From IMG/VR virus record IMGVR_UViG_3300045131_002298, positions 38,742 through 102,741 of that record: DNA of 64,000 bases; one strand, given 5' to 3'. This DNA comes from a virus. Below are positions 1 through 64,000 of the stretch, piece by piece. The position numbers were made by a program, and so were the translations under genes. A model generated the notes under the pieces. That model did not search any database, was not told where the DNA came from, and saw only the letters and a list, made by a program, of their open reading frames with translations. Position 1 is the stretch's first letter; every line of letters starts with the position of its first letter.

Positions 1-2616
1 TTATGAGCGTACCCACCCTGGCAAGTACTTCATGCTTTTATAGTTCTCAAAAGACTCTCCCGTACGCATGACTCCAAGTTCGAATTCGAGATAGTATATA
101 GCGCGGGTTGGTTGTATCAAAGCACGACACCTATAAAGGCCCCTATCTATATCCAAACCTGAATTCAAAACTGCGTTTTTTAGCTCGCCTCCGTCAAAAA
201 AAGCGTCCCGGTCCGTTTGAAGGCAGTAGTCATAGATGGCATATTTGTTTTTCCATGAGTCGAATGCAGGTTCAAGTACCCTATGAATTTCTCTCCATGT
301 AACTGGATGGTTAGGTTCAAATAGAAAGGTTCTTAGTACTGGCATAAGTGTTCTATTAACAACCGTTATGAATCTCATAACGTTTAGTTCACGAGTAGCA
401 GAAGGGGCTCTTTGTGTAGTCCTCTGCTCCCAGAACATAGCTCCCTCTATTCCAGGCATCTTTGATATCATCAAATAATTAATGCCATACTCTGCAAAAA
501 GATCTGCATAACCAGTTGATCTATAATCCTGGATATTAAAGTCAATTCCTTCTACCAGCTGAACAGCGCCTCTTCTTGGGCCTACTGGCGCATAATGTGA
601 ACCATAGTCATTATCAGTTCTACACAAGCAGGAAGCTAAATGTCCTAGATTAGGTATATATCGTTTAGCAGAATCCCTATCATCAAAGACAAGAGGGCGA
701 CCAAACCACAAGGAAAATCTATGTGAATTAAAAGCAGGATGTGTGTAATTACCAGTACCCATTCTCCAGGCTACTGTATCCTCAGGATCATTACCAGGAG
801 GAGTTGCTCCATAACCCATCATATCGCCACGATTCTCGCAATAAGTAATCATTGCATTATATACTGTTGCTGATACTGTGCCAGGAACCATAAGATCCAT
901 ACTCATGTATGTAGTATCTGCAGCATAAATGCCAGTTTGCGCAGCGGCATCCCCAATCCAGTCAGCATCATCGAACCCATCATTTGCTAAATAAGTATCA
1001 GCTGTAAGCCCCAATACTGTATAAGCATCATGTGTAACTGCCTGTAAGTGAATGTTTTCTGTATCATCGTTTGCTTGTATTTTGAGTTTATTATTATAGG
1101 AAGTAGCTGTAGCATCTGACAAACTATCATTAATTTGTATAACAACTTCAGCTAGAGTTTTAGCTGCTCCTGAAAGAGTAATGGTTTGAGGGGCGTCGGC
1201 TCCAACCTGAATCAGTAACGTATCATCAGTACCGGTAACAAAGGTAAATGGCCCGAGTTCTGAGCCCACAAAATAACCACCCTCTTCATCAATACCATTA
1301 GAACCACCATGCAAATAATCACCAGTACCATTAGCAACTGGCATATTAAGAGGCGAAGCCGTGGCAGAATGAAGATCTACAACATCCACGAGAAAAGACT
1401 GCTCGGCAACAAAGTTTACAACATATCTTTCACTCTCTGAATCCATAGACATATCTGGATAATATTCTTCCATATCACCTTGTCTATCATTTATAATTCT
1501 GAGATTAAAATAAAGATCTTCATGTAAGAGCGAATCGGTTATAATAACCTTAAGATCGTCTCCCCAATCACCTTCATTAAGAGCGTCAATTCTAAGGGTT
1601 GCCTGCGAAGAACCAGCAGCAGTCCCAGCTACCTCGTCTGTGTCAAAACCAAGAGGAGTAAGAGCGGTACTTGACGAGAACTGAAGAGTAGCGCTTGTAC
1701 CAGAAGTTAAAGTTTCAATTCTTACTTTGCCTTCATTTGCATAGACATATACATCTTCGAAAGCCTGCATTCTTTGTACAACTTGGCCTGTAGTAAGAGT
1801 AAAGTCGCCTTCTTCTCCGGCTATAGGAGCAAGAGTTAATGATTGTGTAGCTTCTCCGTCAACAGAAAGAATAAGGTTATCTGTTCCGGCTTCTGCGGCA
1901 TCGGTCGTAGTAGTAAGTGGGAGGCCCAAAAGTGCATAGGCTGAATCAGTTATAGTGATTACACCTAAAGAGTGGGTTATTGTGTTGGCCCAAACTTTAA
2001 GAACATATGCGCCACTTCCTTCGTCATAAACAGCACTGGCAGTCATACCCGTAGTATGCGCATTTATATAATCAGCAACACCCTGCGTGGTAAGAGTTCC
2101 TGTGAGCGTTAACTCCTGAGCTGTTCCAGCATTTACAGTAAAAGAAAGTTTATCTGATTCGCCTGTAACAAAAGTAAAGGGGCCAACTTCTGTTCCCAGA
2201 AATCTACCCGAGAGCTTTTGGGTAAGAGCGAAAGGACCTACTTCACTCTCAATCACAGCCACCCCTGCAGTGTCTGCTCTATCATAAAGAGTCAATTGTG
2301 CTTTAGTTGCTGTTAATGTAGTAGGATCGGCAGGATCATCGTAATGTGCGGTTCTGATCAGATTCAGTCTTGCGCCTTGTCTAAGCGCCATTTCAACTAC
2401 TAGTGGATCAGTTGTCCAAGATACTTTCTTACCGTATCTTTTCCTATACTCTTCCATGGTAGAGATAATACGGGCAACACCCATCTCACCTCTTTCTGCC
2501 TTGATGACCATGGTTACATACCCACGAACCACTTCATCAACAAATAACGATAAGTCATTTATCCGCCATATAACTCTAGCTGCGCCAAGCGTCATATCAG
2601 TAACCTCCAATATCAA
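1..2616 (-). CDS. Phage contractile tail sheath protein with inserted beta-domains
   Basis: Probable contractile tail sheath subunit of 871 residues, which would polymerise around the tail tube and contract on infection. The C-terminal third carries sheath-like features: a region with GMEGAMFWEQRTTQ-like sequence (GIEGAMFWEQRTTQ), a following LNVMRFITVVNRTL helix, and FLFEPNHPVTWREI. The N-terminal third and the core around 550-870 look like sheath. Between them are three related beta-rich repeats at about residues 142-237, 243-330 and 452-545, with the theme GPFTFVTG, D-x-L, Q-x-[IL]-TL, an IN segment and LGL at the end. These resemble surface or Ig-like insertions. The stop is TAA at 1-3, so the gene is complete. 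It is the last gene of the minus-strand virion cluster in the window; tail tube and baseplate genes would be expected further left. The sheath call is confident, the role of the inserts is inference. Confidence 0.85.
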   Translation of the reverse strand: MILEVTDMTLGAARVIWRINDLSLFVDEVVRGYVTMVIKAERGEMGVARIISTMEEYRKRYGKKVSWTTDPLVVEMALRQGARLNLIRTAHYDDPADPTTLTATKAQLTLYDRADTAGVAVIESEVGPFALTQKLSGRFLGTEVGPFTFVTGESDKLSFTVNAGTAQELTLTGTLTTQGVADYINAHTTGMTASAVYDEGSGAYVLKVWANTITHSLGVITITDSAYALLGLPLTTTTDAAEAGTDNLILSVDGEATQSLTLAPIAGEEGDFTLTTGQVVQRMQAFEDVYVYANEGKVRIETLTSGTSATLQFSSSTALTPLGFDTDEVAGTAAGSSQATLRIDALNEGDWGDDLKVIITDSLLHEDLYFNLRIINDRQGDMEEYYPDMSMDSESERYVVNFVAEQSFLVDVVDLHSATASPLNMPVANGTGDYLHGGSNGIDEEGGYFVGSELGPFTFVTGTDDTLLIQVGADAPQTITLSGAAKTLAEVVIQINDSLSDATATSYNNKLKIQANDDTENIHLQAVTHDAYTVLGLTADTYLANDGFDDADWIGDAAAQTGIYAADTTYMSMDLMVPGTVSATVYNAMITYCENRGDMMGYGATPPGNDPEDTVAWRMGTGNYTHPAFNSHRFSLWFGRPLVFDDRDSAKRYIPNLGHLASCLCRTDNDYGSHYAPVGPRRGAVQLVEGIDFNIQDYRSTGYADLFAEYGINYLMISKMPGIEGAMFWEQRTTQRAPSATRELNVMRFITVVNRTLMPVLRTFLFEPNHPVTWREIHRVLEPAFDSWKNKYAIYDYCLQTDRDAFFDGGELKNAVLNSGLDIDRGLYRCRALIQPTRAIYYLEFELGVMRTGESFENYKSMKYLPGWVRS

Positions 2617-2713
2617 TTATAAATTTGGTCTAAGCCTCTAAAAAATTATTAATTAGTTTTTTAGTATTAGGAGCTTAGGTAAATGAAAACATTAATTTTT
2701 AAGACATAATAAA

Positions 2714-3106
2714 TTATTTCTCTTTTTTCTTTTTAATAGGTACAGTAGGAGTAGTAAGGGCTTTCTCTAAATTCCATCCTTCTTCTAGTCTACTTATTAC
2801 AGCCTTAATTCCTATCTTATTATCTTTAGCATGTGCAGAAAGTGTCTTCACTTTCCCATTAAACTCAACTTTGTCTTTAGGATTTGGTGTTAAGACGGCA
2901 AAATCTTTGTCCATATTCTGCTCTTGCTGCTCTTCTTTATAGCAACCACAAGATTTTACGTTGCCATCTCTTAAGACATACTCAGTGATCTGGCACTCAC
3001 TGCCACAATCACATTGACAATTCCAAAGAGGCTCTCCGGGCTTGATGCTTTCTGCTCGAGAATTTACTGTCAACTTGCCAAATTTTCTACCAACAAGTGT
3101 GCCCAT
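2714..3106 (-). CDS. Zinc-finger and helix-turn-helix protein, HNH-less relative of homing endonucleases
   Basis: The N-terminal half (about residues 4-56) has the pattern G-x-x-FGKLTV, CQCDCG and SCGC, a zinc-binding module also present at the N-termini of the two HNH proteins at 28901 and 33106. The C-terminal part (about 80-120, FNGKVKTLSAHAKDNKIGIKA then RLEEGWNLEKAL) matches the DNA-binding C-terminal segment of the same proteins. The central catalytic part, seen in the others as GRGI-x-C-x-x-W and LDRID-x-x-x-x-YSP-x-NC-x-W, is missing. It may be a degraded homing endonuclease or a DNA-binding remnant reused as a regulator. It lies between the sheath and a small gene, 2 nt from the latter. 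Confidence 0.6.
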   Translation of the reverse strand: MGTLVGRKFGKLTVNSRAESIKPGEPLWNCQCDCGSECQITEYVLRDGNVKSCGCYKEEQQEQNMDKDFAVLTPNPKDKVEFNGKVKTLSAHAKDNKIGIKAVISRLEEGWNLEKALTTPTVPIKKKKEK

Positions 3107-3108
3107 AA

Positions 3109-3318
3109 TTATGCGTCTATCACGCTCACCATTTTTCTAGCGAGCATACCATTCTTTTTTGTAACACTTTCCGGGAGATCATCGAACTGGACAGCCTTAG
3201 ATATATGCGAAGTTTTTCCGGTTCTAAATTGTGTAAGACTAATATAAGTCCCACTATTAAGTTGTATGCCTAATTCACCATTGGTGTTATTCATTACTTT
3301 TACTAATCTATCGGCCAT
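3109..3318 (-). CDS. Small hypothetical protein in the tail gene cluster
   Basis: A 69-residue protein with a predicted beta-rich core (NNTNGELGIQLNSGTYISL). I do not recognise a family. A good ribosome-binding site (TTGGAGG on the minus strand) precedes the ATG. Its position among neck and sheath genes suggests a small virion or tail-assembly protein, but only by context. Confidence 0.55.
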   Translation of the reverse strand: MADRLVKVMNNTNGELGIQLNSGTYISLTQFRTGKTSHISKAVQFDDLPESVTKKNGMLARKMVSVIDA

Positions 3319-3350
3319 TTATTTTTGCCTCCAAAAATTTATATTAGGAT

Positions 3351-3366
3351 TTGCAATTGATTGCAA
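3351..3366 (+). repeat. Dispersed 16-bp quasi-palindrome, copy 1
   Basis: TTGCAATTGATTGCAA in the gap between two minus-strand virion genes. It is 7-bp arms around a 2-bp centre and is identical, on one strand or the other, to six further copies in the window. Confidence 0.9.
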
Positions 3367-3369
3367 ATT

Positions 3370-3987
3370 TTATTCCGCTGGACGTTCCCACAAGCCCATT
3401 TGAGTGGGAGTATTATCTATTTCTTTATCAAATAGTAGCTCTGACATAGGAACTACTGTATACGATTCTAGCTTCTCTATATGAACACCATAAACATCAA
3501 AAAGATATGATACTTTAAATAATGGTTTATGAAGTACATCCTTATTTATTGGGGCTGTAAAATCAAAGAGCAAATACTGTCCTGATATATTAGGCTCAAA
3601 ACCAAAGGGAAAAGCCTGATCCATCATCACAAGAAGCGTATCTGCATGCTCTTTTATAACCGCTTCTGTATCTATTATATACCTTAATATATAAACCCCT
3701 GGATATTGTTTAACATCATAACCAGTCGGTACTACTCTAACATTACCATTAGCTAATTGTATAGTCTTTTTTGTAGTCTTTGGTACTAAAGTTTCTATAC
3801 CGTACCTACGTCTTACTTTATCTTCTTCAAAGCCTACCCTTGATACACTAGCAAAAGGGTACTCATTATTGTCCCTTTCTCTAGCAGGCTCATAAGGAAG
3901 TACTGGTAATGTAACCCCATCAATAGCTATAAGCCTTAATCTATTTACTATAAACTCGTCTACGTCTGGGATTATATTATTGGACAC
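3370..3987 (-). CDS. Probable tail terminator or tail completion protein
   Basis: A 205-residue protein with alternating beta and alpha segments, no transmembrane segment and no signal peptide. It lies between the gene at 3991 (small neck-type protein) and the sheath, the position usually held by the tail terminator or completion protein in contractile phages. The segment YPGVYILRYIIDTEAVIKEHADTL is compatible with a tail-terminator fold, but I recognise no diagnostic motif. The function is therefore inferred mainly from gene order. Its stop is 3 nt from the dispersed 16-bp repeat. Confidence 0.45.
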   Translation of the reverse strand: MSNNIIPDVDEFIVNRLRLIAIDGVTLPVLPYEPARERDNNEYPFASVSRVGFEEDKVRRRYGIETLVPKTTKKTIQLANGNVRVVPTGYDVKQYPGVYILRYIIDTEAVIKEHADTLLVMMDQAFPFGFEPNISGQYLLFDFTAPINKDVLHKPLFKVSYLFDVYGVHIEKLESYTVVPMSELLFDKEIDNTPTQMGLWERPAE

Positions 3988-3990
3988 GTA

Positions 3991-4380
3991 TTAGCCTTTT
4001 ACCTTAACTGTAACTGCGTCACCCATCCACTGGGTAGACTCTGTTTTTTCTGGATCCATTGCACGAAGAGCAGATTTTAAATCTGTGTCATTTATAGTAC
4101 ACTTAATAGCCGCTCCCACATACGCTTTTAAATAATTTTTTTTAGCCTTTAGGAATTTCCCTAATTTAGCTTTAAAATCCTCAGGTATACCTTCTTTACC
4201 TACCCCTGGTTTAAATCTTAATTTCATACCACCCATAGATCTATTTATAAAACTATGTCGTACTGGTATTCCTGTTTCAGCTTGAAAATCCTTAGATAAC
4301 CTAGCGCCATATACATCCATAGCTTCTAACATATTTCTATGAAATAATAATCCTTCTTTTCCTGAAAACGCCAGTGTCAT
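3991..4380 (-). CDS. Probable neck or head-tail connector protein
   Basis: A 129-residue basic protein in the run between capsid and sheath genes. It sits where HK97 gp10-like neck proteins are usually found. No clear family motif was seen. The gene is spaced 3 nt from both neighbours, consistent with co-translation in the virion operon. Confidence 0.4.
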   Translation of the reverse strand: MTLAFSGKEGLLFHRNMLEAMDVYGARLSKDFQAETGIPVRHSFINRSMGGMKLRFKPGVGKEGIPEDFKAKLGKFLKAKKNYLKAYVGAAIKCTINDTDLKSALRAMDPEKTESTQWMGDAVTVKVKG

Positions 4381-4383
4381 GCT

Positions 4384-4842
4384 TTATTGAGTAAGAGCCC
4401 AAGAATCAAAAGAAAATTCGCCTGTTCCGCCCGGAACGGGAGAGATTTGTGATTCTAGCTCTTCTGCTCTCCTTACATAAAATACTGAAAAAACTTGATC
4501 GGCATCTGCAAAAGGTGTAGTATCTACATCGCAAAAAGGCTCATTCGTAGAGAAATCATACCTCTTTCCTGCTATCAAAAAATACCATGAAGAATCTAAA
4601 GCTTCTAAACCTGAAGCCAATATATCTCTTGTGAGTAGAATGACTCTCTTTGAATTCTGATTTAAAATACCAGCGTCATTGTCTATTTCTAACTTTTCTC
4701 TACGCGCCCTAACTACTTCGTCATGTACTATAGCCTTATAATTAATAATCGTAGTATCAGTTACACAAGATATAGTTTTATTAGCTACAGAGTCAAACGT
4801 AGATTCCAATAAATATTTTGCCTGTGCGCCACGAGAGGCCAT
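4384..4842 (-). CDS. Probable head closure or neck protein
   Basis: A 152-residue protein of mixed alpha/beta character ending in FDSWALTQ. It is directly downstream of the head-tail adaptor and abuts it with no gap (4842/4843). In tailed phages the gene after the adaptor often encodes the head closure protein. That is context only; no motif was recognised. Confidence 0.4.
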   Translation of the reverse strand: MASRGAQAKYLLESTFDSVANKTISCVTDTTIINYKAIVHDEVVRARREKLEIDNDAGILNQNSKRVILLTRDILASGLEALDSSWYFLIAGKRYDFSTNEPFCDVDTTPFADADQVFSVFYVRRAEELESQISPVPGGTGEFSFDSWALTQ

Positions 4843-5790
4843 TTAAGCTTCCTCTACTACTTCATCTAAAAGGGGATACACAAAATCTTCTGGGGAAATA
4901 AGAGTGCCGCCACGAATTTGGGAAATATAAGGTTTCATACGAAGATAAGCAGGAAGGGCGAATGCGCTCGTCATTGCTTGCATCATATTATATGTCGTAG
5001 TAGAAGATGTCGAACCGCCACTAGATGAGCTAGTAGAAGTAGTACTCACGTCCATAATTCCAGCTACCTTTACTTTGTCTACTATTGCATTTTGCAACGA
5101 TGTAGGAAGTAACGCTTCATCGGACATCGATATCTGCTCTAAAAGATTAGGCAATACTACCAACGAAGCCAATATAGCCTGAGCCTCTTTTATGGGAACG
5201 GGTATCATTGTAGTATCTCTTTGCACCGTTCTAGGGAAATCCAGCGCCTGATACTCATAAACCCGTTCACCTCTAATAGGCATAAATCCAATAAGCTCAG
5301 CAGCCAGTTTTAATATGTATTCTTTTGAATAACTAATATGATCTTCATACGTACCTGCTACAAAACCGAATACTGTGTATGCTGAAGTGTCTACTGGTTT
5401 TATATATAATGTATCTGTTGCTACTGTAGTAGTTATAACTATGCGTGAATCTGCTGTTGTTGTAAATGTAAATCCTGATACTTGTGCATTTAATGCAACA
5501 CATACTTGTGTTGATGTTAAAGGTATAGGATTATCATCGTCATCTAAGCTGCATGCTATAGTTATCTCTTGATCTGTACCTTCTCCTACAGCAAATAATA
5601 GTGTATCTGAGATTCCAGTAAGAGGCAAAAAAGGACCACTTACACGACCAGTATATCTTAATCCCTGATTGTCAGAAAGAGCGGACCACGATTCAGTAAC
5701 TAAACCAGTATTAGCTAATATTATTTCTGCTTCTTCTACTGTTATGTAGCTATCAGCGCTTGATCCACCAGGAGTTATTATTAAAGCCAT
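4843..5790 (-). CDS. Head-tail adaptor with an inserted beta-domain
   Basis: The N-terminus (SSADSYITVEEAEIILANTG) resembles the head-tail connector family whose members begin with NSYVSV-x-EAD. After about residue 155 the helical part resumes: KEYILKLAAELIGFMPIRG, then ALDFPRTVQRD and IPVPIKEAQAILAS, matching the family pattern of a WPR motif and a conserved final helix. Between them (about residues 44-152) is an insertion with the same theme as the three repeats in the sheath: GPFLPLTG, DTLLFAVG, QEITI, LNA and YTVFGF. The adaptor would sit under the portal and connect the head to the tail. A serine-rich, flexible stretch lies near residues 248-265. Confidence 0.7.
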   Translation of the reverse strand: MALIITPGGSSADSYITVEEAEIILANTGLVTESWSALSDNQGLRYTGRVSGPFLPLTGISDTLLFAVGEGTDQEITIACSLDDDDNPIPLTSTQVCVALNAQVSGFTFTTTADSRIVITTTVATDTLYIKPVDTSAYTVFGFVAGTYEDHISYSKEYILKLAAELIGFMPIRGERVYEYQALDFPRTVQRDTTMIPVPIKEAQAILASLVVLPNLLEQISMSDEALLPTSLQNAIVDKVKVAGIMDVSTTSTSSSSGGSTSSTTTYNMMQAMTSAFALPAYLRMKPYISQIRGGTLISPEDFVYPLLDEVVEEA

Positions 5791-5796
5791 ATTTTA

Positions 5797-6123
5797 TTAA
5801 ACCAATTTATCTTGCTTTTTATTATTAATAGGCGGCTTAATTGTGTTAGTTTTTACTGGAGTTATTTTCTTTTCTACTTCAGCCTCTTCTACTGCTTTTT
5901 GCAATGCGTCTTCTGCTTTTTCTTTTACAATTTTTTCTTGAATATTTTTTTCAATTCTAAATATTGACTTACCTGAAGAAAATTTCTGCTTAATTAAGAA
6001 TTTTGCTATACTTTCATCTACGGTTTTTACTGCGCCGCCTACAAAAGTTATATCTGCTTTATCGAAAATATAGTTATAAGTCGATCCAGGTCTACCCTGA
6101 CATGTGACTTTATATTCGCTCAT
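5797..6123 (-). CDS. Hypothetical protein between capsid and adaptor genes
   Basis: A 108-residue protein with a beta-rich N-terminal half and a charged coiled-coil-like stretch (about residues 58-90, rich in E and K), then a lysine/proline tail. Genes in this place often encode head decoration, head fibre or small connector proteins. I recognise no motif, so no function is assigned. It begins after the terminator that follows the capsid gene, and so may be expressed at a lower level than the capsid. Confidence 0.5.
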   Translation of the reverse strand: MSEYKVTCQGRPGSTYNYIFDKADITFVGGAVKTVDESIAKFLIKQKFSSGKSIFRIEKNIQEKIVKEKAEDALQKAVEEAEVEKKITPVKTNTIKPPINNKKQDKLV

Positions 6124-6154
6124 AAATCATTACCCCAAAAATTAAATTGAAAGG

Positions 6155-6180
6155 AAAAAAGGCCGCCGATTTGGCGGCCC
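6155..6180 (-). terminator. Rho-independent terminator after the major capsid gene
   Basis: On the minus strand a perfect 7-bp stem GGCCGCC / GGCGGCC closes a 5-nt loop and is followed by six T. It lies just after the capsid stop codon. A terminator between capsid and connector genes would keep capsid transcripts in excess over downstream virion transcripts. Confidence 0.9.
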
Positions 6181-6187
6181 TTGTTGT

Positions 6188-7144
6188 TTAGTAAGTTGTG
6201 GTACCCGTTGCTGTCAAGCCAGTGGCCTTAACTACTGCATCGGTTTCCTCGATAGCGAACGCGAGACGCATCGTCAAGACGATGACATGCGCACGTTCCC
6301 TAACCAACCTATCGGTTTCGATCTGAATTTTACGCTGAATTCCAAGAATCAAATTCTGAGGAAGCGTAAAAATATAATTAGCATCAGGCATCATAGCACA
6401 CGGAACTACCGGCACCCCAAAAGCCTTCAACATAGAAGCATAATCATTAGTGATTCTAACATCACCCATTGCGGTCTCTCTGAAAGACATCTGAGCCGCA
6501 AATTCTGACTCTAGGTAATGAGACACATAAAACTTCATCTGCCCTCTATTTCTGAGGTACTTTGTAGGCATAGCCTGAAGACCACGCTTAAAAATATCAA
6601 CATCAATATCAGACGGCGGGCTGGTATAATTTACCAAATGATCGTTGGCAGTTACCAATAGACCATTCATGAGCCCAATGTAAGGATCAGTCGCTGAGGT
6701 AAAGCCCAATATAATAAGCTCTTCCAGATCAATAGAGGCTCTCTCGGTGATCATAGACATGATCGTCGATTCCAACGTCCCGCGCTCAATGTTGTCTTCC
6801 AACACATCATAAGGCAGCCAGACTTCTGCTATGATTTCTTTAGTCAGAAGCTCTACCTTATCAGTAGAAGCAGCCGCTCTGGTCTGATAACCAGTTCCAC
6901 TAAGAGCCGTCCCAGATGCAGGAGCCGCCCTAAGAATTCTACTAGAAAAACCAATTTTATTGATTTCCATCGTAGGCGCATTCATAGGGACAACACGCAT
7001 TTCATTAAGGATGGTAGGTTGATCCACCAGCATACGAATAAAAGTATTTGCCTGTATCGGGTTCAAATAACCACCATTGTCAATAAGGTTCTGTACGGCT
7101 ATATCAGCCTTTTCTACTATAGTTTTTGGACTAAGTTTTCCCAT
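6188..7144 (-). CDS. Major capsid protein, HK97 fold
   Basis: A 318-residue protein that builds the icosahedral shell. Its features fit an HK97-type capsid of the kind encoded after XkdF-like proteases: an N-terminal helical stretch, a segment on P-loop/E-loop positions (IGFSSRILRAAPASGTALSG), a spine helix (ERASIDLEELIILGF) with IGLMNGLL, and the A-domain segment RNRGQMKFYVSHYLE. Gene order (protease, scaffold, capsid) supports the call. It is followed immediately by a strong terminator. Ribosome binding is by AGGAGG on the minus strand just upstream of the ATG. Confidence 0.85.
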   Translation of the reverse strand: MGKLSPKTIVEKADIAVQNLIDNGGYLNPIQANTFIRMLVDQPTILNEMRVVPMNAPTMEINKIGFSSRILRAAPASGTALSGTGYQTRAAASTDKVELLTKEIIAEVWLPYDVLEDNIERGTLESTIMSMITERASIDLEELIILGFTSATDPYIGLMNGLLVTANDHLVNYTSPPSDIDVDIFKRGLQAMPTKYLRNRGQMKFYVSHYLESEFAAQMSFRETAMGDVRITNDYASMLKAFGVPVVPCAMMPDANYIFTLPQNLILGIQRKIQIETDRLVRERAHVIVLTMRLAFAIEETDAVVKATGLTATGTTTY

Positions 7145-7175
7145 CTAAATAAATCCTCCTAAATTTTTTTTATAA

Positions 7176-8267
7176 TTACCTTCGAAGATTTCCAAAAATC
7201 CCAGAAAAAGGACTTTCGCTCTTAACAGTAGGCTCTTCTTTAATCACGGGCTCCTGAACTGAGGGTTCCGGTACATCCGCATCAATCTTTTCTACAAGTT
7301 GCTCGAGTTTCTCTAATTTAACCTTCATGGTGTCAAGAGTTTCCTCAAACTTAGCAAAAGGAACCACGGGGACTTCTTCCGCCTTAGCAACTTCTACCTG
7401 AACTTCTTCAACTTTTTCTACGACTTCTGGCTCTTCTTTCTTAACCATAGAATCCGTCTTCGCAGACAAATCTTCAATTTTCTGAGTAAGAACCGCAAGC
7501 ATCTCCAAAAGTTTTTCTTCGCTCTTATTTACAGTCTCGGCCACAACGGGCTCAGCTACAGGAGCAGGCACAGAAGCCTCCACCTTTTCAACGATAACCT
7601 CTGTTACCTTTTCATCCTTTACATCCATATTAACCTCACTTTTTTGTTCTTGTTTTGCAAATATAATATTATCTGCGCTTATATCTAAACCAGCAGAAAT
7701 AAAACTCTTAAATGCATCAAGAGATTTACCAATAATATCCCTCTTCTTCTTATTATCCATTTCATTCAATTCCATCGTACCATTTACGATAGACATCAAA
7801 TTATTAATCTCACTATAGAAGGTATCTCTAAAAGTTGTAATCCCCCTATCATCCAATTTTATCGGTCTATCCATAATTATAGATTTGTAAACAATATTGG
7901 ATCCTTCCATTTTTAAAGGGACGCCCACCACGGCAAAAACATGCTCATCCTCACTAAGTCTAACCAATTTAACTGAAGCTGGCTCCAGTTCATCAATAGG
8001 TATGCTAATGAATTTGCTATACTCACCATGGTTTTCAGTCTTCAATATTTTAAATTCTTTAGACCATTCATGCAACTCCTTATATTTATCAAAATCTTTA
8101 GCTAATGGAGTTATAATACTCTGAATAACTTCTTCCATCGCGTCCTCCGTTTTTATAATTTTAAAGGGTGTTCTGTTTGCTCCTTTATTTACTAAAGAAA
8201 TCCATTGAACATCCACATCATTCATATACTGAACCTCAGTCTCTACTTCTTCAACTATATTGGGCAT
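7176..8267 (-). CDS. Scaffolding protein, partner of the prohead protease
   Basis: A 363-residue acidic protein. The N-terminus has DVQWISLVNKGANRTPFKI, a sequence typical of proteins encoded beside XkdF-like proteases. The C-terminal half (about residues 210-350) is a long stretch rich in E, K, V and P with several predicted coiled coils, ending in SGIFGNLRR. Such composition is usual for capsid scaffolds, whose coiled coils nucleate shell assembly and are later removed by the protease. It abuts the protease gene (8267/8268). The exact boundary between scaffold and a second protease-like part is not resolved. Confidence 0.65.
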   Translation of the reverse strand: MPNIVEEVETEVQYMNDVDVQWISLVNKGANRTPFKIIKTEDAMEEVIQSIITPLAKDFDKYKELHEWSKEFKILKTENHGEYSKFISIPIDELEPASVKLVRLSEDEHVFAVVGVPLKMEGSNIVYKSIIMDRPIKLDDRGITTFRDTFYSEINNLMSIVNGTMELNEMDNKKKRDIIGKSLDAFKSFISAGLDISADNIIFAKQEQKSEVNMDVKDEKVTEVIVEKVEASVPAPVAEPVVAETVNKSEEKLLEMLAVLTQKIEDLSAKTDSMVKKEEPEVVEKVEEVQVEVAKAEEVPVVPFAKFEETLDTMKVKLEKLEQLVEKIDADVPEPSVQEPVIKEEPTVKSESPFSGIFGNLRR

Positions 8268-8960
8268 TTACTGTACCACCTCATTAAAGGAATAACGATG
8301 AGCATGACCAAACCTAACCTCAGTGGTTGAAGCTGACCTTATAATATGATTATGTCCCTGCGACATTCCAGTATTCGCTACTATTATTTTATTTTCATCA
8401 TCAAATTTTATTTTAAAGGTGTGCGTATGAGGCGGGATTAATTCATCCAAATTTTCCTGGGTATCTCCCTCTGCCTCCACTACTCGTTGAACCGTCTCAA
8501 TCTTCTGGTCTAAATTAGTAAGGCCCTCAAGAGAATAACAATTTATTTCACCCTTAAGAATTTTACCCCAAACTTCATCTGATTCTATTTTAGTAGCGCC
8601 AACCCATGCGCCTTCTACGAAGCCATCTGGATCCGACGAACGCGCTATAAAAGTTTCAACTAAATAATCCCCCGTGGGTTCGTTATTATGCATTAGGTCA
8701 ATATTATGAGTGCGCTGATTTTTCATAAAACCATAAGCGGCTTTTTTTATTTCTTCCGCTGTCATAATGTCACCGTGAGCATCTTCCTGCCCCGGAACAT
8801 ATATCTCACCAAAAACAACACGTTCATACTCTTTGTCGTCTTTTATCACTAATTTTCTAGGAATCATGCTTGCTTTAGGCCACCCTTTGAGGTATAATAT
8901 TTTATGAAAATCATAACCCATTGATTCTTTAAAATAATCTGTCGGCGTACCTAATGTCAA
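8268..8960 (-). CDS. XkdF-like prohead maturation protease
   Basis: Contains the XkdF signature VVFGEIYVPGQEDAHGDIMTAEEI-x-KAAYGFM followed by HNIDLMHN, which in this family forms the protease core that cleaves scaffold and capsid during head maturation. The C-terminal part has three HTH-type motifs (PPHTHTF, GQGHNH-like SQGHNH, FGHAHRY) that may bind metal. The longest reading frame begins with TTG at 8958-8960, but no ribosome-binding site precedes it. The same TTGACA could be a -35 box, with the real start at ATG 8921 (residue 14), which has an AAAGA sequence nearby. The start is therefore open; the product is confident. Confidence 0.8.
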   Translation of the reverse strand: MTLGTPTDYFKESMGYDFHKILYLKGWPKASMIPRKLVIKDDKEYERVVFGEIYVPGQEDAHGDIMTAEEIKKAAYGFMKNQRTHNIDLMHNNEPTGDYLVETFIARSSDPDGFVEGAWVGATKIESDEVWGKILKGEINCYSLEGLTNLDQKIETVQRVVEAEGDTQENLDELIPPHTHTFKIKFDDENKIIVANTGMSQGHNHIIRSASTTEVRFGHAHRYSFNEVVQ

Positions 8961-9049
8961 GAAAAAAGTGCTATTAATTTTAAATTAATGTTAAAAAGAC
9001 TGCGTTTCATAAGAAATAAAATTTATTTTTAGAAGCGTGCATTTTTTTC

Positions 9050-9078
9050 TTGACAAGATTTAAAAAATATGATATAAC
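9050..9078 (+). promoter_or_regulatory. Sigma70-type promoter
   Basis: TTGACA at 9050-9055, a 17-bp spacer and TATAAC at 9073-9078. It reads towards the replication genes and would give a leader of over 400 nt containing several hairpins. Confidence 0.75.
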
Positions 9079-9181
9079 TGTTTGCAGTATTGGAGCGAAG
9101 AATTTTTTTTAGGATAGTATTAAGAATAGTAATATATAGTATATATATAGTAAAAGAAAAGAATAGTAAATATAGTCATTA

Positions 9182-9203
9182 CACGCGCGCGGACGCGCGC
9201 GTG
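9182..9203. repeat. GC-rich perfect inverted repeat in AT-rich DNA
   Basis: CACGCGCGC and GCGCGCGTG pair across a GGAC loop (9-bp stem). Alternating C and G make it a potential Z-DNA or cruciform site. It is transcribed from the promoter at 9050 and would form a very stable RNA hairpin. Confidence 0.85.
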
Positions 9204-9487
9204 ATATACAGACCAATACTCTACCCCATAAGAGAAGAGAAAAATTTTTTCTCTGGAAAATCGTAAGAAAATTTTTCTTTTTCTTTCCTTAATCAGCCAG
9301 GGTGAAAAGAGAAAATTTTTTTGCACCTTCAGCCTCTAGGAGAAAAAGAAAGAAAAAATTTCCTTAATCATTGAAAGTAAGAAGAAAAAAATTTTTTATC
9401 TTTTAATTTTTACACCTATCCCGAAGGGATAAGAAAGAAAAGACCCCTCACCCATTGCGCTCGCCCCTCTCCCCGTGAAAATAAAGC

Positions 9488-9516
9488 TTGACAAACATTT
9501 TTTTTTATGGTAAAGA
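9488..9516 (+). promoter_or_regulatory. Sigma70-type promoter, apparently leaderless
   Basis: TTGACA at 9488-9493, 17-bp spacer, TAAAGA at 9511-9516, preceded by AAAGC as in the other promoters of this phage. The ATG of the next gene begins at 9523, 6 nt after the -10 box, so the predicted +1 falls on the start codon. Confidence 0.7.
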
Positions 9517-9522
9517 CTACTC

Positions 9523-9930
9523 ATGTTGCTGAAAGATTTACAAAAGCCTGAACCCAAAAAAACGCCCTCGAAAGTGTCGCTATCTTTCTTAAAGACCTTA
9601 TGCGATAAATATTATTTAGAACTGGAAGAAATTCCTACGGAACATAAGCGAGCATGGAACGGAGCTTATAAGGGAATTTTAATAAAATTTAATCAGGATT
9701 ACAAAAAATTTGAACAACTAATTGAATACTACATTTTAATAGGTAGAGTATTAAGATTGAAGGGAGTAAAGATATGGAACTTACAGGTTTTCAATATTTT
9801 CGTTATAAAAAATAATCTAGACTTATTTCTATCTGCGTTGCGTATTATTAATTCAACTCATGAGCATTTAAACCATATTGAACTTATGTTCAAGATACAG
9901 GAGGACTTAGATGGAAGGTGCAAATTATAA
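9523..9930 (+). CDS. Hypothetical protein, first gene of the replication operon
   Basis: A 135-residue basic, mostly helical protein. No family was recognised. It has no ribosome-binding site and its ATG is 6 nt from a -10 box, so it may be translated from a leaderless transcript made at 9488, or from the longer 9050 transcript. It overlaps the next gene by 20 nt. Its place before a helicase and primase suggests a role in replication initiation, by context only. Confidence 0.6.
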   Translation: MLLKDLQKPEPKKTPSKVSLSFLKTLCDKYYLELEEIPTEHKRAWNGAYKGILIKFNQDYKKFEQLIEYYILIGRVLRLKGVKIWNLQVFNIFVIKNNLDLFLSALRIINSTHEHLNHIELMFKIQEDLDGRCKL

Positions 9931-10576
9931 AAGTATCTTAGAATTAGATACCTGTTACCCAGAATGGGATGATTCATCTTCTGCTTCTCTATATAGAAGC
10001 ATAAAATGTAAATTAAATGAACATGGTTTTGGAAGAGATATGGAATCTCTTTCTCCTTTTTTAATGAAACATCCAAAATTCTTAAGTCATTGCAATTATA
10101 TTCAGGACGGATTAGATAGACATAACGCGGTTATAGTATTAATCGACGATGCTGAGTTACTGTGGGATATTCATAGATTTTTTCCTATACTGTACGCTCT
10201 TAATAATACAGGACAGTCTGTGTATAAAGTAGCTATAAAATTCCTTTTAGATAGAATAGTAGATAGGGAACAAAATGAAGAAATATCAAAATCCCTAGAT
10301 AAAAATTTAATTGTAATTAGTAACATGTTTCATGGAGATAATAGATTATCTGCTTTTTCTGCTTCCCTTGAGGGCCTATTTGACCCCCTAATATTTAAAC
10401 GTAAAGTAGTTTTTACTTCTCATACTATAAAGAGTGACTTCTTTGATGCCGCTGAAGATGCAATGTATAAGTTACGAACTTTTTATTCTCCTTCTTTTGC
10501 ACAAACTTTTGAAACAAACGTTGCACCTCTCTTTATAAAAGTAAGAGAAAGCAAAAAATCACTATGGGAGAGATAG
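9911..10576 (+). CDS. Hypothetical protein upstream of DnaB, possibly helicase-loader-like
   Basis: A 221-residue protein. It has no P-loop, but the segment AVIVLIDDAELLWD looks like a Walker B strand, and LIVISNM followed by a basic strand and VVFTSH looks like sensor-1 and later AAA+ strands. The genes before replicative helicases in phages often encode DnaC/DnaI-type loaders, so a degenerate loader without ATP binding is possible. This is a weak inference. A good RBS (AGGAGG near 9899-9906) precedes the ATG. The stop is next to the TTG start of the helicase. Confidence 0.5.
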   Translation: MEGANYKSILELDTCYPEWDDSSSASLYRSIKCKLNEHGFGRDMESLSPFLMKHPKFLSHCNYIQDGLDRHNAVIVLIDDAELLWDIHRFFPILYALNNTGQSVYKVAIKFLLDRIVDREQNEEISKSLDKNLIVISNMFHGDNRLSAFSASLEGLFDPLIFKRKVVFTSHTIKSDFFDAAEDAMYKLRTFYSPSFAQTFETNVAPLFIKVRESKKSLWER

Positions 10577-10577
10577 G

Positions 10578-11858
10578 TTGAAACAACTAGAGCCAACTAC
10601 CGGATTATTGTTTTCGCTAGCTGTAATTGATAATAAAGGACCTTTATCTTTTTTATCCGCTTTTAGATTAATGCGCGAGTTTTTCACTAAAGAGGAGCAG
10701 CGTGTTCTAGACGTAATGTCGAAGCACGTAGAACTTTATAAAGAAATACCTACTAAGTCTCTAATAGAAATAGAAACAGGGTATACGCTTCCCGCAATTC
10801 CAGTAGAAAGTAATATTCAATTTTGGGCGGATGAAGTAAGAAAAAGATATGCGGTAGAGAATTCCTTTTCTCTCTGCAAAGAAGCCATGTCTAAAATATC
10901 AGATGGAGATATTGATAGTGCCGCTAATATTGCTTCTACTCTTACTAGAATCCTAATAGAGGGTCAAACAAAAACTAAGGTATATTCTTTAGAAGACACC
11001 ATTGATAATATTTTGGACATGTCTAGAAAAGCTAGATTAAACATTAGAGAATTTGGAGTACCCTTTGGTTTAAGTTTTTTAGATAATAGATCCGGGGGAG
11101 CGCAGGGCGGAGATTTAGTGACTCTGGCCGGAAGACCAGGGGCAGCAAAGACTTTTTTATTAATGCATATGGCATTGGCAGCGCATGCTCAGGGAAGTTC
11201 TATTCTATTTATTCCTACAGAAATGTCTGAAGTTCAATATCATAGAAGAGCAATAGCATTAAGGAATAATATTAGCGTAAATAGAATAAAATTTGGGGGG
11301 CTCTCTACTCTAATTGGAGAAGAAGTAATAAAATATGATAAGCAACTTTTGTCTGAAATGCCTAACAAATTTTATATGACAGATTCTTCCATGAGTTTAG
11401 GAATATTGGATGTTAAATCTTCTGCTTATGTATATAAGCCTGACGCAATTTATATCGACGGTGCATATTTATTAAAACCTGAGTTCTACGCTAAATCTAG
11501 ATATGAAATAGTATCTTCTGTAGCTGAGTCATTAAAAACACTAGCTAAGGAATTAAATATTCCAATATTTGCAACTTATCAATTAAATAAAAAGACTGAA
11601 GATATATATCAAAGTGATGTAGTTAGGCAATTATCTAGTATAGTCATAGAATTATCGGACTACGAGGATAATTCAGGGCAAACCTGGGATACAAGCCAGA
11701 AAGCTAAATTACTAAATATTACAAAGGGAAGAGACGGAGAAGAAGGTAGCACGATAATAGTTTTAGACACAGAACATACTAGAATTATTCAGGCTTCAGA
11801 TACAGAACAGGTACAAAATGCAGATACGGGTCATATAGCTTTAGATCCTATAGAATAG
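10578..11858 (+). CDS. DnaB-type replicative DNA helicase
   Basis: A 426-residue RecA-fold helicase that would unwind the replication fork as a hexamer. Residues about 165-175 have PFGLSFLDNRSGGAQGGDL, and the Walker A is GRPGAAKT at about 185-192. Walker B is in AIYIDGAYLL, and FATYQLNKK corresponds to the DnaB H3/H4 region. The N-terminal about 150 residues are the helical DnaB N-domain (SLIEIETGYTLP, then an ADE-type segment). The start is TTG at 10578, one nucleotide after the previous stop, with GGGAGAG overlapping the upstream gene. The primase follows 10 nt later, the usual helicase-primase pair. Confidence 0.85.
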   Translation: MKQLEPTTGLLFSLAVIDNKGPLSFLSAFRLMREFFTKEEQRVLDVMSKHVELYKEIPTKSLIEIETGYTLPAIPVESNIQFWADEVRKRYAVENSFSLCKEAMSKISDGDIDSAANIASTLTRILIEGQTKTKVYSLEDTIDNILDMSRKARLNIREFGVPFGLSFLDNRSGGAQGGDLVTLAGRPGAAKTFLLMHMALAAHAQGSSILFIPTEMSEVQYHRRAIALRNNISVNRIKFGGLSTLIGEEVIKYDKQLLSEMPNKFYMTDSSMSLGILDVKSSAYVYKPDAIYIDGAYLLKPEFYAKSRYEIVSSVAESLKTLAKELNIPIFATYQLNKKTEDIYQSDVVRQLSSIVIELSDYEDNSGQTWDTSQKAKLLNITKGRDGEEGSTIIVLDTEHTRIIQASDTEQVQNADTGHIALDPIE

Positions 11859-11868
11859 CAGGCTTTAA

Positions 11869-12969
11869 TTGAAAGAGATTAATATTATAAAGCTTTTACG
11901 TCTTATGGGATATGATGATACTGCTATGGTTGTCAGGGATGATTGGGTTAATGTACCTTGTCCTCTGGCATCTCATAAGCATTCATCAGGACAGGATCAC
12001 CATCCTAGCGCAGGAATTTCTATAAATCCCTCCGGAAATTCTGTGTTTAAATGTTTTTCTTGTACTCCTACTCCTGTTAAGCTTTTAAGCTTAATTATTC
12101 AAAAGTCTATGTATAATGAGTATAAGGATAAAAGACTAGCCGCTCATTATCAAGCGTATGAAATATCTGCCCTCAATGAAGATGAGAGGGAAAACGATGC
12201 GCTTTTTGAAGAAGATGCAAAAGAGGGGACGTTAAAATTTAATAAATGGGTTGTTCCTAAAGTATCAGAGCAACAACAGAAGGAAGATATACCTCCTATT
12301 TTTCCACTACAATTATTAAAAAAGTTTCCATTATTAGTGGAAAATAATGATAGCGTGGCAATGAACATGAAGGACTATCTTGTTAATGTTAGGGGTATCT
12401 CATTATCAACTATTGCAGAGATGGAAATAAGATATAATAAGCAACGAAATTTAATAATATTTCCTCTTACTGATATAAAAGGAAATATTCAAGTATTAAG
12501 GGCACGAGTATGTGATGTCAACGCTAAAATTATGTTTACTATTTCCCCAAAACAATTTGGAAATAAATATGCGCTCCCTACTATAAGGGACAGTGGGGCT
12601 TGCTTTGGCCTTAATAGAGTTACTGCAGCCAAGCCTACTATTATAGTAGAATCCGAAACAGATTGTCTATTGTTAAAAACATATGGATTCAACAACGTAA
12701 TTGCCACTACTTCTGCTAGTTTTTCTAAAACGCAGATTTATAGTATACCCTCTCCAAATCTCTGGGTGGGTTTCGATAACGATGATGCCGGAAGGAGGGC
12801 CACAAAAAAGTTAATAGATATATCTAATGGAAAGTTAGTTCACGTTATAAACTGGGAAAATGCAGGAGGAAAGGACCCAGGAGATGCAGATAATCGCTTG
12901 GACATAGTCCGAGCAATCAATAAAAAAGTTCTAGTGGATAAGAAAGCGAGACAACGGAAATATTTTTAA
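11869..12969 (+). CDS. DNA primase with zinc-binding and TOPRIM domains
   Basis: A 366-residue primase that would make RNA primers together with the DnaB helicase. The N-terminus has a CHC2-type zinc site (CPLASHKHSS, then FKCFSC at about residues 65-70). The TOPRIM domain shows IIVESETDCLL (about 257-268) and VGFDNDDAGRR (about 299-309), the acidic motifs that bind metal. The start is TTG at 11869 with an AGG in front. Its stop lies 6 nt before the 16-bp repeat and the promoter of the next operon. Confidence 0.85.
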   Translation: MKEINIIKLLRLMGYDDTAMVVRDDWVNVPCPLASHKHSSGQDHHPSAGISINPSGNSVFKCFSCTPTPVKLLSLIIQKSMYNEYKDKRLAAHYQAYEISALNEDERENDALFEEDAKEGTLKFNKWVVPKVSEQQQKEDIPPIFPLQLLKKFPLLVENNDSVAMNMKDYLVNVRGISLSTIAEMEIRYNKQRNLIIFPLTDIKGNIQVLRARVCDVNAKIMFTISPKQFGNKYALPTIRDSGACFGLNRVTAAKPTIIVESETDCLLLKTYGFNNVIATTSASFSKTQIYSIPSPNLWVGFDNDDAGRRATKKLIDISNGKLVHVINWENAGGKDPGDADNRLDIVRAINKKVLVDKKARQRKYF

Positions 12970-12974
12970 ATTAT

Positions 12975-12990
12975 TTGCAATCAATTGCAA
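12975..12990 (-). repeat. Dispersed 16-bp quasi-palindrome, copy 2
   Basis: TTGCAATCAATTGCAA on the plus strand, thus in the opposite orientation to copy 1. It ends exactly 7 bp before the -35 box at 12998. The connecting bases AAAAAGC are the same as at 30758-30764. Confidence 0.92.
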
Positions 12991-12997
12991 AAAAAGC

Positions 12998-13026
12998 TTG
13001 ACACATAATAAAAAATGTGATAAGCT
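12998..13026 (+). promoter_or_regulatory. Sigma70-type promoter of the ssDNA-binding protein gene
   Basis: TTGACA at 12998-13003, 17-bp spacer, TAAGCT at 13021-13026. A 16-bp quasi-palindrome lies directly upstream, in the place of an operator or activator site. Confidence 0.8.
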
Positions 13027-13060
13027 ATTATTCAAATACTACTTGAAAGGTAAGCCAATT

Positions 13061-13879
13061 ATGTCAAACTGGTACAGCACCGGCCTAGCAGGCCAACAAA
13101 AATTCAAAGAAATGGAAGCTCTTAGAGCAATTACAACAAAACAAACAAACATTCGTCGCTTTAGACTAAAGCCAACTGAGAAGGCTAAAGTTATTTTTCT
13201 GGAAAATCCTACAACGTGGCTCTATGAGCATAGTGTTCAGGTAGATGGCAGATGGGAAACCTTTACTTGTACTTCTGACACTGAGACTTGTCCTCTTTGT
13301 ATGATTAATAATAAGCGTAGTCCTATCCTTGTTTCTACGGTTATTGATACTCGTAAAACTATTAGCCAGAAAACTGGTAAAGAATATCAGTTTCAGAAAG
13401 TTTTGCTAGTTTTGAAGGGTAAAGGTATTAGGGCGGTTATGCGTCAATTCTTAGAGGGTAATAAAGTAGATCTCACACACTACTCTATGGAGATTGAACG
13501 TGATACTGATAAACAGTCTGTAGCTTGTGGGGAATATTTCTCCTTGGGTAAAAAAGTTACTATATCGGCCCTTGAAGCTATAGCCAAAAAGATCGAAGCC
13601 GATCCTAAGGAATTTCTTAAACCTATTGATTACTTTACAGTATTGGCACCTAAGTCTGATAAAGAACTTAGAGTTATTGCCGGTATAGGCGATCCAATGG
13701 GAGCGGACGAGTCCACAGAGCTTGAGGATGAGTTTGGTTTGGGACTTGAAGAAAAAGCCCCCGTATCTGAAACTACAGAGGACTTCTTTGAAGATACTGA
13801 TGAAACTATGGATGATGAAGAAGTCTCGTCAGAATCGACTACAGACCCCAAAAAAGACGATCTCAATGATCTGCTTTAA
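13061..13879 (+). CDS. Single-stranded DNA-binding protein
   Basis: A 272-residue protein if begun at ATG 13061 (MSNWYSTGL), which has GAAAGG 14 nt upstream and follows the promoter. The longer frame from 12998 overlaps that promoter and is rejected. The core has a CPLC zinc-type motif (TETCPLCMINNKRS) within a region of beta strands, as in phage ssDNA-binding proteins. The last about 60 residues are strongly acidic and end in KKDDLNDLL, the usual protein-interaction tail of SSBs. It would coat ssDNA and coordinate the helicase, primase and recombination proteins of this module. Confidence 0.75.
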   Translation: MSNWYSTGLAGQQKFKEMEALRAITTKQTNIRRFRLKPTEKAKVIFLENPTTWLYEHSVQVDGRWETFTCTSDTETCPLCMINNKRSPILVSTVIDTRKTISQKTGKEYQFQKVLLVLKGKGIRAVMRQFLEGNKVDLTHYSMEIERDTDKQSVACGEYFSLGKKVTISALEAIAKKIEADPKEFLKPIDYFTVLAPKSDKELRVIAGIGDPMGADESTELEDEFGLGLEEKAPVSETTEDFFEDTDETMDDEEVSSESTTDPKKDDLNDLL

Positions 13880-13906
13880 TTAGCAGATTGTAGTTAGGGC
13901 TTTCTT

Positions 13907-15268
13907 ATGTTTAAAAAAGTGATCTTATCAGAGTATTTATATATACCTAAGTCAGAGATAAATGTATCTGACTATAAACAGAGATATACGATTACAGGTA
14001 AATATAAGAATAGCCCTACTATCCCTTATTATAAAGAGACATCTGACTATATAGGAATCCCGCGCCATGCTTTGCGTTTAAGCAAGGAAATGGCCGAAAC
14101 CATTATAGATAATAGAACTATAGGTAGTAAAGTAGACTTTAGATTTAAAGGAAATTTATGGGATTATCAAACTAAAGCTATAAATGAATTTACCGCGCTG
14201 TTGGATAAAGGAGCTACCGGATTTTTTTTAGAAGCAGCCCCGGGGTCAGGTAAAACAGTAATGGGCTTAAAAATGCTTTCATTGCTTCATACTAATGCTT
14301 TAATAGTAGTTCCTAAAAGCGATCTTGTAAAGCAGTGGAAAGATAGAATTTTACAATTTACAGATTTGAAAGAAGAAGATATTGGAATAGTAGAAGGTGG
14401 TAAAGCTGAGTATGAGAATAAAAAAGTAGTAATTGGACTAATTCATTCCATAGTAATTCCTAGAATAGCTACTAGTGAATTCAAAAATAGTTTTGGAGTT
14501 ATATTCTTTGATGAATGCGATAGTTCACTTCCCCCTAAAACTTTTTCTTCTGCTTCTGGTATGTTTCCGGCTAAGTGGAGAATAGGCGTAACTGCTTCTG
14601 CCACGCGCATGGATGGACTACATGTTATATTCGAAGAAAGTTTAGCCCAATTTCGCATTAAATGTAAGAACACTAAAACTATGGCACCTATGGTTGTGCT
14701 TCACAGATTCTACGGATCCTCAGGTCTTATCCCTTCTTACTTAAAAGACATTCAACGTAGAGGAGTATTAATATCTAATCTTGCTAAAAATGCGGTAAGA
14801 AATGATCTTATTGCCAGTTATGCCTCTAAAAGCTTTAGTTCTGGTAGAGTGACTCTTATAATGTCAGACCGTAAAGAACAATTACAAAATATTAAAGAAC
14901 TTTTAGTAAAGGTATATAATATAAGTCCAAAAAGAATTGGATACTTTGTGCGCTCTTTAAATGGTAAAATGTTAAAACAGGAAGAAAAGGATAAGTCTGC
15001 AGAAGAATCATCAATAATATTAGCTAGTTATGGTATGATGAGTCGTGGTACGGATATACCTAGAATGGATACTTTAATACTTGCTACTATTAGAACCGAT
15101 ATGAGACAGACATTAGGTAGGATAGAAAGATACCTAGTAGGTAAAAAAACCCCAGTAGTAATAGACGTTATTGATATGTTTTACAAGGAAACTAAAAATA
15201 GTGCACAGTCCAGAATAAAGTTTTATCAAGAACGTGGATTACAAATAAAGGAAGTTCGTAATAAATGA
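13907..15268 (+). CDS. DExH-box superfamily 2 DNA helicase, UvsW-like
   Basis: A 453-residue SF2 helicase. The Walker A is EAAPGSGKT at about residues 106-114, motif II is FFDECD at about 199-204, motif III GVTASATR, and motif VI is in IRTDMRQTLGRIERY. Such proteins in phages (UvsW, or the related RadD/UvsW group) branch-migrate and unwind recombination intermediates and reset replication forks. It is between the SSB and RecA genes, in agreement with that role. Its stop overlaps the start of the next gene (ATGA). Confidence 0.85.
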   Translation: MFKKVILSEYLYIPKSEINVSDYKQRYTITGKYKNSPTIPYYKETSDYIGIPRHALRLSKEMAETIIDNRTIGSKVDFRFKGNLWDYQTKAINEFTALLDKGATGFFLEAAPGSGKTVMGLKMLSLLHTNALIVVPKSDLVKQWKDRILQFTDLKEEDIGIVEGGKAEYENKKVVIGLIHSIVIPRIATSEFKNSFGVIFFDECDSSLPPKTFSSASGMFPAKWRIGVTASATRMDGLHVIFEESLAQFRIKCKNTKTMAPMVVLHRFYGSSGLIPSYLKDIQRRGVLISNLAKNAVRNDLIASYASKSFSSGRVTLIMSDRKEQLQNIKELLVKVYNISPKRIGYFVRSLNGKMLKQEEKDKSAEESSIILASYGMMSRGTDIPRMDTLILATIRTDMRQTLGRIERYLVGKKTPVVIDVIDMFYKETKNSAQSRIKFYQERGLQIKEVRNK

Positions 15269-15657
15269 AAAAAGCAAAGCCAGCAATTAAAAAAATTGAC
15301 AAAGAAGTCGCTGCACCAGAAGAAAAGGTAGTAGCTATAGACCAAATCCCCCCTGCCTCCGAAAGTATTTCTGAAGAAGGATACTTGGAAGTAACTCAAA
15401 CTGTGGTAGGTAAACAAACACAAGAACCTAAAATAATTAAGATAAGGCCCTTTGTAACAACCCCCGCCAGGGTTACAGTTCATGCTAAGAGACATATACC
15501 ATTAGGACCAAATGAAGGTAACATTACTGTAGCAATAGACCTCAGCATACCATGTTATACTGAGGAAATAGGAAGCGTTTATAAGCAAACTAGCGATCTT
15601 GTTGATAAAATAATGGAAAGAAAATTAACACATATGGGATTGGTGAATAATGGCTGA
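15265..15657 (+). CDS. Hypothetical protein between helicase and RecA genes
   Basis: A 130-residue protein with a lysine-rich N-terminal stretch and a beta-rich C-terminal half. It overlaps both neighbours (4 nt upstream, 8 nt downstream), suggesting translational coupling to the recombination genes. I do not recognise it. A recombination mediator would be in keeping with its place, but nothing in the sequence proves that. Confidence 0.6.
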   Translation: MKKAKPAIKKIDKEVAAPEEKVVAIDQIPPASESISEEGYLEVTQTVVGKQTQEPKIIKIRPFVTTPARVTVHAKRHIPLGPNEGNITVAIDLSIPCYTEEIGSVYKQTSDLVDKIMERKLTHMGLVNNG

Positions 15658-16843
15658 GCTAAAAGATCTAGCTAAAGTAGCTAACCTCGGAAGCATATCG
15701 CAAAAGCTCAACGAAAGGTATGGGGACAGGTCCTGTATACAAGGAACCGAAGCTTTAGACGATGCCCAGAGACTACCTACGGGCATTTTTACATTTGATT
15801 ATGCTACGGGAGGCGGGTTTCCTATACATCAGTACTCTCTAGTTAAAGGCCCGGAACACGGGGGCAAGACTTCTTTACTTATGTCTGCTATGGCAAAAGT
15901 AGCAAAAATATGCTGGAGATGTTTTAAGCCCTTAAGTCAATGTGAGTGTTCTCTTCCATCAATAAGGATGAAATCTGTATGGTGTGATGTAGAAGGCACC
16001 TTCAATAAGTTTTGGGCACAGAGTATTGGGTGTAATCCTGAAGATTACTATTTAAATGTGAGTGATGCCGGTAACCAGTATGGAGACATCATAGATTATT
16101 CATTAAGAGCAGATGATTGTGGTTTAGTCATATTAGATTCAGTAGCAGCTCTATTTCCGTCTGATATGATGGACTCTTCTCTTGATGACAAAGTTATAGG
16201 GAACCAAGCAAAACTTGTAACCAACCTAATTAATAAGGTTAATAGTAGGCTAAGTAAAGAATACAAAAGAGGCCACCCTTGTTTAGTGCTTCTTACTAAT
16301 CAACTCCGTGCTAATATAGGAGTGTTCTATGGTCCGTCTACAACACAGCCAGGGGGCTACGCTATACGCTTTTTTTCTGCTCTTACTATCCATATCTCAA
16401 AAAAAGCACTCCAGGATAAAGAGAAGTATTACGATAAAGAAAAAGATCTGCATATGGCGCAGAAGCATTCCTTTTATATTGAAAAATTTAAATCCTTAAA
16501 ACTCTCTGAATCAGGAGAATTTATAAGAGTAACCGCAGATATCCCTGAGTTAGAGTTTTCTAGGGGGGATATTATAGATCATAAGCTAGTTATAACAGAA
16601 CTTCTTAATCATGGTTTAATGACAAAGGGCACTACTAAATATACAATGGGTAAAAGTAGTGGATCTCAGAAAGACTTTGTTGAAATGTGGAAGAAAAACA
16701 AGGATTTATATTTTGAAACACAAATACAGCTGATAAACCATATAAAAGATAAAATTATTAAAAAAGAAGGTGCGATTAAATCCGTGCCTAAAGAGGTAAA
16801 GGCGTGCCCAGAAGACTCTGCGCCAGTTGCAAAAAAACAATAG
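15650..16843 (+). CDS. RecA/UvsX-type recombinase
   Basis: A 397-residue recombinase that would form filaments on ssDNA and catalyse strand exchange. Walker A is GPEHGGKTS at about residues 67-75. Walker B is in CGLVILDSVAALFP, and L2-type sequence is LLTNQLRANIGVFYG-x-x-x-TQPGG. Between strands there is a four-cysteine insertion (CWRCFKPLSQCEC, about 87-99), presumably zinc-binding. The C-terminus is lysine-rich. The next gene starts inside its 3' end, by 40 nt. Confidence 0.85.
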   Translation: MAELKDLAKVANLGSISQKLNERYGDRSCIQGTEALDDAQRLPTGIFTFDYATGGGFPIHQYSLVKGPEHGGKTSLLMSAMAKVAKICWRCFKPLSQCECSLPSIRMKSVWCDVEGTFNKFWAQSIGCNPEDYYLNVSDAGNQYGDIIDYSLRADDCGLVILDSVAALFPSDMMDSSLDDKVIGNQAKLVTNLINKVNSRLSKEYKRGHPCLVLLTNQLRANIGVFYGPSTTQPGGYAIRFFSALTIHISKKALQDKEKYYDKEKDLHMAQKHSFYIEKFKSLKLSESGEFIRVTADIPELEFSRGDIIDHKLVITELLNHGLMTKGTTKYTMGKSSGSQKDFVEMWKKNKDLYFETQIQLINHIKDKIIKKEGAIKSVPKEVKACPEDSAPVAKKQ

Positions 16844-17322
16844 TAGTAGCACAGAAAGATTGGAAATACCAGCATAGTGGTCTAGATTTTTTCTGTAGTA
16901 AAAAATGTTTAGTAAATAAAATAAAAAGTTGCTATAAAGATGAGGGCGTTATAAATCCTGACTGGAGATATGACGTCCCTGAAATATCTGATGTAAATTG
17001 TTCTGCCTGTATGTTTTATTCAAACAAACTTGATAAATATTTTAGGTCTGAGTTTGAGGGAAGAGTGGCGGAATATTTGCAATCAATTGCAATTGATTTT
17101 TTATATGAACCTTATTGTTTTTCCATAGGCAAGTACACCTATACGCCTGATTTTTATATTCCTCCCCCTTATGACTGTTTTTTAGAGGTCAAGGGGGAGT
17201 TTGCTATTAGAGGTAAAACTAAATTGACAGAATTTAAATTAGCATATCCTGACGTAAATTTTATATTTATACCGTGGACGATGCGAAGTGAGTTTGAATA
17301 CAGTGACCCTCACTTCGAATGA
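16804..17322 (+). CDS. Zinc-binding PD-(D/E)XK endonuclease
   Basis: A 172-residue protein from GTG 16804 with AAGAGG and AAGG upstream. The N-terminus has a zinc site (CASCKK, FFCSKKC, later CSAC). The catalytic region reads SEFEGRVAEYLQ, then YTPDFYIPPPYDCFLEVKGEF, matching the E - D - ExK order of PD-(D/E)XK nucleases. It resembles Vsr- or TnsA-like small nucleases. In the recombination operon it may resolve branched DNA. The 16-bp dispersed repeat lies inside its frame, encoding part of LQSIAID. Confidence 0.7.
   Translation: MPRRLCASCKKTIVVAQKDWKYQHSGLDFFCSKKCLVNKIKSCYKDEGVINPDWRYDVPEISDVNCSACMFYSNKLDKYFRSEFEGRVAEYLQSIAIDFLYEPYCFSIGKYTYTPDFYIPPPYDCFLEVKGEFAIRGKTKLTEFKLAYPDVNFIFIPWTMRSEFEYSDPHFE
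17077..17092 (-). repeat. Dispersed 16-bp quasi-palindrome, copy 3
   Basis: TTGCAATCAATTGCAA on the plus strand, inside the endonuclease gene. Confidence 0.9.
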
Positions 17323-18160
17323 AAAATCAGGGGATCCCGAGCTAATAACACGAGATTTTGTATCAGTAAAAAGTAAGTTACATACTAAGATACTACCTAG
17401 ATATCCTCGCGCTTCTTCTCTATACAAAGATTGTATGAGGCAGCTTGTTTTAATTAATAAATGTAAAATAGAAGAAAAGGAATATGTAAAATTTTCTAAC
17501 ACAGTAGTCTTTGATATAGGAAATTCCGTACATTTTTGGGCCCAAAATACTAAATCTTTTATATCTGATGATTTAAGAAGTGGTTTCTGGAGGTGTAGAG
17601 CATGCGATTATATGACACCTTTTACAAAGAAAGTTAAAGAAAAGTGTCCAGTGTGCGGCGCAAATCCTAAAGCCTTTGAGTATACCGAGTATTCATTAAA
17701 AATGGAAAAGCCATTATTTGTTACGGGCCATCCCGATATGTTCGTAGAAAAGCCAGAAAACAACTTTAGAGTGTTAGAATTAAAAACAATAGATACGGTT
17801 GGGTTCGATAAATTAAAGGCTCCTCTTATTGAACACCTCTGGCAAATACAGACATATATGTGGGGGATAGGAAAAGATCGTTTAGCTAAACATATTTCTT
17901 TTGATCCTAAATATGGGTATATAATGTATATTTCTAAGGGATTCAAAATGAAAACCTCTCCAGTTAAAACCTTTCTAGTAAAACATGACAAAGTTATACT
18001 TAGAGATATTTTCAACAAGTTAACGGAGTTTAAAAAGGGATACACAGAGAACATACTCCCCCCTAGATTAACGTCCTGTTATGATTCTGGTTACTCCACA
18101 TATCTTGCAAAAAATTGTCCAGTACTAAATTTTTGTAAGATGCAGAAAGAAAAAGCTTGA
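17288..18160 (+). CDS. RecB/Cas4-like PD-(D/E)XK exonuclease
   Basis: A 290-residue protein from GTG 17288. The order of motifs fits RecB-type nucleases: an early RASSLYKDCMRQ segment, GNSVHFWAQ, GHPDMF, LELKTID and a QIQTYMW motif. A treble-clef zinc site (CRACDYM, CPVCGAN) lies at about residues 99-122, and the C-terminus has CPVLNFC. The first cysteine with the C-terminal cysteines may hold an iron-sulfur cluster as in Cas4 and AddB. It would process DNA ends for recombination. It overlaps the gene before it by 35 nt. Confidence 0.75.
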   Translation: MSLNTVTLTSNEKSGDPELITRDFVSVKSKLHTKILPRYPRASSLYKDCMRQLVLINKCKIEEKEYVKFSNTVVFDIGNSVHFWAQNTKSFISDDLRSGFWRCRACDYMTPFTKKVKEKCPVCGANPKAFEYTEYSLKMEKPLFVTGHPDMFVEKPENNFRVLELKTIDTVGFDKLKAPLIEHLWQIQTYMWGIGKDRLAKHISFDPKYGYIMYISKGFKMKTSPVKTFLVKHDKVILRDIFNKLTEFKKGYTENILPPRLTSCYDSGYSTYLAKNCPVLNFCKMQKEKA

Positions 18161-18185
18161 CAAGCTTTTAAATTTGTGGTATAGA
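18157..18185 (+). promoter_or_regulatory. Sigma70-type promoter, leaderless
   Basis: TTGACA at 18157-18162, 17-bp spacer, TATAGA at 18180-18185, with the extended TGTGG before the -10. The start codon is at 18192, 6 nt from the -10 box. It overlaps the stop codon of the upstream gene. Confidence 0.8.
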
Positions 18186-18191
18186 TAGAAA

Positions 18192-18743
18192 ATGATAACA
18201 GAAGACACGCAACTAATAATAGGTTTGGACCTTTCGCTTACTTCTACTGGAGTTAGCGTATATTCTATTTCAGAGGATACTATAGTCACTGAGAGTATAA
18301 AAACTTCTAATAAGAATTCCTATATGCAGAGATATAGAATTATACTTGATAGAATAACTGAGATAGATCATTTTATAGTCCCGGGCGCAATCTACTTTAT
18401 AGAGGGATATTCATTTGGTTCCTTCGGAAAGTCCAGTTCAATGTCTAATTTAATAGAATTAGGAGGAATAATCAAATATGATCTAACTAACAGGGAAAGG
18501 TTTTATATTGATGTTCCTCCTACTGTATTAAAAAAGTTTGTTACAGGAAAGGGCAATGCTAAAAAGGAGGACATTAAATTAGCTCTTTATAAAAAATATC
18601 ATAAGGAATTTAAGAATTCTGATGAGGCTGACGCTTATGCCCTAACCATGTTTGGGCTTAAGTATTTAGCTTTAGCCTCTAACTTTAATAATAACACCAC
18701 TGCGGCGGAAAAAGAATGTATCCTAAAGGTAAGAGGCATGTAA
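18192..18743 (+). CDS. RuvC-like Holliday junction resolvase
   Basis: A 183-residue RNase H-fold nuclease. The first catalytic acid is in IIGLDLSLTSTGVSV (about residues 9-23), a second in YFIEGYSFGSFGKSS, and the last in NSDEADAYALTMF. This order is typical of RuvC-family resolvases used by phages to cut recombination junctions before packaging. Because GLDLS must be near the N-terminus, the ATG at 18192 is firm even though no ribosome-binding site precedes it. Its stop overlaps the start of the AAA+ gene (TAATG). Confidence 0.85.
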   Translation: MITEDTQLIIGLDLSLTSTGVSVYSISEDTIVTESIKTSNKNSYMQRYRIILDRITEIDHFIVPGAIYFIEGYSFGSFGKSSSMSNLIELGGIIKYDLTNRERFYIDVPPTVLKKFVTGKGNAKKEDIKLALYKKYHKEFKNSDEADAYALTMFGLKYLALASNFNNNTTAAEKECILKVRGM

Positions 18744-20320
18744 TGACACCCAAGCTTAAAAACTATCTTGCTAGTTCTAATCCCTGTTTATTTATGCCCA
18801 CTGTAGAAGATGTTAAAGCAGAAAAACATATTATATCTACTATGGTTGACTTAAATTTTATAGATAGAGAGTTATGTATCTGGAAAGTTACCTCAGGTGC
18901 ACAGAGATATGAAAGAGGAGCGTGGATAAAAGAATTAGTCCCGTCTACTAAAGATAGGCCTATAAAAGATTTTATACCTGCTCTAAATCATGTTGCAGAG
19001 AATTCCAAGACTATAGGAATCTTTTATCATATAAGAGGCTTGCTAAAAGAAGCTAATGTTATACAGTCTATAATTGACGCCGCATATAAGGCTAAACGTA
19101 ATTTTTCCACTATTATTTTTGTAGGTGCTTATTTAGACTTACCCCCAGAACTTTATAATATAATTACGTATTGTGATTTCCCTCTTCCTACTAAAGAAGA
19201 AATTGAAGAACTTTATGATAAATTAATGAAGGAATGGGAGCCTCATATTCTTTTCTCTAAAAAGAAGAAAAAAGAAAAAAAAGAATTGATAAGTAAGGCG
19301 GCTACTTCCGCTCTGGGGTTAGACCTATTTTCAGCTGAAAACGCAATAGCACTTGCAGTTAGTCTTACCGAAGAGCCTAATTATAAAATTATACAATCAC
19401 AAAAAGAACAACATGTTAAAAAATCTGAAGTTCTAGAGTGTATAGATACAGATATTACTTTAGATGATGTAGGAGGTTTTGGCTCTTTAAAAGAATGGCT
19501 TGATAAAAGAAAAACGGCTTTTGGGGACACTGCTAAAGAATATGGATTAAATTCTCCTAAAGGTATATTACTACTCGGCTTGCCCGGAACAGGAAAGTCT
19601 CATATAGGGAAATCTATAGCTTCTTTTTTAGAGTTGCCACTACTAAGACTGGATATCAGTAGTGTATTCTCTAAATTCGTAGGAGACAGCGAATCTAAAA
19701 TAAGAAGAGCATTAGATGTTATAGAGGCCATAGCACCCGCCGTTGTACTCCTAGATGAAGCGGATAAAGCTTTTGCTGGTATGGAGTCTAGTGGAAAAAC
19801 AGACTCTGGGGTTACTGCTAGGGTGTTATCTACCTTACTTACTTGGAGACAAGAAACTAAGAGTCCTGTATTTATGATCTTCACAGCTAATGATCCAGAC
19901 ATGATGCCCTCTATGGTATACAGAAAAGGCCGCCTGGATGAGATATGGGCAGTAGAACTTCCTACCTTTGAAGAAAGGCAGTCTATATATAAAATACATA
20001 TAGAAAGAAGAAAAAGAGACGCGTCTAATTATGATTTAGCTTTGCTTTCAAAAAATTCAGAAAATTTTACTGGAGCAGAGATAGAAGCTACCATAGAAGA
20101 TGCACTGTTTAATTCTTTTTATGAAGGAGTAGAATTAGAGAATAGACATATACTAAAGTCTATTTCTGAGACAAACCCACAAAACAATATAGAAAGCGAG
20201 GATATGGTTAGGATAAAAGACTGGATGAAGAATAGGGCCAGACCTGTATCAAACAGTGAGGAGAGTTCAGGAGAACCCACTAAGAAAAAAACAAATTTAA
20301 GTTTAATTAGGAAAGATTAA
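18743..20320 (+). CDS. AAA+ ATPase of the FtsH/spastin-like classic clade
   Basis: Starting at ATG 18743 (MTPKLKNYL) gives 525 residues; AAAGG and AGAGG precede it and it is coupled to the previous stop. The ATPase domain has GILLLGLPGTGKS (about 274-286), Walker B VVLLDEADKAF, sensor IFTANDPD and an arginine-finger region YRKGRLDEIW. The N-terminal 230 residues form another alpha/beta domain without a P-loop. No protease domain is attached. Related phage AAA+ proteins are found near recombination genes but their function is not established. The TnpB element was inserted immediately after its stop. Confidence 0.8.
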   Translation: MTPKLKNYLASSNPCLFMPTVEDVKAEKHIISTMVDLNFIDRELCIWKVTSGAQRYERGAWIKELVPSTKDRPIKDFIPALNHVAENSKTIGIFYHIRGLLKEANVIQSIIDAAYKAKRNFSTIIFVGAYLDLPPELYNIITYCDFPLPTKEEIEELYDKLMKEWEPHILFSKKKKKEKKELISKAATSALGLDLFSAENAIALAVSLTEEPNYKIIQSQKEQHVKKSEVLECIDTDITLDDVGGFGSLKEWLDKRKTAFGDTAKEYGLNSPKGILLLGLPGTGKSHIGKSIASFLELPLLRLDISSVFSKFVGDSESKIRRALDVIEAIAPAVVLLDEADKAFAGMESSGKTDSGVTARVLSTLLTWRQETKSPVFMIFTANDPDMMPSMVYRKGRLDEIWAVELPTFEERQSIYKIHIERRKRDASNYDLALLSKNSENFTGAEIEATIEDALFNSFYEGVELENRHILKSISETNPQNNIESEDMVRIKDWMKNRARPVSNSEESSGEPTKKKTNLSLIRKD

Positions 20321-20326
20321 GGGTGA

Positions 20327-21466
20327 TTACTCCCCAGTGGCCTTCTGCCAAGGGGCTTCCATGGGTTTTAACCCAACAGCTTGTAACCCCAAGCTGCGTA
20401 TGTTCAATGCAGCATTCTCGTCTCTGTCGAGCGATAGCTCGCAACAAGGGCATTTGTAATGACGGTTCGACAACTTAAGTTTCTGCCGATAACCGCACCT
20501 GGAGCAGGTTTGACTGGTGTAGGCTGGGTTCACTCGAACGAAAGTCCTACCGGCGCATTCTGCCTTGTAGGCCAACATGTTCGAGAAGCTATTCCAAGCC
20601 GCATCTGCTATGCTCTTGTTAAGACAAGTAAAATTGTCCTGCTGCATGTTATTGATGTTCAAATCTTCCACGGCTATACCGCCGAAGTTTTTGACAATTT
20701 TATGAGAAAGCTTGTGAGCGAAATCTTTACGTTTGTTTGCTATGCGTTCGTGAACACGGGCTACCGCTTTGCGTTTGCGCCTACGCTCTCTAGAGTCCCT
20801 CTCGTGTTTAGACATTCCGCGCTGCACTTTACCAAGAGCTTTCTCTTCCGATTTGAAGAACCTTGGGTTAGCTACGTGTGTTCCGTCAGACAGAGTTACA
20901 AAAGAAATGACTCCGGCATCTATACCAACGAAGTTTTCCAACGAGGGCAGTATGCTTTTTTCAATCTCGCACGAAAAAGAAACGAACCATTTACCTGTAG
21001 CGGTCTTCTTAACTGTGCAAGTTTTGATCTTTCCTTCGGTAGGTCGATGAATTACAGCGCGTACTTTACCAATTTTAGAGAGGCCTACGCTCGCCTCGCC
21101 TACTTTAAATCCACTTTGCGGATAAGTAAAAGAAGTATAACGCCCGCGTCCATGAAATCTAGGATATCCTGGCTTTTCGCCGTGTTTCACACGACGAAAA
21201 AAAGCTTGATAAGCAAGTTCTATACGCCTTGCAACGTCCTGGAAAACTTGAGAATACACTGCATTCAAATCTGGTATGCGTTGCTTCAACGCTCTAAATG
21301 TTCCTATCTGGTCGTAAAGAGAAAGTCCTTTCTTTTCAAGTTCCCAGCTTTCTTTGCGCATTTCAAGCAAATGGTTATACATAAGCCTGCATTGCTCAAG
21401 CGTATTTTCAAGCAGCGTGAGCTGTTTCTTTGTGGGGTAGATGCGGTATTGAAAAGTCTTTCTCAT
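20327..21466 (-). CDS. tnpB: TnpB RNA-guided nuclease, intact
   Basis: An OrfB/TnpB protein of 379 residues from ATG 21466 (MRKTFQYRIYPTKKQ); ten additional residues upstream (from 21496) are not conserved as a start. All three RuvC motifs are present: GIDAGVISFV, GGIAVEDLNI and SLDRDENAALNI. The zinc ribbon CSRCGYRQK / YKCPCC is also complete. TnpB proteins cut DNA guided by an RNA from the element's right end and thereby favour retention of the element. The gene is on the strand opposite to its neighbours. A longer frame on the other strand across the same span is a shadow. Confidence 0.9.
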   Translation of the reverse strand: MRKTFQYRIYPTKKQLTLLENTLEQCRLMYNHLLEMRKESWELEKKGLSLYDQIGTFRALKQRIPDLNAVYSQVFQDVARRIELAYQAFFRRVKHGEKPGYPRFHGRGRYTSFTYPQSGFKVGEASVGLSKIGKVRAVIHRPTEGKIKTCTVKKTATGKWFVSFSCEIEKSILPSLENFVGIDAGVISFVTLSDGTHVANPRFFKSEEKALGKVQRGMSKHERDSRERRRKRKAVARVHERIANKRKDFAHKLSHKIVKNFGGIAVEDLNINNMQQDNFTCLNKSIADAAWNSFSNMLAYKAECAGRTFVRVNPAYTSQTCSRCGYRQKLKLSNRHYKCPCCELSLDRDENAALNIRSLGLQAVGLKPMEAPWQKATGE

Positions 21467-21524
21467 GTTTTTTATTATAAGGCTACACCTATACAAAAGT
21501 CAATAAAAATCTTTCACAAAATGC

Positions 21525-21553
21525 TTGACAAGAAAGGAAAATTATGTTACAAT
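21525..21553 (+). promoter_or_regulatory. Outward sigma70-type promoter in the TnpB element end
   Basis: TTGACA at 21525-21530, 17-bp spacer, TACAAT at 21548-21553. It reads out of the element into the gene at 21615. The same promoter is present at the matching end of the second element. Confidence 0.75.
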
Positions 21554-21614
21554 TAGAAAATAAAAAACCACATCTAAACGTGGATGTATTAAACCGCAAA
21601 AAGGAGAAATAAAA

Positions 21615-22403
21615 ATGCCAAAGACTACATTGATTGAGAGAAGCAGTAATGAAGTATCTTCAATAATAGCTAATTCCGCTGCTATTAGACAGGAAACATT
21701 GCAGGCTAGAGATATGGTAGAAATAGGTTATATGAAACTAGCTAAATGTTTATATGATATTTATACTCAAAACATTTACCAAACTTGGGATTTCCCTAAT
21801 TTTGAAAACTACGTAGACTCAGAACTTCAGTTCAACTATCGTAAAGCTATGTATCTTGTGGAAATCTATAACAAAGCCCTCCTACTTAATATGGATATGG
21901 AAAGGCTGGAACGTATAGGATGGACTAAAGCTAAAGAATTAATTAGAGTAGTTGACCAGAATAACGCTGATGAGTGGATGGATGTGGCGGAGAAGTCTAC
22001 AACTAAAGAACTTAATTTTAAAATTAAGACGGAGAAAGAATCTCAACTAGACCACACTTCTATAGTAGAGGAAGTCCCTACTGTAACAACTATTACTTTT
22101 AAACTAGGCATGGCTGAGAAAACACTAGTTAGTGAAGCACTGGAAGAGAGTGCACGGCTTATTAATTCTGATGATTTTGCTCTAGCTCTGGCTAATATCG
22201 CTTCTGAGTGGTTAGAAATGAAAGGAGTAGTTCCTCTACAGACAACACTAGAAGACCATATAGAGCATCTAGAACGTATCTACGGAAGGAAGTTGATAGT
22301 ATCCGGGCCTATCATTGTTGAAGACGAGAACGACGAGGAGGACGATGAAGAACCCGTAACTAAGAGTAAAGAAGATACCGATGAGTTTGAGGAACTTTTT
22401 TGA
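21615..22403 (+). CDS. Hypothetical protein with possible DNA-binding N-terminal domain
   Basis: A 262-residue protein with AAAGGAG before the ATG. The first 130 residues are helical, with YRKAMYLVEIY and IGWTKAKELIRV, which resemble segments of phage and plasmid DNA-binding proteins that precede ParB-type genes. The C-terminus is a run of D and E. I cannot assign a function. It leads the operon that contains the ParB-like and terminase genes and is probably driven by the promoter at 21525. Confidence 0.6.
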   Translation: MPKTTLIERSSNEVSSIIANSAAIRQETLQARDMVEIGYMKLAKCLYDIYTQNIYQTWDFPNFENYVDSELQFNYRKAMYLVEIYNKALLLNMDMERLERIGWTKAKELIRVVDQNNADEWMDVAEKSTTKELNFKIKTEKESQLDHTSIVEEVPTVTTITFKLGMAEKTLVSEALEESARLINSDDFALALANIASEWLEMKGVVPLQTTLEDHIEHLERIYGRKLIVSGPIIVEDENDEEDDEEPVTKSKEDTDEFEELF

Positions 22404-23185
22404 TCTTCACTCGAGTACCAGAAGAGTTAGGTGTATATAAATCAATACTTTATATTAGTGTATGCAGAGGAGATTTGTCCTCTGCATACCTAGCTTATAA
22501 ATATATTTCTCTTTATAATAACTCTTATAATATTTTTTCCTCCCTACTGTGGAAGGCAGCTGCCTTCCACTTTTCCGCTCTTCCTTCTGAAATAATTCAT
22601 TTAGAAGAAAATAGTATATGGAAGGTTATCTCGGGGATGTGTAATTCTTGTTTAGATAAGAGAGCGCTTTCTTTATTCTTAATGCTTTCTAATCAAGGTA
22701 ACACTAAAAGTGTAAGATTATTTAAAAAGTGGTTAGAGACTAATAGAGAAATTGCTCAAAATTTTAGTTCAGTAGAAGATAGAACTATACATTCAGCTAT
22801 CACATATTTACAGGCGGATGAGCTAGATATTTCAGAAGATTATTTTTCCTATAATGCCTCAACAGAGAATAATCCCGCGCTTCCTACTAAAATAAATCCC
22901 ATGTACCTCTTGGGAAAAGATTCATGGTTTTACAAATATATTGACAATTCTTTAGGAATTATTTATAATTCAAGTAACATATCAAATATAATTTATTTGT
23001 TTGAAATAAATAAAATAGTAAGAAAAATGGAACATGAAAACTACTGGGAAGATGCAAAATTATCAGTGCTTGGGGCACAAAATGAATACATAGAAGAACT
23101 TTGGGTTGAAACATTACAGCCTTATACTGAGGCTTTATTAAAAGATATATCGGAAATAAGGATGCCCTATGGCAAAAACCCCTAA
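22400..23185 (+). CDS. Hypothetical helical protein
   Basis: A 261-residue protein from TTG 22400, overlapping the previous stop, with GAGG about 8 nt upstream. It is mostly helical, with paired-helix patterns that recall TPR-like repeats (AYLAYKYISLYNN, CLDKRALSLFLML). No family was recognised. It overlaps the next gene by 17 nt. Confidence 0.55.
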   Translation: MIFTRVPEELGVYKSILYISVCRGDLSSAYLAYKYISLYNNSYNIFSSLLWKAAAFHFSALPSEIIHLEENSIWKVISGMCNSCLDKRALSLFLMLSNQGNTKSVRLFKKWLETNREIAQNFSSVEDRTIHSAITYLQADELDISEDYFSYNASTENNPALPTKINPMYLLGKDSWFYKYIDNSLGIIYNSSNISNIIYLFEINKIVRKMEHENYWEDAKLSVLGAQNEYIEELWVETLQPYTEALLKDISEIRMPYGKNP

Positions 23186-23489
23186 GCCGGATTATAAATA
23201 TAAGCATATTAAAACACAGAATCCGGAAGATTGGTTAAAACAAGTAGATACTGATGGAGAATTAGTATATTGTAAAAAAAGATCAGCACGTATGCATACT
23301 CGTTTCTGCGATATTCTAAGAAAGGCAATACCTATTGCTCCTGAAAGTGGCTATATAGATAAAGGGCTAAAAGCTGTAAATATTTGTAATGACTGTGAAG
23401 TTACGCGAAATAAATTATCTGTAAGGCGTTTCATAGAATATCAGACTCAGATTAAAAAAGATGAAAAAACTAACGGAGACAATATATAA
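23169..23489 (+). CDS. Small cysteine-containing hypothetical protein
   Basis: A 106-residue basic protein. Cysteines in YCKKRSARMHTRFCDIL and ICNDCEV suggest one zinc site. AAGGA lies upstream of the ATG. It overlaps the ParB-like gene by one base (TAATG), which points to coupled translation. Its function is unknown. Confidence 0.6.
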   Translation: MAKTPKPDYKYKHIKTQNPEDWLKQVDTDGELVYCKKRSARMHTRFCDILRKAIPIAPESGYIDKGLKAVNICNDCEVTRNKLSVRRFIEYQTQIKKDEKTNGDNI

Positions 23490-24370
23490 TGCAAGAGATT
23501 AGTAAGATAATACTATACGATGGAAGAGAGATAAATCATGGGGAGTGTATTAATATTCCTATGGATAGGGTGGAGCCTAACATGTTCAACCCTAATGAAA
23601 TGGATGATCTATCTTTCACTCTACTTGAAAATAATGTTGATTCTATAGGCTTTGTTGATCCTATAGTTGTAGTTCCTACTGAAGATGGAAGATTTATTAT
23701 TGCAGACGGTGAGCACAGATGGGAGCAACGTCGTATATCAGGGGAAAAAGAAATACCATGCATCGTAGTGTCTCCTGAAATATTTGATGAAAAAATGCTC
23801 ATGCTTCAAACAGTTAAATTAAATAAAATTAGAGGTTCTCTCAACGCAGAAAAGTTTAATGCACTCATAGACCAGCTTGTAAATAAACATGATATTCCTT
23901 TTGAAGATTTAGCAGAGGAACTTGGTTTTGCAGATGAAGATGAATTCGACGCTCTAGTAAAACAAGGAAGAGCGCAGCTGCCCAAAGAGGCACGTAAGGA
24001 ATATGATAAAGCAGTTAAGAATGTGCAGGGAAGTGTGAGTCAGTTGGCTAAGATTATTGAGAAGCTATGGCTCAAGTACTCCAATACAGTTCCTGCAAAC
24101 TTCTTTATTCTTGATTACGGGAGCCAGCGGCACTTGTGGGTAACTATGGATAAAGAATATCTTGCGTTAACCACGGATAAATTTAGAGACATTTTTGCAT
24201 CCGGGTATAAAGTTAGTTCAGTGCTACAACACATGCTAGCAGATCTGGATGTCATTTCTTATATAGAGGAGCACATAACTACGCTCGAGAAAATAGATGA
24301 TGGAGAGCAGGATCTTGACAGTCTTTTAGATCTTCCTTCTGCAAATCCAGTAGAGGAACTTTCTGAGTAA
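23489..24370 (+). CDS. ParB-like protein
   Basis: A 293-residue protein. The first 110 residues have the ParB N-terminal pattern: IPMDRVEPNMFNPNEM, NVDSIGFVDPIVVVP and the ADGEHRWEQRR box at about residues 71-81, the region that binds CTP or acts as nuclease in ParB/Srx proteins. A helix-turn-helix-like stretch follows (PFEDLAEELGFADEDEFDALV). No ParA partner was found in the window. It may be a packaging or chromosome-organising factor since terminase genes follow, or a parS-type binding protein for the 16-bp palindromes. Both are inference. Confidence 0.75.
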   Translation: MQEISKIILYDGREINHGECINIPMDRVEPNMFNPNEMDDLSFTLLENNVDSIGFVDPIVVVPTEDGRFIIADGEHRWEQRRISGEKEIPCIVVSPEIFDEKMLMLQTVKLNKIRGSLNAEKFNALIDQLVNKHDIPFEDLAEELGFADEDEFDALVKQGRAQLPKEARKEYDKAVKNVQGSVSQLAKIIEKLWLKYSNTVPANFFILDYGSQRHLWVTMDKEYLALTTDKFRDIFASGYKVSSVLQHMLADLDVISYIEEHITTLEKIDDGEQDLDSLLDLPSANPVEELSE

Positions 24371-24374
24371 TATT

Positions 24375-25076
24375 ATGGCTGAAGATAAATTTCTTATAGC
24401 AAAAATAAAAGAAGCAGTGCCTACTAATAGCTGGCTATCTATATTAGATGATAAGCAGTTGGTAAAGCTTCATGAAATGTTAAAAAGAGGTGTTACTAAT
24501 AGTGAGATAATTAGAACCTGCCAGACTATTTTTAATGTAAAGAAGAAAGCTACTCTTCAGGATTTGTTGCCTGATCTGGTCAGGTTTAGAACGAAAGTTC
24601 TAGATGATAAAGCTTTAATGGTCCTTGAGGAAGCGCAGAAGAATAAAGTTGCATCTCAATTAGCAACTAAACTGCGAGGACTTACCTCGAAAGTAGATGC
24701 CTTCGGTAGGCTCAGTTGGTTAGTAGATCAACAGACACAGCGTGTCCTAAAACTCATGGACATAGAAGCTAAAACTCTACCTATGGATAAGACCACCGAT
24801 AATATTGCTATATTAGATAAAATGCTGCACAGCTTACTAAAAGCACAACAAGAACTAAAGCTAGATGATAGTAATGTGATAACTGCCGAAACCACTGAAA
24901 AATTAAAGGGATTGGTAGAAGGCTTCAAAGATGATGGGGAGACCATGATTCAGGCTACCCATAAATTACTATCCCTAGCAGAAGAACGTTCCTTAATATT
25001 AAAGTTAGACGAGGACGGCAGTTATTCTATAACTACCAAAGAGGAAGAAAAAGAAGTAATTGAAGTTACTTCTTAA
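24375..25076 (+). CDS. Hypothetical protein, possible small terminase
   Basis: A 233-residue helical protein directly upstream of the large terminase. The N-terminal part contains a helix-turn-helix-like section (LVKLHEMLKRGVTNSEIIRTC), and the rest is a chain of long amphipathic helices as in oligomeric small terminases. Position and architecture support the small terminase idea. No specific motif confirms it. Confidence 0.45.
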   Translation: MAEDKFLIAKIKEAVPTNSWLSILDDKQLVKLHEMLKRGVTNSEIIRTCQTIFNVKKKATLQDLLPDLVRFRTKVLDDKALMVLEEAQKNKVASQLATKLRGLTSKVDAFGRLSWLVDQQTQRVLKLMDIEAKTLPMDKTTDNIAILDKMLHSLLKAQQELKLDDSNVITAETTEKLKGLVEGFKDDGETMIQATHKLLSLAEERSLILKLDEDGSYSITTKEEEKEVIEVTS

Positions 25077-25082
25077 ATATTC

Positions 25083-28000
25083 ATGGCACTAGAAAATTTA
25101 CAGGTAATTCCTCTTAATACGGCATTTGAATTAGTATTTGATGTATTAAGGGAAAATAAGCTCTCTACTAGAGACGAGTCTATGTTAGAGGCGCTGGTAT
25201 TAGCTTGTCCTCAGATCTCTGATGGTGCAGATGCTTATATTTTAAAAGATGATCTTAATAACTTCTGTAGAAATTTTATACAAGCTCTCAAGGAAAACGA
25301 TGGTTCCTTTCTGTATAAAGAAAAGGGGTATAAAGGTAGACTAGTAGATATCGAGGAGTTTTTAGAGAGTAAGGAGTATATGGACCAAAAAGGTTCAGTA
25401 CGCCCGGTGGTAAAGTATGAACTACAAAACATAATAGAACGATTAGACAATACTAGAGAAGTAGTACTTACAGGGGCAACAGGTTGGGGGAAATCCTATT
25501 TATCTCGGGCACTTATAGAGTATATGTTATACAAATTAAGCATGCTTCACAATCCTCAATATCAATATGGGTTGGCTCCTGGTTCCTCTATTGTTATGAT
25601 TCTACAGTCATTATCTCTTCGTCTTAGTAAAAAGATTTTATTTGATCCGCTGCTATCTGCCTTTTCTGCTAGTCCGTATTTTACAAAGAATTTTTCTTTT
25701 AATAAACATGTTACCTCTGAGTTACAATTTCCTAAGAATATTTACATTCTTCCAGTATCTGGCAGTGAAATGGCTACTCTAGGGCTAGATGTTTATGCTG
25801 GATGTTTTTTACCAGAACAAGAATACGTAACAACGGAGGGGGCTTTTGATAGCTTAATATCAGACGTAGAAAATAAGAATCCTAAAATATTTGAAAGTAA
25901 TGCTCTAGTTCAAGGGAACAAAACAATAACACAATTTACAGGATGGAAACCTATAATTAAACTAACTTTTGATAATGGAGAAACTTTAATATGCACTCCA
26001 GATCAATATCTTCTAGGGGAAGGGCAGGAATATGTTAAAGCCGGAGAAGCAGAGGGAAAACGAATCCTATTTTCTAACATGTCAACTATGCGGAAGGAAG
26101 GTCATATATCTAACTACACATTTAAAGCAAGTTCACAACATGACTTCCTCAACTTACCTGGAACTGTTTCCGGGCTCTTACTTGCACGGGAAACCTATAT
26201 CGCATCGGCGCAAAACAGAATACAAAATAACATGTCAACTATGTGGGCAAGAGTTTGGGATGATTTCCTCTACTCACTTGTTAAAGAAACACAATATGAC
26301 CCCACTAGAATATCGAGAGAAATACGGTCCTCTGAAATCAGAAGAAGCTATAATGAAGACAAAAGAGTGGGCGAAAAAGAATATACAGAAACAGAAAAAA
26401 AATTCTCCAGACTTTGTTGCAAAGTCAATGATAGGAATAGAGAAACGTTTACACCTTGCCCACGAAGCAACTCGGTTAAAATTCTCCGATCCCAAAGAGA
26501 GACAGAAACATGGCGACAAAGCTTTAAAAAGATGGGAGGAATTGGCTTTAGAGGAAAAGAACAAGCGAGCTGCACAGGGAAGAAAACAATTACTTATAAA
26601 TCACATAGAAAATCCCAAATACATGTATACTCGCAGAAGAGGAGATATAATATCTCCACGTTCTCGTTTCGAAATAGCCGTTGCAGTATGGTTAGATCTG
26701 CTAGATGTTCCGTGGGAATACGAAAGTGTAGTGTTTCCTATGGAAATAGAAGGAGAATTTCACGTATACACCCCAGATTTTATTTTGCCTTTTTCTCTTA
26801 TAGAAGTAAAATCCGTCTGGAAAGATATGCATACAAAACAATGGCCTCTTATACAAGATATCTTTTCTCCTTTAGTCATACAGGCTACCTCGAAGGAAAT
26901 GAAAAAGATAGGAATGCAGAAATTTTACAACTATATAAACAGAAACAAAATAAATCAAGTAAACTTTCAGGAGATAGCTCCTTATTTAACTCTAAACGCT
27001 GTATACGGGTGGAAAATTTAAATGTAATTATGCCCGTGTATGACTTACATAATGTAGGAGGGTCCCATTTTTTTATTGCACGTACAGAAAACGGGTTTAT
27101 CCCTGTAAAAAATTGTATGTCAGAGCTTAATTATTTTTCTGTAGTTGAAAACAGCAAACAGTTAACTATGAGAGGGCAGGAAGACACAACCTACGATCAA
27201 GCATCTAATGCTTACACTAACTTAATCCAGAGACTTAAAAGTAGGTTCCAGACCTATGGTAAAATACCAGGATGTCTTATTTTAGATTCTGCTGTTCATT
27301 ACCCTGGAGATTTTCTTTCTAAGAAAATAGAAGAGGCTAAGTGGGATAATCAGATATATGTAGTAAAACATGCAATATGGGACACCTTATCACAAGATAG
27401 ATTTTCTGGCAAGCGATTCATTGTAGAAATAGGAACACTAGATCGAAGCTCTAGAATTATAGAATCTAAAAAATTTGCTTTACCTGAAGCCGACTTATTG
27501 GAAGTTCCAGAGGAATATAGATCTGACTTTGAAAGAGACATAGAAACTGCACTTAGAGACTTCGCGGGATTAGCTACGGGTCATAGGCGCGCCTTTATGC
27601 CTTTTAAAGAAAGTGTAACAGATGCGTATACTGTATATGAAGCTTACTATAACGGACATACCTTATTTAAAGAAGAGTCTATTGTAGTAAACGATTATTT
27701 TGTAGGCCCGTGGGAGTGGGATCTGCTTATAGATAAAGAGTATATGAAGCAAATAGCCTTTGATAAAAACGCTTCTTTTTGCATGCATGTAGACTTAGGA
27801 GTGAGTAAAGACAGAGTAGGACTGGCTATAGGTCATATACAAGAATATAAAAGCCTTCCTTCTACTTCTTTCTACTCAAAGGAACGTAACGACTTTACAG
27901 AAGTATTAGATATGGATGCTCCTGTTATATGTATAGATGGAATTATACAGATTCGGCCTCCTCAAGGAGGAGAAGTAGACTTTGATATGCTCCGGGGCTT

Positions 28001-28406
28001 CATGTTTTATTTATGCGATCTTTTGAATATGAAGATAGTTACTATGGATACCTACCAAAACGTATCTTTTATCCAGGGACTCAGGAAACTTAAAGTAAGA
28101 AGTGGTCCACTTTCTACAGTTACTACTCCTGTTCCTTATATGGAAGCAAAAAGTGCTTATATAGAAGGAAGACTAATGCATCCTAAGAATGAAGTATATA
28201 TAGACGAGTTGCTTCATTTAGAATATGATCCAAAAAAACAAAAGGTGGACCATATTCCCAATAGGCATAATGACACCTGTGATGCTGTAGTGGGAGTGAT
28301 ACATATACTTACACATAAGGTTGCTTCTTACAAAAGAAGCAGAAGAGACGCTAAGGTTACTGACAAGGTGCCTGCACATAGGCAAATAGTTATTAACAAA
28401 CTTTAA
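25083..28406 (+). CDS. terL: Terminase large subunit interrupted by an intein
   Basis: A packaging motor and nuclease of 1107 residues before splicing and about 670 after. Walker A is TGATGWGKS (about 130-138). The intein is residues 241-677; its removal joins DVYAG to CMSELNYFS, placing it in the Walker B/catalytic glutamate region. The nuclease part follows with HVDLGVSKDRVGLAIGH, TMDTYQNVSF and NRHNDTCDAVVG, giving the acidic residues of an RNase H-type terminase nuclease. No ribosome-binding site is obvious before ATG 25083. Inteins in terminase active sites are known in phages; the unusual part here is the overlapping endonuclease gene. Confidence 0.88.
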   Translation: MALENLQVIPLNTAFELVFDVLRENKLSTRDESMLEALVLACPQISDGADAYILKDDLNNFCRNFIQALKENDGSFLYKEKGYKGRLVDIEEFLESKEYMDQKGSVRPVVKYELQNIIERLDNTREVVLTGATGWGKSYLSRALIEYMLYKLSMLHNPQYQYGLAPGSSIVMILQSLSLRLSKKILFDPLLSAFSASPYFTKNFSFNKHVTSELQFPKNIYILPVSGSEMATLGLDVYAGCFLPEQEYVTTEGAFDSLISDVENKNPKIFESNALVQGNKTITQFTGWKPIIKLTFDNGETLICTPDQYLLGEGQEYVKAGEAEGKRILFSNMSTMRKEGHISNYTFKASSQHDFLNLPGTVSGLLLARETYIASAQNRIQNNMSTMWARVWDDFLYSLVKETQYDPTRISREIRSSEIRRSYNEDKRVGEKEYTETEKKFSRLCCKVNDRNRETFTPCPRSNSVKILRSQRETETWRQSFKKMGGIGFRGKEQASCTGKKTITYKSHRKSQIHVYSQKRRYNISTFSFRNSRCSMVRSARCSVGIRKCSVSYGNRRRISRIHPRFYFAFFSYRSKIRLERYAYKTMASYTRYLFSFSHTGYLEGNEKDRNAEILQLYKQKQNKSSKLSGDSSLFNSKRCIRVENLNVIMPVYDLHNVGGSHFFIARTENGFIPVKNCMSELNYFSVVENSKQLTMRGQEDTTYDQASNAYTNLIQRLKSRFQTYGKIPGCLILDSAVHYPGDFLSKKIEEAKWDNQIYVVKHAIWDTLSQDRFSGKRFIVEIGTLDRSSRIIESKKFALPEADLLEVPEEYRSDFERDIETALRDFAGLATGHRRAFMPFKESVTDAYTVYEAYYNGHTLFKEESIVVNDYFVGPWEWDLLIDKEYMKQIAFDKNASFCMHVDLGVSKDRVGLAIGHIQEYKSLPSTSFYSKERNDFTEVLDMDAPVICIDGIIQIRPPQGGEVDFDMLRGFMFYLCDLLNMKIVTMDTYQNVSFIQGLRKLKVRSGPLSTVTTPVPYMEAKSAYIEGRLMHPKNEVYIDELLHLEYDPKKQKVDHIPNRHNDTCDAVVGVIHILTHKVASYKRSRRDAKVTDKVPAHRQIVINKL
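25803..27113 (+). other. Intein in the terminase, 437 residues
   Basis: The first residue is Cys241 (CFLPEQEYVTTEG). Block B is seen as ICTPDQYLLG, in place of the usual TPxH. The end is PVYDLHNVGGSHFFIARTENG then VPVKN-type KN before Cys678. The splicing parts are only about 90 N-terminal and 35 C-terminal residues. The about 305 residues between them look like translated non-coding frame, because the real protein in that stretch is an endonuclease in another frame (26032-27021). The frame nevertheless has no stop. Splicing would therefore need to tolerate the long linker. The absence of a His before the terminal Asn is noted. Confidence 0.85.
26032..27021 (+). CDS. Zinc-finger PD-(D/E)XK homing endonuclease nested in the terminase intein, other frame
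   Basis: A 329-residue protein read in the +1 frame relative to terminase. It has two C2H2-like fingers (CQLCGRKVIYLTTHLKQVH and CQLCGQEFGMISSTHLLKKH) of the MucR/Ros kind, a basic middle, and a nuclease domain RSRFEIAVAVWLDLL, then YTPDFILPFSLIEVKSVW, with the E, D and ExK of Vsr-like/PD-(D/E)XK enzymes. The ATG has GGGCAGG upstream, and the stop lies exactly where the intein's C-terminal splicing segment begins. Such enzymes could cut intein-free terminase alleles and drive homing. Expression would be by internal initiation. Confidence 0.8.
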   Translation: MLKPEKQRENESYFLTCQLCGRKVIYLTTHLKQVHNMTSSTYLELFPGSYLHGKPISHRRKTEYKITCQLCGQEFGMISSTHLLKKHNMTPLEYREKYGPLKSEEAIMKTKEWAKKNIQKQKKNSPDFVAKSMIGIEKRLHLAHEATRLKFSDPKERQKHGDKALKRWEELALEEKNKRAAQGRKQLLINHIENPKYMYTRRRGDIISPRSRFEIAVAVWLDLLDVPWEYESVVFPMEIEGEFHVYTPDFILPFSLIEVKSVWKDMHTKQWPLIQDIFSPLVIQATSKEMKKIGMQKFYNYINRNKINQVNFQEIAPYLTLNAVYGWKI

Positions 28407-28421
28407 ATTAAGGAGACAAAA

Positions 28422-28631
28422 ATGGAAAATGTACAAGACAGATTAGAAATTAAAAATAGAGTTTTGGCCCTTAAACAAAAAATAGAAACTTTACCTTCTT
28501 CTCTTGCAGAAGAATTAAAATTGGAGTATGCTTTAATTGAAGACTATATGAGAGATAAATTTTTTCGCTCCAATTTTAGAGCTAGGAAAGTGGAAGGTAA
28601 AAAAATAGGAGGGACCTACCTTGTTGATTAG
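28422..28631 (+). CDS. Small helical hypothetical protein
   Basis: A 69-residue charged, mainly helical protein with AAGGAG before the ATG, 15 nt after terminase. No family was recognised. It is overlapped by the next gene. Confidence 0.6.
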   Translation: MENVQDRLEIKNRVLALKQKIETLPSSLAEELKLEYALIEDYMRDKFFRSNFRARKVEGKKIGGTYLVD

Positions 28632-28899
28632 CAGAGAAGACAGGTGGGCCTCTGTTCTTGAGAATTTGCGTACAGGCGTAGATAGAGGAATAGAATACCC
28701 TAAGAACAGACTTAAACATGTACCGGTTACTATATTAGGAAGAAAAATGGGAATGAAAGAAGCCGCGTGTATTACTGGCCTTCAGACTAAATTTTTTAGT
28801 CAGTATAAGGGACAGGAAGTTCCAGTAGAAGACATAATTACTCAATTAGAAAACAAATGGATGAAAGAAAAAACTAAAATGTTGAGGGCGGGTTTATAG
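28621..28899 (+). CDS. Small hypothetical protein
   Basis: A 92-residue protein starting at TTG 28621, with GGAGGG 7 nt in front. A helical section GRKMGMKEAACITGLQTKFFSQY may be DNA-binding, but this is a weak impression. It overlaps the previous gene by 11 nt and ends one base before the HNH gene. Confidence 0.5.
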   Translation: MLISREDRWASVLENLRTGVDRGIEYPKNRLKHVPVTILGRKMGMKEAACITGLQTKFFSQYKGQEVPVEDIITQLENKWMKEKTKMLRAGL

Positions 28900-28900
28900 G

Positions 28901-29587
28901 ATGAGTATATTATCAAAAGCTATAAGGCGCGCCCTTGCAGGTAAAGACCCAGAGGGAGATATAAAAATAGGTGACATTTTTGGAGATTTAGAGGTTTTAG
29001 GTATAGGGGAGAAAAAAGGCACTAGTCGTCACATTCATTATGTGTGTTTATGTAGGGCCTGCGGAAAAGAAGTTACCATTCCCTCCTATAGATTAAAATC
29101 TGGAGCATCTAAGAGTTGTGGTTGTTCTAGAACCAAACACGGGCATACTAGTAGAATATTTAAAGGCGGAACGCACCCTTACCGCGTGCATGTAGAAATG
29201 CTGAGGCGCTGTAACGACAGCACCCACAGGGGGTTCGAGCGTTACGGGGCTCGCGGTATAAAAGTATGCGATAGGTGGAGCGGAGAAAATGGTTTTGAGA
29301 ATTTCTTTGAGGACATGGGCCCTGCGCCAGAGGGGTACCAACTTGACCGCATTGATGGTACTAAAGGGTATAGCCCGGAAAACTGCAAATGGTCTTCCAT
29401 TTTTGAGCAGAACCGCAACAGGAGGGACAATGTTTGGATAGAATACAACGGAGAGAAGTTAATTCTTCATGATTGGGGAGAAAAATGGGGAGTGTCTGGA
29501 AGTTTTATACAACGTCGTTTAAAAAAGGGCCTTTCTATGCGAGAAATAGAGGAAATTTGTGAATTAAAAAGGAATTTGGGAAAATGA
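28901..29587 (+). CDS. HNH-type homing endonuclease with zinc and helix-turn-helix ends
   Basis: A 228-residue free-standing endonuclease. N-terminal zinc module: GDIFGDLEVLG, CLCRACG and SCGC. Central part: YGARGIKVCDRW, then FEDMG-x-x-PEGYQLDRID and YSPENCKWSS, the HNH-like catalytic core found in many phage homing enzymes. C-terminal DNA-binding segment: YNGEKLILHDWGEKWGVSG then LKKGLSMREI. Such genes spread by cutting neighbouring DNA of related phages. It sits between the terminase operon and ThyX. The middle of the gene is more GC-rich than its neighbours. Confidence 0.85.
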   Translation: MSILSKAIRRALAGKDPEGDIKIGDIFGDLEVLGIGEKKGTSRHIHYVCLCRACGKEVTIPSYRLKSGASKSCGCSRTKHGHTSRIFKGGTHPYRVHVEMLRRCNDSTHRGFERYGARGIKVCDRWSGENGFENFFEDMGPAPEGYQLDRIDGTKGYSPENCKWSSIFEQNRNRRDNVWIEYNGEKLILHDWGEKWGVSGSFIQRRLKKGLSMREIEEICELKRNLGK

Positions 29588-29796
29588 AAGTGTTATATGT
29601 TGTGACTTATGCGATCTCGGAATTCTCTGTTAAAAGCGGAATACTGGGGATATTTACAAGTCTGTATGCTGCAAATAAATATAAAAATAATGCTGAAATA
29701 GCGCTAAAAAATTCTGGACTTGCAGGCACTATTGATGTAGAGTCTAGCATAGTGGGAGACTCAAAAGATCCAGACGTTTTTTTTCGGGAGTTTTAA
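29584..29796 (+). CDS. Small hypothetical protein
   Basis: A 70-residue protein overlapping the HNH gene by 4 nt (ATGA). It has a beta strand, then IFTSLYAANKYKNNAEIAL, a helix with a pattern seen in small phage proteins of unknown role. No function is assigned. Confidence 0.55.
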   Translation: MKVLYVVTYAISEFSVKSGILGIFTSLYAANKYKNNAEIALKNSGLAGTIDVESSIVGDSKDPDVFFREF

Positions 29797-29797
29797 T

Positions 29798-30040
29798 ATG
29801 GCGAAAAAGTCACAAATAGAAAAAGAGAAAAAAGCATCTCTGCTTTGTTACATTAGCGATAAGCATCACACTTGTTTAGATAAAGTATACACTGGTAAGA
29901 TCCCAAAGAAGGATAACCCTAACGAAAATTATATTGTTAAAAAAGGTGTTGTAAAAGGAAGCATGTTTTGGTATGATGAGCCCATTATCTTCTCGGGGGG
30001 AGAAGAGGCGAGATACTGGCCTATAGGAGAAATAAAGTGA
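29798..30040 (+). CDS. Small hypothetical protein
   Basis: An 80-residue lysine-rich protein with a possible metal ligand set (LLCYISDKHHTC). It overlaps the ThyX start by 4 nt. No family was recognised. Confidence 0.55.
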   Translation: MAKKSQIEKEKKASLLCYISDKHHTCLDKVYTGKIPKKDNPNENYIVKKGVVKGSMFWYDEPIIFSGGEEARYWPIGEIK

Positions 30041-30741
30041 TATCTGATCCTTGGAAGAATGTGCGTGAAAAGACTTGTTTCGGAAATGAAGAGCCAAAAG
30101 TCAAGCTCATTGCTATTACTACTCCTTTAGGAAACTATGATCCCGAAGAGGTAGAGGGAAATATAGAATGCATGCCTGCATTAATGGCAACAGCCAGTTA
30201 TAATTCATCCTTAAATTCTATAGATAAAGCAACCGCTTTAAATAAAAAATTGTTGAAGATGAAACATGATACTCCCTTTGAGGTTATACAGTATGTTTTT
30301 CATGTAACCGGGATATCTAAAGCTGCCTCTGCTCAATGGAGTAGGCATCGTATCGGAGCTGGTCATATAAGCTTATCCCGTAGGTATACACAGCAGCAAC
30401 CTAAGTTTGTATATCCTACTTTAAATTATATGAAGAATGAGGATGAAGCGGAGGCTACTTATCAATTGATGTCAGGGGCGTGTGAAAATGCCTATAGAGC
30501 GTATAAGTTTCTTATAGACACAGGAGCAAAAAAGCAAGATGCGCGCTTAATTATGCCTGTCAACGTAGCAACTACTCGTAATGCTTGGGCTAATGCCCGT
30601 GCTCTCAGAGATTTTTTTAGACTACGTTTAGATCCTGCAGCAGAAGAAGAAATTCGTAGGCTAGCTTTTATGCTTTTAGGTATTGTTTATACTGCAACAC
30701 CTTCACTATTTGAGGACATCGTAGAAAAGTTTAAAAAATAA
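30037..30741 (+). CDS. thyX: Flavin-dependent thymidylate synthase ThyX
   Basis: A 234-residue enzyme that makes dTMP from dUMP using FAD and methylene-tetrahydrofolate. The ThyX motif is seen as WSRHRIGAGHISLSRRY (about residues 99-115), equivalent to RHRx7S. FEVIQYVFHVTG and the NVATTRNAWANARALRDFFRLRL segment near the C-terminus also fit. The start is GTG 30037. Phages with AT-rich genomes often carry it to supply thymidine nucleotides. Its stop is followed directly by the 16-bp repeat and the Y-RNA promoter. Confidence 0.92.
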   Translation: MISDPWKNVREKTCFGNEEPKVKLIAITTPLGNYDPEEVEGNIECMPALMATASYNSSLNSIDKATALNKKLLKMKHDTPFEVIQYVFHVTGISKAASAQWSRHRIGAGHISLSRRYTQQQPKFVYPTLNYMKNEDEAEATYQLMSGACENAYRAYKFLIDTGAKKQDARLIMPVNVATTRNAWANARALRDFFRLRLDPAAEEEIRRLAFMLLGIVYTATPSLFEDIVEKFKK

Positions 30742-30757
30742 TTGCAATTGATTGCAA
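30742..30757 (+). repeat. Dispersed 16-bp quasi-palindrome, copy 4
   Basis: TTGCAATTGATTGCAA, ending 7 bp before the -35 box at 30765. The spacer bases AAAAAGC are the same as those after copy 2. Confidence 0.92.
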
Positions 30758-30764
30758 AAAAAGC

Positions 30765-30793
30765 TTGACAAGCTTTTAAAAATGTGGTATAGT
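30765..30793 (+). promoter_or_regulatory. Sigma70-type promoter of the Y RNA / rsr transcript
   Basis: TTGACA at 30765-30770, 17-bp spacer, TATAGT at 30788-30793, with extended TGTGG. The predicted +1 is near 30800, just upstream of the first Y-RNA-like unit. No other promoter of this type lies before rsr, so one transcript may carry all six RNAs and the rsr mRNA. Confidence 0.85.
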
Positions 30794-30823
30794 ATATTTT
30801 AGAATTTGAGATCTTTGAAAATA

Positions 30824-30893
30824 AAAGCGCGGCGTAGAGCAGAGATACTTCACTTGAAATGAAACCAAAGCTTTGCTCGTTTTTTCCCGCTTT
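30824..30893 (+). ncRNA. Y-RNA-like unit 1
   Basis: A 70-nt unit. Outer stem AAAGCG / CGCTTT, conserved internal-loop strands CGGCGTA (30830-30836) and GTTTTTTCC (30879-30887), inner stem GAGCA / TGCTC, then a GATACTTC loop start. These shared internal-loop strands with differing but compensated stems recur in all six units before the Ro60 gene. It is one of the two shortest units and has no tRNA-like arm that I can see. Confidence 0.75.
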
Positions 30894-30905
30894 AAACAGA
30901 AAAAC

Positions 30906-31041
30906 AAAAGTGACGGCGTAGATTAGAGTTACTCCATGCAAAGGCTGAGATACAGGTTTCGACTCCTGTTCTTCATGTATTTGAAGATAGTTTAACTGGC
31001 AAAACGCTGTAAATCTCTCTAATCGCTTTTTCCTCACTTTT
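30906..31041 (+). ncRNA. Y-RNA-like unit 2 with a T-arm-like hairpin
   Basis: A 136-nt unit. Outer stem AAAAGTGA / TCACTTTT, loop strands CGGCGTA (30914-30920) and GCTTTTTCC (31025-31033), inner stem GATTAG / CTAATC. After GTTACTCC comes an extended effector part with ACAGG-TTTCGACT-CCTGT, which looks like a tRNA T-arm. Bacterial YrlA RNAs are known to carry a tRNA-like module. Confidence 0.75.
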
Positions 31042-31054
31042 TAATTTAAAAATT

Positions 31055-31124
31055 TAGCGACGGCATAGAATAGGGTTACTTCATCTAAGTTTTGGGCGAC
31101 TCCCTGCTCGTTTTTTCCTCGCTA
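31055..31124 (+). ncRNA. Y-RNA-like unit 3
   Basis: A 70-nt unit. Outer stem TAGCGA / TCGCTA, loop strands CGGCATA (31061-31067) and GTTTTTTCC (31110-31118), inner stem GAATAGGG / CCCTGCTC with one mismatch, then TTACTTC. The G-to-A change in the 5' loop strand is the only departure of note. No T-arm was seen. Confidence 0.72.
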
Positions 31125-31137
31125 TTTATTGCTTTAT

Positions 31138-31261
31138 TTGGCACGGCGTAGAGAAGAGATACTTCCAAAGCATGTCCACCAGAGGTTTTCTCACAGAAAT
31201 GTGTTTTTCCTCATAAAAATAAAAATGGGCAAAAAAGCCTCTTTTCGTTTTTTCCTGCCAA
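31138..31261 (+). ncRNA. Y-RNA-like unit 4
   Basis: A 124-nt unit. Outer stem TTGGCA / TGCCAA, loop strands CGGCGTA (31144-31150) and GTTTTTTCC (31247-31255), inner stem GAGAAGAG / CTCTTTTC, then ATACTTCC. The interior contains CACAGAAATGTG and a long A-rich stretch. A short open frame crosses it but lacks coding character. Confidence 0.72.
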
Positions 31262-31272
31262 GACTTTTTAAG

Positions 31273-31400
31273 AAAGCGCTACGGCGTATAGAAGAGTTAC
31301 TTCTTATTAAAAATAAGTAACCGTTCAAATCGGTCCCAGCCTAAGCTGAGGGCGTCAACTGGCGAGACGCATTTCTCTTCTAGCTTTTTCCTAGCGCTTT
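31273..31400 (+). ncRNA. Y-RNA-like unit 5 with a canonical T-loop
   Basis: A 128-nt unit and the best-paired one. Outer stem AAAGCGCTA / TAGCGCTTT is a perfect 9 bp; loop strands are CGGCGTA (31282-31288) and GCTTTTTCC (31383-31391); inner stem TAGAAGAG / CTCTTCTA is a perfect 8 bp. The effector part has ACCG-TTCAAAT-CGGT (about 31320-31334), a T-arm with the canonical TTCAAAT loop, and a further GCGTC / GACGC hairpin. Confidence 0.8.
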
Positions 31401-31415
31401 ATGTTGGCTTTTGTG

Positions 31416-31529
31416 GTGCGGCGGCGCATATAACGGTTCCTTCGTGAAATGGTAACACACTAGGACTGAAAATATCCTAGGTTATAGGTTCAAATCCTAT
31501 AGGCCCCCGTTATAGCCTTTTCCCCGCGC
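31416..31529 (+). ncRNA. Y-RNA-like unit 6 with a complete tRNA mimic
   Basis: A 114-nt unit. Outer stem GTGCGG / CCGCGC, loop strands CGGCGCA (31422-31428) and GCCTTTTCC (31515-31523), inner stem TATAACGG / CCGTTATA (31429-31436 and 31507-31514). Inside is a tRNA-shaped part: a D-arm-like TTCGTGAAATGGTAACAC, an anticodon-arm-like TAGGA / TCCTA hairpin with a 9-nt loop, and a T-arm TATAGG-TTCAAAT-CCTATA. The inner stem takes the place of an acceptor stem. It is a Y RNA of the tRNA-mimicking type. Confidence 0.8.
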
Positions 31530-31557
31530 TTTTTCAATAAATTTCAAGGAGTTAGAA

Positions 31558-33090
31558 ATGTCTAGGTTTAATCAAATTGCTGAAAATCAGAGAAGAACAG
31601 TAAACGAAGAAGGGGCAGTGGCATATATAGGCCTGGATCCGGAGCAACAGCTCTACTCGGTTACAGCTTGTAACCTACTGCAAGACACTTTCTATAAGAA
31701 AACCGATCAGACTATTGCTACTATTTTAGATTTAATTCCTAAATGTGATCCACAGTTCGTGGCTAATTTAGCGGTTTACCTACGCAAAGATATGTATCTT
31801 AGGTCGGTACCTTTAGTGTTGCTAGTTGGACTGGCTCTTAACGATAAACTTACTGCTTCTATGGTATCTCGGGTTGTATCTAGGGCAGATGAAATAAAAG
31901 AGCTATTAGCTGCTTGGCAGGGGATAAAAGGTAAAGGCGGACACGATATTAGAAAAATTCCTAATGCCTTAAAGAAAGGTATAGCGGAATCTTTTAGTAA
32001 ATTTAATAGCTATCAGTTTAGAAAATACGATAAGCAGAGTAAAGAAAAGATTACATTTAAAGATGTCCTATGCTTATGTCACCCTAAGCCCAGAACAGGA
32101 GAAGAAAGCTCTATATACAAACAAATATTAGAGGATGCTCTAGATCCTATCACCACATGGGAAGTGGATATATCAGCCGCTGGTTCTGATCCAGTAGCTA
32201 AGAAAGCTGCATGGGAAAATCTACTAGATACCAATAGCATTCCTTATATGGCAGCTCTTCGTAATATTAAAAACATGTTGAAGGCTGGTATTAGTGAAGA
32301 GCATATTCAAAAATTGATAGCACTTTTAGGGAATGAACAACAGATTCTTAAATCTAAACAATTTCCCTTTAGGTGGTATTCTGCCTTTGCTAGATTAATG
32401 GAAGAGCGCGATCCTGAGATTCAAATGAACATGAATAGATTTCAGGAAGTGTTTGAGAAAGCTCTTATAATTTCTATTGATAATATTCCAGGTATAGGGG
32501 ATCTTAAAAAAGAAGCAACGCTGATAGCGTGTGATGTAAGTGGCTCCATGAATGACCCACTTTCAAAAAATTCTTCTATAAGACTTATAGATGTAGGCAT
32601 TCTTCTAGGAAGAATGCTGGCTAAGAAGTGTGGAAAAGTTATAACCGGGGTCTTCGGAACGGATTGGTCCCCTTGTAGCTTTGGGAATCAAATAATAGGT
32701 GGGGTACAATTACCTTCAGTAGGACTCTCGACATATGGTTATAAAATTTTCGATTGGTTGGTACAGGGTAATCTACACGTAGATAATATTATGCTCTTCT
32801 CTGATAGTCAGGTGTATGGGGATCTGGGTATAGGGAGACATAGCCATATTTTTGGAGTGAGAGAACCTTCTAGTAATAGATCTCAATTTGAAAAATCATG
32901 GAATAGGTATTTAAAGATTAATCCTCACGCTAAAGTTTATATGTTTGACTTGTCTTCTTACGGGACCTATCCTGTAGACTTGTTTTCTAAAAATGTATAC
33001 ATGGTTACCGGCTGGTCTCCTAATATTTTTCAAACTTTAGGTGGTTTGGACTCTTGGAAAAGTTTAAAACAACATATCTTAAGTATGTAG
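31558..33090 (+). CDS. rsr: Ro60/Rsr, TROVE-domain RNA-binding protein
   Basis: A 510-residue Ro60 orthologue. The N-terminal about 300 residues are the helical TROVE ring (NEEGAVAYIGLDPEQQLYSVTACNLL, then ANLAVYLRKDMYLRSVPLVLLV). The C-terminal von Willebrand A domain has the metal-binding DVSGSM at about residues 325-330, FGTDW and MLFSDSQVYG. Ro60 proteins bind misfolded RNAs through the ring and Y RNAs on its outer face, and in bacteria link to exonucleases. AAGGAG precedes the ATG. It follows six Y-RNA-like units and probably shares their transcript. RtcB lies 3 kb downstream; a linked Rsr, Y RNA and RtcB set is known in some bacteria. Confidence 0.9.
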   Translation: MSRFNQIAENQRRTVNEEGAVAYIGLDPEQQLYSVTACNLLQDTFYKKTDQTIATILDLIPKCDPQFVANLAVYLRKDMYLRSVPLVLLVGLALNDKLTASMVSRVVSRADEIKELLAAWQGIKGKGGHDIRKIPNALKKGIAESFSKFNSYQFRKYDKQSKEKITFKDVLCLCHPKPRTGEESSIYKQILEDALDPITTWEVDISAAGSDPVAKKAAWENLLDTNSIPYMAALRNIKNMLKAGISEEHIQKLIALLGNEQQILKSKQFPFRWYSAFARLMEERDPEIQMNMNRFQEVFEKALIISIDNIPGIGDLKKEATLIACDVSGSMNDPLSKNSSIRLIDVGILLGRMLAKKCGKVITGVFGTDWSPCSFGNQIIGGVQLPSVGLSTYGYKIFDWLVQGNLHVDNIMLFSDSQVYGDLGIGRHSHIFGVREPSSNRSQFEKSWNRYLKINPHAKVYMFDLSSYGTYPVDLFSKNVYMVTGWSPNIFQTLGGLDSWKSLKQHILSM

Positions 33091-33105
33091 TACTGGTGTA
33101 TACAG

Positions 33106-33792
33106 ATGTATAAAGTACCCGATAGAATAGGCTTACGCTTTGGAAGACTATTAATAACAGAGAGGGGACCTTCACGCTCTGGTACTACTGATTCTTTTTG
33201 GTGGTGTCTTTGTGACTGTGGTAATATCGTTTTAGTTAGGTGGAGGTCCTTAAAAGGAGGAGCTACACAATCCTGTGGCTGTTATCAGAAAGAATGCGCT
33301 ATAAGGTCCCAGAGAGCCACCTTCTTAAAACATGATTTATCTAAAGATGCTTTATATGGCGTTATGCAGGGAATGAAAAATAGATGTTATAAAACAGATG
33401 ATCCTCATTATTCCAGATGGGGAGGAAGAGGAATTTATATCTGTGATGAGTGGAAAGAGAATTTTTTAGCTTTTTATGAGTGGGCTCAGCAGAGTGGATA
33501 CAAAAAGGGACTTTCCTTAGATCGTATAGATAATGACGGTCCTTACTCACCTAATAATTGTAGGTGGGCCACCAGAGAAGAGCAAATGAATAATACTAGA
33601 CATAATAAGTATATAACTTTTGAAGGTAAGACTCTAAGTGTAACTCAGTGGAGTAAACATTTAAATGTAAAAGCTAAAATATTGAGACAAAGGCTCCAGC
33701 GTGGATGGTCAGATGAAGAAGTAATAACAACTCCCCTAGGAATAAAAAGAATTTCCTGGAAAAGGTTAAAACAACAACCTGAGGGAATGTAA
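33106..33792 (+). CDS. HNH-type homing endonuclease with zinc and helix-turn-helix ends
   Basis: A 228-residue relative of the gene at 28901. N-terminal zinc module: GLRFGRLLITE, CLCDCG, SCGC. Core: YSRWGGRGIYICDEW, GLSLDRIDNDGPYSPNNCRWAT, EEQMNN. C-terminal DNA-binding part: FEGKTLSVTQWSKHLNVKA then LQRGWSDEEV. It lies 15 nt after rsr. The two full-length enzymes differ clearly in sequence, so they are separate arrivals rather than a recent duplication. Confidence 0.85.
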   Translation: MYKVPDRIGLRFGRLLITERGPSRSGTTDSFWWCLCDCGNIVLVRWRSLKGGATQSCGCYQKECAIRSQRATFLKHDLSKDALYGVMQGMKNRCYKTDDPHYSRWGGRGIYICDEWKENFLAFYEWAQQSGYKKGLSLDRIDNDGPYSPNNCRWATREEQMNNTRHNKYITFEGKTLSVTQWSKHLNVKAKILRQRLQRGWSDEEVITTPLGIKRISWKRLKQQPEGM

Positions 33793-33793
33793 A

Positions 33794-34090
33794 ATGGATT
33801 TTGTAGAATGTAATTCTTGGTATAGTCCTGTAACTCAGAAGCATGAAATAAGCTTACGATTTGCTACCTGTGTAGAAGAGTTAGAGGGCATATATGAAAA
33901 ATTACCACATGATAGCTTAAGTTCTCTTGAGTTCAAAAATATAGTAGGCTTAGCTTTAAGTAAAGAACCTATAGAAAAAATACAAACTAAATATGAATTA
34001 GAGCAAAGCGTAGCTAAAGGCTACGCTGTTCCTTCTTTTTTAACTGAAGAAGGAACTAGAAAAATTGTTATTGAAAAGGAAACTGACTGA
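33794..34090 (+). CDS. Hypothetical protein
   Basis: A 98-residue acidic protein immediately after the HNH gene. It has a helical centre (SSLEFKNIVGLALSKEPIEKIQTKY) and a basic/acidic C-terminus. No family was recognised. Its stop overlaps the next ATG (TGATG). Confidence 0.55.
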   Translation: MDFVECNSWYSPVTQKHEISLRFATCVEELEGIYEKLPHDSLSSLEFKNIVGLALSKEPIEKIQTKYELEQSVAKGYAVPSFLTEEGTRKIVIEKETD

Positions 34091-34302
34091 TGAATTTAAC
34101 TCCGGATCCTGTAAAAGGAGAAAATGTAGATGATTTTGTAGCGCGCTGTATCCCTCTACTACGAGAGAACGGTAAAACTGAGAAAGAGGCGCGTATTATA
34201 TCTAATGCTATTTTTAATAGATCACAAAGAAATCCAGACCTGGGGGCATCGCTCGATAATGAATCGACCTGGGGCTTCCCTACACTAGGGGAGACTCCTT
34301 AA
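34090..34302 (+). CDS. Small FxxRC-motif protein, paralogue A
   Basis: A 70-residue protein with DDFVARCIPLLRENGKTEKEA then RIISNAIFNRS. The pattern, an F-x-x-RC helix followed by a second helix about 20 residues on, is shared with the next gene and with 39374. Similar short domains are known beside or fused to phage head-protease genes. The function is unknown. It abuts the next gene. Confidence 0.6.
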   Translation: MNLTPDPVKGENVDDFVARCIPLLRENGKTEKEARIISNAIFNRSQRNPDLGASLDNESTWGFPTLGETP

Positions 34303-34494
34303 ATGCCTATACCTTACCCCAAGCCAGGAGAAGCGGAAAAAGATTTTATGGATAGATGTATTCCCGCACTAATAAAAGAAGGATCCTTTCCTGCTCAAGC
34401 AGCGGGAATATGTAGTGGGATGTTCAATAAGAAATCCAAAGGCAGAAAATTTGATGCTATGTCCAGTTTAGATAACATCGAATTTGATGAATAA
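34303..34494 (+). CDS. Small FxxRC-motif protein, paralogue B
   Basis: A 63-residue protein: PYPKPGEAEKDFMDRCIPALIKEG then AQAAGICSGMFNKK. It is a paralogue of the gene before it, in tandem, and keeps the second cysteine that copy A lacks. P-K-x-GE before F-x-x-RC is typical of this small phage domain. Confidence 0.6.
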   Translation: MPIPYPKPGEAEKDFMDRCIPALIKEGSFPAQAAGICSGMFNKKSKGRKFDAMSSLDNIEFDE

Positions 34495-34502
34495 TTTTTT
34501 AT

Positions 34503-34622
34503 GGAAAGAGTAGCCGAATGATATAGGCGCGCAAAGAAGCGTGTGCAAGGTGGGGCACGGTAACCTAGGCAACAATCGTGTTCATGCTGAGCCAACTGCG
34601 GGTTTGACTCCTGCCTCTTTCC
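34503..34622 (+). tRNA. tRNA-like element, anticodon not resolved
   Basis: Has a perfect 7-bp acceptor stem GGAAAGA / TCTTTCC, a D-arm-like GCC-GAATGATATA-GGC and a T-arm GCGGG-TTTGACT-CCTGC. The part between is far too long (total 120 nt), the expected anticodon stem has a 6-nt loop (CGCGC-AAAGAA-GCGTG), and no CCA is encoded. It could be a tRNA with a very large variable region, an interrupted tRNA, or a tRNA-derived RNA. Confidence 0.4.
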
Positions 34623-34629
34623 TACCTAC

Positions 34630-34707
34630 GGTGGCGTAGCATAAATTGGATAATGCCCTGGCTTGTCAAGCCAGCTTATGAGAGATCATACCTCTTCGCC
34701 ATCGCCA
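34630..34707 (+). tRNA. tRNA-Asp (GTC)
   Basis: 78 nt with encoded CCA. Acceptor GGTGGCG / CGCCATC, discriminator G, D-arm GCAT / ATGC, anticodon arm CTGGC-TTGTCAA-GCCAG giving GTC, and T stem GAGAG / CTCTT. The T loop (ATCATAC) departs from the usual TTCRANY. Confidence 0.85.
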
Positions 34708-34717
34708 ATAAAAAATA

Positions 34718-35035
34718 ATGACAATAGAAATAGTCAACAATTATACTTTTCCAAAGAAGAAAAAACAAGAAGCGATAGAGGAAGTTGTTATGTCTGAACC
34801 AGAAATGGAAATTATAAACCCTGCTCCCGTAATGGTAAATAATGGGCAGTTTCCTGCACTTGCGACTAATTTGCATGAAGAACTTAATAGTTATTTAGGA
34901 AGATCTAAAGAAGCGGTGGCTCAAATTTTAGTTACTACTAGAGAGAAGGCTGAGTTTCTTGAGTCCTTAGCGGAAAAAGCGCGCAAGGACCTTGATAAAG
35001 AAAAACACGATATTACTCGCCTTATGGGTGGGTGA
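34718..35035 (+). CDS. Hypothetical coiled-coil protein within the tRNA cluster
   Basis: A 105-residue protein starting 10 nt after tRNA-Asp. The N-terminal half is disordered and acidic; the C-terminal half (about 50-100) is a long charged helix, probably a coiled coil. No good ribosome-binding site was seen before the ATG. Its function is unknown. Confidence 0.5.
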   Translation: MTIEIVNNYTFPKKKKQEAIEEVVMSEPEMEIINPAPVMVNNGQFPALATNLHEELNSYLGRSKEAVAQILVTTREKAEFLESLAEKARKDLDKEKHDITRLMGG

Positions 35036-35037
35036 TG

Positions 35038-35150
35038 TAAAGAGTCTGCCGCGGTGACATAAGAACACCATGCGTGTCTATGAAAGGAGAACCGTAAGCC
35101 GCTCCTGGAGAGCGCCGGAGAACTGGAGGCCGAAGGTAGACAATCTTTAA
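35038..35150 (+). ncRNA. Structured RNA candidate of unknown class
   Basis: The ends pair as AAAGA / TCTTT and, inside them, GTCTGCC / GGTAGAC (7 bp, 35044-35050 with 35135-35141). Within are hairpins GGTG / CACC and AGGAG / CTCCT. It lies between a CDS and tRNA-Cys. The 7-bp closing stem is like a tRNA acceptor, but no anticodon or T-arm can be drawn. It may be a processed RNA of the tRNA cluster. Confidence 0.45.
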
Positions 35151-35154
35151 CTTG

Positions 35155-35234
35155 GGCGGGGTGACCGAGAGATTAGGTGGGTAGTTTTGCAAAACTACCC
35201 TTATACGCAGGTTTAATTCCTGCCCCTGCCTCCA
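35155..35234 (+). tRNA. tRNA, probably Cys (GCA), unusual anticodon arm
   Basis: 80 nt with encoded CCA. Acceptor GGCGGGG / CCCTGCC with discriminator T, which is typical of tRNA-Cys. T stem GCAGG / CCTGC, loop TTTAATT. The anticodon arm is a perfect palindrome, GGGTAGTTTT GC AAAACTACCC, giving an 8-nt loop (TTTGCAAA) on a GTAGT / ACTAC stem. GCA is the likely anticodon, but TGC cannot be excluded. The D loop lacks the usual GG. Confidence 0.7.
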
Positions 35235-35238
35235 TTTT

Positions 35239-35324
35239 GCTGCGGTAGCCTAGTAGCGAAGGCATCTGACTGTAGATCAGACACATAAGAACCACCGGAG
35301 GCGCACATCCTTCCCGCAGCACCA
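35239..35324 (+). tRNA. tRNA-Tyr (GTA)
   Basis: 86 nt with encoded CCA. Acceptor GCTGCGG / CCGCAGC, discriminator A, D-arm GCC / GGC, anticodon arm TCTGA-CTGTAGA-TCAGA giving GTA, a long variable region of about 15 nt as in bacterial tRNA-Tyr, and T stem GGAGG / CCTTC with an irregular loop. Confidence 0.85.
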
Positions 35325-35339
35325 ACTTAGGAGTTTATT

Positions 35340-35612
35340 ATGAAAAAATATATTTTACTTTGCTTATGTTTATTCCTATTAGTGGGATGTGGAGATAAGG
35401 CCAGTAGAGATGCTGCTAGAGAAGCTAAAGAGTCTGGTAAGCTTCAGGCTTTTGAGGTAGATGATCTTCATTATGTTGTGGGCTATGGTGAATGGGATGG
35501 AAATACTTTTCGTATACGTGATATAGATGGACGCATTTGGGATGTTCCTTCTACAGTAAGAATTACAAAAGAAGAAGTTACCGAAGAATCGTTTAAAAAG
35601 CGCACAAAATAA
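35340..35612 (+). CDS. Predicted lipoprotein
   Basis: A 90-residue protein with a lipoprotein signal: MKKYILLCLCLFLLVGC, lipobox LVGC, the cysteine at residue 17 becoming the lipidated N-terminus. The mature part begins DKASRDAAREAKESG and has a small beta-rich domain. AGGAG precedes the ATG. Phage lipoproteins often act in superinfection exclusion or lysis, but there is no direct evidence here. Confidence 0.75.
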   Translation: MKKYILLCLCLFLLVGCGDKASRDAAREAKESGKLQAFEVDDLHYVVGYGEWDGNTFRIRDIDGRIWDVPSTVRITKEEVTEESFKKRTK

Positions 35613-35628
35613 CTGATTGATCTTGTAT

Positions 35629-35644
35629 TTGCAATTGATTGCAA
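35629..35644 (+). repeat. Dispersed 16-bp quasi-palindrome, copy 5
   Basis: TTGCAATTGATTGCAA in the gap after the lipoprotein gene, upstream of a terminator. Confidence 0.9.
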
Positions 35645-35669
35645 ATTTTAACCATGCCAACATTGGGTT

Positions 35670-35706
35670 TGCGGAGAATAATTGACCGATTCTCCGCATT
35701 TTTTTT
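35670..35706 (+). terminator. Rho-independent terminator
   Basis: Stem TGCGGAGAAT / ATTCTCCGCA (10 bp), 9-nt loop, then eight T. It ends the lipoprotein or tRNA transcript before the next promoter at 35727. Confidence 0.92.
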
Positions 35707-35726
35707 CGCTCTCCTCAAAAAAAAAC

Positions 35727-35755
35727 TTGACAAGCATTAAAATCTATGATATACA
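35727..35755 (+). promoter_or_regulatory. Sigma70-type promoter of the rtcB operon
   Basis: TTGACA at 35727-35732, 17-bp spacer, TATACA at 35750-35755. It lies 21 bp after a terminator and 30 nt before the next ATG, which has AGGAG. Confidence 0.85.
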
Positions 35756-35785
35756 TAGAAAAGAATAAAAAAAATAGGAGCAAAA

Positions 35786-36151
35786 ATGGCACCAAAAATT
35801 GTACGCGACGAATATGGAAGACACTTTTATTTGCATAATGCAGATGAAGCATGGAAAGTTTCAGATTATACCGTTGGGGTAGATTGGGGAACTTGGGAAC
35901 CAGTAGCTTTCGCAGGAATAGATTTTACCACAGCTACTGGTGTAAATGAGCCTGTAGAAGAAACTAAGAATACAGAAATTACTGTAACTGAAGCTGTAAT
36001 ACAAGAAACTTACAATCTTGTAGGAAACTTAAATGATCTAATGTTAGAGGAGCATAGTAATTGGGAGCGTGCTAAAGTCTTTGAATTTATATCTGATGTG
36101 TCAGTTGCAGCACAGTTATTTCTTGAAAGCATTAAAGGAATAGAAAAATAA
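35786..36151 (+). CDS. Hypothetical protein before RtcB
   Basis: A 121-residue acidic protein. The first half contains short beta strands with many aromatic residues (GRHFYLHNADEAWKVSDY), the second a long helix. No family was recognised. It is the first gene of the operon that contains rtcB, 4 nt upstream of it. Confidence 0.55.
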   Translation: MAPKIVRDEYGRHFYLHNADEAWKVSDYTVGVDWGTWEPVAFAGIDFTTATGVNEPVEETKNTEITVTEAVIQETYNLVGNLNDLMLEEHSNWERAKVFEFISDVSVAAQLFLESIKGIEK

Positions 36152-36155
36152 TAAG

Positions 36156-37331
36156 ATGAAAAAAGTAATTTCGTCTGAACGTATCCCGATTAAGATGTGG
36201 CTAGATGACATCAAGGATGGAGCATTGCAGCAAGCTAAGAACCTAGCTAATGCTCCTTTTACCTATAGACATATTGTGGTCTGTCCCGACGCGCACCAGG
36301 GCGAAGGGCCGTTTATCGGAGCTGTGTTTGCTACAAAGGATGTTGTCGTAATTAATGGGGCTGGGGTTGATATTGGTTGTGGCGTCGCTTTTGTAGAAAC
36401 TTCCTTAAAAAGAGAAGATTTAGATATCTCTATTCTAAAAAATATTATGGGGGCAATAAGAAAAAATATTCCAGTAGGCTTTGATAAGCATACCCAGATT
36501 ATAGAAGGTTTAGAGATGCCTACTACAGATATTAATAAAGATACACATCCTGTAATATCTAAAGAGTTTAAAAAAGCACAACTCTCCTTGATGACTTTGG
36601 GCGGAGGCAACCACTTCGAAGAAATACAAGTTAATTCAGCAGGTTACGTGTGTTTCATGATACATTCTGGGTCTAGAAATTTAGGAAAACAGGTAGCGGA
36701 TCACTACAATAAAATAGCTAAAAAATTAAACGAAGACTGCTATTCTTCTGTTCCCTCTTCTCATAAACTACATTTTATTCCTATTAAGTATGATGAGGCT
36801 AAATTATATCTTAACGAAATGAATTATTGTTTAGAGTATGCGCATCTAAATAGAGAATACATGATTAATAATATTAAGAACGTATTCTTATCTTTTTTTC
36901 CGGATCTTACTTTTACACCTACTCTAAATGTACACCATAATTATATTAGATGGGAGCATTTTTCTGGGGAAGATTTTCTTATACATAGAAAGGGCGCAAC
37001 TTCCGCTAGATTAGAAGAGTTGGGTATCGTGCCGGGGTCGCAGGGAACCGCATCATTTTTGACTAAGGGAAAGGGTAATGCAGACTCTTTTAATTCTTGC
37101 TCACATGGAAGCGGAAGGACTATGAGCAGAACTAGAGCTAAGGCTGAGCTTGATCTTGAAAAAGAAAAAAAGATATTAGACGATCAAGGGATCATACATA
37201 GCATTAGAAATGTTTCAGACTTAGATGAAGCTCCTAGCTCTTATAAGGATGTAGAAGTAGTTATGGAGAATCAGAAAGACCTAGTGGATATAGTAGATAG
37301 ACTGACACCTTTAGGTGTAGTGAAAGGATAG
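36156..37331 (+). CDS. rtcB: RtcB-type RNA-splicing ligase
   Basis: A 391-residue RNA ligase that joins 2',3'-cyclic phosphate or 3'-phosphate ends to 5'-OH ends with GTP and Mn2+. Seen motifs: PDAHQGEG, GVDIGCGVAF with the metal-binding Cys75, GGGNHFEE, LNVHHNYIRWE, RKGATSA, PGSQGTASFLTKGKG and SCSHGSGR with the guanylylated His at about residue 316. All are intact. It would repair RNAs cut by anticodon nucleases or toxins. It is near Rsr, Y RNAs, tRNAs and a second ligase. Confidence 0.93.
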   Translation: MKKVISSERIPIKMWLDDIKDGALQQAKNLANAPFTYRHIVVCPDAHQGEGPFIGAVFATKDVVVINGAGVDIGCGVAFVETSLKREDLDISILKNIMGAIRKNIPVGFDKHTQIIEGLEMPTTDINKDTHPVISKEFKKAQLSLMTLGGGNHFEEIQVNSAGYVCFMIHSGSRNLGKQVADHYNKIAKKLNEDCYSSVPSSHKLHFIPIKYDEAKLYLNEMNYCLEYAHLNREYMINNIKNVFLSFFPDLTFTPTLNVHHNYIRWEHFSGEDFLIHRKGATSARLEELGIVPGSQGTASFLTKGKGNADSFNSCSHGSGRTMSRTRAKAELDLEKEKKILDDQGIIHSIRNVSDLDEAPSSYKDVEVVMENQKDLVDIVDRLTPLGVVKG

Positions 37332-37338
37332 CTAATAA

Positions 37339-37659
37339 ATGTGTATGACACGGTTAGACGTAATGGAGAGAGTCCTTAGGGATAGTCGTAGTTGTGATGA
37401 ATTACCTCCCGTAACTAAATTTCCGCCTATGCCTAAATGTAACCCTCCTAAGGAAGAGGCTGATCCAGTAAATAAACCAGAACACTATCAGTATTCTTCT
37501 ATACAGCCCATTGATGTGATAGACGCATGGGAGCTTGATTTTTATCTTGGGTCAGTGATAAAATATCTGTCGAGATATCAGAGAAAGGGTAAGCCACTAG
37601 AAGATCTTAAAAAGGCCGCTTGGTTTTTGAACAAAAAGATTGAGAAAATGGAGAAATAA
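37339..37659 (+). CDS. DUF3310-type protein
   Basis: A 106-residue protein with the DUF3310 signature PVNKPEHYQ, IQPIDVIDAW, YLGSVIKYLSRYQRKGKPLEDLKKAAWFLNKKIE. Domains of this kind are common in phages; some annotations call it a nucleotide kinase, but a function is not established by the sequence. The first ATG (37339) has a second ATG two codons on. It is in the rtcB operon. Confidence 0.8.
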   Translation: MCMTRLDVMERVLRDSRSCDELPPVTKFPPMPKCNPPKEEADPVNKPEHYQYSSIQPIDVIDAWELDFYLGSVIKYLSRYQRKGKPLEDLKKAAWFLNKKIEKMEK

Positions 37660-37980
37660 ATGTATTATACAGTTTCATTAGATATCATATCAAAAAATAC
37701 ATTAGGAGACGGAGGAGCAGACTATCCTATTCAAGATTATAGGGAATCATGGAATCTTAATACTTACCAGAAAAGAGATCACAGTATTCCTGATGTTAAT
37801 TCTATTTTACAGGTAGGGTCCGGGTTAGATACTAGTGTGTCTGTATTGGTAGAAATACCTGATGGTTGGCATGAGGATGATCTAAGAGTCTGTCGCTTTG
37901 CTGCTTTTAAGCGAGGCAAAGACTTAATCTTAAAATATCTTAATGGAAAGCCCCTTACATATTTTAAAGGTGATTTATAG
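37660..37980 (+). CDS. Hypothetical protein
   Basis: A 106-residue protein of mixed alpha/beta type starting directly after the DUF3310 gene stop. No motif was recognised. The operon context is RNA and nucleotide metabolism. Confidence 0.55.
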   Translation: MYYTVSLDIISKNTLGDGGADYPIQDYRESWNLNTYQKRDHSIPDVNSILQVGSGLDTSVSVLVEIPDGWHEDDLRVCRFAAFKRGKDLILKYLNGKPLTYFKGDL

Positions 37981-37988
37981 GAAAATCG

Positions 37989-38234
37989 ATGGATTCCTTC
38001 AATTATAAGATAACTTTATTTCCGGGACAGGATGAATATGATAACTTATATACAGCAGGTAATGCCATTTTTACTAGGCAGGAAGAAGGATATAGAGTAA
38101 ATGTCATGGTGAAAGTTGACGGCATGTCTGAGCATGTTGATATCTGGTATGGGCAGGAAGGAGAGGAAAGATATTCTGTTGATGAGATTTGTAGTCATTT
38201 AAAAATTAACATAAAATGGTTGACGGAGAAATAA
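37989..38234 (+). CDS. Small hypothetical protein
   Basis: An 81-residue, mostly beta protein, abutting the RNA ligase gene without a gap. No family was recognised. Confidence 0.5.
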   Translation: MDSFNYKITLFPGQDEYDNLYTAGNAIFTRQEEGYRVNVMVKVDGMSEHVDIWYGQEGEERYSVDEICSHLKINIKWLTEK

Positions 38235-39254
38235 ATGGAAAGAAAATTAGCATCTATCCAAAGAGTTAAGGCAATAGACCCAATAGATAATGCGGATGCA
38301 ATAGAAAGAGTTAGCATTCTAGGATGGGCTTGCGTAGCCAGAAAAGGTGAGTTTAAAGTTGGAGATCTTTGTGTGTATTGTGAAATTGATTCCATGTTGC
38401 CAGAGATAGACGCATTTGAGTTTATGCGGCCTAGAGGATTCAGAGTGCGCTCCATTAGACTTCGCGGGCAGATTAGCCAAGGCATAGCTTTACCTATCAG
38501 TAATCTTAATTTAAATATCAGCTATCTCCAGGAAGGTGACGATGTAACCCAACAACTAGGAATAAAGAAATACTTTAGGCCCGGAGACAGAGAGATTCGT
38601 GCCAGACTTTTTGCTGACGCTAAAGGCCTACTTCCCGGGTTCTGCAAAAAAACTGATGAATTTAGAATTCAGTCATATCCTAGGTTATTAGACGATATGT
38701 CGGGCATGGAGGTTTATCAGGCAGTAAAACTGGACGGTAGCTCAATGACTGTATATTATAATAATAAGATAGAGGAGCCTTTCGGTGTTTGCTCTCGTAA
38801 CCTTAATCTTAAAGAAGATGAACAAAACAGCTTTTGGAAAGTGGCAAATAACTATGGATTAAAGGAAAAACTAGAAAAACTAGACATTAACCTATACCTT
38901 CAACTGGAACTTTGTGGCCCCGGGGTCCAGAAGAACCCATTAGGTTTAAAAGACTTAGACGCCTTTACCTTTAACGTCCATTTCTTGGATAGTGGGACAT
39001 ACGGTGGAAAAGAAGAGATAGAAGAAATATGTAAGAAGCTGGGACTCAAAACTGTACCTATTGAAGATGTTTACATAATGAACTATGCTCTGGAAGACCT
39101 ACTAGAAAAAGCTAAAGGTAAATATGATGGTACTAAGAATCATAGGGAAGGAATAGTAGTAAGGCCTCGAGAAGCTAAACTGTCTCCTCGGCTGGGTTAC
39201 GCGCTACTTTCATTTAAATGCCTCAATAATGATTATCTACTGAAAGAAGAATAG
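38235..39254 (+). CDS. ATP-dependent RNA ligase with N-terminal OB domain
   Basis: A 339-residue nucleotidyltransferase. The N-terminal about 120 residues form an OB-like domain (IQRVKAIDPIDNADAIERVSILGW, GDLCVYCEIDSML) as in the Deinococcus-type Rnl5 ligases. The catalytic domain has motif I VKLDGSS with the AMP-binding lysine near residue 164, CSRNLNLKE, a LQLELCGPG motif, FTFNVHFLD, EGIVVRP (motif IV) and LLSFKCLN (motif V). It would seal nicks with 3'-OH and 5'-phosphate ends, complementing RtcB, which uses the other end chemistry. Confidence 0.85.
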   Translation: MERKLASIQRVKAIDPIDNADAIERVSILGWACVARKGEFKVGDLCVYCEIDSMLPEIDAFEFMRPRGFRVRSIRLRGQISQGIALPISNLNLNISYLQEGDDVTQQLGIKKYFRPGDREIRARLFADAKGLLPGFCKKTDEFRIQSYPRLLDDMSGMEVYQAVKLDGSSMTVYYNNKIEEPFGVCSRNLNLKEDEQNSFWKVANNYGLKEKLEKLDINLYLQLELCGPGVQKNPLGLKDLDAFTFNVHFLDSGTYGGKEEIEEICKKLGLKTVPIEDVYIMNYALEDLLEKAKGKYDGTKNHREGIVVRPREAKLSPRLGYALLSFKCLNNDYLLKEE

Positions 39255-39303
39255 CATAAAAGGCCAAAAGATTAAACTTAGTAGGTCAAAGAAATAATAA
39301 AGC

Positions 39304-39332
39304 TTGACTAATCTTTCATTATAGTGTATCAT
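39304..39332 (+). promoter_or_regulatory. Sigma70-type promoter
   Basis: TTGACT at 39304-39309, 17-bp spacer, TATCAT at 39327-39332, with AAGC before the -35 as elsewhere. The next gene starts at 39374 with CGGAG upstream. Confidence 0.75.
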
Positions 39333-39373
39333 AATGAGTATCTTTTAAAAGAAAAATAAACTACGGAGAAAAA

Positions 39374-39778
39374 ATGGAAACAAAAGAATCTTTTATGGCA
39401 CGGTGTACTAATGATCTAATCACTGCTGGGAAGTCCAGTAGACAGGCTAATACATCTTGTGAAATAGCATGGAACCGACTAAGAAAGTCAGAAGGAATGC
39501 GAAAATCAGATTTTATTAGAGACGTAAGAGACGACGGTATAGATTTTTCAGACGCACTTATTTTGGCTGGACTGGCTTATATGTGGCTAAGCGACGGCCC
39601 TGAAAGCTATAGTAGCAGGGAAAGTTATGATCAAAGTACACCAGCTGTAGATACTGATCCCGATTACTCTAATTCATATTCTTCTTCAGACTCGGGAAGT
39701 TCTGACTATAGCTCTTCTTCCAGTGATTATAGTTCCTCTTCGTATGATTCTGGTGGAAGTTTTAGTTCTAGTGATTAA
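39374..39778 (+). CDS. FxxRC-motif protein with serine-rich tail, paralogue C
   Basis: A 134-residue protein. The N-terminus (KESFMARCTNDLITAGKSSRQANTSCEIAWNRL) is the third copy of the small FxxRC domain in this window. A central helical section (IDFSDALILAGLAYMWLSD) could touch a membrane. The last 45 residues are almost only S, Y, D and G, a disordered, low-complexity tail. Its function is unknown. Confidence 0.65.
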   Translation: METKESFMARCTNDLITAGKSSRQANTSCEIAWNRLRKSEGMRKSDFIRDVRDDGIDFSDALILAGLAYMWLSDGPESYSSRESYDQSTPAVDTDPDYSNSYSSSDSGSSDYSSSSSDYSSSSYDSGGSFSSSD

Positions 39779-39797
39779 AAGAAAATAGGAGGATATT

Positions 39798-39971
39798 ATG
39801 GAAGCACTTGGACTTCTTTTGTGGGCCTTTTGCTTTGTAGGAAGCGGCTATATTGCGAGCCAGAAGAATCGTTCAATTGGAGCATGGCTTGTGTTGGGTT
39901 TCTTTTTCGGTATAGTGTCACTAATAATAGTGGCTCTACTTCCGGCCTTACCTAAGAGGTTGGAGCTGTGA
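39798..39971 (+). CDS. Small membrane protein, 57 residues
   Basis: ATG 39798 with TAGGAGG upstream. It encodes two transmembrane segments (LGLLLWAFCFVGSGYIA and GAWLVLGFFFGIVSLIIVA) joined by a short basic loop, with LPKRLEL at the end. It is too short for many gene finders but has a strong ribosome-binding site. Confidence 0.7.
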   Translation: MEALGLLLWAFCFVGSGYIASQKNRSIGAWLVLGFFFGIVSLIIVALLPALPKRLEL

Positions 39972-40045
39972 TTGTAGTAGATATTTTAGGTAGTTATTAT
40001 ATAATTGTAACAGTTGTACCTACATGGTATTCTTTATTTGCATAG
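39968..40045 (+). CDS. Possible very small membrane peptide
   Basis: GTG 39968 overlaps the previous stop (GTGA). The 25-residue product is hydrophobic (IVVDILGSYYIIVTVVPTW). It could be real through translational coupling or simply a chance frame; the gap before the sigma factor gene has no other content. Confidence 0.3.
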   Translation: MIVVDILGSYYIIVTVVPTWYSLFA

Positions 40046-40060
40046 GAGGATGCAGATATA

Positions 40061-40825
40061 ATGTTTGACTTAAGCGTTAATACTTTTAATTTACAGGATA
40101 TTAAGCGGCTCTCTTTGGAGGAAGAGCGCGAGCTGGCAATCAACTATTTTGAGTATAAAGATAAAGAGGCGGCACATAAACTAGCAGTATCCCACTTACC
40201 TTTAGTAGTTAAGGTTGCATGGAGATATGCGCATTACTTTCAGGTTTATGTAGAAGATTTGATACAAGAGGGCATGGTTGGATTAATGAAAGCAATACAA
40301 GCTTTCGATCCTTATGCTGGCTTTAGATTAGCCTCATTTGCTTATAAATGGATCCGTAAAGAGATGAAACTTTTTATTATGCAAACTTGGAGCTTAGTTA
40401 AAATAGGAACTACTACTGAGGAACGTAACACCTTCTTTAGGGCCATTGATATTTCTAAAGAAAAAGAAGAAGGAAATACAGAAGAAATTAAAGCACTGGC
40501 TATTCGTATAAAGCAACGCGATTATTACTTATCTACTAAATTTAGTGAAGATACTGAAGATACTTTTATTGATCTAGTAGAAGATCCTAAAGAAAATCCG
40601 GAAGAATTACTTTCTAGGCAGCTTTTGCAAGGACTTATACAAAAAGCCATAGGCACATTAGCAGAAAACGAAAAAGGTATCATAGAAAAAAGATACTTAA
40701 AAGATAATAGGTCGTTGCAATCAATTGCAAATTCTATGGGTATTAGTAAGCAGCGTGTAAATGAGTTAGAAAAACGCGCTCTTAATAAAATAAAAAACTT
40801 TTTAGTTGAAAGTGAGGTATTTTGA
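40061..40825 (+). CDS. RNA polymerase sigma factor, sigma70 family
   Basis: A 254-residue alternative sigma factor of the RpoH-like group. Region 2: LAVSHLPLVVKVAWRYAH, VEDLIQEGMVGLMKAIQAFDPYAGFRLASFAYKWIRKEM. Region 4: LAENEKGIIEKRYLKDNRSLQSIANSMGISKQRVNELEKRALNKIK. Region 1.1 is absent. It would redirect host polymerase to phage promoters, perhaps late or accessory ones. GGAGG precedes the ATG. One copy of the 16-bp repeat is inside the region 4 coding sequence (LQSIAN). Confidence 0.9.
   Translation: MFDLSVNTFNLQDIKRLSLEEERELAINYFEYKDKEAAHKLAVSHLPLVVKVAWRYAHYFQVYVEDLIQEGMVGLMKAIQAFDPYAGFRLASFAYKWIRKEMKLFIMQTWSLVKIGTTTEERNTFFRAIDISKEKEEGNTEEIKALAIRIKQRDYYLSTKFSEDTEDTFIDLVEDPKENPEELLSRQLLQGLIQKAIGTLAENEKGIIEKRYLKDNRSLQSIANSMGISKQRVNELEKRALNKIKNFLVESEVF
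40715..40730 (-). repeat. Dispersed 16-bp quasi-palindrome, copy 6
   Basis: TTGCAATCAATTGCAA on the plus strand, inside the sigma factor gene. Confidence 0.9.
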
Positions 40826-41463
40826 ACAGAATATTTTTAATGTTTATGGCGGTTGTAATAACAGGTGTGGCACCACTGCCCTCTTATACAAGTATGGACC
40901 CACATGCTATTTATTTTGAAAAACATTTACCAGTGGTAATATCTAAGTTAGAGGAGAAAGATTTTAAAGGCCCAATTGGCCCTATTATGGCCCAAAGGGC
41001 TTTAGCTAGACAGATTTTGGAAGACGGATTATCTAAAAAACCTGAGAATAGCTGTGCCGGAATATCTAAGGGTGGATTTAATTCCGCTATTGCTAATGAA
41101 GTATTGAGAGATTATAATTTAAACGTTGGCAGTATACGAGATAGTTCAGGAGATGGTCCTTTCTTTTATTTTAAGGGGCCTCAGGCGAACATTGCTTCTA
41201 CTATTATAATAGCTAAACTATTCGATTTTTATGTTGGAAAGTTTATGCATCAAAAAGAAAAGAAAACGTGGTTTATGGCAAAAGAAGTTTCCAAGGGGAT
41301 ACATCAAAATCCTGATTCTTTTGAATTAAATCATAAATTCTATTGTCAACTAGACCCGGATAAAATTGCAAAAAAGAGCTGTGGGATTTTTGGACCCGGT
41401 GCCCCTGCAGCAGAAAATATCATTAAGAGGAGTCAAACAAATGGAACTATGCCAAAAAATTGA
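40822..41463 (+). CDS. Predicted secreted protein of unknown function
   Basis: A 213-residue protein from TTG 40822, overlapping the sigma factor stop, with GAGG in front. The N-terminus is a signal peptide (RIFLMFMAVVITGVAPL). The mature part has four cysteines (for instance ENSCAGISKGGFN, KFYCQLD, KKSCGIFG) and GPF-type turns. No enzyme motif was recognised. A periplasmic role, such as lysis or host-envelope modification, is possible but not shown. Confidence 0.6.
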   Translation: MNRIFLMFMAVVITGVAPLPSYTSMDPHAIYFEKHLPVVISKLEEKDFKGPIGPIMAQRALARQILEDGLSKKPENSCAGISKGGFNSAIANEVLRDYNLNVGSIRDSSGDGPFFYFKGPQANIASTIIIAKLFDFYVGKFMHQKEKKTWFMAKEVSKGIHQNPDSFELNHKFYCQLDPDKIAKKSCGIFGPGAPAAENIIKRSQTNGTMPKN

Positions 41464-41761
41464 AGACCTTACTTGTAAAAACTGTATTTATAGTAACCCG
41501 GATGGGGAAGAAAAAGGTGACGAAGAAGTAAGCTATTATTGTTACTATAATTATATAGAACCAGAGGATTGTTCTGATAGGTGGGTGCCTGATACTTTTT
41601 TTTGTCATGATGGAGAGTGGGCTGCTAAAGTAAAGGTTGAAGAAAGCGAATACGAAAATGGAAAAAAAGTTCGTAGTAATTTTACTGAATGTGTTAAGGT
41701 AGCAAATCGTCAGAATATGGTTTGCTGCTTCTTAAACGATGGCGTGTTTGACTGGTTTTAA
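41441..41761 (+). CDS. Cysteine-rich hypothetical protein
   Basis: Starting at ATG 41441 (MELCQKIEDLTC), which has AGAGGAG, gives 106 residues. Ten or so cysteines (LTCKNCIYSN, YYCYYNY, EDCSDRW, FFCHDGEW, MVCCFLN) suggest a zinc or iron-sulfur protein. The longer frame from 41366 overlaps the preceding gene and has no ribosome-binding site. No family was recognised. Confidence 0.6.
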   Translation: MELCQKIEDLTCKNCIYSNPDGEEKGDEEVSYYCYYNYIEPEDCSDRWVPDTFFCHDGEWAAKVKVEESEYENGKKVRSNFTECVKVANRQNMVCCFLNDGVFDWF

Positions 41762-41771
41762 ATTATAAAAA

Positions 41772-41794
41772 AGGAGGGACCTAAGGTCCCTCCT
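41772..41794 (+). promoter_or_regulatory. Perfect hairpin in the leader of the glycosyltransferase gene
   Basis: AGGAGGGACC / GGTCCCTCCT pair around a TAA loop. On the plus strand no T-run follows, so it is not a usual terminator in that direction. It hides an AGGAGG sequence; the open GGAAAGAG just after it is probably the ribosome-binding site of the gene at 41807. It may serve as an RNA-stabilising 5' structure. Confidence 0.7.
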
Positions 41795-41806
41795 GGAAAG
41801 AGAAAA

Positions 41807-43729
41807 ATGTCAATAATTATCGGTTGTTATGTTATCTCTCGTAATGATATAGATGAAATTGTAGAGTGTCTTAAAGCACAAGAGACACTAGCTAATGTTG
41901 TAGTTTTAGCTATAGATGCCCCCGCTTCTAAAGAGCTTACTGATAAATTGCTTGAATTTAAAGAGACCTATCTTCCTGATTTATATGTATATAAACAAAT
42001 GTGGGAAAATGATTTTTCTAAAGCTAGAAATAATTGCTTATCTATACTACTAGGAAAATATCCAGAATGTGATTATGTTTATTGGGTAGATAGTGATGAT
42101 GTATGGGACCCTTCTGTAAAGCTTGGCAGGCTTACCGAGAGATTAGAAGCCGCTAAACCTAACTCAGTTATTCTTCCTTATGAATATGGAAAAGGAATTG
42201 CATTAAATAGGAAGCGTTTCTGGAAAGTTGCAGAAGACGGAAAAAGTCCGTATACTTGGGTAGGGGCGGCTCACGAAGTAGAGCAACTTGTTTTGCCAGA
42301 ATACGCGGGAGAAGTTACTTGGGAAGAATACAAACTCACTCATAATAAAAAAGAAACCCCTGAAGAAAGTAATAAAAAACGCGCCCGTAATATAAAAATT
42401 CTACAAAAGGCAGTAGAAGAGGATCCAGATAATGTTAGAAACTTGTTTTATTTATCCAGAGAGCAGTATAATAACGCTGCTTATCCTGACGCTATTAGTA
42501 ACTATGATCTTTACCTAAAGAAAAGTAATAATATTACTGAGAAATATCAGGCTTATCTTGATCTTATGTATATTTATGTACACTTAAAAGAATTTGACAA
42601 AGCAATTGATGCCGGACTTACTGCTGTAAATATGTATCCTAATGTTGCCTTTGCTGCTACTATATTGGGGGATATTTACAGAATTCAAGAAAAATGGGCC
42701 TTAGCTGCAGTCTGGTACGAGTACGCTGTTAACTCCCCTCATGCACCAGTTATCTTTGATTTCGTCTCTATGAGGACGATAGCCCCCTTAAGATGGCTTT
42801 CTGTTGCCTGTCAAAGATTAGGAAGAGCAGAAGATGCTTCTTATTATCATAAAAAATGTGGAGATTGTGAAATTCAGGATGGACTCCAGGAACATAACAG
42901 TGTCTGGCTATTCAGTAATAACCACGTTCCTAACTATATAAATCATCATTTTCAAGCTACTGAAAAACATATTGATCCTAATGACTATATGATAGTAAAA
43001 AACTTTAATGATGCTGAAGTTAAGAAGAGTATAAAGTCTATACTGGATTACAACTCTGAAATGGCTATAGTGAGAATACTAGACGAAGGCAAAGAAAATG
43101 CAGCGTGTGTAATCTTTAAAGGCTACCGGGACGATATAGAGGGCATGACTGAAGAGGAAAAAGAGCAAATTAAAAATTACACTTATGATGATTTAGTTCA
43201 CCCTGATCAGTTTAGATTATTTGAAGAATTCTATAAATTTGCGGTAGATTTTGCTTTAAATAGGGTTAGTGGTGGGCCTATTGATATTGTAGAACTGGGA
43301 TCAGATCAGGGATTAAGTGCGCGTTTCTTTATTAATAATTTAGGTTATACACTTAGGAAAGCTACTTTTATAGATACAAATATACATCCTCACCTTTTTC
43401 CGCTTATTGATAATCAGAAAACATTTTTTATACAGGACTTGGCAGAAAATGCAGCGGAACAATTTGAGGATAACTCGGTTGATATTTTACACGTGGATAC
43501 TGCACCACATACATACGCTGCTCAGAAGGTTCAGTTTGAATTATTTCTTCCTAAGCTTAAGAAAACAGGGATAGTCATATTTCACGATGTAGGTGTTTCT
43601 AGAGATTTTAATTTTACAGGAAGAAAGGTTTTAGAAGAGTTGCGTTATCCCTGGGCTGTATGCTATGATAAAGAAAACGACATGTATCCAGATGTAAGCC
43701 CTGGGTTTTGTTATAGAATTGACTATTAA
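41807..43729 (+). CDS. Glycosyltransferase family 2, TPR and methyltransferase fusion
   Basis: A 640-residue three-part protein. Residues about 1-195: a GT2 glycosyltransferase, with IIGCYVISRNDIDEIVECLKA, the DXD-type VDSDDVWD, and AAHEV. About 200-390: TPR-like helical repeats (AVEEDPDNVRNLFYLSREQYNN, DKAIDAGLTAVNMYPNVAFAATILGDIY). About 480-640: a class I SAM-dependent methyltransferase with VELGSDQGLSARFF, DILHVDTAPHTY and GIVIFHDVG. It could modify host surface sugars, phage DNA bases or virion proteins. The combined form suggests glycan transfer followed by methylation. Confidence 0.8.
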   Translation: MSIIIGCYVISRNDIDEIVECLKAQETLANVVVLAIDAPASKELTDKLLEFKETYLPDLYVYKQMWENDFSKARNNCLSILLGKYPECDYVYWVDSDDVWDPSVKLGRLTERLEAAKPNSVILPYEYGKGIALNRKRFWKVAEDGKSPYTWVGAAHEVEQLVLPEYAGEVTWEEYKLTHNKKETPEESNKKRARNIKILQKAVEEDPDNVRNLFYLSREQYNNAAYPDAISNYDLYLKKSNNITEKYQAYLDLMYIYVHLKEFDKAIDAGLTAVNMYPNVAFAATILGDIYRIQEKWALAAVWYEYAVNSPHAPVIFDFVSMRTIAPLRWLSVACQRLGRAEDASYYHKKCGDCEIQDGLQEHNSVWLFSNNHVPNYINHHFQATEKHIDPNDYMIVKNFNDAEVKKSIKSILDYNSEMAIVRILDEGKENAACVIFKGYRDDIEGMTEEEKEQIKNYTYDDLVHPDQFRLFEEFYKFAVDFALNRVSGGPIDIVELGSDQGLSARFFINNLGYTLRKATFIDTNIHPHLFPLIDNQKTFFIQDLAENAAEQFEDNSVDILHVDTAPHTYAAQKVQFELFLPKLKKTGIVIFHDVGVSRDFNFTGRKVLEELRYPWAVCYDKENDMYPDVSPGFCYRIDY

Positions 43730-43742
43730 AATAGGAGAGTAT

Positions 43743-43949
43743 ATGATTACTAAATTGAAAGAATGGCTGATGTCTTTCTTCCGAAAAGAAGAAAAGAGAA
43801 TAAAACTTGATTTACACATAGATCCTAAACCTAATATACAAAGAATTTTTTTGGATAACTATGAAGAATTGGAAACACATGGTTGGTATATAGTTAGGTT
43901 GGATACCTTTGATGGAAAATGGGAAGTTATAACTGGACCGGAGAAATGA
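43743..43949 (+). CDS. Small hypothetical protein
   Basis: 68 residues from ATG 43743 (MITKLKEWLM) with AGGAG in front; the frame from 43719 starts inside the preceding gene and is rejected. Basic N-terminal helix, then a small alpha/beta part. Unknown function. Confidence 0.55.
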   Translation: MITKLKEWLMSFFRKEEKRIKLDLHIDPKPNIQRIFLDNYEELETHGWYIVRLDTFDGKWEVITGPEK

Positions 43950-43950
43950 A

Positions 43951-44193
43951 ATGACAGATGAAAAAGCCTTACAGCTATTTAAAGACATGATTAAGTTATA
44001 TAATACAGAAAGACCGGGGCAGCTCTGGGCTGCTTTTAATGCCCTTTCTTTACAGGAAAAGAAAGACTTTAGTTCTATCCTCAAAGGACTGTGGTCCTTC
44101 CACGCAATTACAGAAGCTCAGCGTAAGATATTAGCAGAAGCTACTGGGACGGAATTTGTTCCTAGGAAGAGACCAGAGTGGATGGAGGACTAG
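43951..44193 (+). CDS. Small hypothetical protein
   Basis: An 80-residue helical protein (ALQLFKDMIKLYNTERPGQLW) starting one base after the previous stop. No family was recognised. Confidence 0.55.
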   Translation: MTDEKALQLFKDMIKLYNTERPGQLWAAFNALSLQEKKDFSSILKGLWSFHAITEAQRKILAEATGTEFVPRKRPEWMED

Positions 44194-44194
44194 C

Positions 44195-44389
44195 ATGGAG
44201 CTAGAGAGACTCGACATTGATTGCTACGTGGAGGAAAGAATATGTAGGCTGTTGAAAGTCGAGAGGGGATTTTTTATAGAGATCCATGAGAAGATATATA
44301 ATCATTTTAAGGAAACGGGAGAGGGAGCGAAAAATGACAAAAGTAATAGCAATTTGCATGAGTATTCTAGCATTAGCAGCTATAGCTAA
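44195..44389 (+). CDS. Small hypothetical protein
   Basis: 64 residues from ATG 44195 (MELERLDIDCYVEERI) with GGAGG just upstream. Its 3' part overlaps the start of the beta-barrel gene by 56 nt, so its last 18 codons (rich in S and N) may be shaped by the other gene. Confidence 0.45.
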   Translation: MELERLDIDCYVEERICRLLKVERGFFIEIHEKIYNHFKETGEGAKNDKSNSNLHEYSSISSYS

Positions 44390-44972
44390 TGCACAAGTTT
44401 CTATTGGAATTTCACCTACATATTCCACACAGACAACACAAAATTTATTTTTGAACAGTGTCTTTGAAAATAAAAATATTTCTTGTGAGGTGGAAGTAGG
44501 ATTAGTATCAATTTGTACTGTTAGGGGCTACCACCTATGTAATAGGGAGTACAACGCAGCTATCAGTATTTTTGATGAGAAGGAAAAAAAGAGCTTACCT
44601 GCTACATTTACTTATGGATTCAGTGCCAGTAGAATAGAGATAGGGTATCCTTTTCGTCTCTCTGGCGCATTAATCGAACCTTTCTTCGTAGACTCTTATA
44701 CGAGAAATTATAATACTATTGTGGGAGATAAAATAAATTATGTAGATAACTCAACAAGTAACACAAGGGGTCTTGGTGTATACTATTCCCAGCTATTATA
44801 TAAGGGAAACAATGCCAGTATAAAGGGATTCTATACTCCAAAAGATTATGTTTTAGATTTTAGATATAATCGTTTTAATAATAGGGCCGCTTTAGGGCTA
44901 GGCTATTCGTATAGAGTATATGACAATATTAAGATAAGTGGGCCTTCCATTAATTTTCTTCTAACCTTTTAA
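44334..44972 (+). CDS. Predicted outer-membrane beta-barrel protein
   Basis: 212 residues from ATG 44334 with GGGAG upstream. The N-terminus is a signal peptide (KVIAICMSILALAAIANA, cleavage before QVS). The rest has alternating aromatic and polar strands (VSIGISPTYSTQ, SGALIEPFFVDSY, LDFRYNRF, ALGLGYSYRVY) and ends in a final Phe (INFLLTF), the hallmark that directs outer-membrane proteins to the Bam complex. In a phage such a protein could change the cell surface or block superinfection. It implies a Gram-negative host. Lower certainty on function. Confidence 0.7.
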   Translation: MTKVIAICMSILALAAIANAQVSIGISPTYSTQTTQNLFLNSVFENKNISCEVEVGLVSICTVRGYHLCNREYNAAISIFDEKEKKSLPATFTYGFSASRIEIGYPFRLSGALIEPFFVDSYTRNYNTIVGDKINYVDNSTSNTRGLGVYYSQLLYKGNNASIKGFYTPKDYVLDFRYNRFNNRAALGLGYSYRVYDNIKISGPSINFLLTF

Positions 44973-44983
44973 ACGGAGGTTGT

Positions 44984-45172
44984 GTGGAACAAACACAAGA
45001 AGTTTTTGAAATTTCTGTGGAGTCTCCAGGGGCTCCTAAATATTTTGTGTATAAAGAAAAGCTAGCGAATCAACTAAAAGAAAAACTTGATAAGGAATAT
45101 GGTAAAAGTTATAAAGTCTCATTAAAACGGCACCTTGATAAGAAAAACGCGCCATTTAAAAAAATTGCTTGA
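44984..45172 (+). CDS. Small hypothetical protein
   Basis: 62 residues from GTG 44984 with GGAGG. Lysine-rich, probably a small alpha/beta fold. Its 3' end overlaps the next promoter. Unknown function. Confidence 0.5.
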   Translation: MEQTQEVFEISVESPGAPKYFVYKEKLANQLKEKLDKEYGKSYKVSLKRHLDKKNAPFKKIA

Positions 45173-45197
45173 CAAGCGTTAAAAAATATGTTATAAC
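45169..45197 (+). promoter_or_regulatory. Sigma70-type promoter
   Basis: TTGACA at 45169-45174, 17-bp spacer, TATAAC at 45192-45197. The next gene is at 45235 with AAGGAG. Confidence 0.85.
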
Positions 45198-45234
45198 TCT
45201 TTCATAGAAAATAAAATATGAAGGAGTTTTTTTT

Positions 45235-45435
45235 ATGCTCGCATATGAAATCACCCGCTTTAATAGAGATTATAATAACCGGGAGGATGAGGATCCTGCC
45301 TACACAAAAAAAATAACTTATAATCCGGTAGAGGTTATGAGTTTTCTTGAAACTGGAATAATCCCAGAGTCTACGGTAGTTATATTAGTATGGGACGAGA
45401 AGAAATTTGTAGCCAGTTTCACTTATGGGGCTTGA
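45235..45435 (+). CDS. Small hypothetical protein
   Basis: A 66-residue protein with AAGGAG upstream; first gene after the promoter at 45169. It has a beta-rich end (VVILVWDEKKFVASFTY). No family was recognised. Confidence 0.55.
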   Translation: MLAYEITRFNRDYNNREDEDPAYTKKITYNPVEVMSFLETGIIPESTVVILVWDEKKFVASFTYGA

Positions 45436-45438
45436 TAA

Positions 45439-45729
45439 TTGGATAGTTACTTTAAGATATTAGAAGATTTTGGAGTGGAGCAAGAAGAAGAGGCAATTTC
45501 TATATTGGAGCATGTGCGCTTTGTTCATCCTACTCCATCAGAAGATACGTATCGTATATTAATTGGCATGTTACGCTTGAACTTTGGGTCACCTCCTAAT
45601 ATGAGGAAGATTTTAAAAGAGTATTGTCCAAATGATCCCGAGCTCGATGAGGAATATCAATCCACAGCGAATAAAGTAGCCGGGTATTTTAAAAAGTTAA
45701 TTAGAAAAGGAGAAGATAATGACTTCTAA
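45439..45729 (+). CDS. Small hypothetical protein
   Basis: A 96-residue acidic, helical protein from TTG 45439, 3 nt after the previous stop. No family was recognised. It overlaps the next gene by 11 nt. Confidence 0.5.
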   Translation: MDSYFKILEDFGVEQEEEAISILEHVRFVHPTPSEDTYRILIGMLRLNFGSPPNMRKILKEYCPNDPELDEEYQSTANKVAGYFKKLIRKGEDNDF

Positions 45730-45952
45730 ATTAGAAGAAGGCTCACCCTTCTATGAACTAGCGGAATACTGGAAAGCAGCATATCCGAATCAAGATGTAC
45801 AAATTGGATTTGGCTTAGGTAAAAAAACTGCTGTTACTACTTTAGATGATTATATTGAAATATTTGGTGATATATGTAAAATTCGTTACAGCCGCAGACG
45901 CGGGTATCGAGGAATTGTTAAGAGAGATGGCAGAAAGATAAGGTGGTTTTAA
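45719..45952 (+). CDS. Small hypothetical protein
   Basis: A 77-residue protein with AAAAGGAGA before the ATG. The C-terminus is strongly basic (IRYSRRRGYRGIVKRDGRKIRWF), suggesting nucleic-acid binding. Unknown function. Confidence 0.55.
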   Translation: MTSKLEEGSPFYELAEYWKAAYPNQDVQIGFGLGKKTAVTTLDDYIEIFGDICKIRYSRRRGYRGIVKRDGRKIRWF

Positions 45953-45953
45953 T

Positions 45954-46076
45954 ATGTTAGAGCTACTACAAACAGCGCTTCAAACTAAAATGAGCATTGC
46001 TTCAGCAATCATACTTTCTACGCTATCTCTATCTGGTGGCTTCTTATTAGGGCTTTTAACTGGAATGAGGAAATGA
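45954..46076 (+). CDS. Small membrane protein, 40 residues
   Basis: ATG 45954 to TGA 46076. One transmembrane segment (IASAIILSTLSLSGGFLLGLL) with a basic end (GMRK). It starts one base after the stop of the preceding gene, and the next ATG follows one base after its own stop. Confidence 0.5.
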   Translation: MLELLQTALQTKMSIASAIILSTLSLSGGFLLGLLTGMRK

Positions 46077-46077
46077 T

Positions 46078-46326
46078 ATGGAGATAGCTATTATCGTAAT
46101 TATGGTTAGTCTACTTATTTTTCTTCTGGGGGCAATAATTATGCCCACTAAAAAAGACCGCGAAATAAATCACATACTAACTGTAAGATTATTAGAAGGA
46201 AGAGATCCTTCTATAGGACCCGAAGGATACCGTGACGGGGAAATTAAAGATATTATATGGGTAGATCATTCTATGAGAAAAGTAAGGTGGGATCAAGCAT
46301 ATGGTAGCTGGAGATTGGTTAAATGA
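46078..46326 (+). CDS. Small membrane-anchored protein
   Basis: 82 residues with an N-terminal transmembrane helix (IAIIVIMVSLLIFLLGAIIM) and a soluble cytoplasmic-type remainder with DIIWVDHSMRKVRWD. AATGAGGAAA gives a moderate ribosome-binding site. Unknown function. Confidence 0.6.
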   Translation: MEIAIIVIMVSLLIFLLGAIIMPTKKDREINHILTVRLLEGRDPSIGPEGYRDGEIKDIIWVDHSMRKVRWDQAYGSWRLVK

Positions 46327-46457
46327 TTGATTTATATATAATATTTTATTGGTATCTGCTAATAAGTATTCTTTCTTGCTTCTTCATAGTAATATTTTGT
46401 ATTACCTGCTTAGTAGTAGACTGGTTAAGGATGTTAAATGAAGATAAAAAAAAGTAA
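46323..46457 (+). CDS. Small membrane protein, 44 residues
   Basis: ATG 46323 overlaps the previous stop (AAATGA). Hydrophobic and cysteine-containing (LISILSCFFIVIFCITCLVV), ending LNEDKKK. Its end overlaps the next gene by 20 nt. Confidence 0.45.
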   Translation: MIDLYIIFYWYLLISILSCFFIVIFCITCLVVDWLRMLNEDKKK

Positions 46458-46647
46458 AGATATTATATACAAGGACCCAGTTCCTATTACGCAAGGTTGG
46501 AGTGTGTTGATAAAATCAGCCAAGGGAAAGAACATTAAGGCTGTAGTAAGAAATATTAAATGCGAACCTAATGGAAGTTGGCAAATGGATATACACCGAG
46601 AAAATGATGACATGTTTATAATGACTATGAGATGGGAGGACATCTAA
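46438..46647 (+). CDS. Small hypothetical protein
   Basis: A 69-residue basic, mostly beta protein (ITQGWSVLIKSAKGKNIKAVVRNI), perhaps an OB- or SH3-like small domain. It abuts the next gene. Unknown function. Confidence 0.5.
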   Translation: MKIKKSKDIIYKDPVPITQGWSVLIKSAKGKNIKAVVRNIKCEPNGSWQMDIHRENDDMFIMTMRWEDI

Positions 46648-47040
46648 ATGGATTTAGAGAAAATTACAGATGCCGTGCACAGTTGCATAAAAAAAGAGCT
46701 AGCAAAGCAGGGAGAACCTTACACTTTTACTACTACTGGAGAAGTTATGTGGGGCGTGGTACGTATGCTTACTAATAAACAAAACTCTCCCTATCTTAGG
46801 ATTATTGACTTTGGGGAAATGCTTTCTCCTTTTTCCGAGGAATTTGATAAGACTATTCCTCCCAAGATAATGGAAAATATTAGAGATCTCGCTAGTCTTA
46901 TTGTAGAAGAGGCCAAAGAAAAAGATGTTACTATCACTCCTATGGTGAGAAGACATTTAGATAAAATATTAGCTGGTTGGGTACCTTATGGGTATACAAT
47001 ATATGAGGAAGAGGAATGTAATGCCAACATACAGGATTGA
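46648..47040 (+). CDS. Hypothetical protein
   Basis: A 130-residue helical protein with GGGAGG before the ATG. No family was recognised. It contains IIDFGEMLSPF; the gene at 52800 has a similar DIIDFGDMLMRY near its end, hinting at a distant relation. Confidence 0.5.
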   Translation: MDLEKITDAVHSCIKKELAKQGEPYTFTTTGEVMWGVVRMLTNKQNSPYLRIIDFGEMLSPFSEEFDKTIPPKIMENIRDLASLIVEEAKEKDVTITPMVRRHLDKILAGWVPYGYTIYEEEECNANIQD

Positions 47041-47242
47041 TCACGCCCTAGGAAAAGAATTATGGTGGATAGAGAGTAGGGAAAGTAATAATCACTCTCT
47101 TTCTATAAATACTGTTTACGAGGTGACTTTAAAAATAGCTACTTCTGACCTAGTTCCCGGGGAGGCAGTCTGGGTGGATCAACCGAATCCTCTTGCCGCC
47201 TTTTCTCATGCACTAATGCTATTTAACGGAGAGACTAAGTGA
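47021..47242 (+). CDS. Small hypothetical protein
   Basis: 73 residues from ATG 47021 (MPTYRIDHALGKELWW) with GAGGAAGAGG upstream. The frame opening at 46988 is rejected since it lies inside the preceding gene with no ribosome-binding site. Unknown function. Confidence 0.5.
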   Translation: MPTYRIDHALGKELWWIESRESNNHSLSINTVYEVTLKIATSDLVPGEAVWVDQPNPLAAFSHALMLFNGETK

Positions 47243-47568
47243 TCTATCAAATGTCTTGTGAGCGAGTAGAATCAGACCCTTATAAGCTGCACTGGCATAT
47301 AAGGCAAAATGATACTTATACTTTTGGGGATTGTCAAGATCAATATAGGTTTGCTAACTGGTGGTCTATTGATGAGATAGAAGAGGAATGTTTAACCGGG
47401 TACCTAGGAGATTATTGGTGGCTAGACGTAACGGCCTCCAATATAGCAACAGCGTTTAGAATAGGATTATACAAGATATTAAAAGGCATGGAAGAAGAAA
47501 ACCTACATCGTAAAAACCCCAATCGCTATGAATTTAAAAAATACACCCATATAGTCACGGTAGGCTAG
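47239..47568 (+). CDS. Hypothetical protein
   Basis: A 109-residue protein from GTG 47239, overlapping the previous stop by 4 nt. Rich in W and Y. No family was recognised. Confidence 0.5.
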   Translation: MIYQMSCERVESDPYKLHWHIRQNDTYTFGDCQDQYRFANWWSIDEIEEECLTGYLGDYWWLDVTASNIATAFRIGLYKILKGMEEENLHRKNPNRYEFKKYTHIVTVG

Positions 47569-47571
47569 AAT

Positions 47572-47844
47572 ATGAAATATGACCCTTATGGCGATCTTAG
47601 ATATTTTGAACCTTTTGAGGCTCCCTTTAAAGTACAAAGTAGCTTTAGGTGGGTAGAAATAAAAGAATGCGCTTGGTGTGGAGAAAAAGACATAATAGTG
47701 ACTTTTGATAATATAGAAGAAAACGAGAATAAGATTATATGCCCTATCTGCCGTTGTTACTTTCAAGATTATACACTAACTTATTTAAAATTTTATAGAA
47801 AAATTATGGTAAAACGTTGGTTTAAAAATTTATTAGGAATTTAA
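47572..47844 (+). CDS. Small zinc-ribbon protein
   Basis: A 90-residue protein with CAWCGEKD and ICPICRCYF, a four-cysteine zinc ribbon, and a basic C-terminus. Possibly nucleic-acid or protein binding. Unknown role. Confidence 0.6.
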   Translation: MKYDPYGDLRYFEPFEAPFKVQSSFRWVEIKECAWCGEKDIIVTFDNIEENENKIICPICRCYFQDYTLTYLKFYRKIMVKRWFKNLLGI

Positions 47845-47845
47845 T

Positions 47846-49750
47846 ATGCCGCCAGAAACAACTGAAAATACTCCACCAAGACCCGGGCTAGGTGCCTCTC
47901 GTGTAACTTATAGAATAGAAGATTTATCCCTAATAATGCCCGAGGTTCTAGAACCTCCGTATTTTGAGGGCAGAAATCCAGAACATTACTGGAATAGCTT
48001 ATCCGAGGATAATCTTAGAGGAATAGCACAAATCTTATTTTTAGAAGGCGCTCCTAATTATAGGGAACATCTTAATTATGTTTTTGATTATGGTAGAAGC
48101 TACTCTTATTGGAGGGGCTTATGGGAAGAACATAGGCCCGCTATGGTTGAGATCAGGACAATAATATATGATACAATAAGTAATATGACTGTGTCACAAG
48201 CTAACGATATGGCTCGCGTATTAAGTGAAACTTTAGAAGATAGGGTAGGATTAAGTTCTTATGCTATAGGTTTATTATCAAGATGGATATATTCCTTGCA
48301 CCTAGTCTATAGTGACGGGAGTGTAGCGTTTCCTATAATGGATTCCTCTTATACTACACTATCCGTGCCAACAGGGACTAGGCTGCGCGCTTTACATCCT
48401 TCTCTTATGCAGTACATATCATCATCTGCTGCTCAGTATGCTAACTTAACTTTTAATACTTTAGATGAAAGGTTTTTATATTTAGGTAATGTATGTAGAA
48501 CAGTAGCATTGCAGGCTAGACATATTGCTCATTATGATGTATTGACTGAAGAAGAGAAAGAATATATAAGAGAAGAATTAGCTAGTGGGCTAGATATTAG
48601 TCGAGATAATTTATTCGCTTTAATGCGGGCAGAAAATAATTTAGGCAACCCTATTGAAGTAATGGAATTGGCAACACTATTATATAATACTAGCTTATGG
48701 GCTCCGTTTGAAAATGCTTTTCTTCCTATATCCTATGACAATACTGTAGCAGTGGATCCTGAAATTACACATGCTAGTGAAGAAATTTTAGAACAGATAA
48801 ATACAATAAATACTGATAGTGTATTAACTACCCTTAACACAAGGAGAGCGCTAGAGAATTTCTCTAGAGTTATAGATGTGGTAGACAACGATAATTTATT
48901 TTTACCCTCAAGAACAGTGTTAAGAAATTATTTAACAACAATAGGTATGCCGGAAGATGTAATAGAAATTACAATGGAAAACCTAAGGACCGATCAGCAA
49001 GTTGAAGAGGCTATAAATGACTTATTGTATTATGAGGGTAGAGCGGAAAGCACAATAAGGGAAGATCATGAGCACGAAGCACTCCCTGAGCTTTCTACGA
49101 GTCAGCTTGGTGATAGATTAAATCCACAACAATTTGCACGATTTAATGAGGCTTTAACTATAGGTACGACTGCTCCTTATCGTGGTATGGAGATGCACGA
49201 AGACCTACGGGGGCAGGAATACAGGTATAGCTTTAATTCCACTGGAGGAGGCACTATAGGCGGATTTACAGGAGAAGAGGTAGCATTAGCTTCCCAAGGT
49301 GTGTGTAATCTTAATGACTTAGCTAATGCTCATTCTTATAATAAAAATCCGCAGGTTGAGTTTGAAAAAATTAAAGTTGCTTCTGAGCAAGAGATCTGGG
49401 AAGGACTACAGAAGAATCATGCAGGTATGATGGAGACTATTCAATATATACTTGATGATTGTACTATTGATTATAAAGAAACAAACAAGACAAAACGAAT
49501 TGATAAGATGAAAAACGAAATGCTGCCTAGAATTAAAGGGGTTCTCACCTGTATGGATGATAGGCTTATCCCCGAAGAAAAGGATTATATATATCTTTGG
49601 CTGGGCGAGCTTATCACATTTGCAATCAATTGCAATCAGCCTCTTCCTTATCGCCGTCTTGCTCCTGATATCCAGAAATGGGATAAGAAGGAAGAGCCGC
49701 GCATAAAAAGAATACACACTGCCTTACATATTCCAAGATTGGCGGAATAG
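47846..49750 (+). CDS. Large hypothetical protein
   Basis: A 634-residue mainly helical protein with AGGAA before the ATG, no signal peptide and no transmembrane segment. The centre (about 330-470) is acidic. A region SFNSTGGGTIGGFTGEEV near residue 470 is a glycine-rich turn. No catalytic motif was recognised. It is by far the longest gene among many small neighbours; a virion-internal or assembly protein is possible but unsupported. The 16-bp repeat is within its 3' part, encoding FAINCN. Confidence 0.6.
   Translation: MPPETTENTPPRPGLGASRVTYRIEDLSLIMPEVLEPPYFEGRNPEHYWNSLSEDNLRGIAQILFLEGAPNYREHLNYVFDYGRSYSYWRGLWEEHRPAMVEIRTIIYDTISNMTVSQANDMARVLSETLEDRVGLSSYAIGLLSRWIYSLHLVYSDGSVAFPIMDSSYTTLSVPTGTRLRALHPSLMQYISSSAAQYANLTFNTLDERFLYLGNVCRTVALQARHIAHYDVLTEEEKEYIREELASGLDISRDNLFALMRAENNLGNPIEVMELATLLYNTSLWAPFENAFLPISYDNTVAVDPEITHASEEILEQINTINTDSVLTTLNTRRALENFSRVIDVVDNDNLFLPSRTVLRNYLTTIGMPEDVIEITMENLRTDQQVEEAINDLLYYEGRAESTIREDHEHEALPELSTSQLGDRLNPQQFARFNEALTIGTTAPYRGMEMHEDLRGQEYRYSFNSTGGGTIGGFTGEEVALASQGVCNLNDLANAHSYNKNPQVEFEKIKVASEQEIWEGLQKNHAGMMETIQYILDDCTIDYKETNKTKRIDKMKNEMLPRIKGVLTCMDDRLIPEEKDYIYLWLGELITFAINCNQPLPYRRLAPDIQKWDKKEEPRIKRIHTALHIPRLAE
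49620..49635 (-). repeat. Dispersed 16-bp quasi-palindrome, copy 7
   Basis: TTGCAATCAATTGCAA on the plus strand, inside the 634-residue gene. Confidence 0.9.
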
Positions 49751-49752
49751 TT

Positions 49753-50283
49753 ATGTCGCTAGATTATTATAGTGCGATTTTTCATATAGTAGCATCACTT
49801 CTTATTATAGGTAGTATATCTATAGCACATAGAATATTTATTATTAAGACTTTTATTAAGCACTACTGTAAGTATGATCTACGTAGTGCTTTTCCGGAAG
49901 CGGCCCCTATACCTCAAGAGGGTCCTATACCAGTAGTTAGAACTATAGATTTTACTTGGGAGCCTTCTTTGTGGTTTAAAAATTACGATGAACGTGCTGC
50001 CATTATTACTGGCGCAGCTATTGCCGCTTATAAGAAATACGATAATTATTATAATTTATTTGAGGGAAGAATATTATTAGATCTGTCGATTAAAGCTGTT
50101 AAGAAAAGCTGTTTTGAGCATGGCTTTGGGATATGTATGAATTATGTTACTCCTAGATGGGGCGGAGAAATTTCTATAACTATAGTGGATAAACCTGTGG
50201 AAAAACCTATAGAAAAGCCGGTACAGAAGCTTACAGAAGAAGTGCCAAGAATAAGGCAGATAATGGTGTGTAAAAATGTATAA
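49753..50283 (+). CDS. Membrane-anchored hypothetical protein with C-terminal RQIMVCK tag
   Basis: A 176-residue protein with an N-terminal hydrophobic helix (AIFHIVASLLIIGSISIAHRIFII), a soluble domain and a linker of repeated KPVEKP-type units. It ends in RIRQIMVCKNV. The end motif R-x-[IL]-[VIM]-[VI]-C-[KR] is shared with seven other genes nearby. Its last codons contain the ATG of the next gene. Confidence 0.6.
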   Translation: MSLDYYSAIFHIVASLLIIGSISIAHRIFIIKTFIKHYCKYDLRSAFPEAAPIPQEGPIPVVRTIDFTWEPSLWFKNYDERAAIITGAAIAAYKKYDNYYNLFEGRILLDLSIKAVKKSCFEHGFGICMNYVTPRWGGEISITIVDKPVEKPIEKPVQKLTEEVPRIRQIMVCKNV

Positions 50284-50749
50284 ACTTTACTATGAGTTAG
50301 ATAAGCCTGAAGTTTTAAATTTAACTCGTATTAAATATAGCAGATACATGGACACAATACAATGTAATCACGGCTCTAGTAGCTGGAGAGAGCCAGCAGG
50401 TTACAGATGGAGTGATCTGGAACTAGAGGGAGTCTGTGATGAACTAAGCGCAGTATTTTTTAATAGATTAATCTATTCCCCCATGGATATGATTCCTCTT
50501 TTCTATATTAAAGAGGAAGAGGCAAATTCTTATCTAAAGGTGATGCAGAGTAGCATTATTAAGTGGAATTTTACAGATAGTGAATACAGACCTAGTGAAA
50601 ATTTCTCCTTAACGTTGTCTATAAGAGATATAGAGCGTTTGATTTTTGGCGCAGTAGATAAATCTAAGAAAGAAAAACCTAAGAGGAAGCTTAAACAAAA
50701 AAAGGTAATCATTCCAGAAAGGCAGATAGTCATATGTCGTATGCCTTAA
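50276..50749 (+). CDS. Hypothetical protein with C-terminal RQIVICR tag
   Basis: A 157-residue protein overlapping the previous gene by 8 nt. The domain is followed by a basic linker (KKEKPKRKLKQKKVIIP) and the shared tag ERQIVICRMP. Its tag region contains the ATG of the next gene. Unknown function. Confidence 0.6.
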   Translation: MYKLYYELDKPEVLNLTRIKYSRYMDTIQCNHGSSSWREPAGYRWSDLELEGVCDELSAVFFNRLIYSPMDMIPLFYIKEEEANSYLKVMQSSIIKWNFTDSEYRPSENFSLTLSIRDIERLIFGAVDKSKKEKPKRKLKQKKVIIPERQIVICRMP

Positions 50750-51273
50750 GATGGGCTATAAACGGTCCTAATGTGTTTGATGTAAATAGTATTTATATAA
50801 ATACATTTAGGGATGGTTCTTTTAATAATTTAGAGCAGGTGTATCACCGCGCTTGTGCTGATATAATTTCTTCCGCTGCCTCAACTAGAATACAACTAAA
50901 AAGGTGTAAAAATTTTTTCAATGAAAGCACTATTGAAAATTTACGCTCTTATATGCATATTCCTTTTCCTCCTTTTTATATCGTAGAAGAGGGGAATAGA
51001 TCAGCTATAGGTGTAAGTACAAATAGTTGCGCTTCTCATTCAACTAGATTAGTAAAATTTAATTATTCCTTCTTGTCTTCTTTAACATGGGATATGGAGA
51101 TAGTGACATCCGGAGTAATAGAATATCTTAATCAGCCTAATATAAAATTAGATTATATAGAGTTTTCTCTGGGTGTGGTAGAAAAACCTAAGAAAAGTAA
51201 ATATATAGAAGTTAGTTGCGGAGAAAGAAGCATAATTGTATCAAGGAGGAAGAATGGAGCCAAGCGGGTATAG
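50734..51273 (+). CDS. Hypothetical protein with a variant of the C-terminal tag
   Basis: A 179-residue protein overlapping the previous gene by 16 nt. It shows GERSIIVSRR, the shared motif with Ser for Cys, then nine more residues. It is in tandem with two other tagged genes and similar to them in plan (domain, lysine-rich linker, tag), so the three may be distant paralogues. Confidence 0.55.
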   Translation: MSYALRWAINGPNVFDVNSIYINTFRDGSFNNLEQVYHRACADIISSAASTRIQLKRCKNFFNESTIENLRSYMHIPFPPFYIVEEGNRSAIGVSTNSCASHSTRLVKFNYSFLSSLTWDMEIVTSGVIEYLNQPNIKLDYIEFSLGVVEKPKKSKYIEVSCGERSIIVSRRKNGAKRV

Positions 51274-51484
51274 CACAGCGTTTATAATAGGATTTGGTTT
51301 AGGGCTAGTATTATCCATGGTTGTGCTCGGAGTAATGTCAGAAAAGACATGGGTGTGGCACGATGGTTTCTATGCTGCGTATACTATGCAGATGGAAGGA
51401 AAGCTTGAAGAACTTGCGCCCTCTTCTATAAAAAAGCGCTTCGAGATAGATCAGGTCGTAAAAAAATTTGAGGACAAAAAATAA
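51254..51484 (+). CDS. Small membrane protein
   Basis: 76 residues from ATG 51254 with AAGGAGG in front. N-terminal transmembrane segment (AFIIGFGLGLVLSMVVLGVM), then a charged helical part. It overlaps the preceding gene by 20 nt. The TnpB element begins 6 nt after its stop. Confidence 0.6.
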   Translation: MEPSGYSTAFIIGFGLGLVLSMVVLGVMSEKTWVWHDGFYAAYTMQMEGKLEELAPSSIKKRFEIDQVVKKFEDKK

Positions 51485-51494
51485 AGCTTGGTGA

Positions 51495-52634
51495 TTACTC
51501 CCCAGTGGCTTTCAGCCAAGGGGCTTCTACGGGTTTGAGACCGACAGCTTGTAATCCCAAGCTGAGTATGTTCAATGCAGCGTTTTCGTCTCGATCGAGC
51601 GATAGCTCGCAACAAGGGCATTTGTAATGACGGTTCGACAACTTAAGTTTCTGCCGATAACCGCATCTGGAGCAGGTTTGACTGGTGTAAGCGGGACATA
51701 CTCGAACGAAAGTTCTACCGGCGCATTCTGCCTTGTAGGCCAACATGTTCGAGAAGCTATTCCAAGCCGCATCTGCTATGCTTTTGTTAAGACAAGTAAA
51801 ATTGTCCTGCTGCATATTGTTGATATTCAAATCTTCCACGGCTATGCCGCCGAATTCTTTGACAATTTTATGAGAAAGTTTATGAGCAAAGTCTTTACGT
51901 TTGTTTGCTATGCGCTCATGAACACGAGCCACCGCTTTGCGTTTTCGTTTATGTTCTCTTGTACCCTTTTCTCGTTTAGATAAACGTCTATTAACTTTAG
52001 CAAGGGCCTTCTCTTCCGACTTAAAGAATCTTGGATTCGCTACGTGCGTTCCATCAGACAGAGTTACAAAAGAAATAACTCCGGCATCTATGCCAACGAA
52101 GTTATCCAGAGGGGGCAGCGTGTTCTTCTCAATCTCACACGAAAAGGAAACAAACCATTTGCCTGTAGGGGTTTTCTTAACCGTGCAAGTTTTAATTTTT
52201 CCTTCGGTAGGTCGATGAATCACAGCGCGTACTTTGCCAATCTTGGAGAGGCTTATGCTTGCTTCGCCTACTTTAAATCCACTTTGTGGGTATGTAAACG
52301 AAGTATAACGCCCACGCCCGTGAAACCTGGGGTATCCTGGCTTCTCGCCGCGTTTCACACGACGAAAGAAAGACAAGTAAGCAAGCTCAATACGCCTTGC
52401 AATGTCTTGCAATACTTGAGAATGCACTGCATTCAAATCTGGTACGCGCTGCTTCAATACCTTGAACGTGTTCATTTAATCGTAAATAGAAAGTCCTTTT
52501 TTTTCAAGTTCCCAGCTCTGCTTGCGCATCTCAAGCAAATGATTGTACATAAGCCTGCACTGCTCAAGCGTGTTCTCAAGCAACGTGAGTTGCTTCTTAG
52601 TGGGATAAATTCGATATTGAAAGGTCTTTCTCAT
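51495..52634 (-). pseudogene. tnpB: tnpB with a nonsense mutation near codon 53
   Basis: The ancestral start is ATG 52634 (MRKTFQYRIYPTKKQ, as in copy 1). The frame meets TAA at 52476-52478, at the codon that is CAG (Gln) in copy 1; a CAA-to-TAA change would explain it. The same frame is open afterwards to 51495. An ATG immediately follows the stop (TAAATG), so reinitiation could make a 326-residue product that keeps all RuvC motifs (GIDAG, VEDLNI, SLDRDEN) and the zinc ribbon but lacks the N-terminal part. Probably inactive as a nuclease, possibly still able to bind the guide RNA. Confidence 0.85.
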
Positions 52635-52691
52635 GTTTTACAGTATACTGCTACGCTACTTTAAAGTCAAGAAGAATCTCTCACAAAACGC

Positions 52692-52720
52692 TTGACAAAG
52701 GAGAAAACTTATGCTACATT
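52692..52720 (+). promoter_or_regulatory. Outward promoter in the TnpB element end, copy 2
   Basis: TTGACA at 52692-52697, 17-bp spacer, TACATT at 52715-52720. It corresponds to the promoter at 21525 of copy 1. Confidence 0.65.
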
Positions 52721-52739
52721 TAGAAAATAAAAAAAAAGC

Positions 52740-52768
52740 TTGACAAAGTTTAAAATCTGTGGTATATA
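52740..52768 (+). promoter_or_regulatory. Sigma70-type promoter
   Basis: TTGACA at 52740-52745, 17-bp spacer, TATATA at 52763-52768, extended TGTGG. It belongs to the common promoter family of this phage and drives the operon from 52800. Confidence 0.85.
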
Positions 52769-52799
52769 CATATAAAATCTTGAAAAGAAAGGAAATAAA

Positions 52800-53096
52800 A
52801 TGTCTCGGGCTGTAGTAACTCCAAAATGTGAGGTTTGTAAAACAGAGCGCGCAACTATATTCGCGCCTGATTGCGGGGGATATCCCTCTGTGGGAGTCCT
52901 TAATGACTGGAAATTCTTATGTAAGAAATGTAATACTCAGGAATATTTTATATTTATTAGTGATTACTATCAAAACCAAAGACAAACATCAGACTGGGTA
53001 CAGCATCTTAGTGATAAGAATTGGTTTGATATTATAGACTTTGGAGATATGCTTATGCGATATCAACATGAGATGGAGTCAGCTCGTGGAATTTAA
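52800..53096 (+). CDS. Small zinc-binding hypothetical protein
   Basis: A 98-residue protein with AAAGGAA before the ATG. CEVCKTERA and FLCKKCNTQ form a four-cysteine zinc site. The end FDIIDFGDMLMRY resembles a segment of the gene at 46648. Unknown function. Confidence 0.6.
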   Translation: MSRAVVTPKCEVCKTERATIFAPDCGGYPSVGVLNDWKFLCKKCNTQEYFIFISDYYQNQRQTSDWVQHLSDKNWFDIIDFGDMLMRYQHEMESARGI

Positions 53097-53307
53097 AGAA
53101 TTTGCTAATGAGTGGATGAAACAGTTTTTTATGGAACCTGCTTCTGCAGAAAACTGTGAGAAGATGAGTAAACTAGTATATGCTTATCTTTGGGCCCATC
53201 CCGAATTCTCTAAGCATAGGGAAGATATAGAGTTTTTCTGGAATAAGGTGGGTGAGGCTTGGGATAGTATAAGCGAATCCTACCATACGGACCCCAAACC
53301 ATTATGA
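53086..53307 (+). CDS. Small hypothetical protein
   Basis: 73 residues if started at GTG 53086, which has GGAG at the right distance. The frame is open from 53041, but that start would overlap the previous gene by 56 nt. Helical (EFANEWMKQFFMEPAS). It overlaps the next ATG by 4 nt. Confidence 0.5.
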   Translation: MEFKEFANEWMKQFFMEPASAENCEKMSKLVYAYLWAHPEFSKHREDIEFFWNKVGEAWDSISESYHTDPKPL

Positions 53308-53528
53308 AAGATATACCAACCGAGGCTTTAGATAGAAGTTGGCTTTCAGAAGTGTTGGACTGTTTAGAAGACGAAGCTGAGTATATGGAATATGTTCAAT
53401 ACGAAGAAGAATATGCAAATGGAATGCTCTATGTAATAGATGTATTGAGGGAATGGTATGATAGAAAAACATTCGTGGAAGTCGATTTTTCTAGAAGAAA
53501 TGCAGAATTTCGACGAGACGTGGAATGA
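53304..53528 (+). CDS. Small acidic hypothetical protein
   Basis: A 74-residue, very acidic helical protein (CLEDEAEYMEYVQYEEEYANG). Small acidic phage proteins can mimic DNA, for instance as anti-restriction factors, but nothing specific shows that. It overlaps the next gene by 71 nt. Confidence 0.5.
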   Translation: MKDIPTEALDRSWLSEVLDCLEDEAEYMEYVQYEEEYANGMLYVIDVLREWYDRKTFVEVDFSRRNAEFRRDVE

Positions 53529-53754
53529 TGTAATCTCTTGTACCGCTACTCGAGAAGAGATAGACAGGGAAGTTACACGTAATGAAGAACATGATCGTAT
53601 TTATCTAAGCAAAGAGCTAACGCCAGAATCAATATATGCGACTACTTCTACTCGCTTGTATTTTGTAGTGGATTTTGAAAGTTTTAGATATATTGCGTCT
53701 CTTCCTATAAACTTTAAAGAAGGCGATAAAGCCGAAGATTTATATGTAGGTTAA
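53458..53754 (+). CDS. Small hypothetical protein
   Basis: A 98-residue protein with GAGGG 7 nt before ATG 53458. A later ATG at 53500 would shorten the overlap with the previous gene but has a weaker ribosome-binding site. Unknown function. Confidence 0.5.
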   Translation: MIEKHSWKSIFLEEMQNFDETWNDVISCTATREEIDREVTRNEEHDRIYLSKELTPESIYATTSTRLYFVVDFESFRYIASLPINFKEGDKAEDLYVG

Positions 53755-53755
53755 A

Positions 53756-53968
53756 ATGTGTCTTACAGAACTATTTTATTTTTTCTGGGATTCTCTTTGT
53801 GATCCTAATAAAGTATTCGCGTGGCTTATTATAATTCCTATAAGCACTTGTCTTGGTATTGCATTATGCAACACAATGGAGAAATATTTTGGGTTTGCTA
53901 CTACTGGGGTAATATATCTTATAATAGTTATCACTATGTTTGCTACTGGTATCATAAGGTGGTGTTAG
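53756..53968 (+). CDS. Small membrane protein
   Basis: A 70-residue protein with two transmembrane segments (VFAWLIIIPISTCLGIALC and GVIYLIIVITMFATGIIRW). Unknown function. Confidence 0.6.
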   Translation: MCLTELFYFFWDSLCDPNKVFAWLIIIPISTCLGIALCNTMEKYFGFATTGVIYLIIVITMFATGIIRWC

Positions 53969-53969
53969 T

Positions 53970-54380
53970 ATGATTGGTAAAAAAGTTCCAACTAAAGATA
54001 ACACTTTCAGGCTTGAAATTTCCCGGGCAGAAATAGAGGAACAACAAAGTAAGTCTTCTCCGGGAACAAACTTCTGGGCAGATTGGGTGAATTCTGCGGG
54101 TAGTAATACAGATAAGGAATGGGAAGCGCTATCTGAAGAAGAGAAAGCTGACTACCAAAAGAAACACTATATCACAGAGCAGTACTACTATTACAAAAAT
54201 GAAAAGGGAGAAACTGTTCCGTATATGCGATGGACGCTAAACACAGATTGGACCTGGGATATATGGGACATGGAAAAAGGTATAGAATACCGCCGCTGCT
54301 ACCCCGCTTCTATGAAGAATGAAGATATCATTGAAGAAGTACTAATAGACTATTCTTTTACTAAGAAGGAGAAAGAATGA
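53970..54380 (+). CDS. Hypothetical protein
   Basis: A 136-residue soluble protein rich in W and Y (NTDWTWDIWDMEKG). No family was recognised. It overlaps the next ATG by 4 nt. Confidence 0.55.
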   Translation: MIGKKVPTKDNTFRLEISRAEIEEQQSKSSPGTNFWADWVNSAGSNTDKEWEALSEEEKADYQKKHYITEQYYYYKNEKGETVPYMRWTLNTDWTWDIWDMEKGIEYRRCYPASMKNEDIIEEVLIDYSFTKKEKE

Positions 54381-54679
54381 CACAGGAAGAAATTACTAAA
54401 AATATTATTGATACGTTAAAGGCTGCAGAGGCCTTAGAGCCAGAGCACCAAAAAGTAGTTGAAAAAATACTTGAACTAATGACAAAGAGTTTTACCTTGA
54501 TAGTAGATGAGAAGAAAATTGACGAGGCTGTAGAAACATGTATGCTCCCCTTACTTGCTATGGTCTGCTTTGATTTTCTTCAGAACTATGTAGTAAAAAA
54601 CTTACCACACGAAGAAGCTTTAAAGATGCTCACTACATCTATTTTTTCATCAATGGGGAAGAAAAACCATGAAGATTAA
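54377..54679 (+). CDS. Hypothetical helical protein
   Basis: A 100-residue helical protein with AAGGAG upstream. No family was recognised. It overlaps the next gene by 11 nt. Confidence 0.55.
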   Translation: MTQEEITKNIIDTLKAAEALEPEHQKVVEKILELMTKSFTLIVDEKKIDEAVETCMLPLLAMVCFDFLQNYVVKNLPHEEALKMLTTSIFSSMGKKNHED

Positions 54680-55034
54680 TGTGTGGTTTGCAATAGAGGA
54701 TTACTTTACAGGTGGAGTTGAATACAGTATGGGGGACCTTATAGAATTTGATGATACCTCTATGTCTGTTTTCTTTGAAACTTTTGGGGTAGCTCCTTTA
54801 TATACATTTGATATTACAAATAATAGAGGAAATAATGACGTCATCTTTGAAGATATTGCTCATGAGAAAGGTCTATTTCAGATTAAGTTATTCCCAGATA
54901 CAGATTATGTACATTCGATAGTTTTAGACGCAGAGCTTATTGATTTTGAGAAGACTGGAGAGAATGAACTTTCAGTAACTGTAAAACTTTGGGCAGGGGG
55001 CCTCTACAAAATATATGATGAACTCTCAGACTAA
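54669..55034 (+). CDS. Hypothetical protein
   Basis: A 121-residue, mainly beta protein. No family was recognised. Its end is overlapped by a small gene starting at 55015. Confidence 0.5.
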   Translation: MKINVWFAIEDYFTGGVEYSMGDLIEFDDTSMSVFFETFGVAPLYTFDITNNRGNNDVIFEDIAHEKGLFQIKLFPDTDYVHSIVLDAELIDFEKTGENELSVTVKLWAGGLYKIYDELSD

Positions 55035-55182
55035 AACAGTTTATAGAATTTTATCGTTACATAATGGCACCCCTGTGTATCGTGTGTATAATAAACAACA
55101 AGCACAAGACATACTTATGAAATGTAACGAGCGTTACCCTGATAAACCTTTTTGGCTAGAGGAGAAAGTCATTGAGAGTTAA
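55015..55182 (+). CDS. Small hypothetical protein, 55 residues
   Basis: ATG 55015 to TAA 55182. It reads as a compact alpha/beta peptide (TVYRILSLHNGTPVYRVYNKQQAQDILMKCNER), similar in plan to the gene at 55512 (YIIRSGDYIFRAYSSKEEAEKYRR). Overlaps at both ends fit the tight packing of this operon. It is shorter than many gene finders accept. Confidence 0.55.
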   Translation: MMNSQTKTVYRILSLHNGTPVYRVYNKQQAQDILMKCNERYPDKPFWLEEKVIES

Positions 55183-55519
55183 TTCGGCTTTTATGATGTA
55201 TTCTAATGTATTAACTGGAATAATGTCTCCTGTAGGTTATAGAGAAGAGGCCGCTCCTCCTATGGCGTGTATATTAGCTAAATTAATAAGTTACTTAGCT
55301 TATTTTTATGCCGATATAATAAGAGAAGAAAACCCTGAAACTAGAAGATTCCCTGATGATGATCCTTATACTATTGCTGAATGCTGGGCCCACGCTAAAG
55401 GATTTGAGCTTTGCCTTAAGACTCTTTTAAAATCTTTCCCTGCTAATGAGAAAATTGCAGAAAACGCTTTAGCTATATTAGATCATCTTTTTATAGAGGA
55501 AGAGGAAGAAAATGGATAA
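55172..55519 (+). CDS. Hypothetical protein
   Basis: A 115-residue helical protein from TTG 55172 with AGAGGAG in front. It contains YREEAAPPMACILAKLISYLAYFYADII. No family was recognised. Confidence 0.55.
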   Translation: MRVNSAFMMYSNVLTGIMSPVGYREEAAPPMACILAKLISYLAYFYADIIREENPETRRFPDDDPYTIAECWAHAKGFELCLKTLLKSFPANEKIAENALAILDHLFIEEEEENG

Positions 55520-55784
55520 AATCTACATTATAAGATCAGGTGATTACATTTTTCGTGCTTATTCTTCCAAAGAAGAGGCAGAGAAATATAGAAGACATAT
55601 TGAGGATAGTATGAAAGGAAGAAATAAATTTATACCTAGATCTATGCGACCTCGTCCTATAGATTTGCAATTAATTGCATTTCCTATCAGCCAAGAGGGA
55701 GATCCTCTAGATATGCGCTTAATGAGTATACATGCTGGTGCTGGAGATTCCACCCAATACCACGAACTTGGGGAAGTAAAGTGA
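55512..55784 (+). CDS. Small hypothetical protein
   Basis: A 90-residue protein with GAGGAAG upstream, overlapping the previous gene by 8 nt. Alpha/beta N-terminus followed by a basic, proline-containing part. It contains the near-copy of the 16-bp repeat (LQLIAF). Confidence 0.55.
   Translation: MDKIYIIRSGDYIFRAYSSKEEAEKYRRHIEDSMKGRNKFIPRSMRPRPIDLQLIAFPISQEGDPLDMRLMSIHAGAGDSTQYHELGEVK
55665..55680. repeat. Near-copy of the 16-bp quasi-palindrome
   Basis: TTGCAATTAATTGCAT: 14 of 16 positions agree with TTGCAATTGATTGCAA. It is inside a coding sequence and may be by chance or degenerate. Confidence 0.5.
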
Positions 55785-55975
55785 CCTTCTTAAATGCGCT
55801 TCTTATATCCTCTGTCTACGGAGGCTTGCTAGTATTTATGGTGGGTTCCACCTTAGGAGTATTGAAGGTAACTACAAAATATACAGATAATGAATATGCG
55901 CCTTTTATTACCCTTACTGCGTGGTTCACTTTCTTTTTTGCGCTCTTAATATATGCAGGAGAAAATTGTAAATGA
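55781..55975 (+). CDS. Small membrane protein
   Basis: 64 residues from GTG 55781 with two transmembrane segments (LLISSVYGGLLVFMVGSTLGVL and FITLTAWFTFFFALLIYAG). It overlaps both neighbours by 4 nt. Confidence 0.6.
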   Translation: MTFLNALLISSVYGGLLVFMVGSTLGVLKVTTKYTDNEYAPFITLTAWFTFFFALLIYAGENCK

Positions 55976-56235
55976 ACATTCCTATACCACAAGATATCCC
56001 TGGTCTCATCACATTCTGGATCTTCCTCTCATGGATCCCCCTTCTAAGGGCTGTAACTATGGGTGTATTGAAGGAGTATCCTCGTATTCTGGAAAGACGT
56101 AGCGAAGACATTCCAGAACATGTTAACAGATATATCACCAAGGGAGCCGCAATAGTAATAACTCTTGTGTTTTATGTGATAGTAACATTCGCTCTTCTTG
56201 GCCTTCGTCTTCTCATCCAAATGATTTGGTGCTAA
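55972..56235 (+). CDS. Small membrane protein
   Basis: An 87-residue protein with two hydrophobic segments (GLITFWIFLSWIPLLRAVTMG and AAIVITLVFYVIVTFALLGL). From here to about 60340 codons more often end in C than in the preceding operon. Confidence 0.6.
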   Translation: MNIPIPQDIPGLITFWIFLSWIPLLRAVTMGVLKEYPRILERRSEDIPEHVNRYITKGAAIVITLVFYVIVTFALLGLRLLIQMIWC

Positions 56236-56241
56236 TTTATT

Positions 56242-57897
56242 ATGAATCATACACACCATTCACCCACCGAATACTCGCATGAATGGAGACTCTCGGGAGT
56301 CCCGCCCCTCCTCACATTCCTGCCAACTCCCATCCTCAATCTATTCCCGCTCTTGAGCCCAGAGGGTAATTTTAAATTGCACTCTTACCTCAAGAGCCGC
56401 GGAATCTCGCAGGCTACATATACGCGCTTTGGGGTGCGCTTTAATGAATGGGATGAACTTGTCTTTCCTTACACAAGCATTTTAGGCAATACTATTGGTA
56501 TAGTGTTTAGAAATATTGACACTAAAAAGATCTCGGGCCTCAAAGTCCCTGCTCTTGTAGAAGACGACATCGAGCTCCCTAAAAAAGCTCGCATGGGCGC
56601 ATGGTTCGGCCTACACTTAATAGATATAACTCAGCCCCTTCTCATAGTAGAAGGAGAGTGTTTTCCTGGCGATGCTTCGGTCCTAACTCCTAACGGGTGG
56701 GTAGAATTATGTGATTATAAAGGAGAGGATGTTTTACAGGTAAATGATGATATGTCAGCTTCCTATGTAACGCCCTCCGCTTATATTAGAAAACCGTATA
56801 AAGGTGAAATGGTAATAAGGGAAGCTAAAGGATATTATTCTAAAACAACTCCAGAGCATCTCTTAGTAGCTACTGATTATAATGGTAATCTTTGTAAAAA
56901 ACCTGCAGGTAGTCATATACCTCAAACACATCATATTCCTCGGGCTGTTATATTAGATGGAACAGGAATAAATTTATCCGACGATCAATTACGTTTAAGT
57001 ATAGCTATAAGTGCAGATGCACATATAGCTGATAGAAAGGGTACAGGTTACCATAAGCCTAGAGAAAAAAGATATGCCACAATGGCATTTACTAAGCAGA
57101 GAAAAATTAATAGATTAATACAATTATTAGATAATCTTAATATTGTATTTTATTTAGGTAATTGGAAGAACGGGTATACTTCTATATGCTTTCCTATTCC
57201 TGATTGGGTCCCCGGCAGATTTCTTCCTCACGTTTGGATAGCTTTATCTACTCTTAGACAAAAAGAAATAATACTAGAAGAATTAGTGTTATGGGACGGA
57301 AACAGAGTTAAAGGGAGGAATCAAACTGATTATTGCTCTAAATATAAGGAAAATGTAATATTTGTTCAGACTATAGCACATACCTACGGACGTATATCCA
57401 CTTTAATGAAACAGAAAAATCAATGGGGGGAGTGGTATAAGGTTTCAATTCTTCATAATAAAAATAGTAATAGTTTTCAATGTATTCATAAGAGAGAAGA
57501 AATATTTGATGGAATAGTATATTGTGTAACTGTTCCCTCCGGTATGATTTTAGTGAAGCAGAATGATAGAATTACTGTAACGGGAAATTGTGATGCGATG
57601 TTCGCCTACCAATGTGGCTTCACTAACGTGATATCACCAGGAGGCATGGGCCCCACCAAATCTCAAATAAAGGCTATACCCAATAAGGTTATATACTTGG
57701 GATTCGATGCTGATGAAGCGGGGCTCCACGGCATGAAACAAACCACCTACAGATTAGGAAAGCAAAAAAGAGTGTGGTGGGTAAACTGGAACGTAGAGGG
57801 TAAAGGTAAAGATCCCAGCGACTTACGAACCAGAGAAGACTTTTGGACTTGCGTCGCAAAAATGAAGCCAACTCTAGAAGGATGGGTAACATGGTAG
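56242..57897 (+). CDS. TOPRIM-domain primase-like protein interrupted by an intein
   Basis: 551 residues before splicing, about 241 after. Residues 1-139 resemble the DnaG-type region before TOPRIM (FKLHSYLKSRGISQATYTRFGVRFNEWDELVFPY, MGAWFGLHLI). The intein is 140-449. Splicing restores LLIVEGE-CDAMFAYQCGFTNVIS, the first TOPRIM motif, followed by IYLGFDADEAGLHG and KDPSDL. It has no zinc-binding cysteines, unlike the primase at 11869. It may be a second primase, or a TOPRIM nuclease or regulator. Confidence 0.8.
   Translation: MNHTHHSPTEYSHEWRLSGVPPLLTFLPTPILNLFPLLSPEGNFKLHSYLKSRGISQATYTRFGVRFNEWDELVFPYTSILGNTIGIVFRNIDTKKISGLKVPALVEDDIELPKKARMGAWFGLHLIDITQPLLIVEGECFPGDASVLTPNGWVELCDYKGEDVLQVNDDMSASYVTPSAYIRKPYKGEMVIREAKGYYSKTTPEHLLVATDYNGNLCKKPAGSHIPQTHHIPRAVILDGTGINLSDDQLRLSIAISADAHIADRKGTGYHKPREKRYATMAFTKQRKINRLIQLLDNLNIVFYLGNWKNGYTSICFPIPDWVPGRFLPHVWIALSTLRQKEIILEELVLWDGNRVKGRNQTDYCSKYKENVIFVQTIAHTYGRISTLMKQKNQWGEWYKVSILHNKNSNSFQCIHKREEIFDGIVYCVTVPSGMILVKQNDRITVTGNCDAMFAYQCGFTNVISPGGMGPTKSQIKAIPNKVIYLGFDADEAGLHGMKQTTYRLGKQKRVWWVNWNVEGKGKDPSDLRTREDFWTCVAKMKPTLEGWVTW
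56659..57588 (+). other. Intein with LAGLIDADG-type endonuclease in the TOPRIM protein
   Basis: A 310-residue intein. Starts at Cys140 (CFPGDASVLTPNGWVEL), block B is KTTPEHLLVA, and the end is YCVTVPSGMILVKQND then VTGN before Cys450. The middle has LSIAISADAHI and LEELVLWDGNR, matching the two dodecapeptide (LAGLIDADG/DOD) motifs of intein endonucleases. The penultimate residue is Gly, not the common His. The intein is AT-rich and uses codons unlike the C-rich flanks, which supports a later insertion. Confidence 0.88.
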
Positions 57898-58193
57898 ATA
57901 CATACCCAAAACCTAAAGGTGTCTCAGATGAACTATGGAAGGGGGCGTTACGATTCTACCCTGATATTGTAAAACAAATATACAACATTGCTATAGCTCC
58001 CGGCTTCGCATACGAAGGTAGAACTAAATATGACGCAATCAATGAACAAATAAAAACTGTAGTGATCTTTTTTCAATACAGAGAAGTGCTATCCATCTGG
58101 CGGGATCAGCTTCTATCAACAACCCAAGTTGATCCAACCCCAGAGCTGACCCCCAGCATTATAACAAGACAAATAGTGGTGTGTAGGAGCTAG
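57891..58193 (+). CDS. Hypothetical protein with C-terminal RQIVVCR tag
   Basis: 100 residues from ATG 57891, overlapping the TOPRIM gene stop (ATGGTAG). It begins VDTYPKPKGVSDELW and is a paralogue of the next gene (YPxPxGVSxxxW at the same place). It ends TRQIVVCRS. The tag codons also contain AGGAG, the ribosome-binding site for the next gene. The frame opening at 57843 is rejected. Confidence 0.65.
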   Translation: MVDTYPKPKGVSDELWKGALRFYPDIVKQIYNIAIAPGFAYEGRTKYDAINEQIKTVVIFFQYREVLSIWRDQLLSTTQVDPTPELTPSIITRQIVVCRS

Positions 58194-58194
58194 C

Positions 58195-58500
58195 ATGTCT
58201 GACACTTTTTATCCACGACCTCCAGGTGTATCTGCTGACTCCTGGCAATACATCCGGGAAGAATATGACTTTCTCCTTGACGTCATCTACGCAATAGCTA
58301 ACAGACCAATACCCCTAGCGGAAAAGCAGGATCAAATAAAATATGCGATTGATATAAATCTAAACCGGGGCTCTCAAACCTACAACTCTTTTATGGTTTG
58401 GGTAGAACATATCCTATACAACTGCTACAACCCAGAAATTGCTTCCACTCTCCCAAAGAAGCCTCTCACAAGAAACATAGTGGTGTGCAAAAATGCTTAG
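58195..58500 (+). CDS. Hypothetical protein with C-terminal RNIVVCK tag
   Basis: A 101-residue paralogue of the gene before it: DTFYPRPPGVSADSW, then a helical part. It ends TRNIVVCKNA. The ATG of the next gene is inside its last codons. Unknown function. Confidence 0.65.
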   Translation: MSDTFYPRPPGVSADSWQYIREEYDFLLDVIYAIANRPIPLAEKQDQIKYAIDINLNRGSQTYNSFMVWVEHILYNCYNPEIASTLPKKPLTRNIVVCKNA

Positions 58501-58903
58501 AAGTAGAATCAAAATCCTAGTCAATCGCTACGACAAAAGAGCAGACCGGCTTAGACCATCGCCCAAGGATACAGCTATTGAAAAATACACACCAGCCAAA
58601 GGTGAAGTCTATGAATACAATTACGTAATTAACCAGTTGATTAACGCTCTCAACCACTCTAGTAATGACGCCTCTCTTTCTTATTTTATAGAGATAGTCC
58701 TTCATACAGAACAGCACAGGGAATCAAGTTTCCGTGGAACCGCCCGCTCTGATTACACAATCGCCCCAGAGCACGAAGGCCGGGTCTCCGCCTGCTCCAA
58801 AATAATCCAAGATCTAAAAGGAGCCCTCACCTCCTTTAACAAAACCAAAGAAGCCACTCCCCCTTTTTCTAACCTAAGAAACTTAGTGGTGTGCAAGGAG
58901 TAA
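58493..58903 (+). CDS. Hypothetical protein with C-terminal RNLVVCK tag
   Basis: A 136-residue basic, helical protein overlapping the previous gene by 8 nt. It ends SNLRNLVVCKE. The tag codons include AAGGAG, which serves the GTG start of the next gene. It does not share the N-terminal YPxPxGVS motif of the two genes before it. Confidence 0.65.
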   Translation: MLRSRIKILVNRYDKRADRLRPSPKDTAIEKYTPAKGEVYEYNYVINQLINALNHSSNDASLSYFIEIVLHTEQHRESSFRGTARSDYTIAPEHEGRVSACSKIIQDLKGALTSFNKTKEATPPFSNLRNLVVCKE

Positions 58904-58904
58904 A

Positions 58905-59096
58905 GTGAAAGATTCCACCATAAAGGCTATCCCTTATATACTTATAGCTCCCACAATAATCCTGGGAATCGCTATAACCTACACTGCTGATGCTCCTTTT
59001 GATTGGTGGGCAGGCGGGGCCCTCATGGCACTCGGCTTCGACAAAATTTTAGAGTTAGTAGCGGAAGGTCTGAAGGACAAATTTATAAAAAAATAA
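58905..59096 (+). CDS. Small membrane protein
   Basis: 63 residues from GTG 58905 with AAGGAG. Two hydrophobic segments (IPYILIAPTIILGIAITYTA and FDWWAGGALMALGFDKIL). It has no C-terminal tag. It abuts the next gene. Confidence 0.6.
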   Translation: MKDSTIKAIPYILIAPTIILGIAITYTADAPFDWWAGGALMALGFDKILELVAEGLKDKFIKK

Positions 59097-59513
59097 ATGC
59101 CAAGCAACTACTACAAAATCCTGGGCCTCTGCTGCTTTATCAAAGACGCTCTCCTAACCACCAGTGAACCCGGCCTAGAGGTAGCTATTAGAGACAGACA
59201 TCTCGAGCGTTACCTCTACCAAATAAACAACAAGGAATTCACCTATGACTACAACCTAAAACCTATAGAAGGCGCAGACCATTCTAAAGAATACGCGCGC
59301 CACCTCCTAATACAGTTTAACCGTTGCATAGACTACACATGTCTAAACATACACCAAAACTTGGAAACCCTAAACATCTGGATAGACATCAACCAGTTAG
59401 TCCTGAGCAACCCAATGTGGTGGCGCTTTGACGATAGGTCTGAGCCCGCTCTCAAAGAAATAAAACCCATCCCCAAAGTTGTGGGCACCAGAAATATAAT
59501 AATATGTAAATAG
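59097..59513 (+). CDS. Hypothetical protein with C-terminal RNIIICK tag
   Basis: A 138-residue protein whose ATG follows the previous stop directly. Mostly helical. It ends VGTRNIIICK, with nothing after the tag. Unknown function. Confidence 0.65.
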   Translation: MPSNYYKILGLCCFIKDALLTTSEPGLEVAIRDRHLERYLYQINNKEFTYDYNLKPIEGADHSKEYARHLLIQFNRCIDYTCLNIHQNLETLNIWIDINQLVLSNPMWWRFDDRSEPALKEIKPIPKVVGTRNIIICK

Positions 59514-59539
59514 AAAGCAAAGAATAGAAAGGAAACAAC

Positions 59540-59752
59540 ATGCCAACTTATGAGTATCGCTGCAAAAAATGTGGAAACGAATTTGAAAAAATCCAACGGA
59601 TAACAGAGGCTCCCATAGAACGCTGTAAAAAATGCAGGGGAGTAGTAGAGAGATTGATATCTCAGTCCACCTTTGTCCTAAAAGGTCAGGGATGGTATGC
59701 ATCCGATGACAAAAAAATTGCCTCTTCCTCCTCCAACGATGATTTAGCATGA
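59540..59752 (+). CDS. FmdB-family zinc-ribbon protein
   Basis: A 70-residue protein with the FmdB signature: MPTYEYRCKKCGNEFEKIQ, then ERCKKCRG and a GQGWYASD end. The two CxxC pairs bind zinc. The family is often called a putative regulatory protein; its role is not known. GGAAA precedes the ATG; it overlaps the next ATG by 4 nt. Confidence 0.85.
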   Translation: MPTYEYRCKKCGNEFEKIQRITEAPIERCKKCRGVVERLISQSTFVLKGQGWYASDDKKIASSSSNDDLA

Positions 59753-60342
59753 AAAAACATACTAGCACAGTATTAGGATTAACTATAATATCTATCGGAT
59801 TAATTGCTTCCTTCATAAACCTACTTAACTTATATTACTATCCTATCGGTATCCGTTTCCAGGATATTTTTAGGTATAATGTTGACATTATAGAACCTCT
59901 CTTAAAGGATATTTTTCCTCCAGAGCAAGAGCAGCAAGAACAACTAGAGGTAGAGGATCCATCTGAGATTGATATCATTCCTCCTCAGCGTGTCTACGAA
60001 GGCAGAGCCACACAGGTGGGTCCCGGAGCAGCTAGAGATGAAAGACAAAGGCATCAAGTTTCTAAAAAAGTGTCACCCAAATCAGAGGGTGTGAGCAAAG
60101 CCAAGAAAAGACCAAAACCTGTCCCCGTGGTTGAAGAGAAGAGTGAAGAGAAAGATGTGAGCACTTCTGCACCGGTAGCTTTGGCTAAACCCGCGCTTGT
60201 TTCTGAGCCAGTGGTGACTGCTTCCTTAACAACAAAGTTGATTGCGTATTTTGATATAGAGAAGATACTGAGCTGGGCGGCGAATATTATTACCATTGTC
60301 ACAGGTGTGTTAATAATCCTTCGCAGGAGAAAAGAAGACTAG
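59749..60342 (+). CDS. Membrane protein with proline-rich middle
   Basis: A 197-residue protein with a transmembrane helix at about 8-28 (VLGLTIISIGLIASFINLL), a charged, proline-rich disordered middle (about 60-150), and a second helix near the end (ILSWAANIITIVTGVLIILRRRKED). A spanin-like or envelope-spanning role is imaginable but there is no specific motif. Confidence 0.6.
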   Translation: MKKHTSTVLGLTIISIGLIASFINLLNLYYYPIGIRFQDIFRYNVDIIEPLLKDIFPPEQEQQEQLEVEDPSEIDIIPPQRVYEGRATQVGPGAARDERQRHQVSKKVSPKSEGVSKAKKRPKPVPVVEEKSEEKDVSTSAPVALAKPALVSEPVVTASLTTKLIAYFDIEKILSWAANIITIVTGVLIILRRRKED

Positions 60343-60428
60343 AAAGCTACATAAGTGTAGGAATACTTGTAGGAATATAGCAGAACACTTAATAAAATTG
60401 AGTGTTTTAGTAGAAAAGGTAAAGTAGA

Positions 60429-60908
60429 ATGTCCTTTTTAGGAATAGAACTAGATATAGATCCGGTGTTTTCTAAAGTATTATACCCTAACTCTCTTTTA
60501 GAAAAACTTCGTTCTGTTATAGTAGCTCATGATAGCTTTAAAGGTATAACTATAGATATAGGTGGGCATACTAATCTTCATAGAGAAGCCTTCTTTGGTT
60601 TTGATGAATGTTTATATGAGAATTGGGAAAGAGTTAGACTTTTGTCAGAGGGGGAAGAGATAATATGTAAAGAGTTTCCTAAGCTTTTACTGGGAGAAGC
60701 TAAGGTTAAAGATTGGTCCACCTATAGATTAAATATATTTCATCCTATTATGGAGTGGAACCCTATAGAGGGAAATGATAGGTATTTAGTATGTTATGCC
60801 CTCAAGTATGCTTATTATAAAATAAACAGAAAAAAAGTAAAAGAGGTTACTGATAATATTTCCAGTGTTGATAACTTTCACCGTCGTTCTATTGTTATAT
60901 GTAAGTAA
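60429..60908 (+). CDS. Hypothetical protein with C-terminal RRSIVICK tag
   Basis: A 159-residue protein, last of the tagged series. AAAGG lies before the ATG. It ends FHRRSIVICK. Its codon use is AT-rich again, unlike the tagged genes at 57.9-59.5 kb, so the tag is shared across genes of different composition. Unknown function. Confidence 0.6.
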   Translation: MSFLGIELDIDPVFSKVLYPNSLLEKLRSVIVAHDSFKGITIDIGGHTNLHREAFFGFDECLYENWERVRLLSEGEEIICKEFPKLLLGEAKVKDWSTYRLNIFHPIMEWNPIEGNDRYLVCYALKYAYYKINRKKVKEVTDNISSVDNFHRRSIVICK

Positions 60909-60926
60909 GCACTTTTAACACCCTCG

Positions 60927-61000
60927 GAAAAATTGAGTATATTTTTAGAACAAATGAGCACAAGTAGTAAGTTCTGAAAAATTGAGTATAATTTTAGAAC
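60927..61000 (+). repeat. Pair of 25-bp direct repeats
   Basis: GAAAAATTGAGTATA followed by a short T-rich run and TTTAGAAC occurs at 60927-60951 and 60976-61000, with only one or two differences. The second copy forms a hairpin with GTTCT / AGAAC. A related AAAATTGAGT is at about 60396. Confidence 0.75.
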
Positions 61001-61140
61001 GCCTTTATATAGGTGTGGGGGTGATTTATTTATTCTTTTTCTAACCGAGGCCGGGGTACCTGTCTGCCTTGTTTCCCGCGTCCCCCGTGTGCTCCTCAGA
61101 TAAGCCTCGACGAGCCCTCCGGTTGCCTGTCGCTCCATAC

Positions 61141-61330
61141 TGTGGTGCGCAATTTTTATACACCAGATGTTGTGGTGCGAAATAATTTCACAGTGGATCA
61201 ATGGATCAATGGTATGACATTTAAACAATGATATATTAGACCAATAAATTGTTATACCATTTAAAGGCTATACCATTCAAATGTCATACATTTGACCAAT
61301 GGTATAATAATCCAATGATATAATTTATTA
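61141..61330. repeat. Cluster of short direct and inverted repeats, iteron-like
   Basis: TGTGGTGCG occurs at 61141 and 61171. GGATCAATGG repeats near 61196-61212. TATGACATTT (about 61213) and AAATGTCATA (about 61279) are inverted. ATGGTATA and TATACCAT recur. Such density in an AT-rich setting is common in replication origins, but no initiator gene is adjacent. Confidence 0.55.
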
Positions 61331-62284
61331 ATTTAGTGTAGAATAGGTGTCTTAAAATAAGACATTACTCTACTCAATCAGTCAAGTATATAGTCTAGTC
61401 AATTAATCAACTATACGTCAAAATAACAATCTGATTGTTACACAATAAAATCAACTATACTTGCCTTAAAATAAGACAATTGTTCAGCATAACATGAAAC
61501 AAGCCATAATTCAGTATAGTGAACAAAATAGTAAAATGATAGATAATTGATCAAACTTAAAATTGAACGTAAAATTAAATCGAGCAAAGCTAGTGATAGA
61601 GCCATTCTAACATCAACTTACTTACAGTCATTAAATTAGAGTAAGTTCAAAAAGTAAGATAAAAATAAAAGCGACTGAGTGACTTCTCAGCGACCTTTTG
61701 GTCGACTTCTCAGTGAACATATCAGTCAAAGGTTGATCGACCGAATCGACTGGTCGACTTCTCAGCGACCTTTAAAGCGATCAAATTTTTTGAGAAAAAA
61801 GCGACCTTTTCGTATGTTTTAAAGTCGCTTTGTCGCTCCATACTGGTCGATCACTTCGACTTGATCAAGTCGACCTTCTCAGTATATTCATTATAAGTGA
61901 TCAAGTCGGTCGACTTCTCAGTATATTCATTACTAATCACTCAAAAGGACTCAGTCGATTGATCACAAATGATCACTTTTGATCGCTTCAAATGATACAA
62001 GTGTATCAAATTTGATACAGTCGCTTTGTTACTTGTAAGATATATCTTACACTTTTTCAAAAAGTCCTTTAAAATTAAATAGATAAAAAACTGACGTTTT
62101 CGTATGAAAAAATAAAAAGATATTTAAAACAATTACTTAGTAACCATAAAGGTTAACAAGTTAATAAATAATTACATGCTATAAATTGACTTTTCGCTCC
62201 ATACTGGTCAATCGCTTTGACTCAGTGATCGCAGTCCTTTTAGGAGTCGACTAAAAATAAAAGGATCGACTAGAAAATAATCAC

Positions 62285-62312
62285 TTGACTTTGACCAAAA
62301 AATCACTATAAT
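62285..62312 (+). promoter_or_regulatory. Sigma70-type promoter
   Basis: TTGACT at 62285-62290, 16-bp spacer, TATAAT at 62307-62312. It lies 45 nt before the gene at 62358, which has AAGAGG. It lacks the AAAAGC lead of the other phage promoters. Confidence 0.7.
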
Positions 62313-62357
62313 TTGTGATAGGGTGGATAAATTAAATAAAATCAAGAGGTTAAGAAA

Positions 62358-63887
62358 ATGAAAAGATTTGCAAGTGGTTTAGAAATTTTTGAAGGTCGAC
62401 TTGATCGACCTTATAATCGCAATTCAAAAGGTTATTTTAATCACTCAGCGACCGTTTACGGTCGACATACTGCGACTTGTTTCCAAGATCTTGATCTTGA
62501 ATTTACAAGTCCTTCAGCGATATTTCGGTCGATTGACCTTCAAGCGTTTTCTTATAAGTCAACATTGGGTCAAGCGACTTTTAAAGACTCTGAGTCCTTC
62601 ATAAAAGTCGATCGTGATTATGCAGTCAAGAGTCCTTTTGTATCTTTTGATAAAAGGTCGACTGAGTCGAGACTGCGAAAAGTCGACTTTATATCATGGT
62701 TGAATGATCAATATTCGACTATGCGACAAATGATCACTCCAAAAAAAGAGCGACCAAAAGTCGTATATAGTCGACCAGTCGATTTAGGACTTGATCACTC
62801 TAAATGTTACGAAAACACAAGTCGATCATTTAGTCGTATTATGAAGTCGATTGAGCGATTAAAAGATAGAAGCGACTGCGATCGACTGAGACTCCAAAAG
62901 GCATATTTGACTAACCTTGTGACTCAGTATGTCGATTATTTTGATCGACTGAGAAGCGACCGACTAGAGAAGCGACTTTGTTCACTCTATGGTAATAATC
63001 ATCAAGAAATTTTCAAATCTGAAATCCAAAAATATGAGAAGCGAAAAAAACAAGGACTTGTAAAGGTCGCTGAAAAAATTCAAAAGGACAAAGGCATTGA
63101 TACTCACATACACTATCGACAAAGTGTATTAAAAGGACAGGTCAAGTTTGAAGGTTACAGTCCAATAAGGTCGCTCCAGGTGATCAATTTGTCGCAGTTT
63201 AGTAACCTTCCACTAAAACAATTCGATCGAGAAACAAACCAGTTCATTGACTTCAAAGAAATAGTTATGTCGCTCCACACTACACTTATTAAAACATTGG
63301 TCTCGACATATTACCTTCCAGTGAAGGGATTTACTGAGATTGAGTCCTTCTGCGACCTCGAAACAAAAGCGACTATTTGCGACAAATTCGAATACTCTGA
63401 ATTGCGACTCCAAAAGATCGAAGTCTTTACTATTGGCGAATTTTCAATAATTAGGACTTACGGTCGAGAAGTGGGTCAAATGTTTTATAATGAAAAGGTT
63501 GAAGTCGCTCCATACTGCGACCTTCAAAGTCGAAAAGTGATCACTGGTCGAGACTCTTTTGTCGCTCCAGTATGTATGATCACTCAACCAAAAGAGAAAA
63601 AAGAGAAGTCGGTCGAAGAAAAAAGAGAAGTCGCTTTGAGAATGATCAAAGCAAAAAAGGACAAAGCGATTGATCGAATTACAAAGTCGATCAAAGTCAA
63701 AGCGACAACAAAGCGACCGAAAATGAAATCGGGAGCGAATCGACCAAAAGATCAATCAAAAGAGATAATTTTCGGGACTCTAAAAGCAATCCCAAGTTAT
63801 CCAAAAGAGTCGATCGACTTCATAACTAATTCAACTATCACTCTTGAAAAGTCGCTGAGTGATTCGATCGCTCCAGTCGCTCCATAA
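62358..63887 (+). CDS. Large basic protein of unknown function in a word-repeat region
   Basis: A 509-residue lysine- and arginine-rich protein. No signal peptide, no transmembrane segment and no recognised domain. The centre is helical and charged (about 150-260), and the C-terminus (about 415-480) is very basic (KKEKSVEEKREVALRMIKAKKDKA), then ends SIAPVAP. Its DNA is full of the same short words as the non-coding region before it (GTCGAC, GCGAC, TGATCA, GTCCTT). A replication initiator or DNA-binding role is possible given the repeats upstream, but that is only context. It has its own promoter and terminator. Confidence 0.6.
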   Translation: MKRFASGLEIFEGRLDRPYNRNSKGYFNHSATVYGRHTATCFQDLDLEFTSPSAIFRSIDLQAFSYKSTLGQATFKDSESFIKVDRDYAVKSPFVSFDKRSTESRLRKVDFISWLNDQYSTMRQMITPKKERPKVVYSRPVDLGLDHSKCYENTSRSFSRIMKSIERLKDRSDCDRLRLQKAYLTNLVTQYVDYFDRLRSDRLEKRLCSLYGNNHQEIFKSEIQKYEKRKKQGLVKVAEKIQKDKGIDTHIHYRQSVLKGQVKFEGYSPIRSLQVINLSQFSNLPLKQFDRETNQFIDFKEIVMSLHTTLIKTLVSTYYLPVKGFTEIESFCDLETKATICDKFEYSELRLQKIEVFTIGEFSIIRTYGREVGQMFYNEKVEVAPYCDLQSRKVITGRDSFVAPVCMITQPKEKKEKSVEEKREVALRMIKAKKDKAIDRITKSIKVKATTKRPKMKSGANRPKDQSKEIIFGTLKAIPSYPKESIDFITNSTITLEKSLSDSIAPVAP

Positions 63888-63910
63888 CATTCAATCACTC
63901 TTTTGACTTT

Positions 63911-63941
63911 AAAAGGTCGCTTTTCAGCGACCTTTTTTTTT
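63911..63941 (+). terminator. Rho-independent terminator
   Basis: Stem AAAAGGTCGCT / AGCGACCTTTT (11 bp), loop TTTC, followed by T-run. It closes the gene at 62358. The stem words AGCGACCTT and AAGGTCGC recur many times upstream. Confidence 0.9.
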
Positions 63942-63964
63942 CGATCTGCGACCTTCTCAGCGAC

Positions 63965-64000
63965 CTTCAGAGTCCTTCAGTCCTTCAGTCCTTCAGTCCT
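63965..64000 (+). repeat. Tandem 8-bp repeat, truncated by the window end
   Basis: TCCTTCAG is repeated in tandem (three full units plus a partial one) up to the last base, after a similar CCTTCAGAG. The array may continue beyond the window. Confidence 0.85.

What the first reader, a model, noticed from the sequence alone, without database searches (positions are those of the whole stretch)
49753..60908. Eight different proteins share a short C-terminal tag
Proteins ending at 50283, 50749, 58193, 58500, 58903, 59513 and 60908 end in R-x-[IL]-[VIM]-[VI]-C-[KR] within 0-3 residues of the C-terminus (RQIMVCKNV, RQIVICRMP, RQIVVCRS, RNIVVCKNA, RNLVVCKE, RNIIICK, RSIVICK); the one ending at 51273 has GERSIIVSRR. 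Apart from two paralogues the domains before the tag do not look alike, and they use different codon styles. Proteins elsewhere in the window lack it. A common C-terminal address suggests a shared partner: a sorting, packaging, degradation or assembly signal, with the Cys perhaps modified or metal-bound.
Basis: seen in the sequence. Interest (0 to 1): 0.82.

Follow-up and report, generated by a model that had tools for sequence, protein, structure and literature searches.

The report
Shared C-terminal docking tail in phages
About ten otherwise unrelated proteins of this uncultured ~100-kb phage, including its DNA-packaging motor, end in the same seven-residue peptide on a flexible tail, and relatives carry their own version on the packaging motor, an AAA+ ATPase and sometimes the DNA polymerase, which suggests that they all plug into one still unidentified partner.

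Summary
The motif R-x-[IL]-[VIM]-[VI]-C-[KR] occurs exactly seven times in all six frames of the window, always at the C-terminus of the listed genes; residue shuffles give 0.003 hits. It is selected as protein: codons vary, and between two related phages the tags changed 6 of 63 residues, all conservative, against 20% of the bodies. The large terminase subunit (TerL) ends RQIVINKL and 33794-34090 ends RKIVIEKETD, so Cys is not essential. In relatives the equivalent tail (consensus V-R-x-I-R-[IF]-x-K) follows a variable linker on TerL and on an AAA+ ATPase, on DNA polymerase in three lineages, and on orphan genes in the replication cassette. A profile trained only on TerL and AAA+ tails, each genome left out in turn, finds the tail on other proteins' C-termini 4.6-fold more often than internally (p = 5e-11), and not in related published phages. 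The TerL tail is predicted disordered on a confident model. Best reading: a peptide docking tail that brings replication and packaging proteins to one partner, logically like the shared sliding-clamp-binding tails of T4 gp43, gp55 and gp33. The partner is unknown. Virion sorting, a Cys role and a DNA by-product are disfavoured.

The parts
25083..28406 (+). Large terminase subunit (TerL), interrupted by an intein at about residues 243-677; ends VPAHRQIVINKL, tag codons about 28380-28400.
   Evidence: Homology to TerL; tail identical in G001 and in L089; tail predicted disordered.
33794..34090 (+). Orphan 98-aa protein ending TRKIVIEKETD (tag about 34058-34078).
   Evidence: PSSM trained without this genome scores it 11.5.
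49753..50283 (+). Orphan 176-aa protein, Pro/Lys/Glu-rich linker, tag RQIMVCK-NV (50254-50274)
   Evidence: orthologue in G001 keeps RQIMVCR.
50276..50749 (+). Orphan 157-aa protein, Lys-rich linker, tag RQIVICR-MP (50720-50740)
50734..51273 (+). Orphan 179-aa protein with variant RSIIVSR-RKNGAKRV (51226-51246), Cys replaced by Ser
   Evidence: orthologue RSIIISRR
57891..58193 (+). Orphan ~100-aa protein, tag RQIVVCR-S (58167-58187); paralogue of the next gene
58195..58500 (+). Orphan 101-aa protein, tag RNIVVCK-NA (58471-58491)
58493..58903 (+). Orphan 136-aa protein, tag RNLVVCK-E (58877-58897)
59097..59513 (+). Orphan 138-aa protein, tag RNIIICK at the very end (59490-59510)
60429..60908 (+). 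Orphan 159-aa protein, tag RSIVICK at the very end (60885-60905)
18716..20320 (+). AAA+ ATPase (phrog_8638). Relatives' orthologues end in a linker plus VR-x-[IL]-[RK] tail; here only a degenerate form, KKKTNLSLIRKD

Best explanation
The tag is a short linear docking motif at the end of a flexible C-terminal linker. Unrelated phage proteins of replication and packaging (TerL, an AAA+ ATPase, in some lineages DNA polymerase or a ParB-like protein, and a changing set of small orphan proteins) use it to bind one common partner, so that they gather at the same place or take turns on it. The pattern R-x-[I/V]-x-[I/V/F]-x-[K/R], with alternating aliphatic residues framed by basic ones, suggests that it binds as an added beta-strand in a groove. 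Tag versions that differ between lineages, but agree among unrelated proteins of one phage, suggest co-evolution with a receptor. Shown: sharing, protein-level conservation, presence on TerL and AAA+, linker plus tail layout. Inferred: binding, beta-strand mode, a single partner, and that the VRxIRIxK tails of relatives are the same element as RxIVVCK here.
For: The strict motif occurs only at C-termini in the window (chance 0.003). G000/G001 orthologues: tag aa changes 6/63, all K/R or V/I exchanges, with 14 synonymous codon changes, against 308/1514 aa changes in the bodies. Codons differ among copies. Six TerLs at 34-56% identity align their tails as VRNIRI, VRSVKI, VRKVRM, TRKIRF, HRQIVI and ARHITL with an invariant R after an unalignable linker, and more TerLs do so. 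AAA+ orthologues end VRKLRK, VRHLKP, VRQLRR, VRQIRK, TRLLKI and similar. DNA polymerases of G009, G022 and G030 end LRIIKLRKAA, FRVIRLPARKAA and RRKVHVLRR...; ParB-like of G022 ends TRKTLRLKK. Leave-one-genome-out PSSM from TerL and AAA+ tails only: other proteins' C-termini 35/1751 against internal 73/16385, p = 5e-11; control genomes 1/283 against 12/3303. Within-genome tag similarity exceeds label shuffles, 0/2000. TerL model mean pLDDT 85, tail 648-670 below 50. Precedent: T4 gp43, gp55 and gp33 share interchangeable C-terminal clamp-binding tails (PMC2988020).
Against: No partner identified and no binding data. Within-genome coherence rests mainly on G000 and G009; without them 164/2000 shuffles match it. 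The tag list was picked by pattern, so R is invariant by construction. The AAA+ tail of this phage itself is degenerate. G003 and G006 show few carriers, and some orthologues of tagged proteins lack the tag. Gene calls in relatives are heuristic. Many relatives' tails are strongly basic, which also fits nucleic-acid binding.
Confidence: 0.52

Rival explanations
1. The tails are non-specific basic/hydrophobic C-termini that hold DNA-working proteins on nucleic acid or on the acidic inner membrane; similarity reflects composition, not a receptor.
For: Recognised carriers are DNA-transaction proteins; many relatives' tails run into K/R-rich ends (VRKVRVGVGGKRRRRR, VRKLRTEKKEKIRR).
Against: In the window phage the tag carries only about two to three charges, yet position-specific I-[VI]-[VI]-C is kept through divergence, with within-genome coherence. 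Random basic tails would not align to one core.
Confidence: 0.17
2. The tag is a recognition tag for the phage AAA+ ATPase (window 18716-20320) or a host AAA+ protease, which remodels or degrades tagged proteins; the ATPase's own tail is a pseudo-substrate.
For: AAA+ enzymes often engage terminal tails (general knowledge; e.g. ClpX and MuA); the AAA+ gene is present in every tagged genome whose replication cassette was read, and in G009 a tagged gene lies next to it.
Against: The AAA+ gene also occurs in related phages without tags (Vibrio phage LV6). TerL is an unlikely turnover target and carries the tail most constantly. Lineage-specific tags are unexpected for a host protease.
Confidence: 0.13
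3. The basic tails bind the acidic C-terminal tail ([SD]IDDLLG-type) of the phage SSB and of two other cassette proteins, a basic-peptide version of SSB-tail recruitment.
For: SSB, a 262-aa cassette protein and the ParB-like protein share an acidic-hydrophobic tail in most of these genomes. Where the tag departs from VRxIRI (G000, G009, G020, G022) the SSB tail departs too (DLNDLL, NDDLPF, DLDALLL, DDDLPF). T4 TerL is known to interact with its SSB gp32 (PMC9026906).
Against: Only a handful of lineages and confounded with phylogeny; LV6 has acidic SSB tails without tags; SSB tails normally bind folded pockets. Sub-hypothesis of the best explanation.
Confidence: 0.1
4. Virion-packaging or cargo-loading signal, like encapsulin cargo peptides.
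For: Linker plus short C-terminal peptide resembles cargo-loading peptides (general knowledge); orphans could be injected proteins.
Against: TerL, AAA+ ATPase and DNA polymerase are not typical cargo; no convincing tag on structural-operon proteins.
Confidence: 0.05
5. The peptide is a by-product of a repeated DNA element or of recent duplication of gene ends.
For: Three neighbouring copies (58193, 58500, 58903) share AGAMAMWTAGTGGTGTGYA, and some tag codons overlap the next gene's start.
Against: Other copies use different codons for the same residues; synonymous sites drift in the tag; relatives keep the pattern with different DNA. A true DNA repeat in G009 (TTGCAGGNNCCTGCAA) behaves differently: both strands, any position.
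Confidence: 0.03

Closest known systems
T4 sliding-clamp-binding C-terminal tails (gp43 DNA polymerase, gp55, gp33)
   Same: Unrelated phage proteins of replication and late functions share a short, interchangeable C-terminal docking peptide, in gp55 on a probably unstructured linker (PMC2988020).
   Different: T4 tails are hydrophobic and acidic and bind gp45; here the tail is basic-aliphatic, lies on TerL and an AAA+ ATPase, and no clamp was recognised.
SSB C-terminal tail (SSB-Ct) and T7 gp2.5/gp4 acidic tails
   Same: Conserved terminal peptide at the end of a disordered linker that recruits genome-maintenance proteins (general knowledge).
   Different: Acidic, and carried mainly by the hub itself; the opposite charge from this tag. 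These phages have separate acidic tails on SSB and two other proteins.
Encapsulin cargo-loading peptides
   Same: C-terminal linker plus short peptide shared by unrelated proteins (general knowledge).
   Different: Carriers here are DNA-transaction proteins, and no shell-type receptor is indicated.
Hsp70/DnaK-binding peptides
   Same: Short aliphatic core flanked by basic residues (general knowledge; papers listed, not read).
   Different: DnaK sites are degenerate and mostly internal; lineage-specific conserved C-termini on a defined protein set are not expected.

Membership tests
T4-type clamp-binding tails | Same short peptide at the extreme C-terminus of several unrelated phage proteins, DNA polymerase among them | tested here: met
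   Window: TerL plus orphans; relatives: TerL, AAA+, DNA polymerase in G009, G022 and G030
T4-type clamp-binding tails | Peptide is hydrophobic and acidic | tested here: not met
   Tag is aliphatic and basic
T4-type clamp-binding tails | Binds a sliding clamp | not testable with these tools
   No clamp recognised among the homology-conserved cassette genes; a diverged one could be missed, and no binding test is possible
T4-type clamp-binding tails | Tail joined by a flexible linker | tested here: met
   TerL model: confident to about residue 647, tail 648-670 below pLDDT 50; AAA+ linkers unalignable
Encapsulin-type cargo tag | Carriers are cargo of a shell; tag matches a shell-protein groove | not testable with these tools
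   No virion data; carriers include TerL and DNA polymerase, which argues against it
SSB-Ct tail | Acidic tail ending in a hydrophobic dipeptide | tested here: not met
   Tag is basic; the phage SSB has its own acidic tail
DNA repeat element | Conservation at DNA level regardless of reading frame | tested here: not met
   Codon variation and synonymous drift; 7-mer absent from other frames

The most novel reading that the evidence does not exclude
A whole clade of ~75-110-kb tailed phages organises replication and packaging through one dedicated C-terminal docking peptide read by a single unknown hub. New small proteins join by acquiring the tag, making it a plug-in address that also ties the packaging motor to the replisome.
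Probability: 0.33. Interest if true: 0.82.

Novelty: new variant of a known kind. Interest (0 to 1): 0.62.

Why it matters
If right, the tag marks which unknown genes of these phages act together with the packaging motor, the AAA+ ATPase and the polymerase, and gives a bait for finding the hub. It would make the coupling of replication to DNA packaging testable in a second system besides T4, and would assign a functional context to about nine orphan genes of this genome without homology. The scan used here (shared C-terminal peptides within one genome) could be applied to any phage.

Tried and rejected
Pfam and PHROGs for all tagged proteins of the window and of relatives: no significant family for the window orphans. 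Viral-contig search with two orphans: nothing, or only the close relative. AlphaFold of orphan 50276-50749 with two sequences: useless, pLDDT 30. Cys or metal role: rejected because N, E or S replace it. DNA-element origin: rejected. In G009 an apparent second shared C-terminal motif, LQxPA, turned out to be a dispersed palindrome TTGCAGGNNCCTGCAA, so it is not counted. TerL tails ending in a P-[FI]-[IL]-x-G-like motif in another TerL group are conserved but not shared with neighbours, a useful negative control. Phylogenetic-profile search for the receptor was not decisive: DnaB, primase, SF2 helicase, RecA and exonuclease are in all tagged genomes but also in untagged ones. Literature searches for a described shared tail of this kind found none in the held library.

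Full report
WHERE IT IS. The window is bases 38742-102741 of a 102.7-kb IMG/VR phage record, called G000 here. It has a structural operon on the minus strand (protease 8268-8960, MCP 6188-7144) and a plus-strand replication cassette (DnaB, primase, SSB, SF2 helicase, RecA, exonuclease, RuvC, AAA+ ATPase, ParB-like, TerS-like, TerL). The nearest published phages by capsid protein are about 43-46% identical (Stenotrophomonas DLP_5, Vibrio, Agrobacterium). A close relative, G001, has a 100% identical MCP.

OBSERVATION. All eight quoted C-termini are correct. The strict pattern R-x-[IL]-[VIM]-[VI]-C-[KR] occurs seven times in the six-frame translation, only at the ends of those genes. Residue shuffles expect 0.003. 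If the sixth residue is free, exactly two more sense genes match: TerL (25083-28406, ending VPAHRQIVINKL) and the 98-aa gene 33794-34090 (RKIVIEKETD). None lies in the other 39 kb of the record.

SELECTION IS ON THE PROTEIN. The ten copies use AGG, AGA and CGT for Arg, ATA, ATT and TTA for Ile/Leu, and four Val codons. Between G000 and G001 the nine orthologous tags differ at 6 of 63 residues (only K/R and V/I exchanges) with 14 further synonymous codon changes, while the bodies differ at 308 of 1514 residues. Some bodies differ at more than half of their residues (50734: 80/141) with the tag kept. The linkers before the tag are Pro/Lys/Glu-rich in several carriers and vary in length (49753 has a 5-aa indel).

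THE SAME TAIL IN RELATIVES. TerLs of phages at 34-56% identity end, after an unalignable linker, in VRNIRI, VRSVKI, VRKVRM, TRKIRF, HRQIVI (this group) and ARHITL, with an invariant Arg. Further TerLs end VRKIRT, VRKVRV, LRKIRT, VRKIRV, IRKLKF, RKLRI and TRHVSI. The AAA+ ATPase (phrog_8638; window 18716-20320) ends in a linker plus VRMIKT, VRKLRK, VRHLKP, TRLLKI, VRQLRR, RRINMP, VRQIRK, VRKLRT, VRKIGT or VRKLHK in ten relatives; in this phage the form is degenerate (TNLSLIRKD), and in Vibrio phage LV6 the protein stops before it. DNA polymerase carries it in G009, G022 and G030, and a ParB-like protein in G022. Orphan carriers sit within the replication cassette: between DnaB and primase (G002, two genes; G004), between RuvC and the exonuclease (G004, G026), upstream of ParB-TerS-TerL (G002), and after TerL (G023).

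STATISTICS. A profile built from TerL and AAA+ tails alone, leaving out the genome tested, was run on all other called genes. It hit 35 of 1751 C-termini against 73 of 16385 internal windows (odds 4.6, p = 5e-11) in 18 tagged genomes, and 1 of 283 against 12 of 3303 in four control genomes. Not every one of the 35 is a true carrier: the internal rate predicts about eight by chance. Fifty-six curated tags are more alike within a genome than shuffled labels allow (0/2000), mostly because of G000 and G009; without these two the figure is 164/2000. The tags were chosen by pattern, so column counts overstate the invariance of Arg. Published TerLs examined (DLP_5, LV6, Colly_1, Blueeyedbeauty, Demosthenes, RcTiptonus, RHph_Y1_11) lack the tail. 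Another TerL group ends in a P-[FI]-[IL]-x-G-like tail that its neighbours do not share.

STRUCTURE. AlphaFold of G001 TerL with 37 homologues gives mean pLDDT 85; the last helix ends at residue 647 and residues 648-670, tag included, are below 50. The tag is therefore an appendage of the motor, not part of its fold. The model of an orphan carrier failed.

INTERPRETATION. A flexible linker ending in a short conserved peptide, on proteins that share nothing else, with versions that agree within a genome, is the signature of a linear docking motif. Alternating aliphatic residues between basic ones suit beta-strand addition to a groove. Recognised carriers are the packaging motor, an AAA+ ATPase, DNA polymerase and a ParB-like protein, so the partner probably belongs to the replication-packaging machinery. 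T4 offers the closest logic: gp43, gp55 and gp33 have highly similar, freely interchangeable C-terminal tails that bind the sliding clamp, gp55's through a probably unstructured linker (PMC2988020), and T4 TerL contacts gp55, gp32 and gp20 (PMC9026906). The charge is opposite and no clamp was recognised, so it is not filed as that family. A second, acidic shared tail ([SD]IDDLLG-type) on SSB, a 262-aa protein and the ParB-like protein of these genomes is one possible counterpart; the evidence for pairing is thin.

LIMITS. No partner, no binding data, heuristic gene calls in relatives, metagenomic contigs of unknown host. That the RxIVVCK tags here and VRxIRIxK tails elsewhere are one element rests on the TerL alignment and on the profile test.

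Noticed in passing
Relatives: SSB, 262-aa protein (window 21615-22403 family) and ParB-like (window 23489-24370 family): A second shared C-terminal tail, acidic-hydrophobic ([SD]IDDLLG-type), on three different cassette proteins; SSB of G009 and G022 ends in canonical-looking DDLPF.
   Followed up: partly
L060-L064 (G009): Dispersed palindrome TTGCAGGNNCCTGCAA, dozens of copies per ~100 kb, both strands, inside and between genes; its translation gives LQxPA at several C-termini.
   Followed up: partly
L053, L068, L083 and other loci of G002-G010: Several structural proteins of relatives end in long poly-Thr C-termini (TTTTTTTT).
   Followed up: no
L067:8282-12369, L071:4712-8093: Neighbouring tail-region proteins share a C-terminal ...EIAWR-like ending in G004 and G005.
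   Followed up: no
window 25083-28406 and 26032-27021: TerL is interrupted by an intein (about residues 243-677) with a second long ORF overlapping it in another frame; G001 lacks it and L089 has a shorter insertion.
   Followed up: partly
window 56242-57897: Primase-like (Toprim) protein carrying an apparent intein (CFPGDASVLT ... VTGNC), next to the tagged cluster 57891-59513; the G001 homologue is 241 aa.
   Followed up: no
window 20327-21496 and 51495-52475: Two TnpB-like genes on the minus strand in otherwise plus-strand regions, the second interrupting the tagged-gene neighbourhood.
   Followed up: no
viral loci L121-L174: Another group of TerLs ends in a conserved P-[FI]-[IL]-x-G-like tail (MPLPFIMG, LPPFLIGSGF) not shared with neighbouring genes.
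   Followed up: partly
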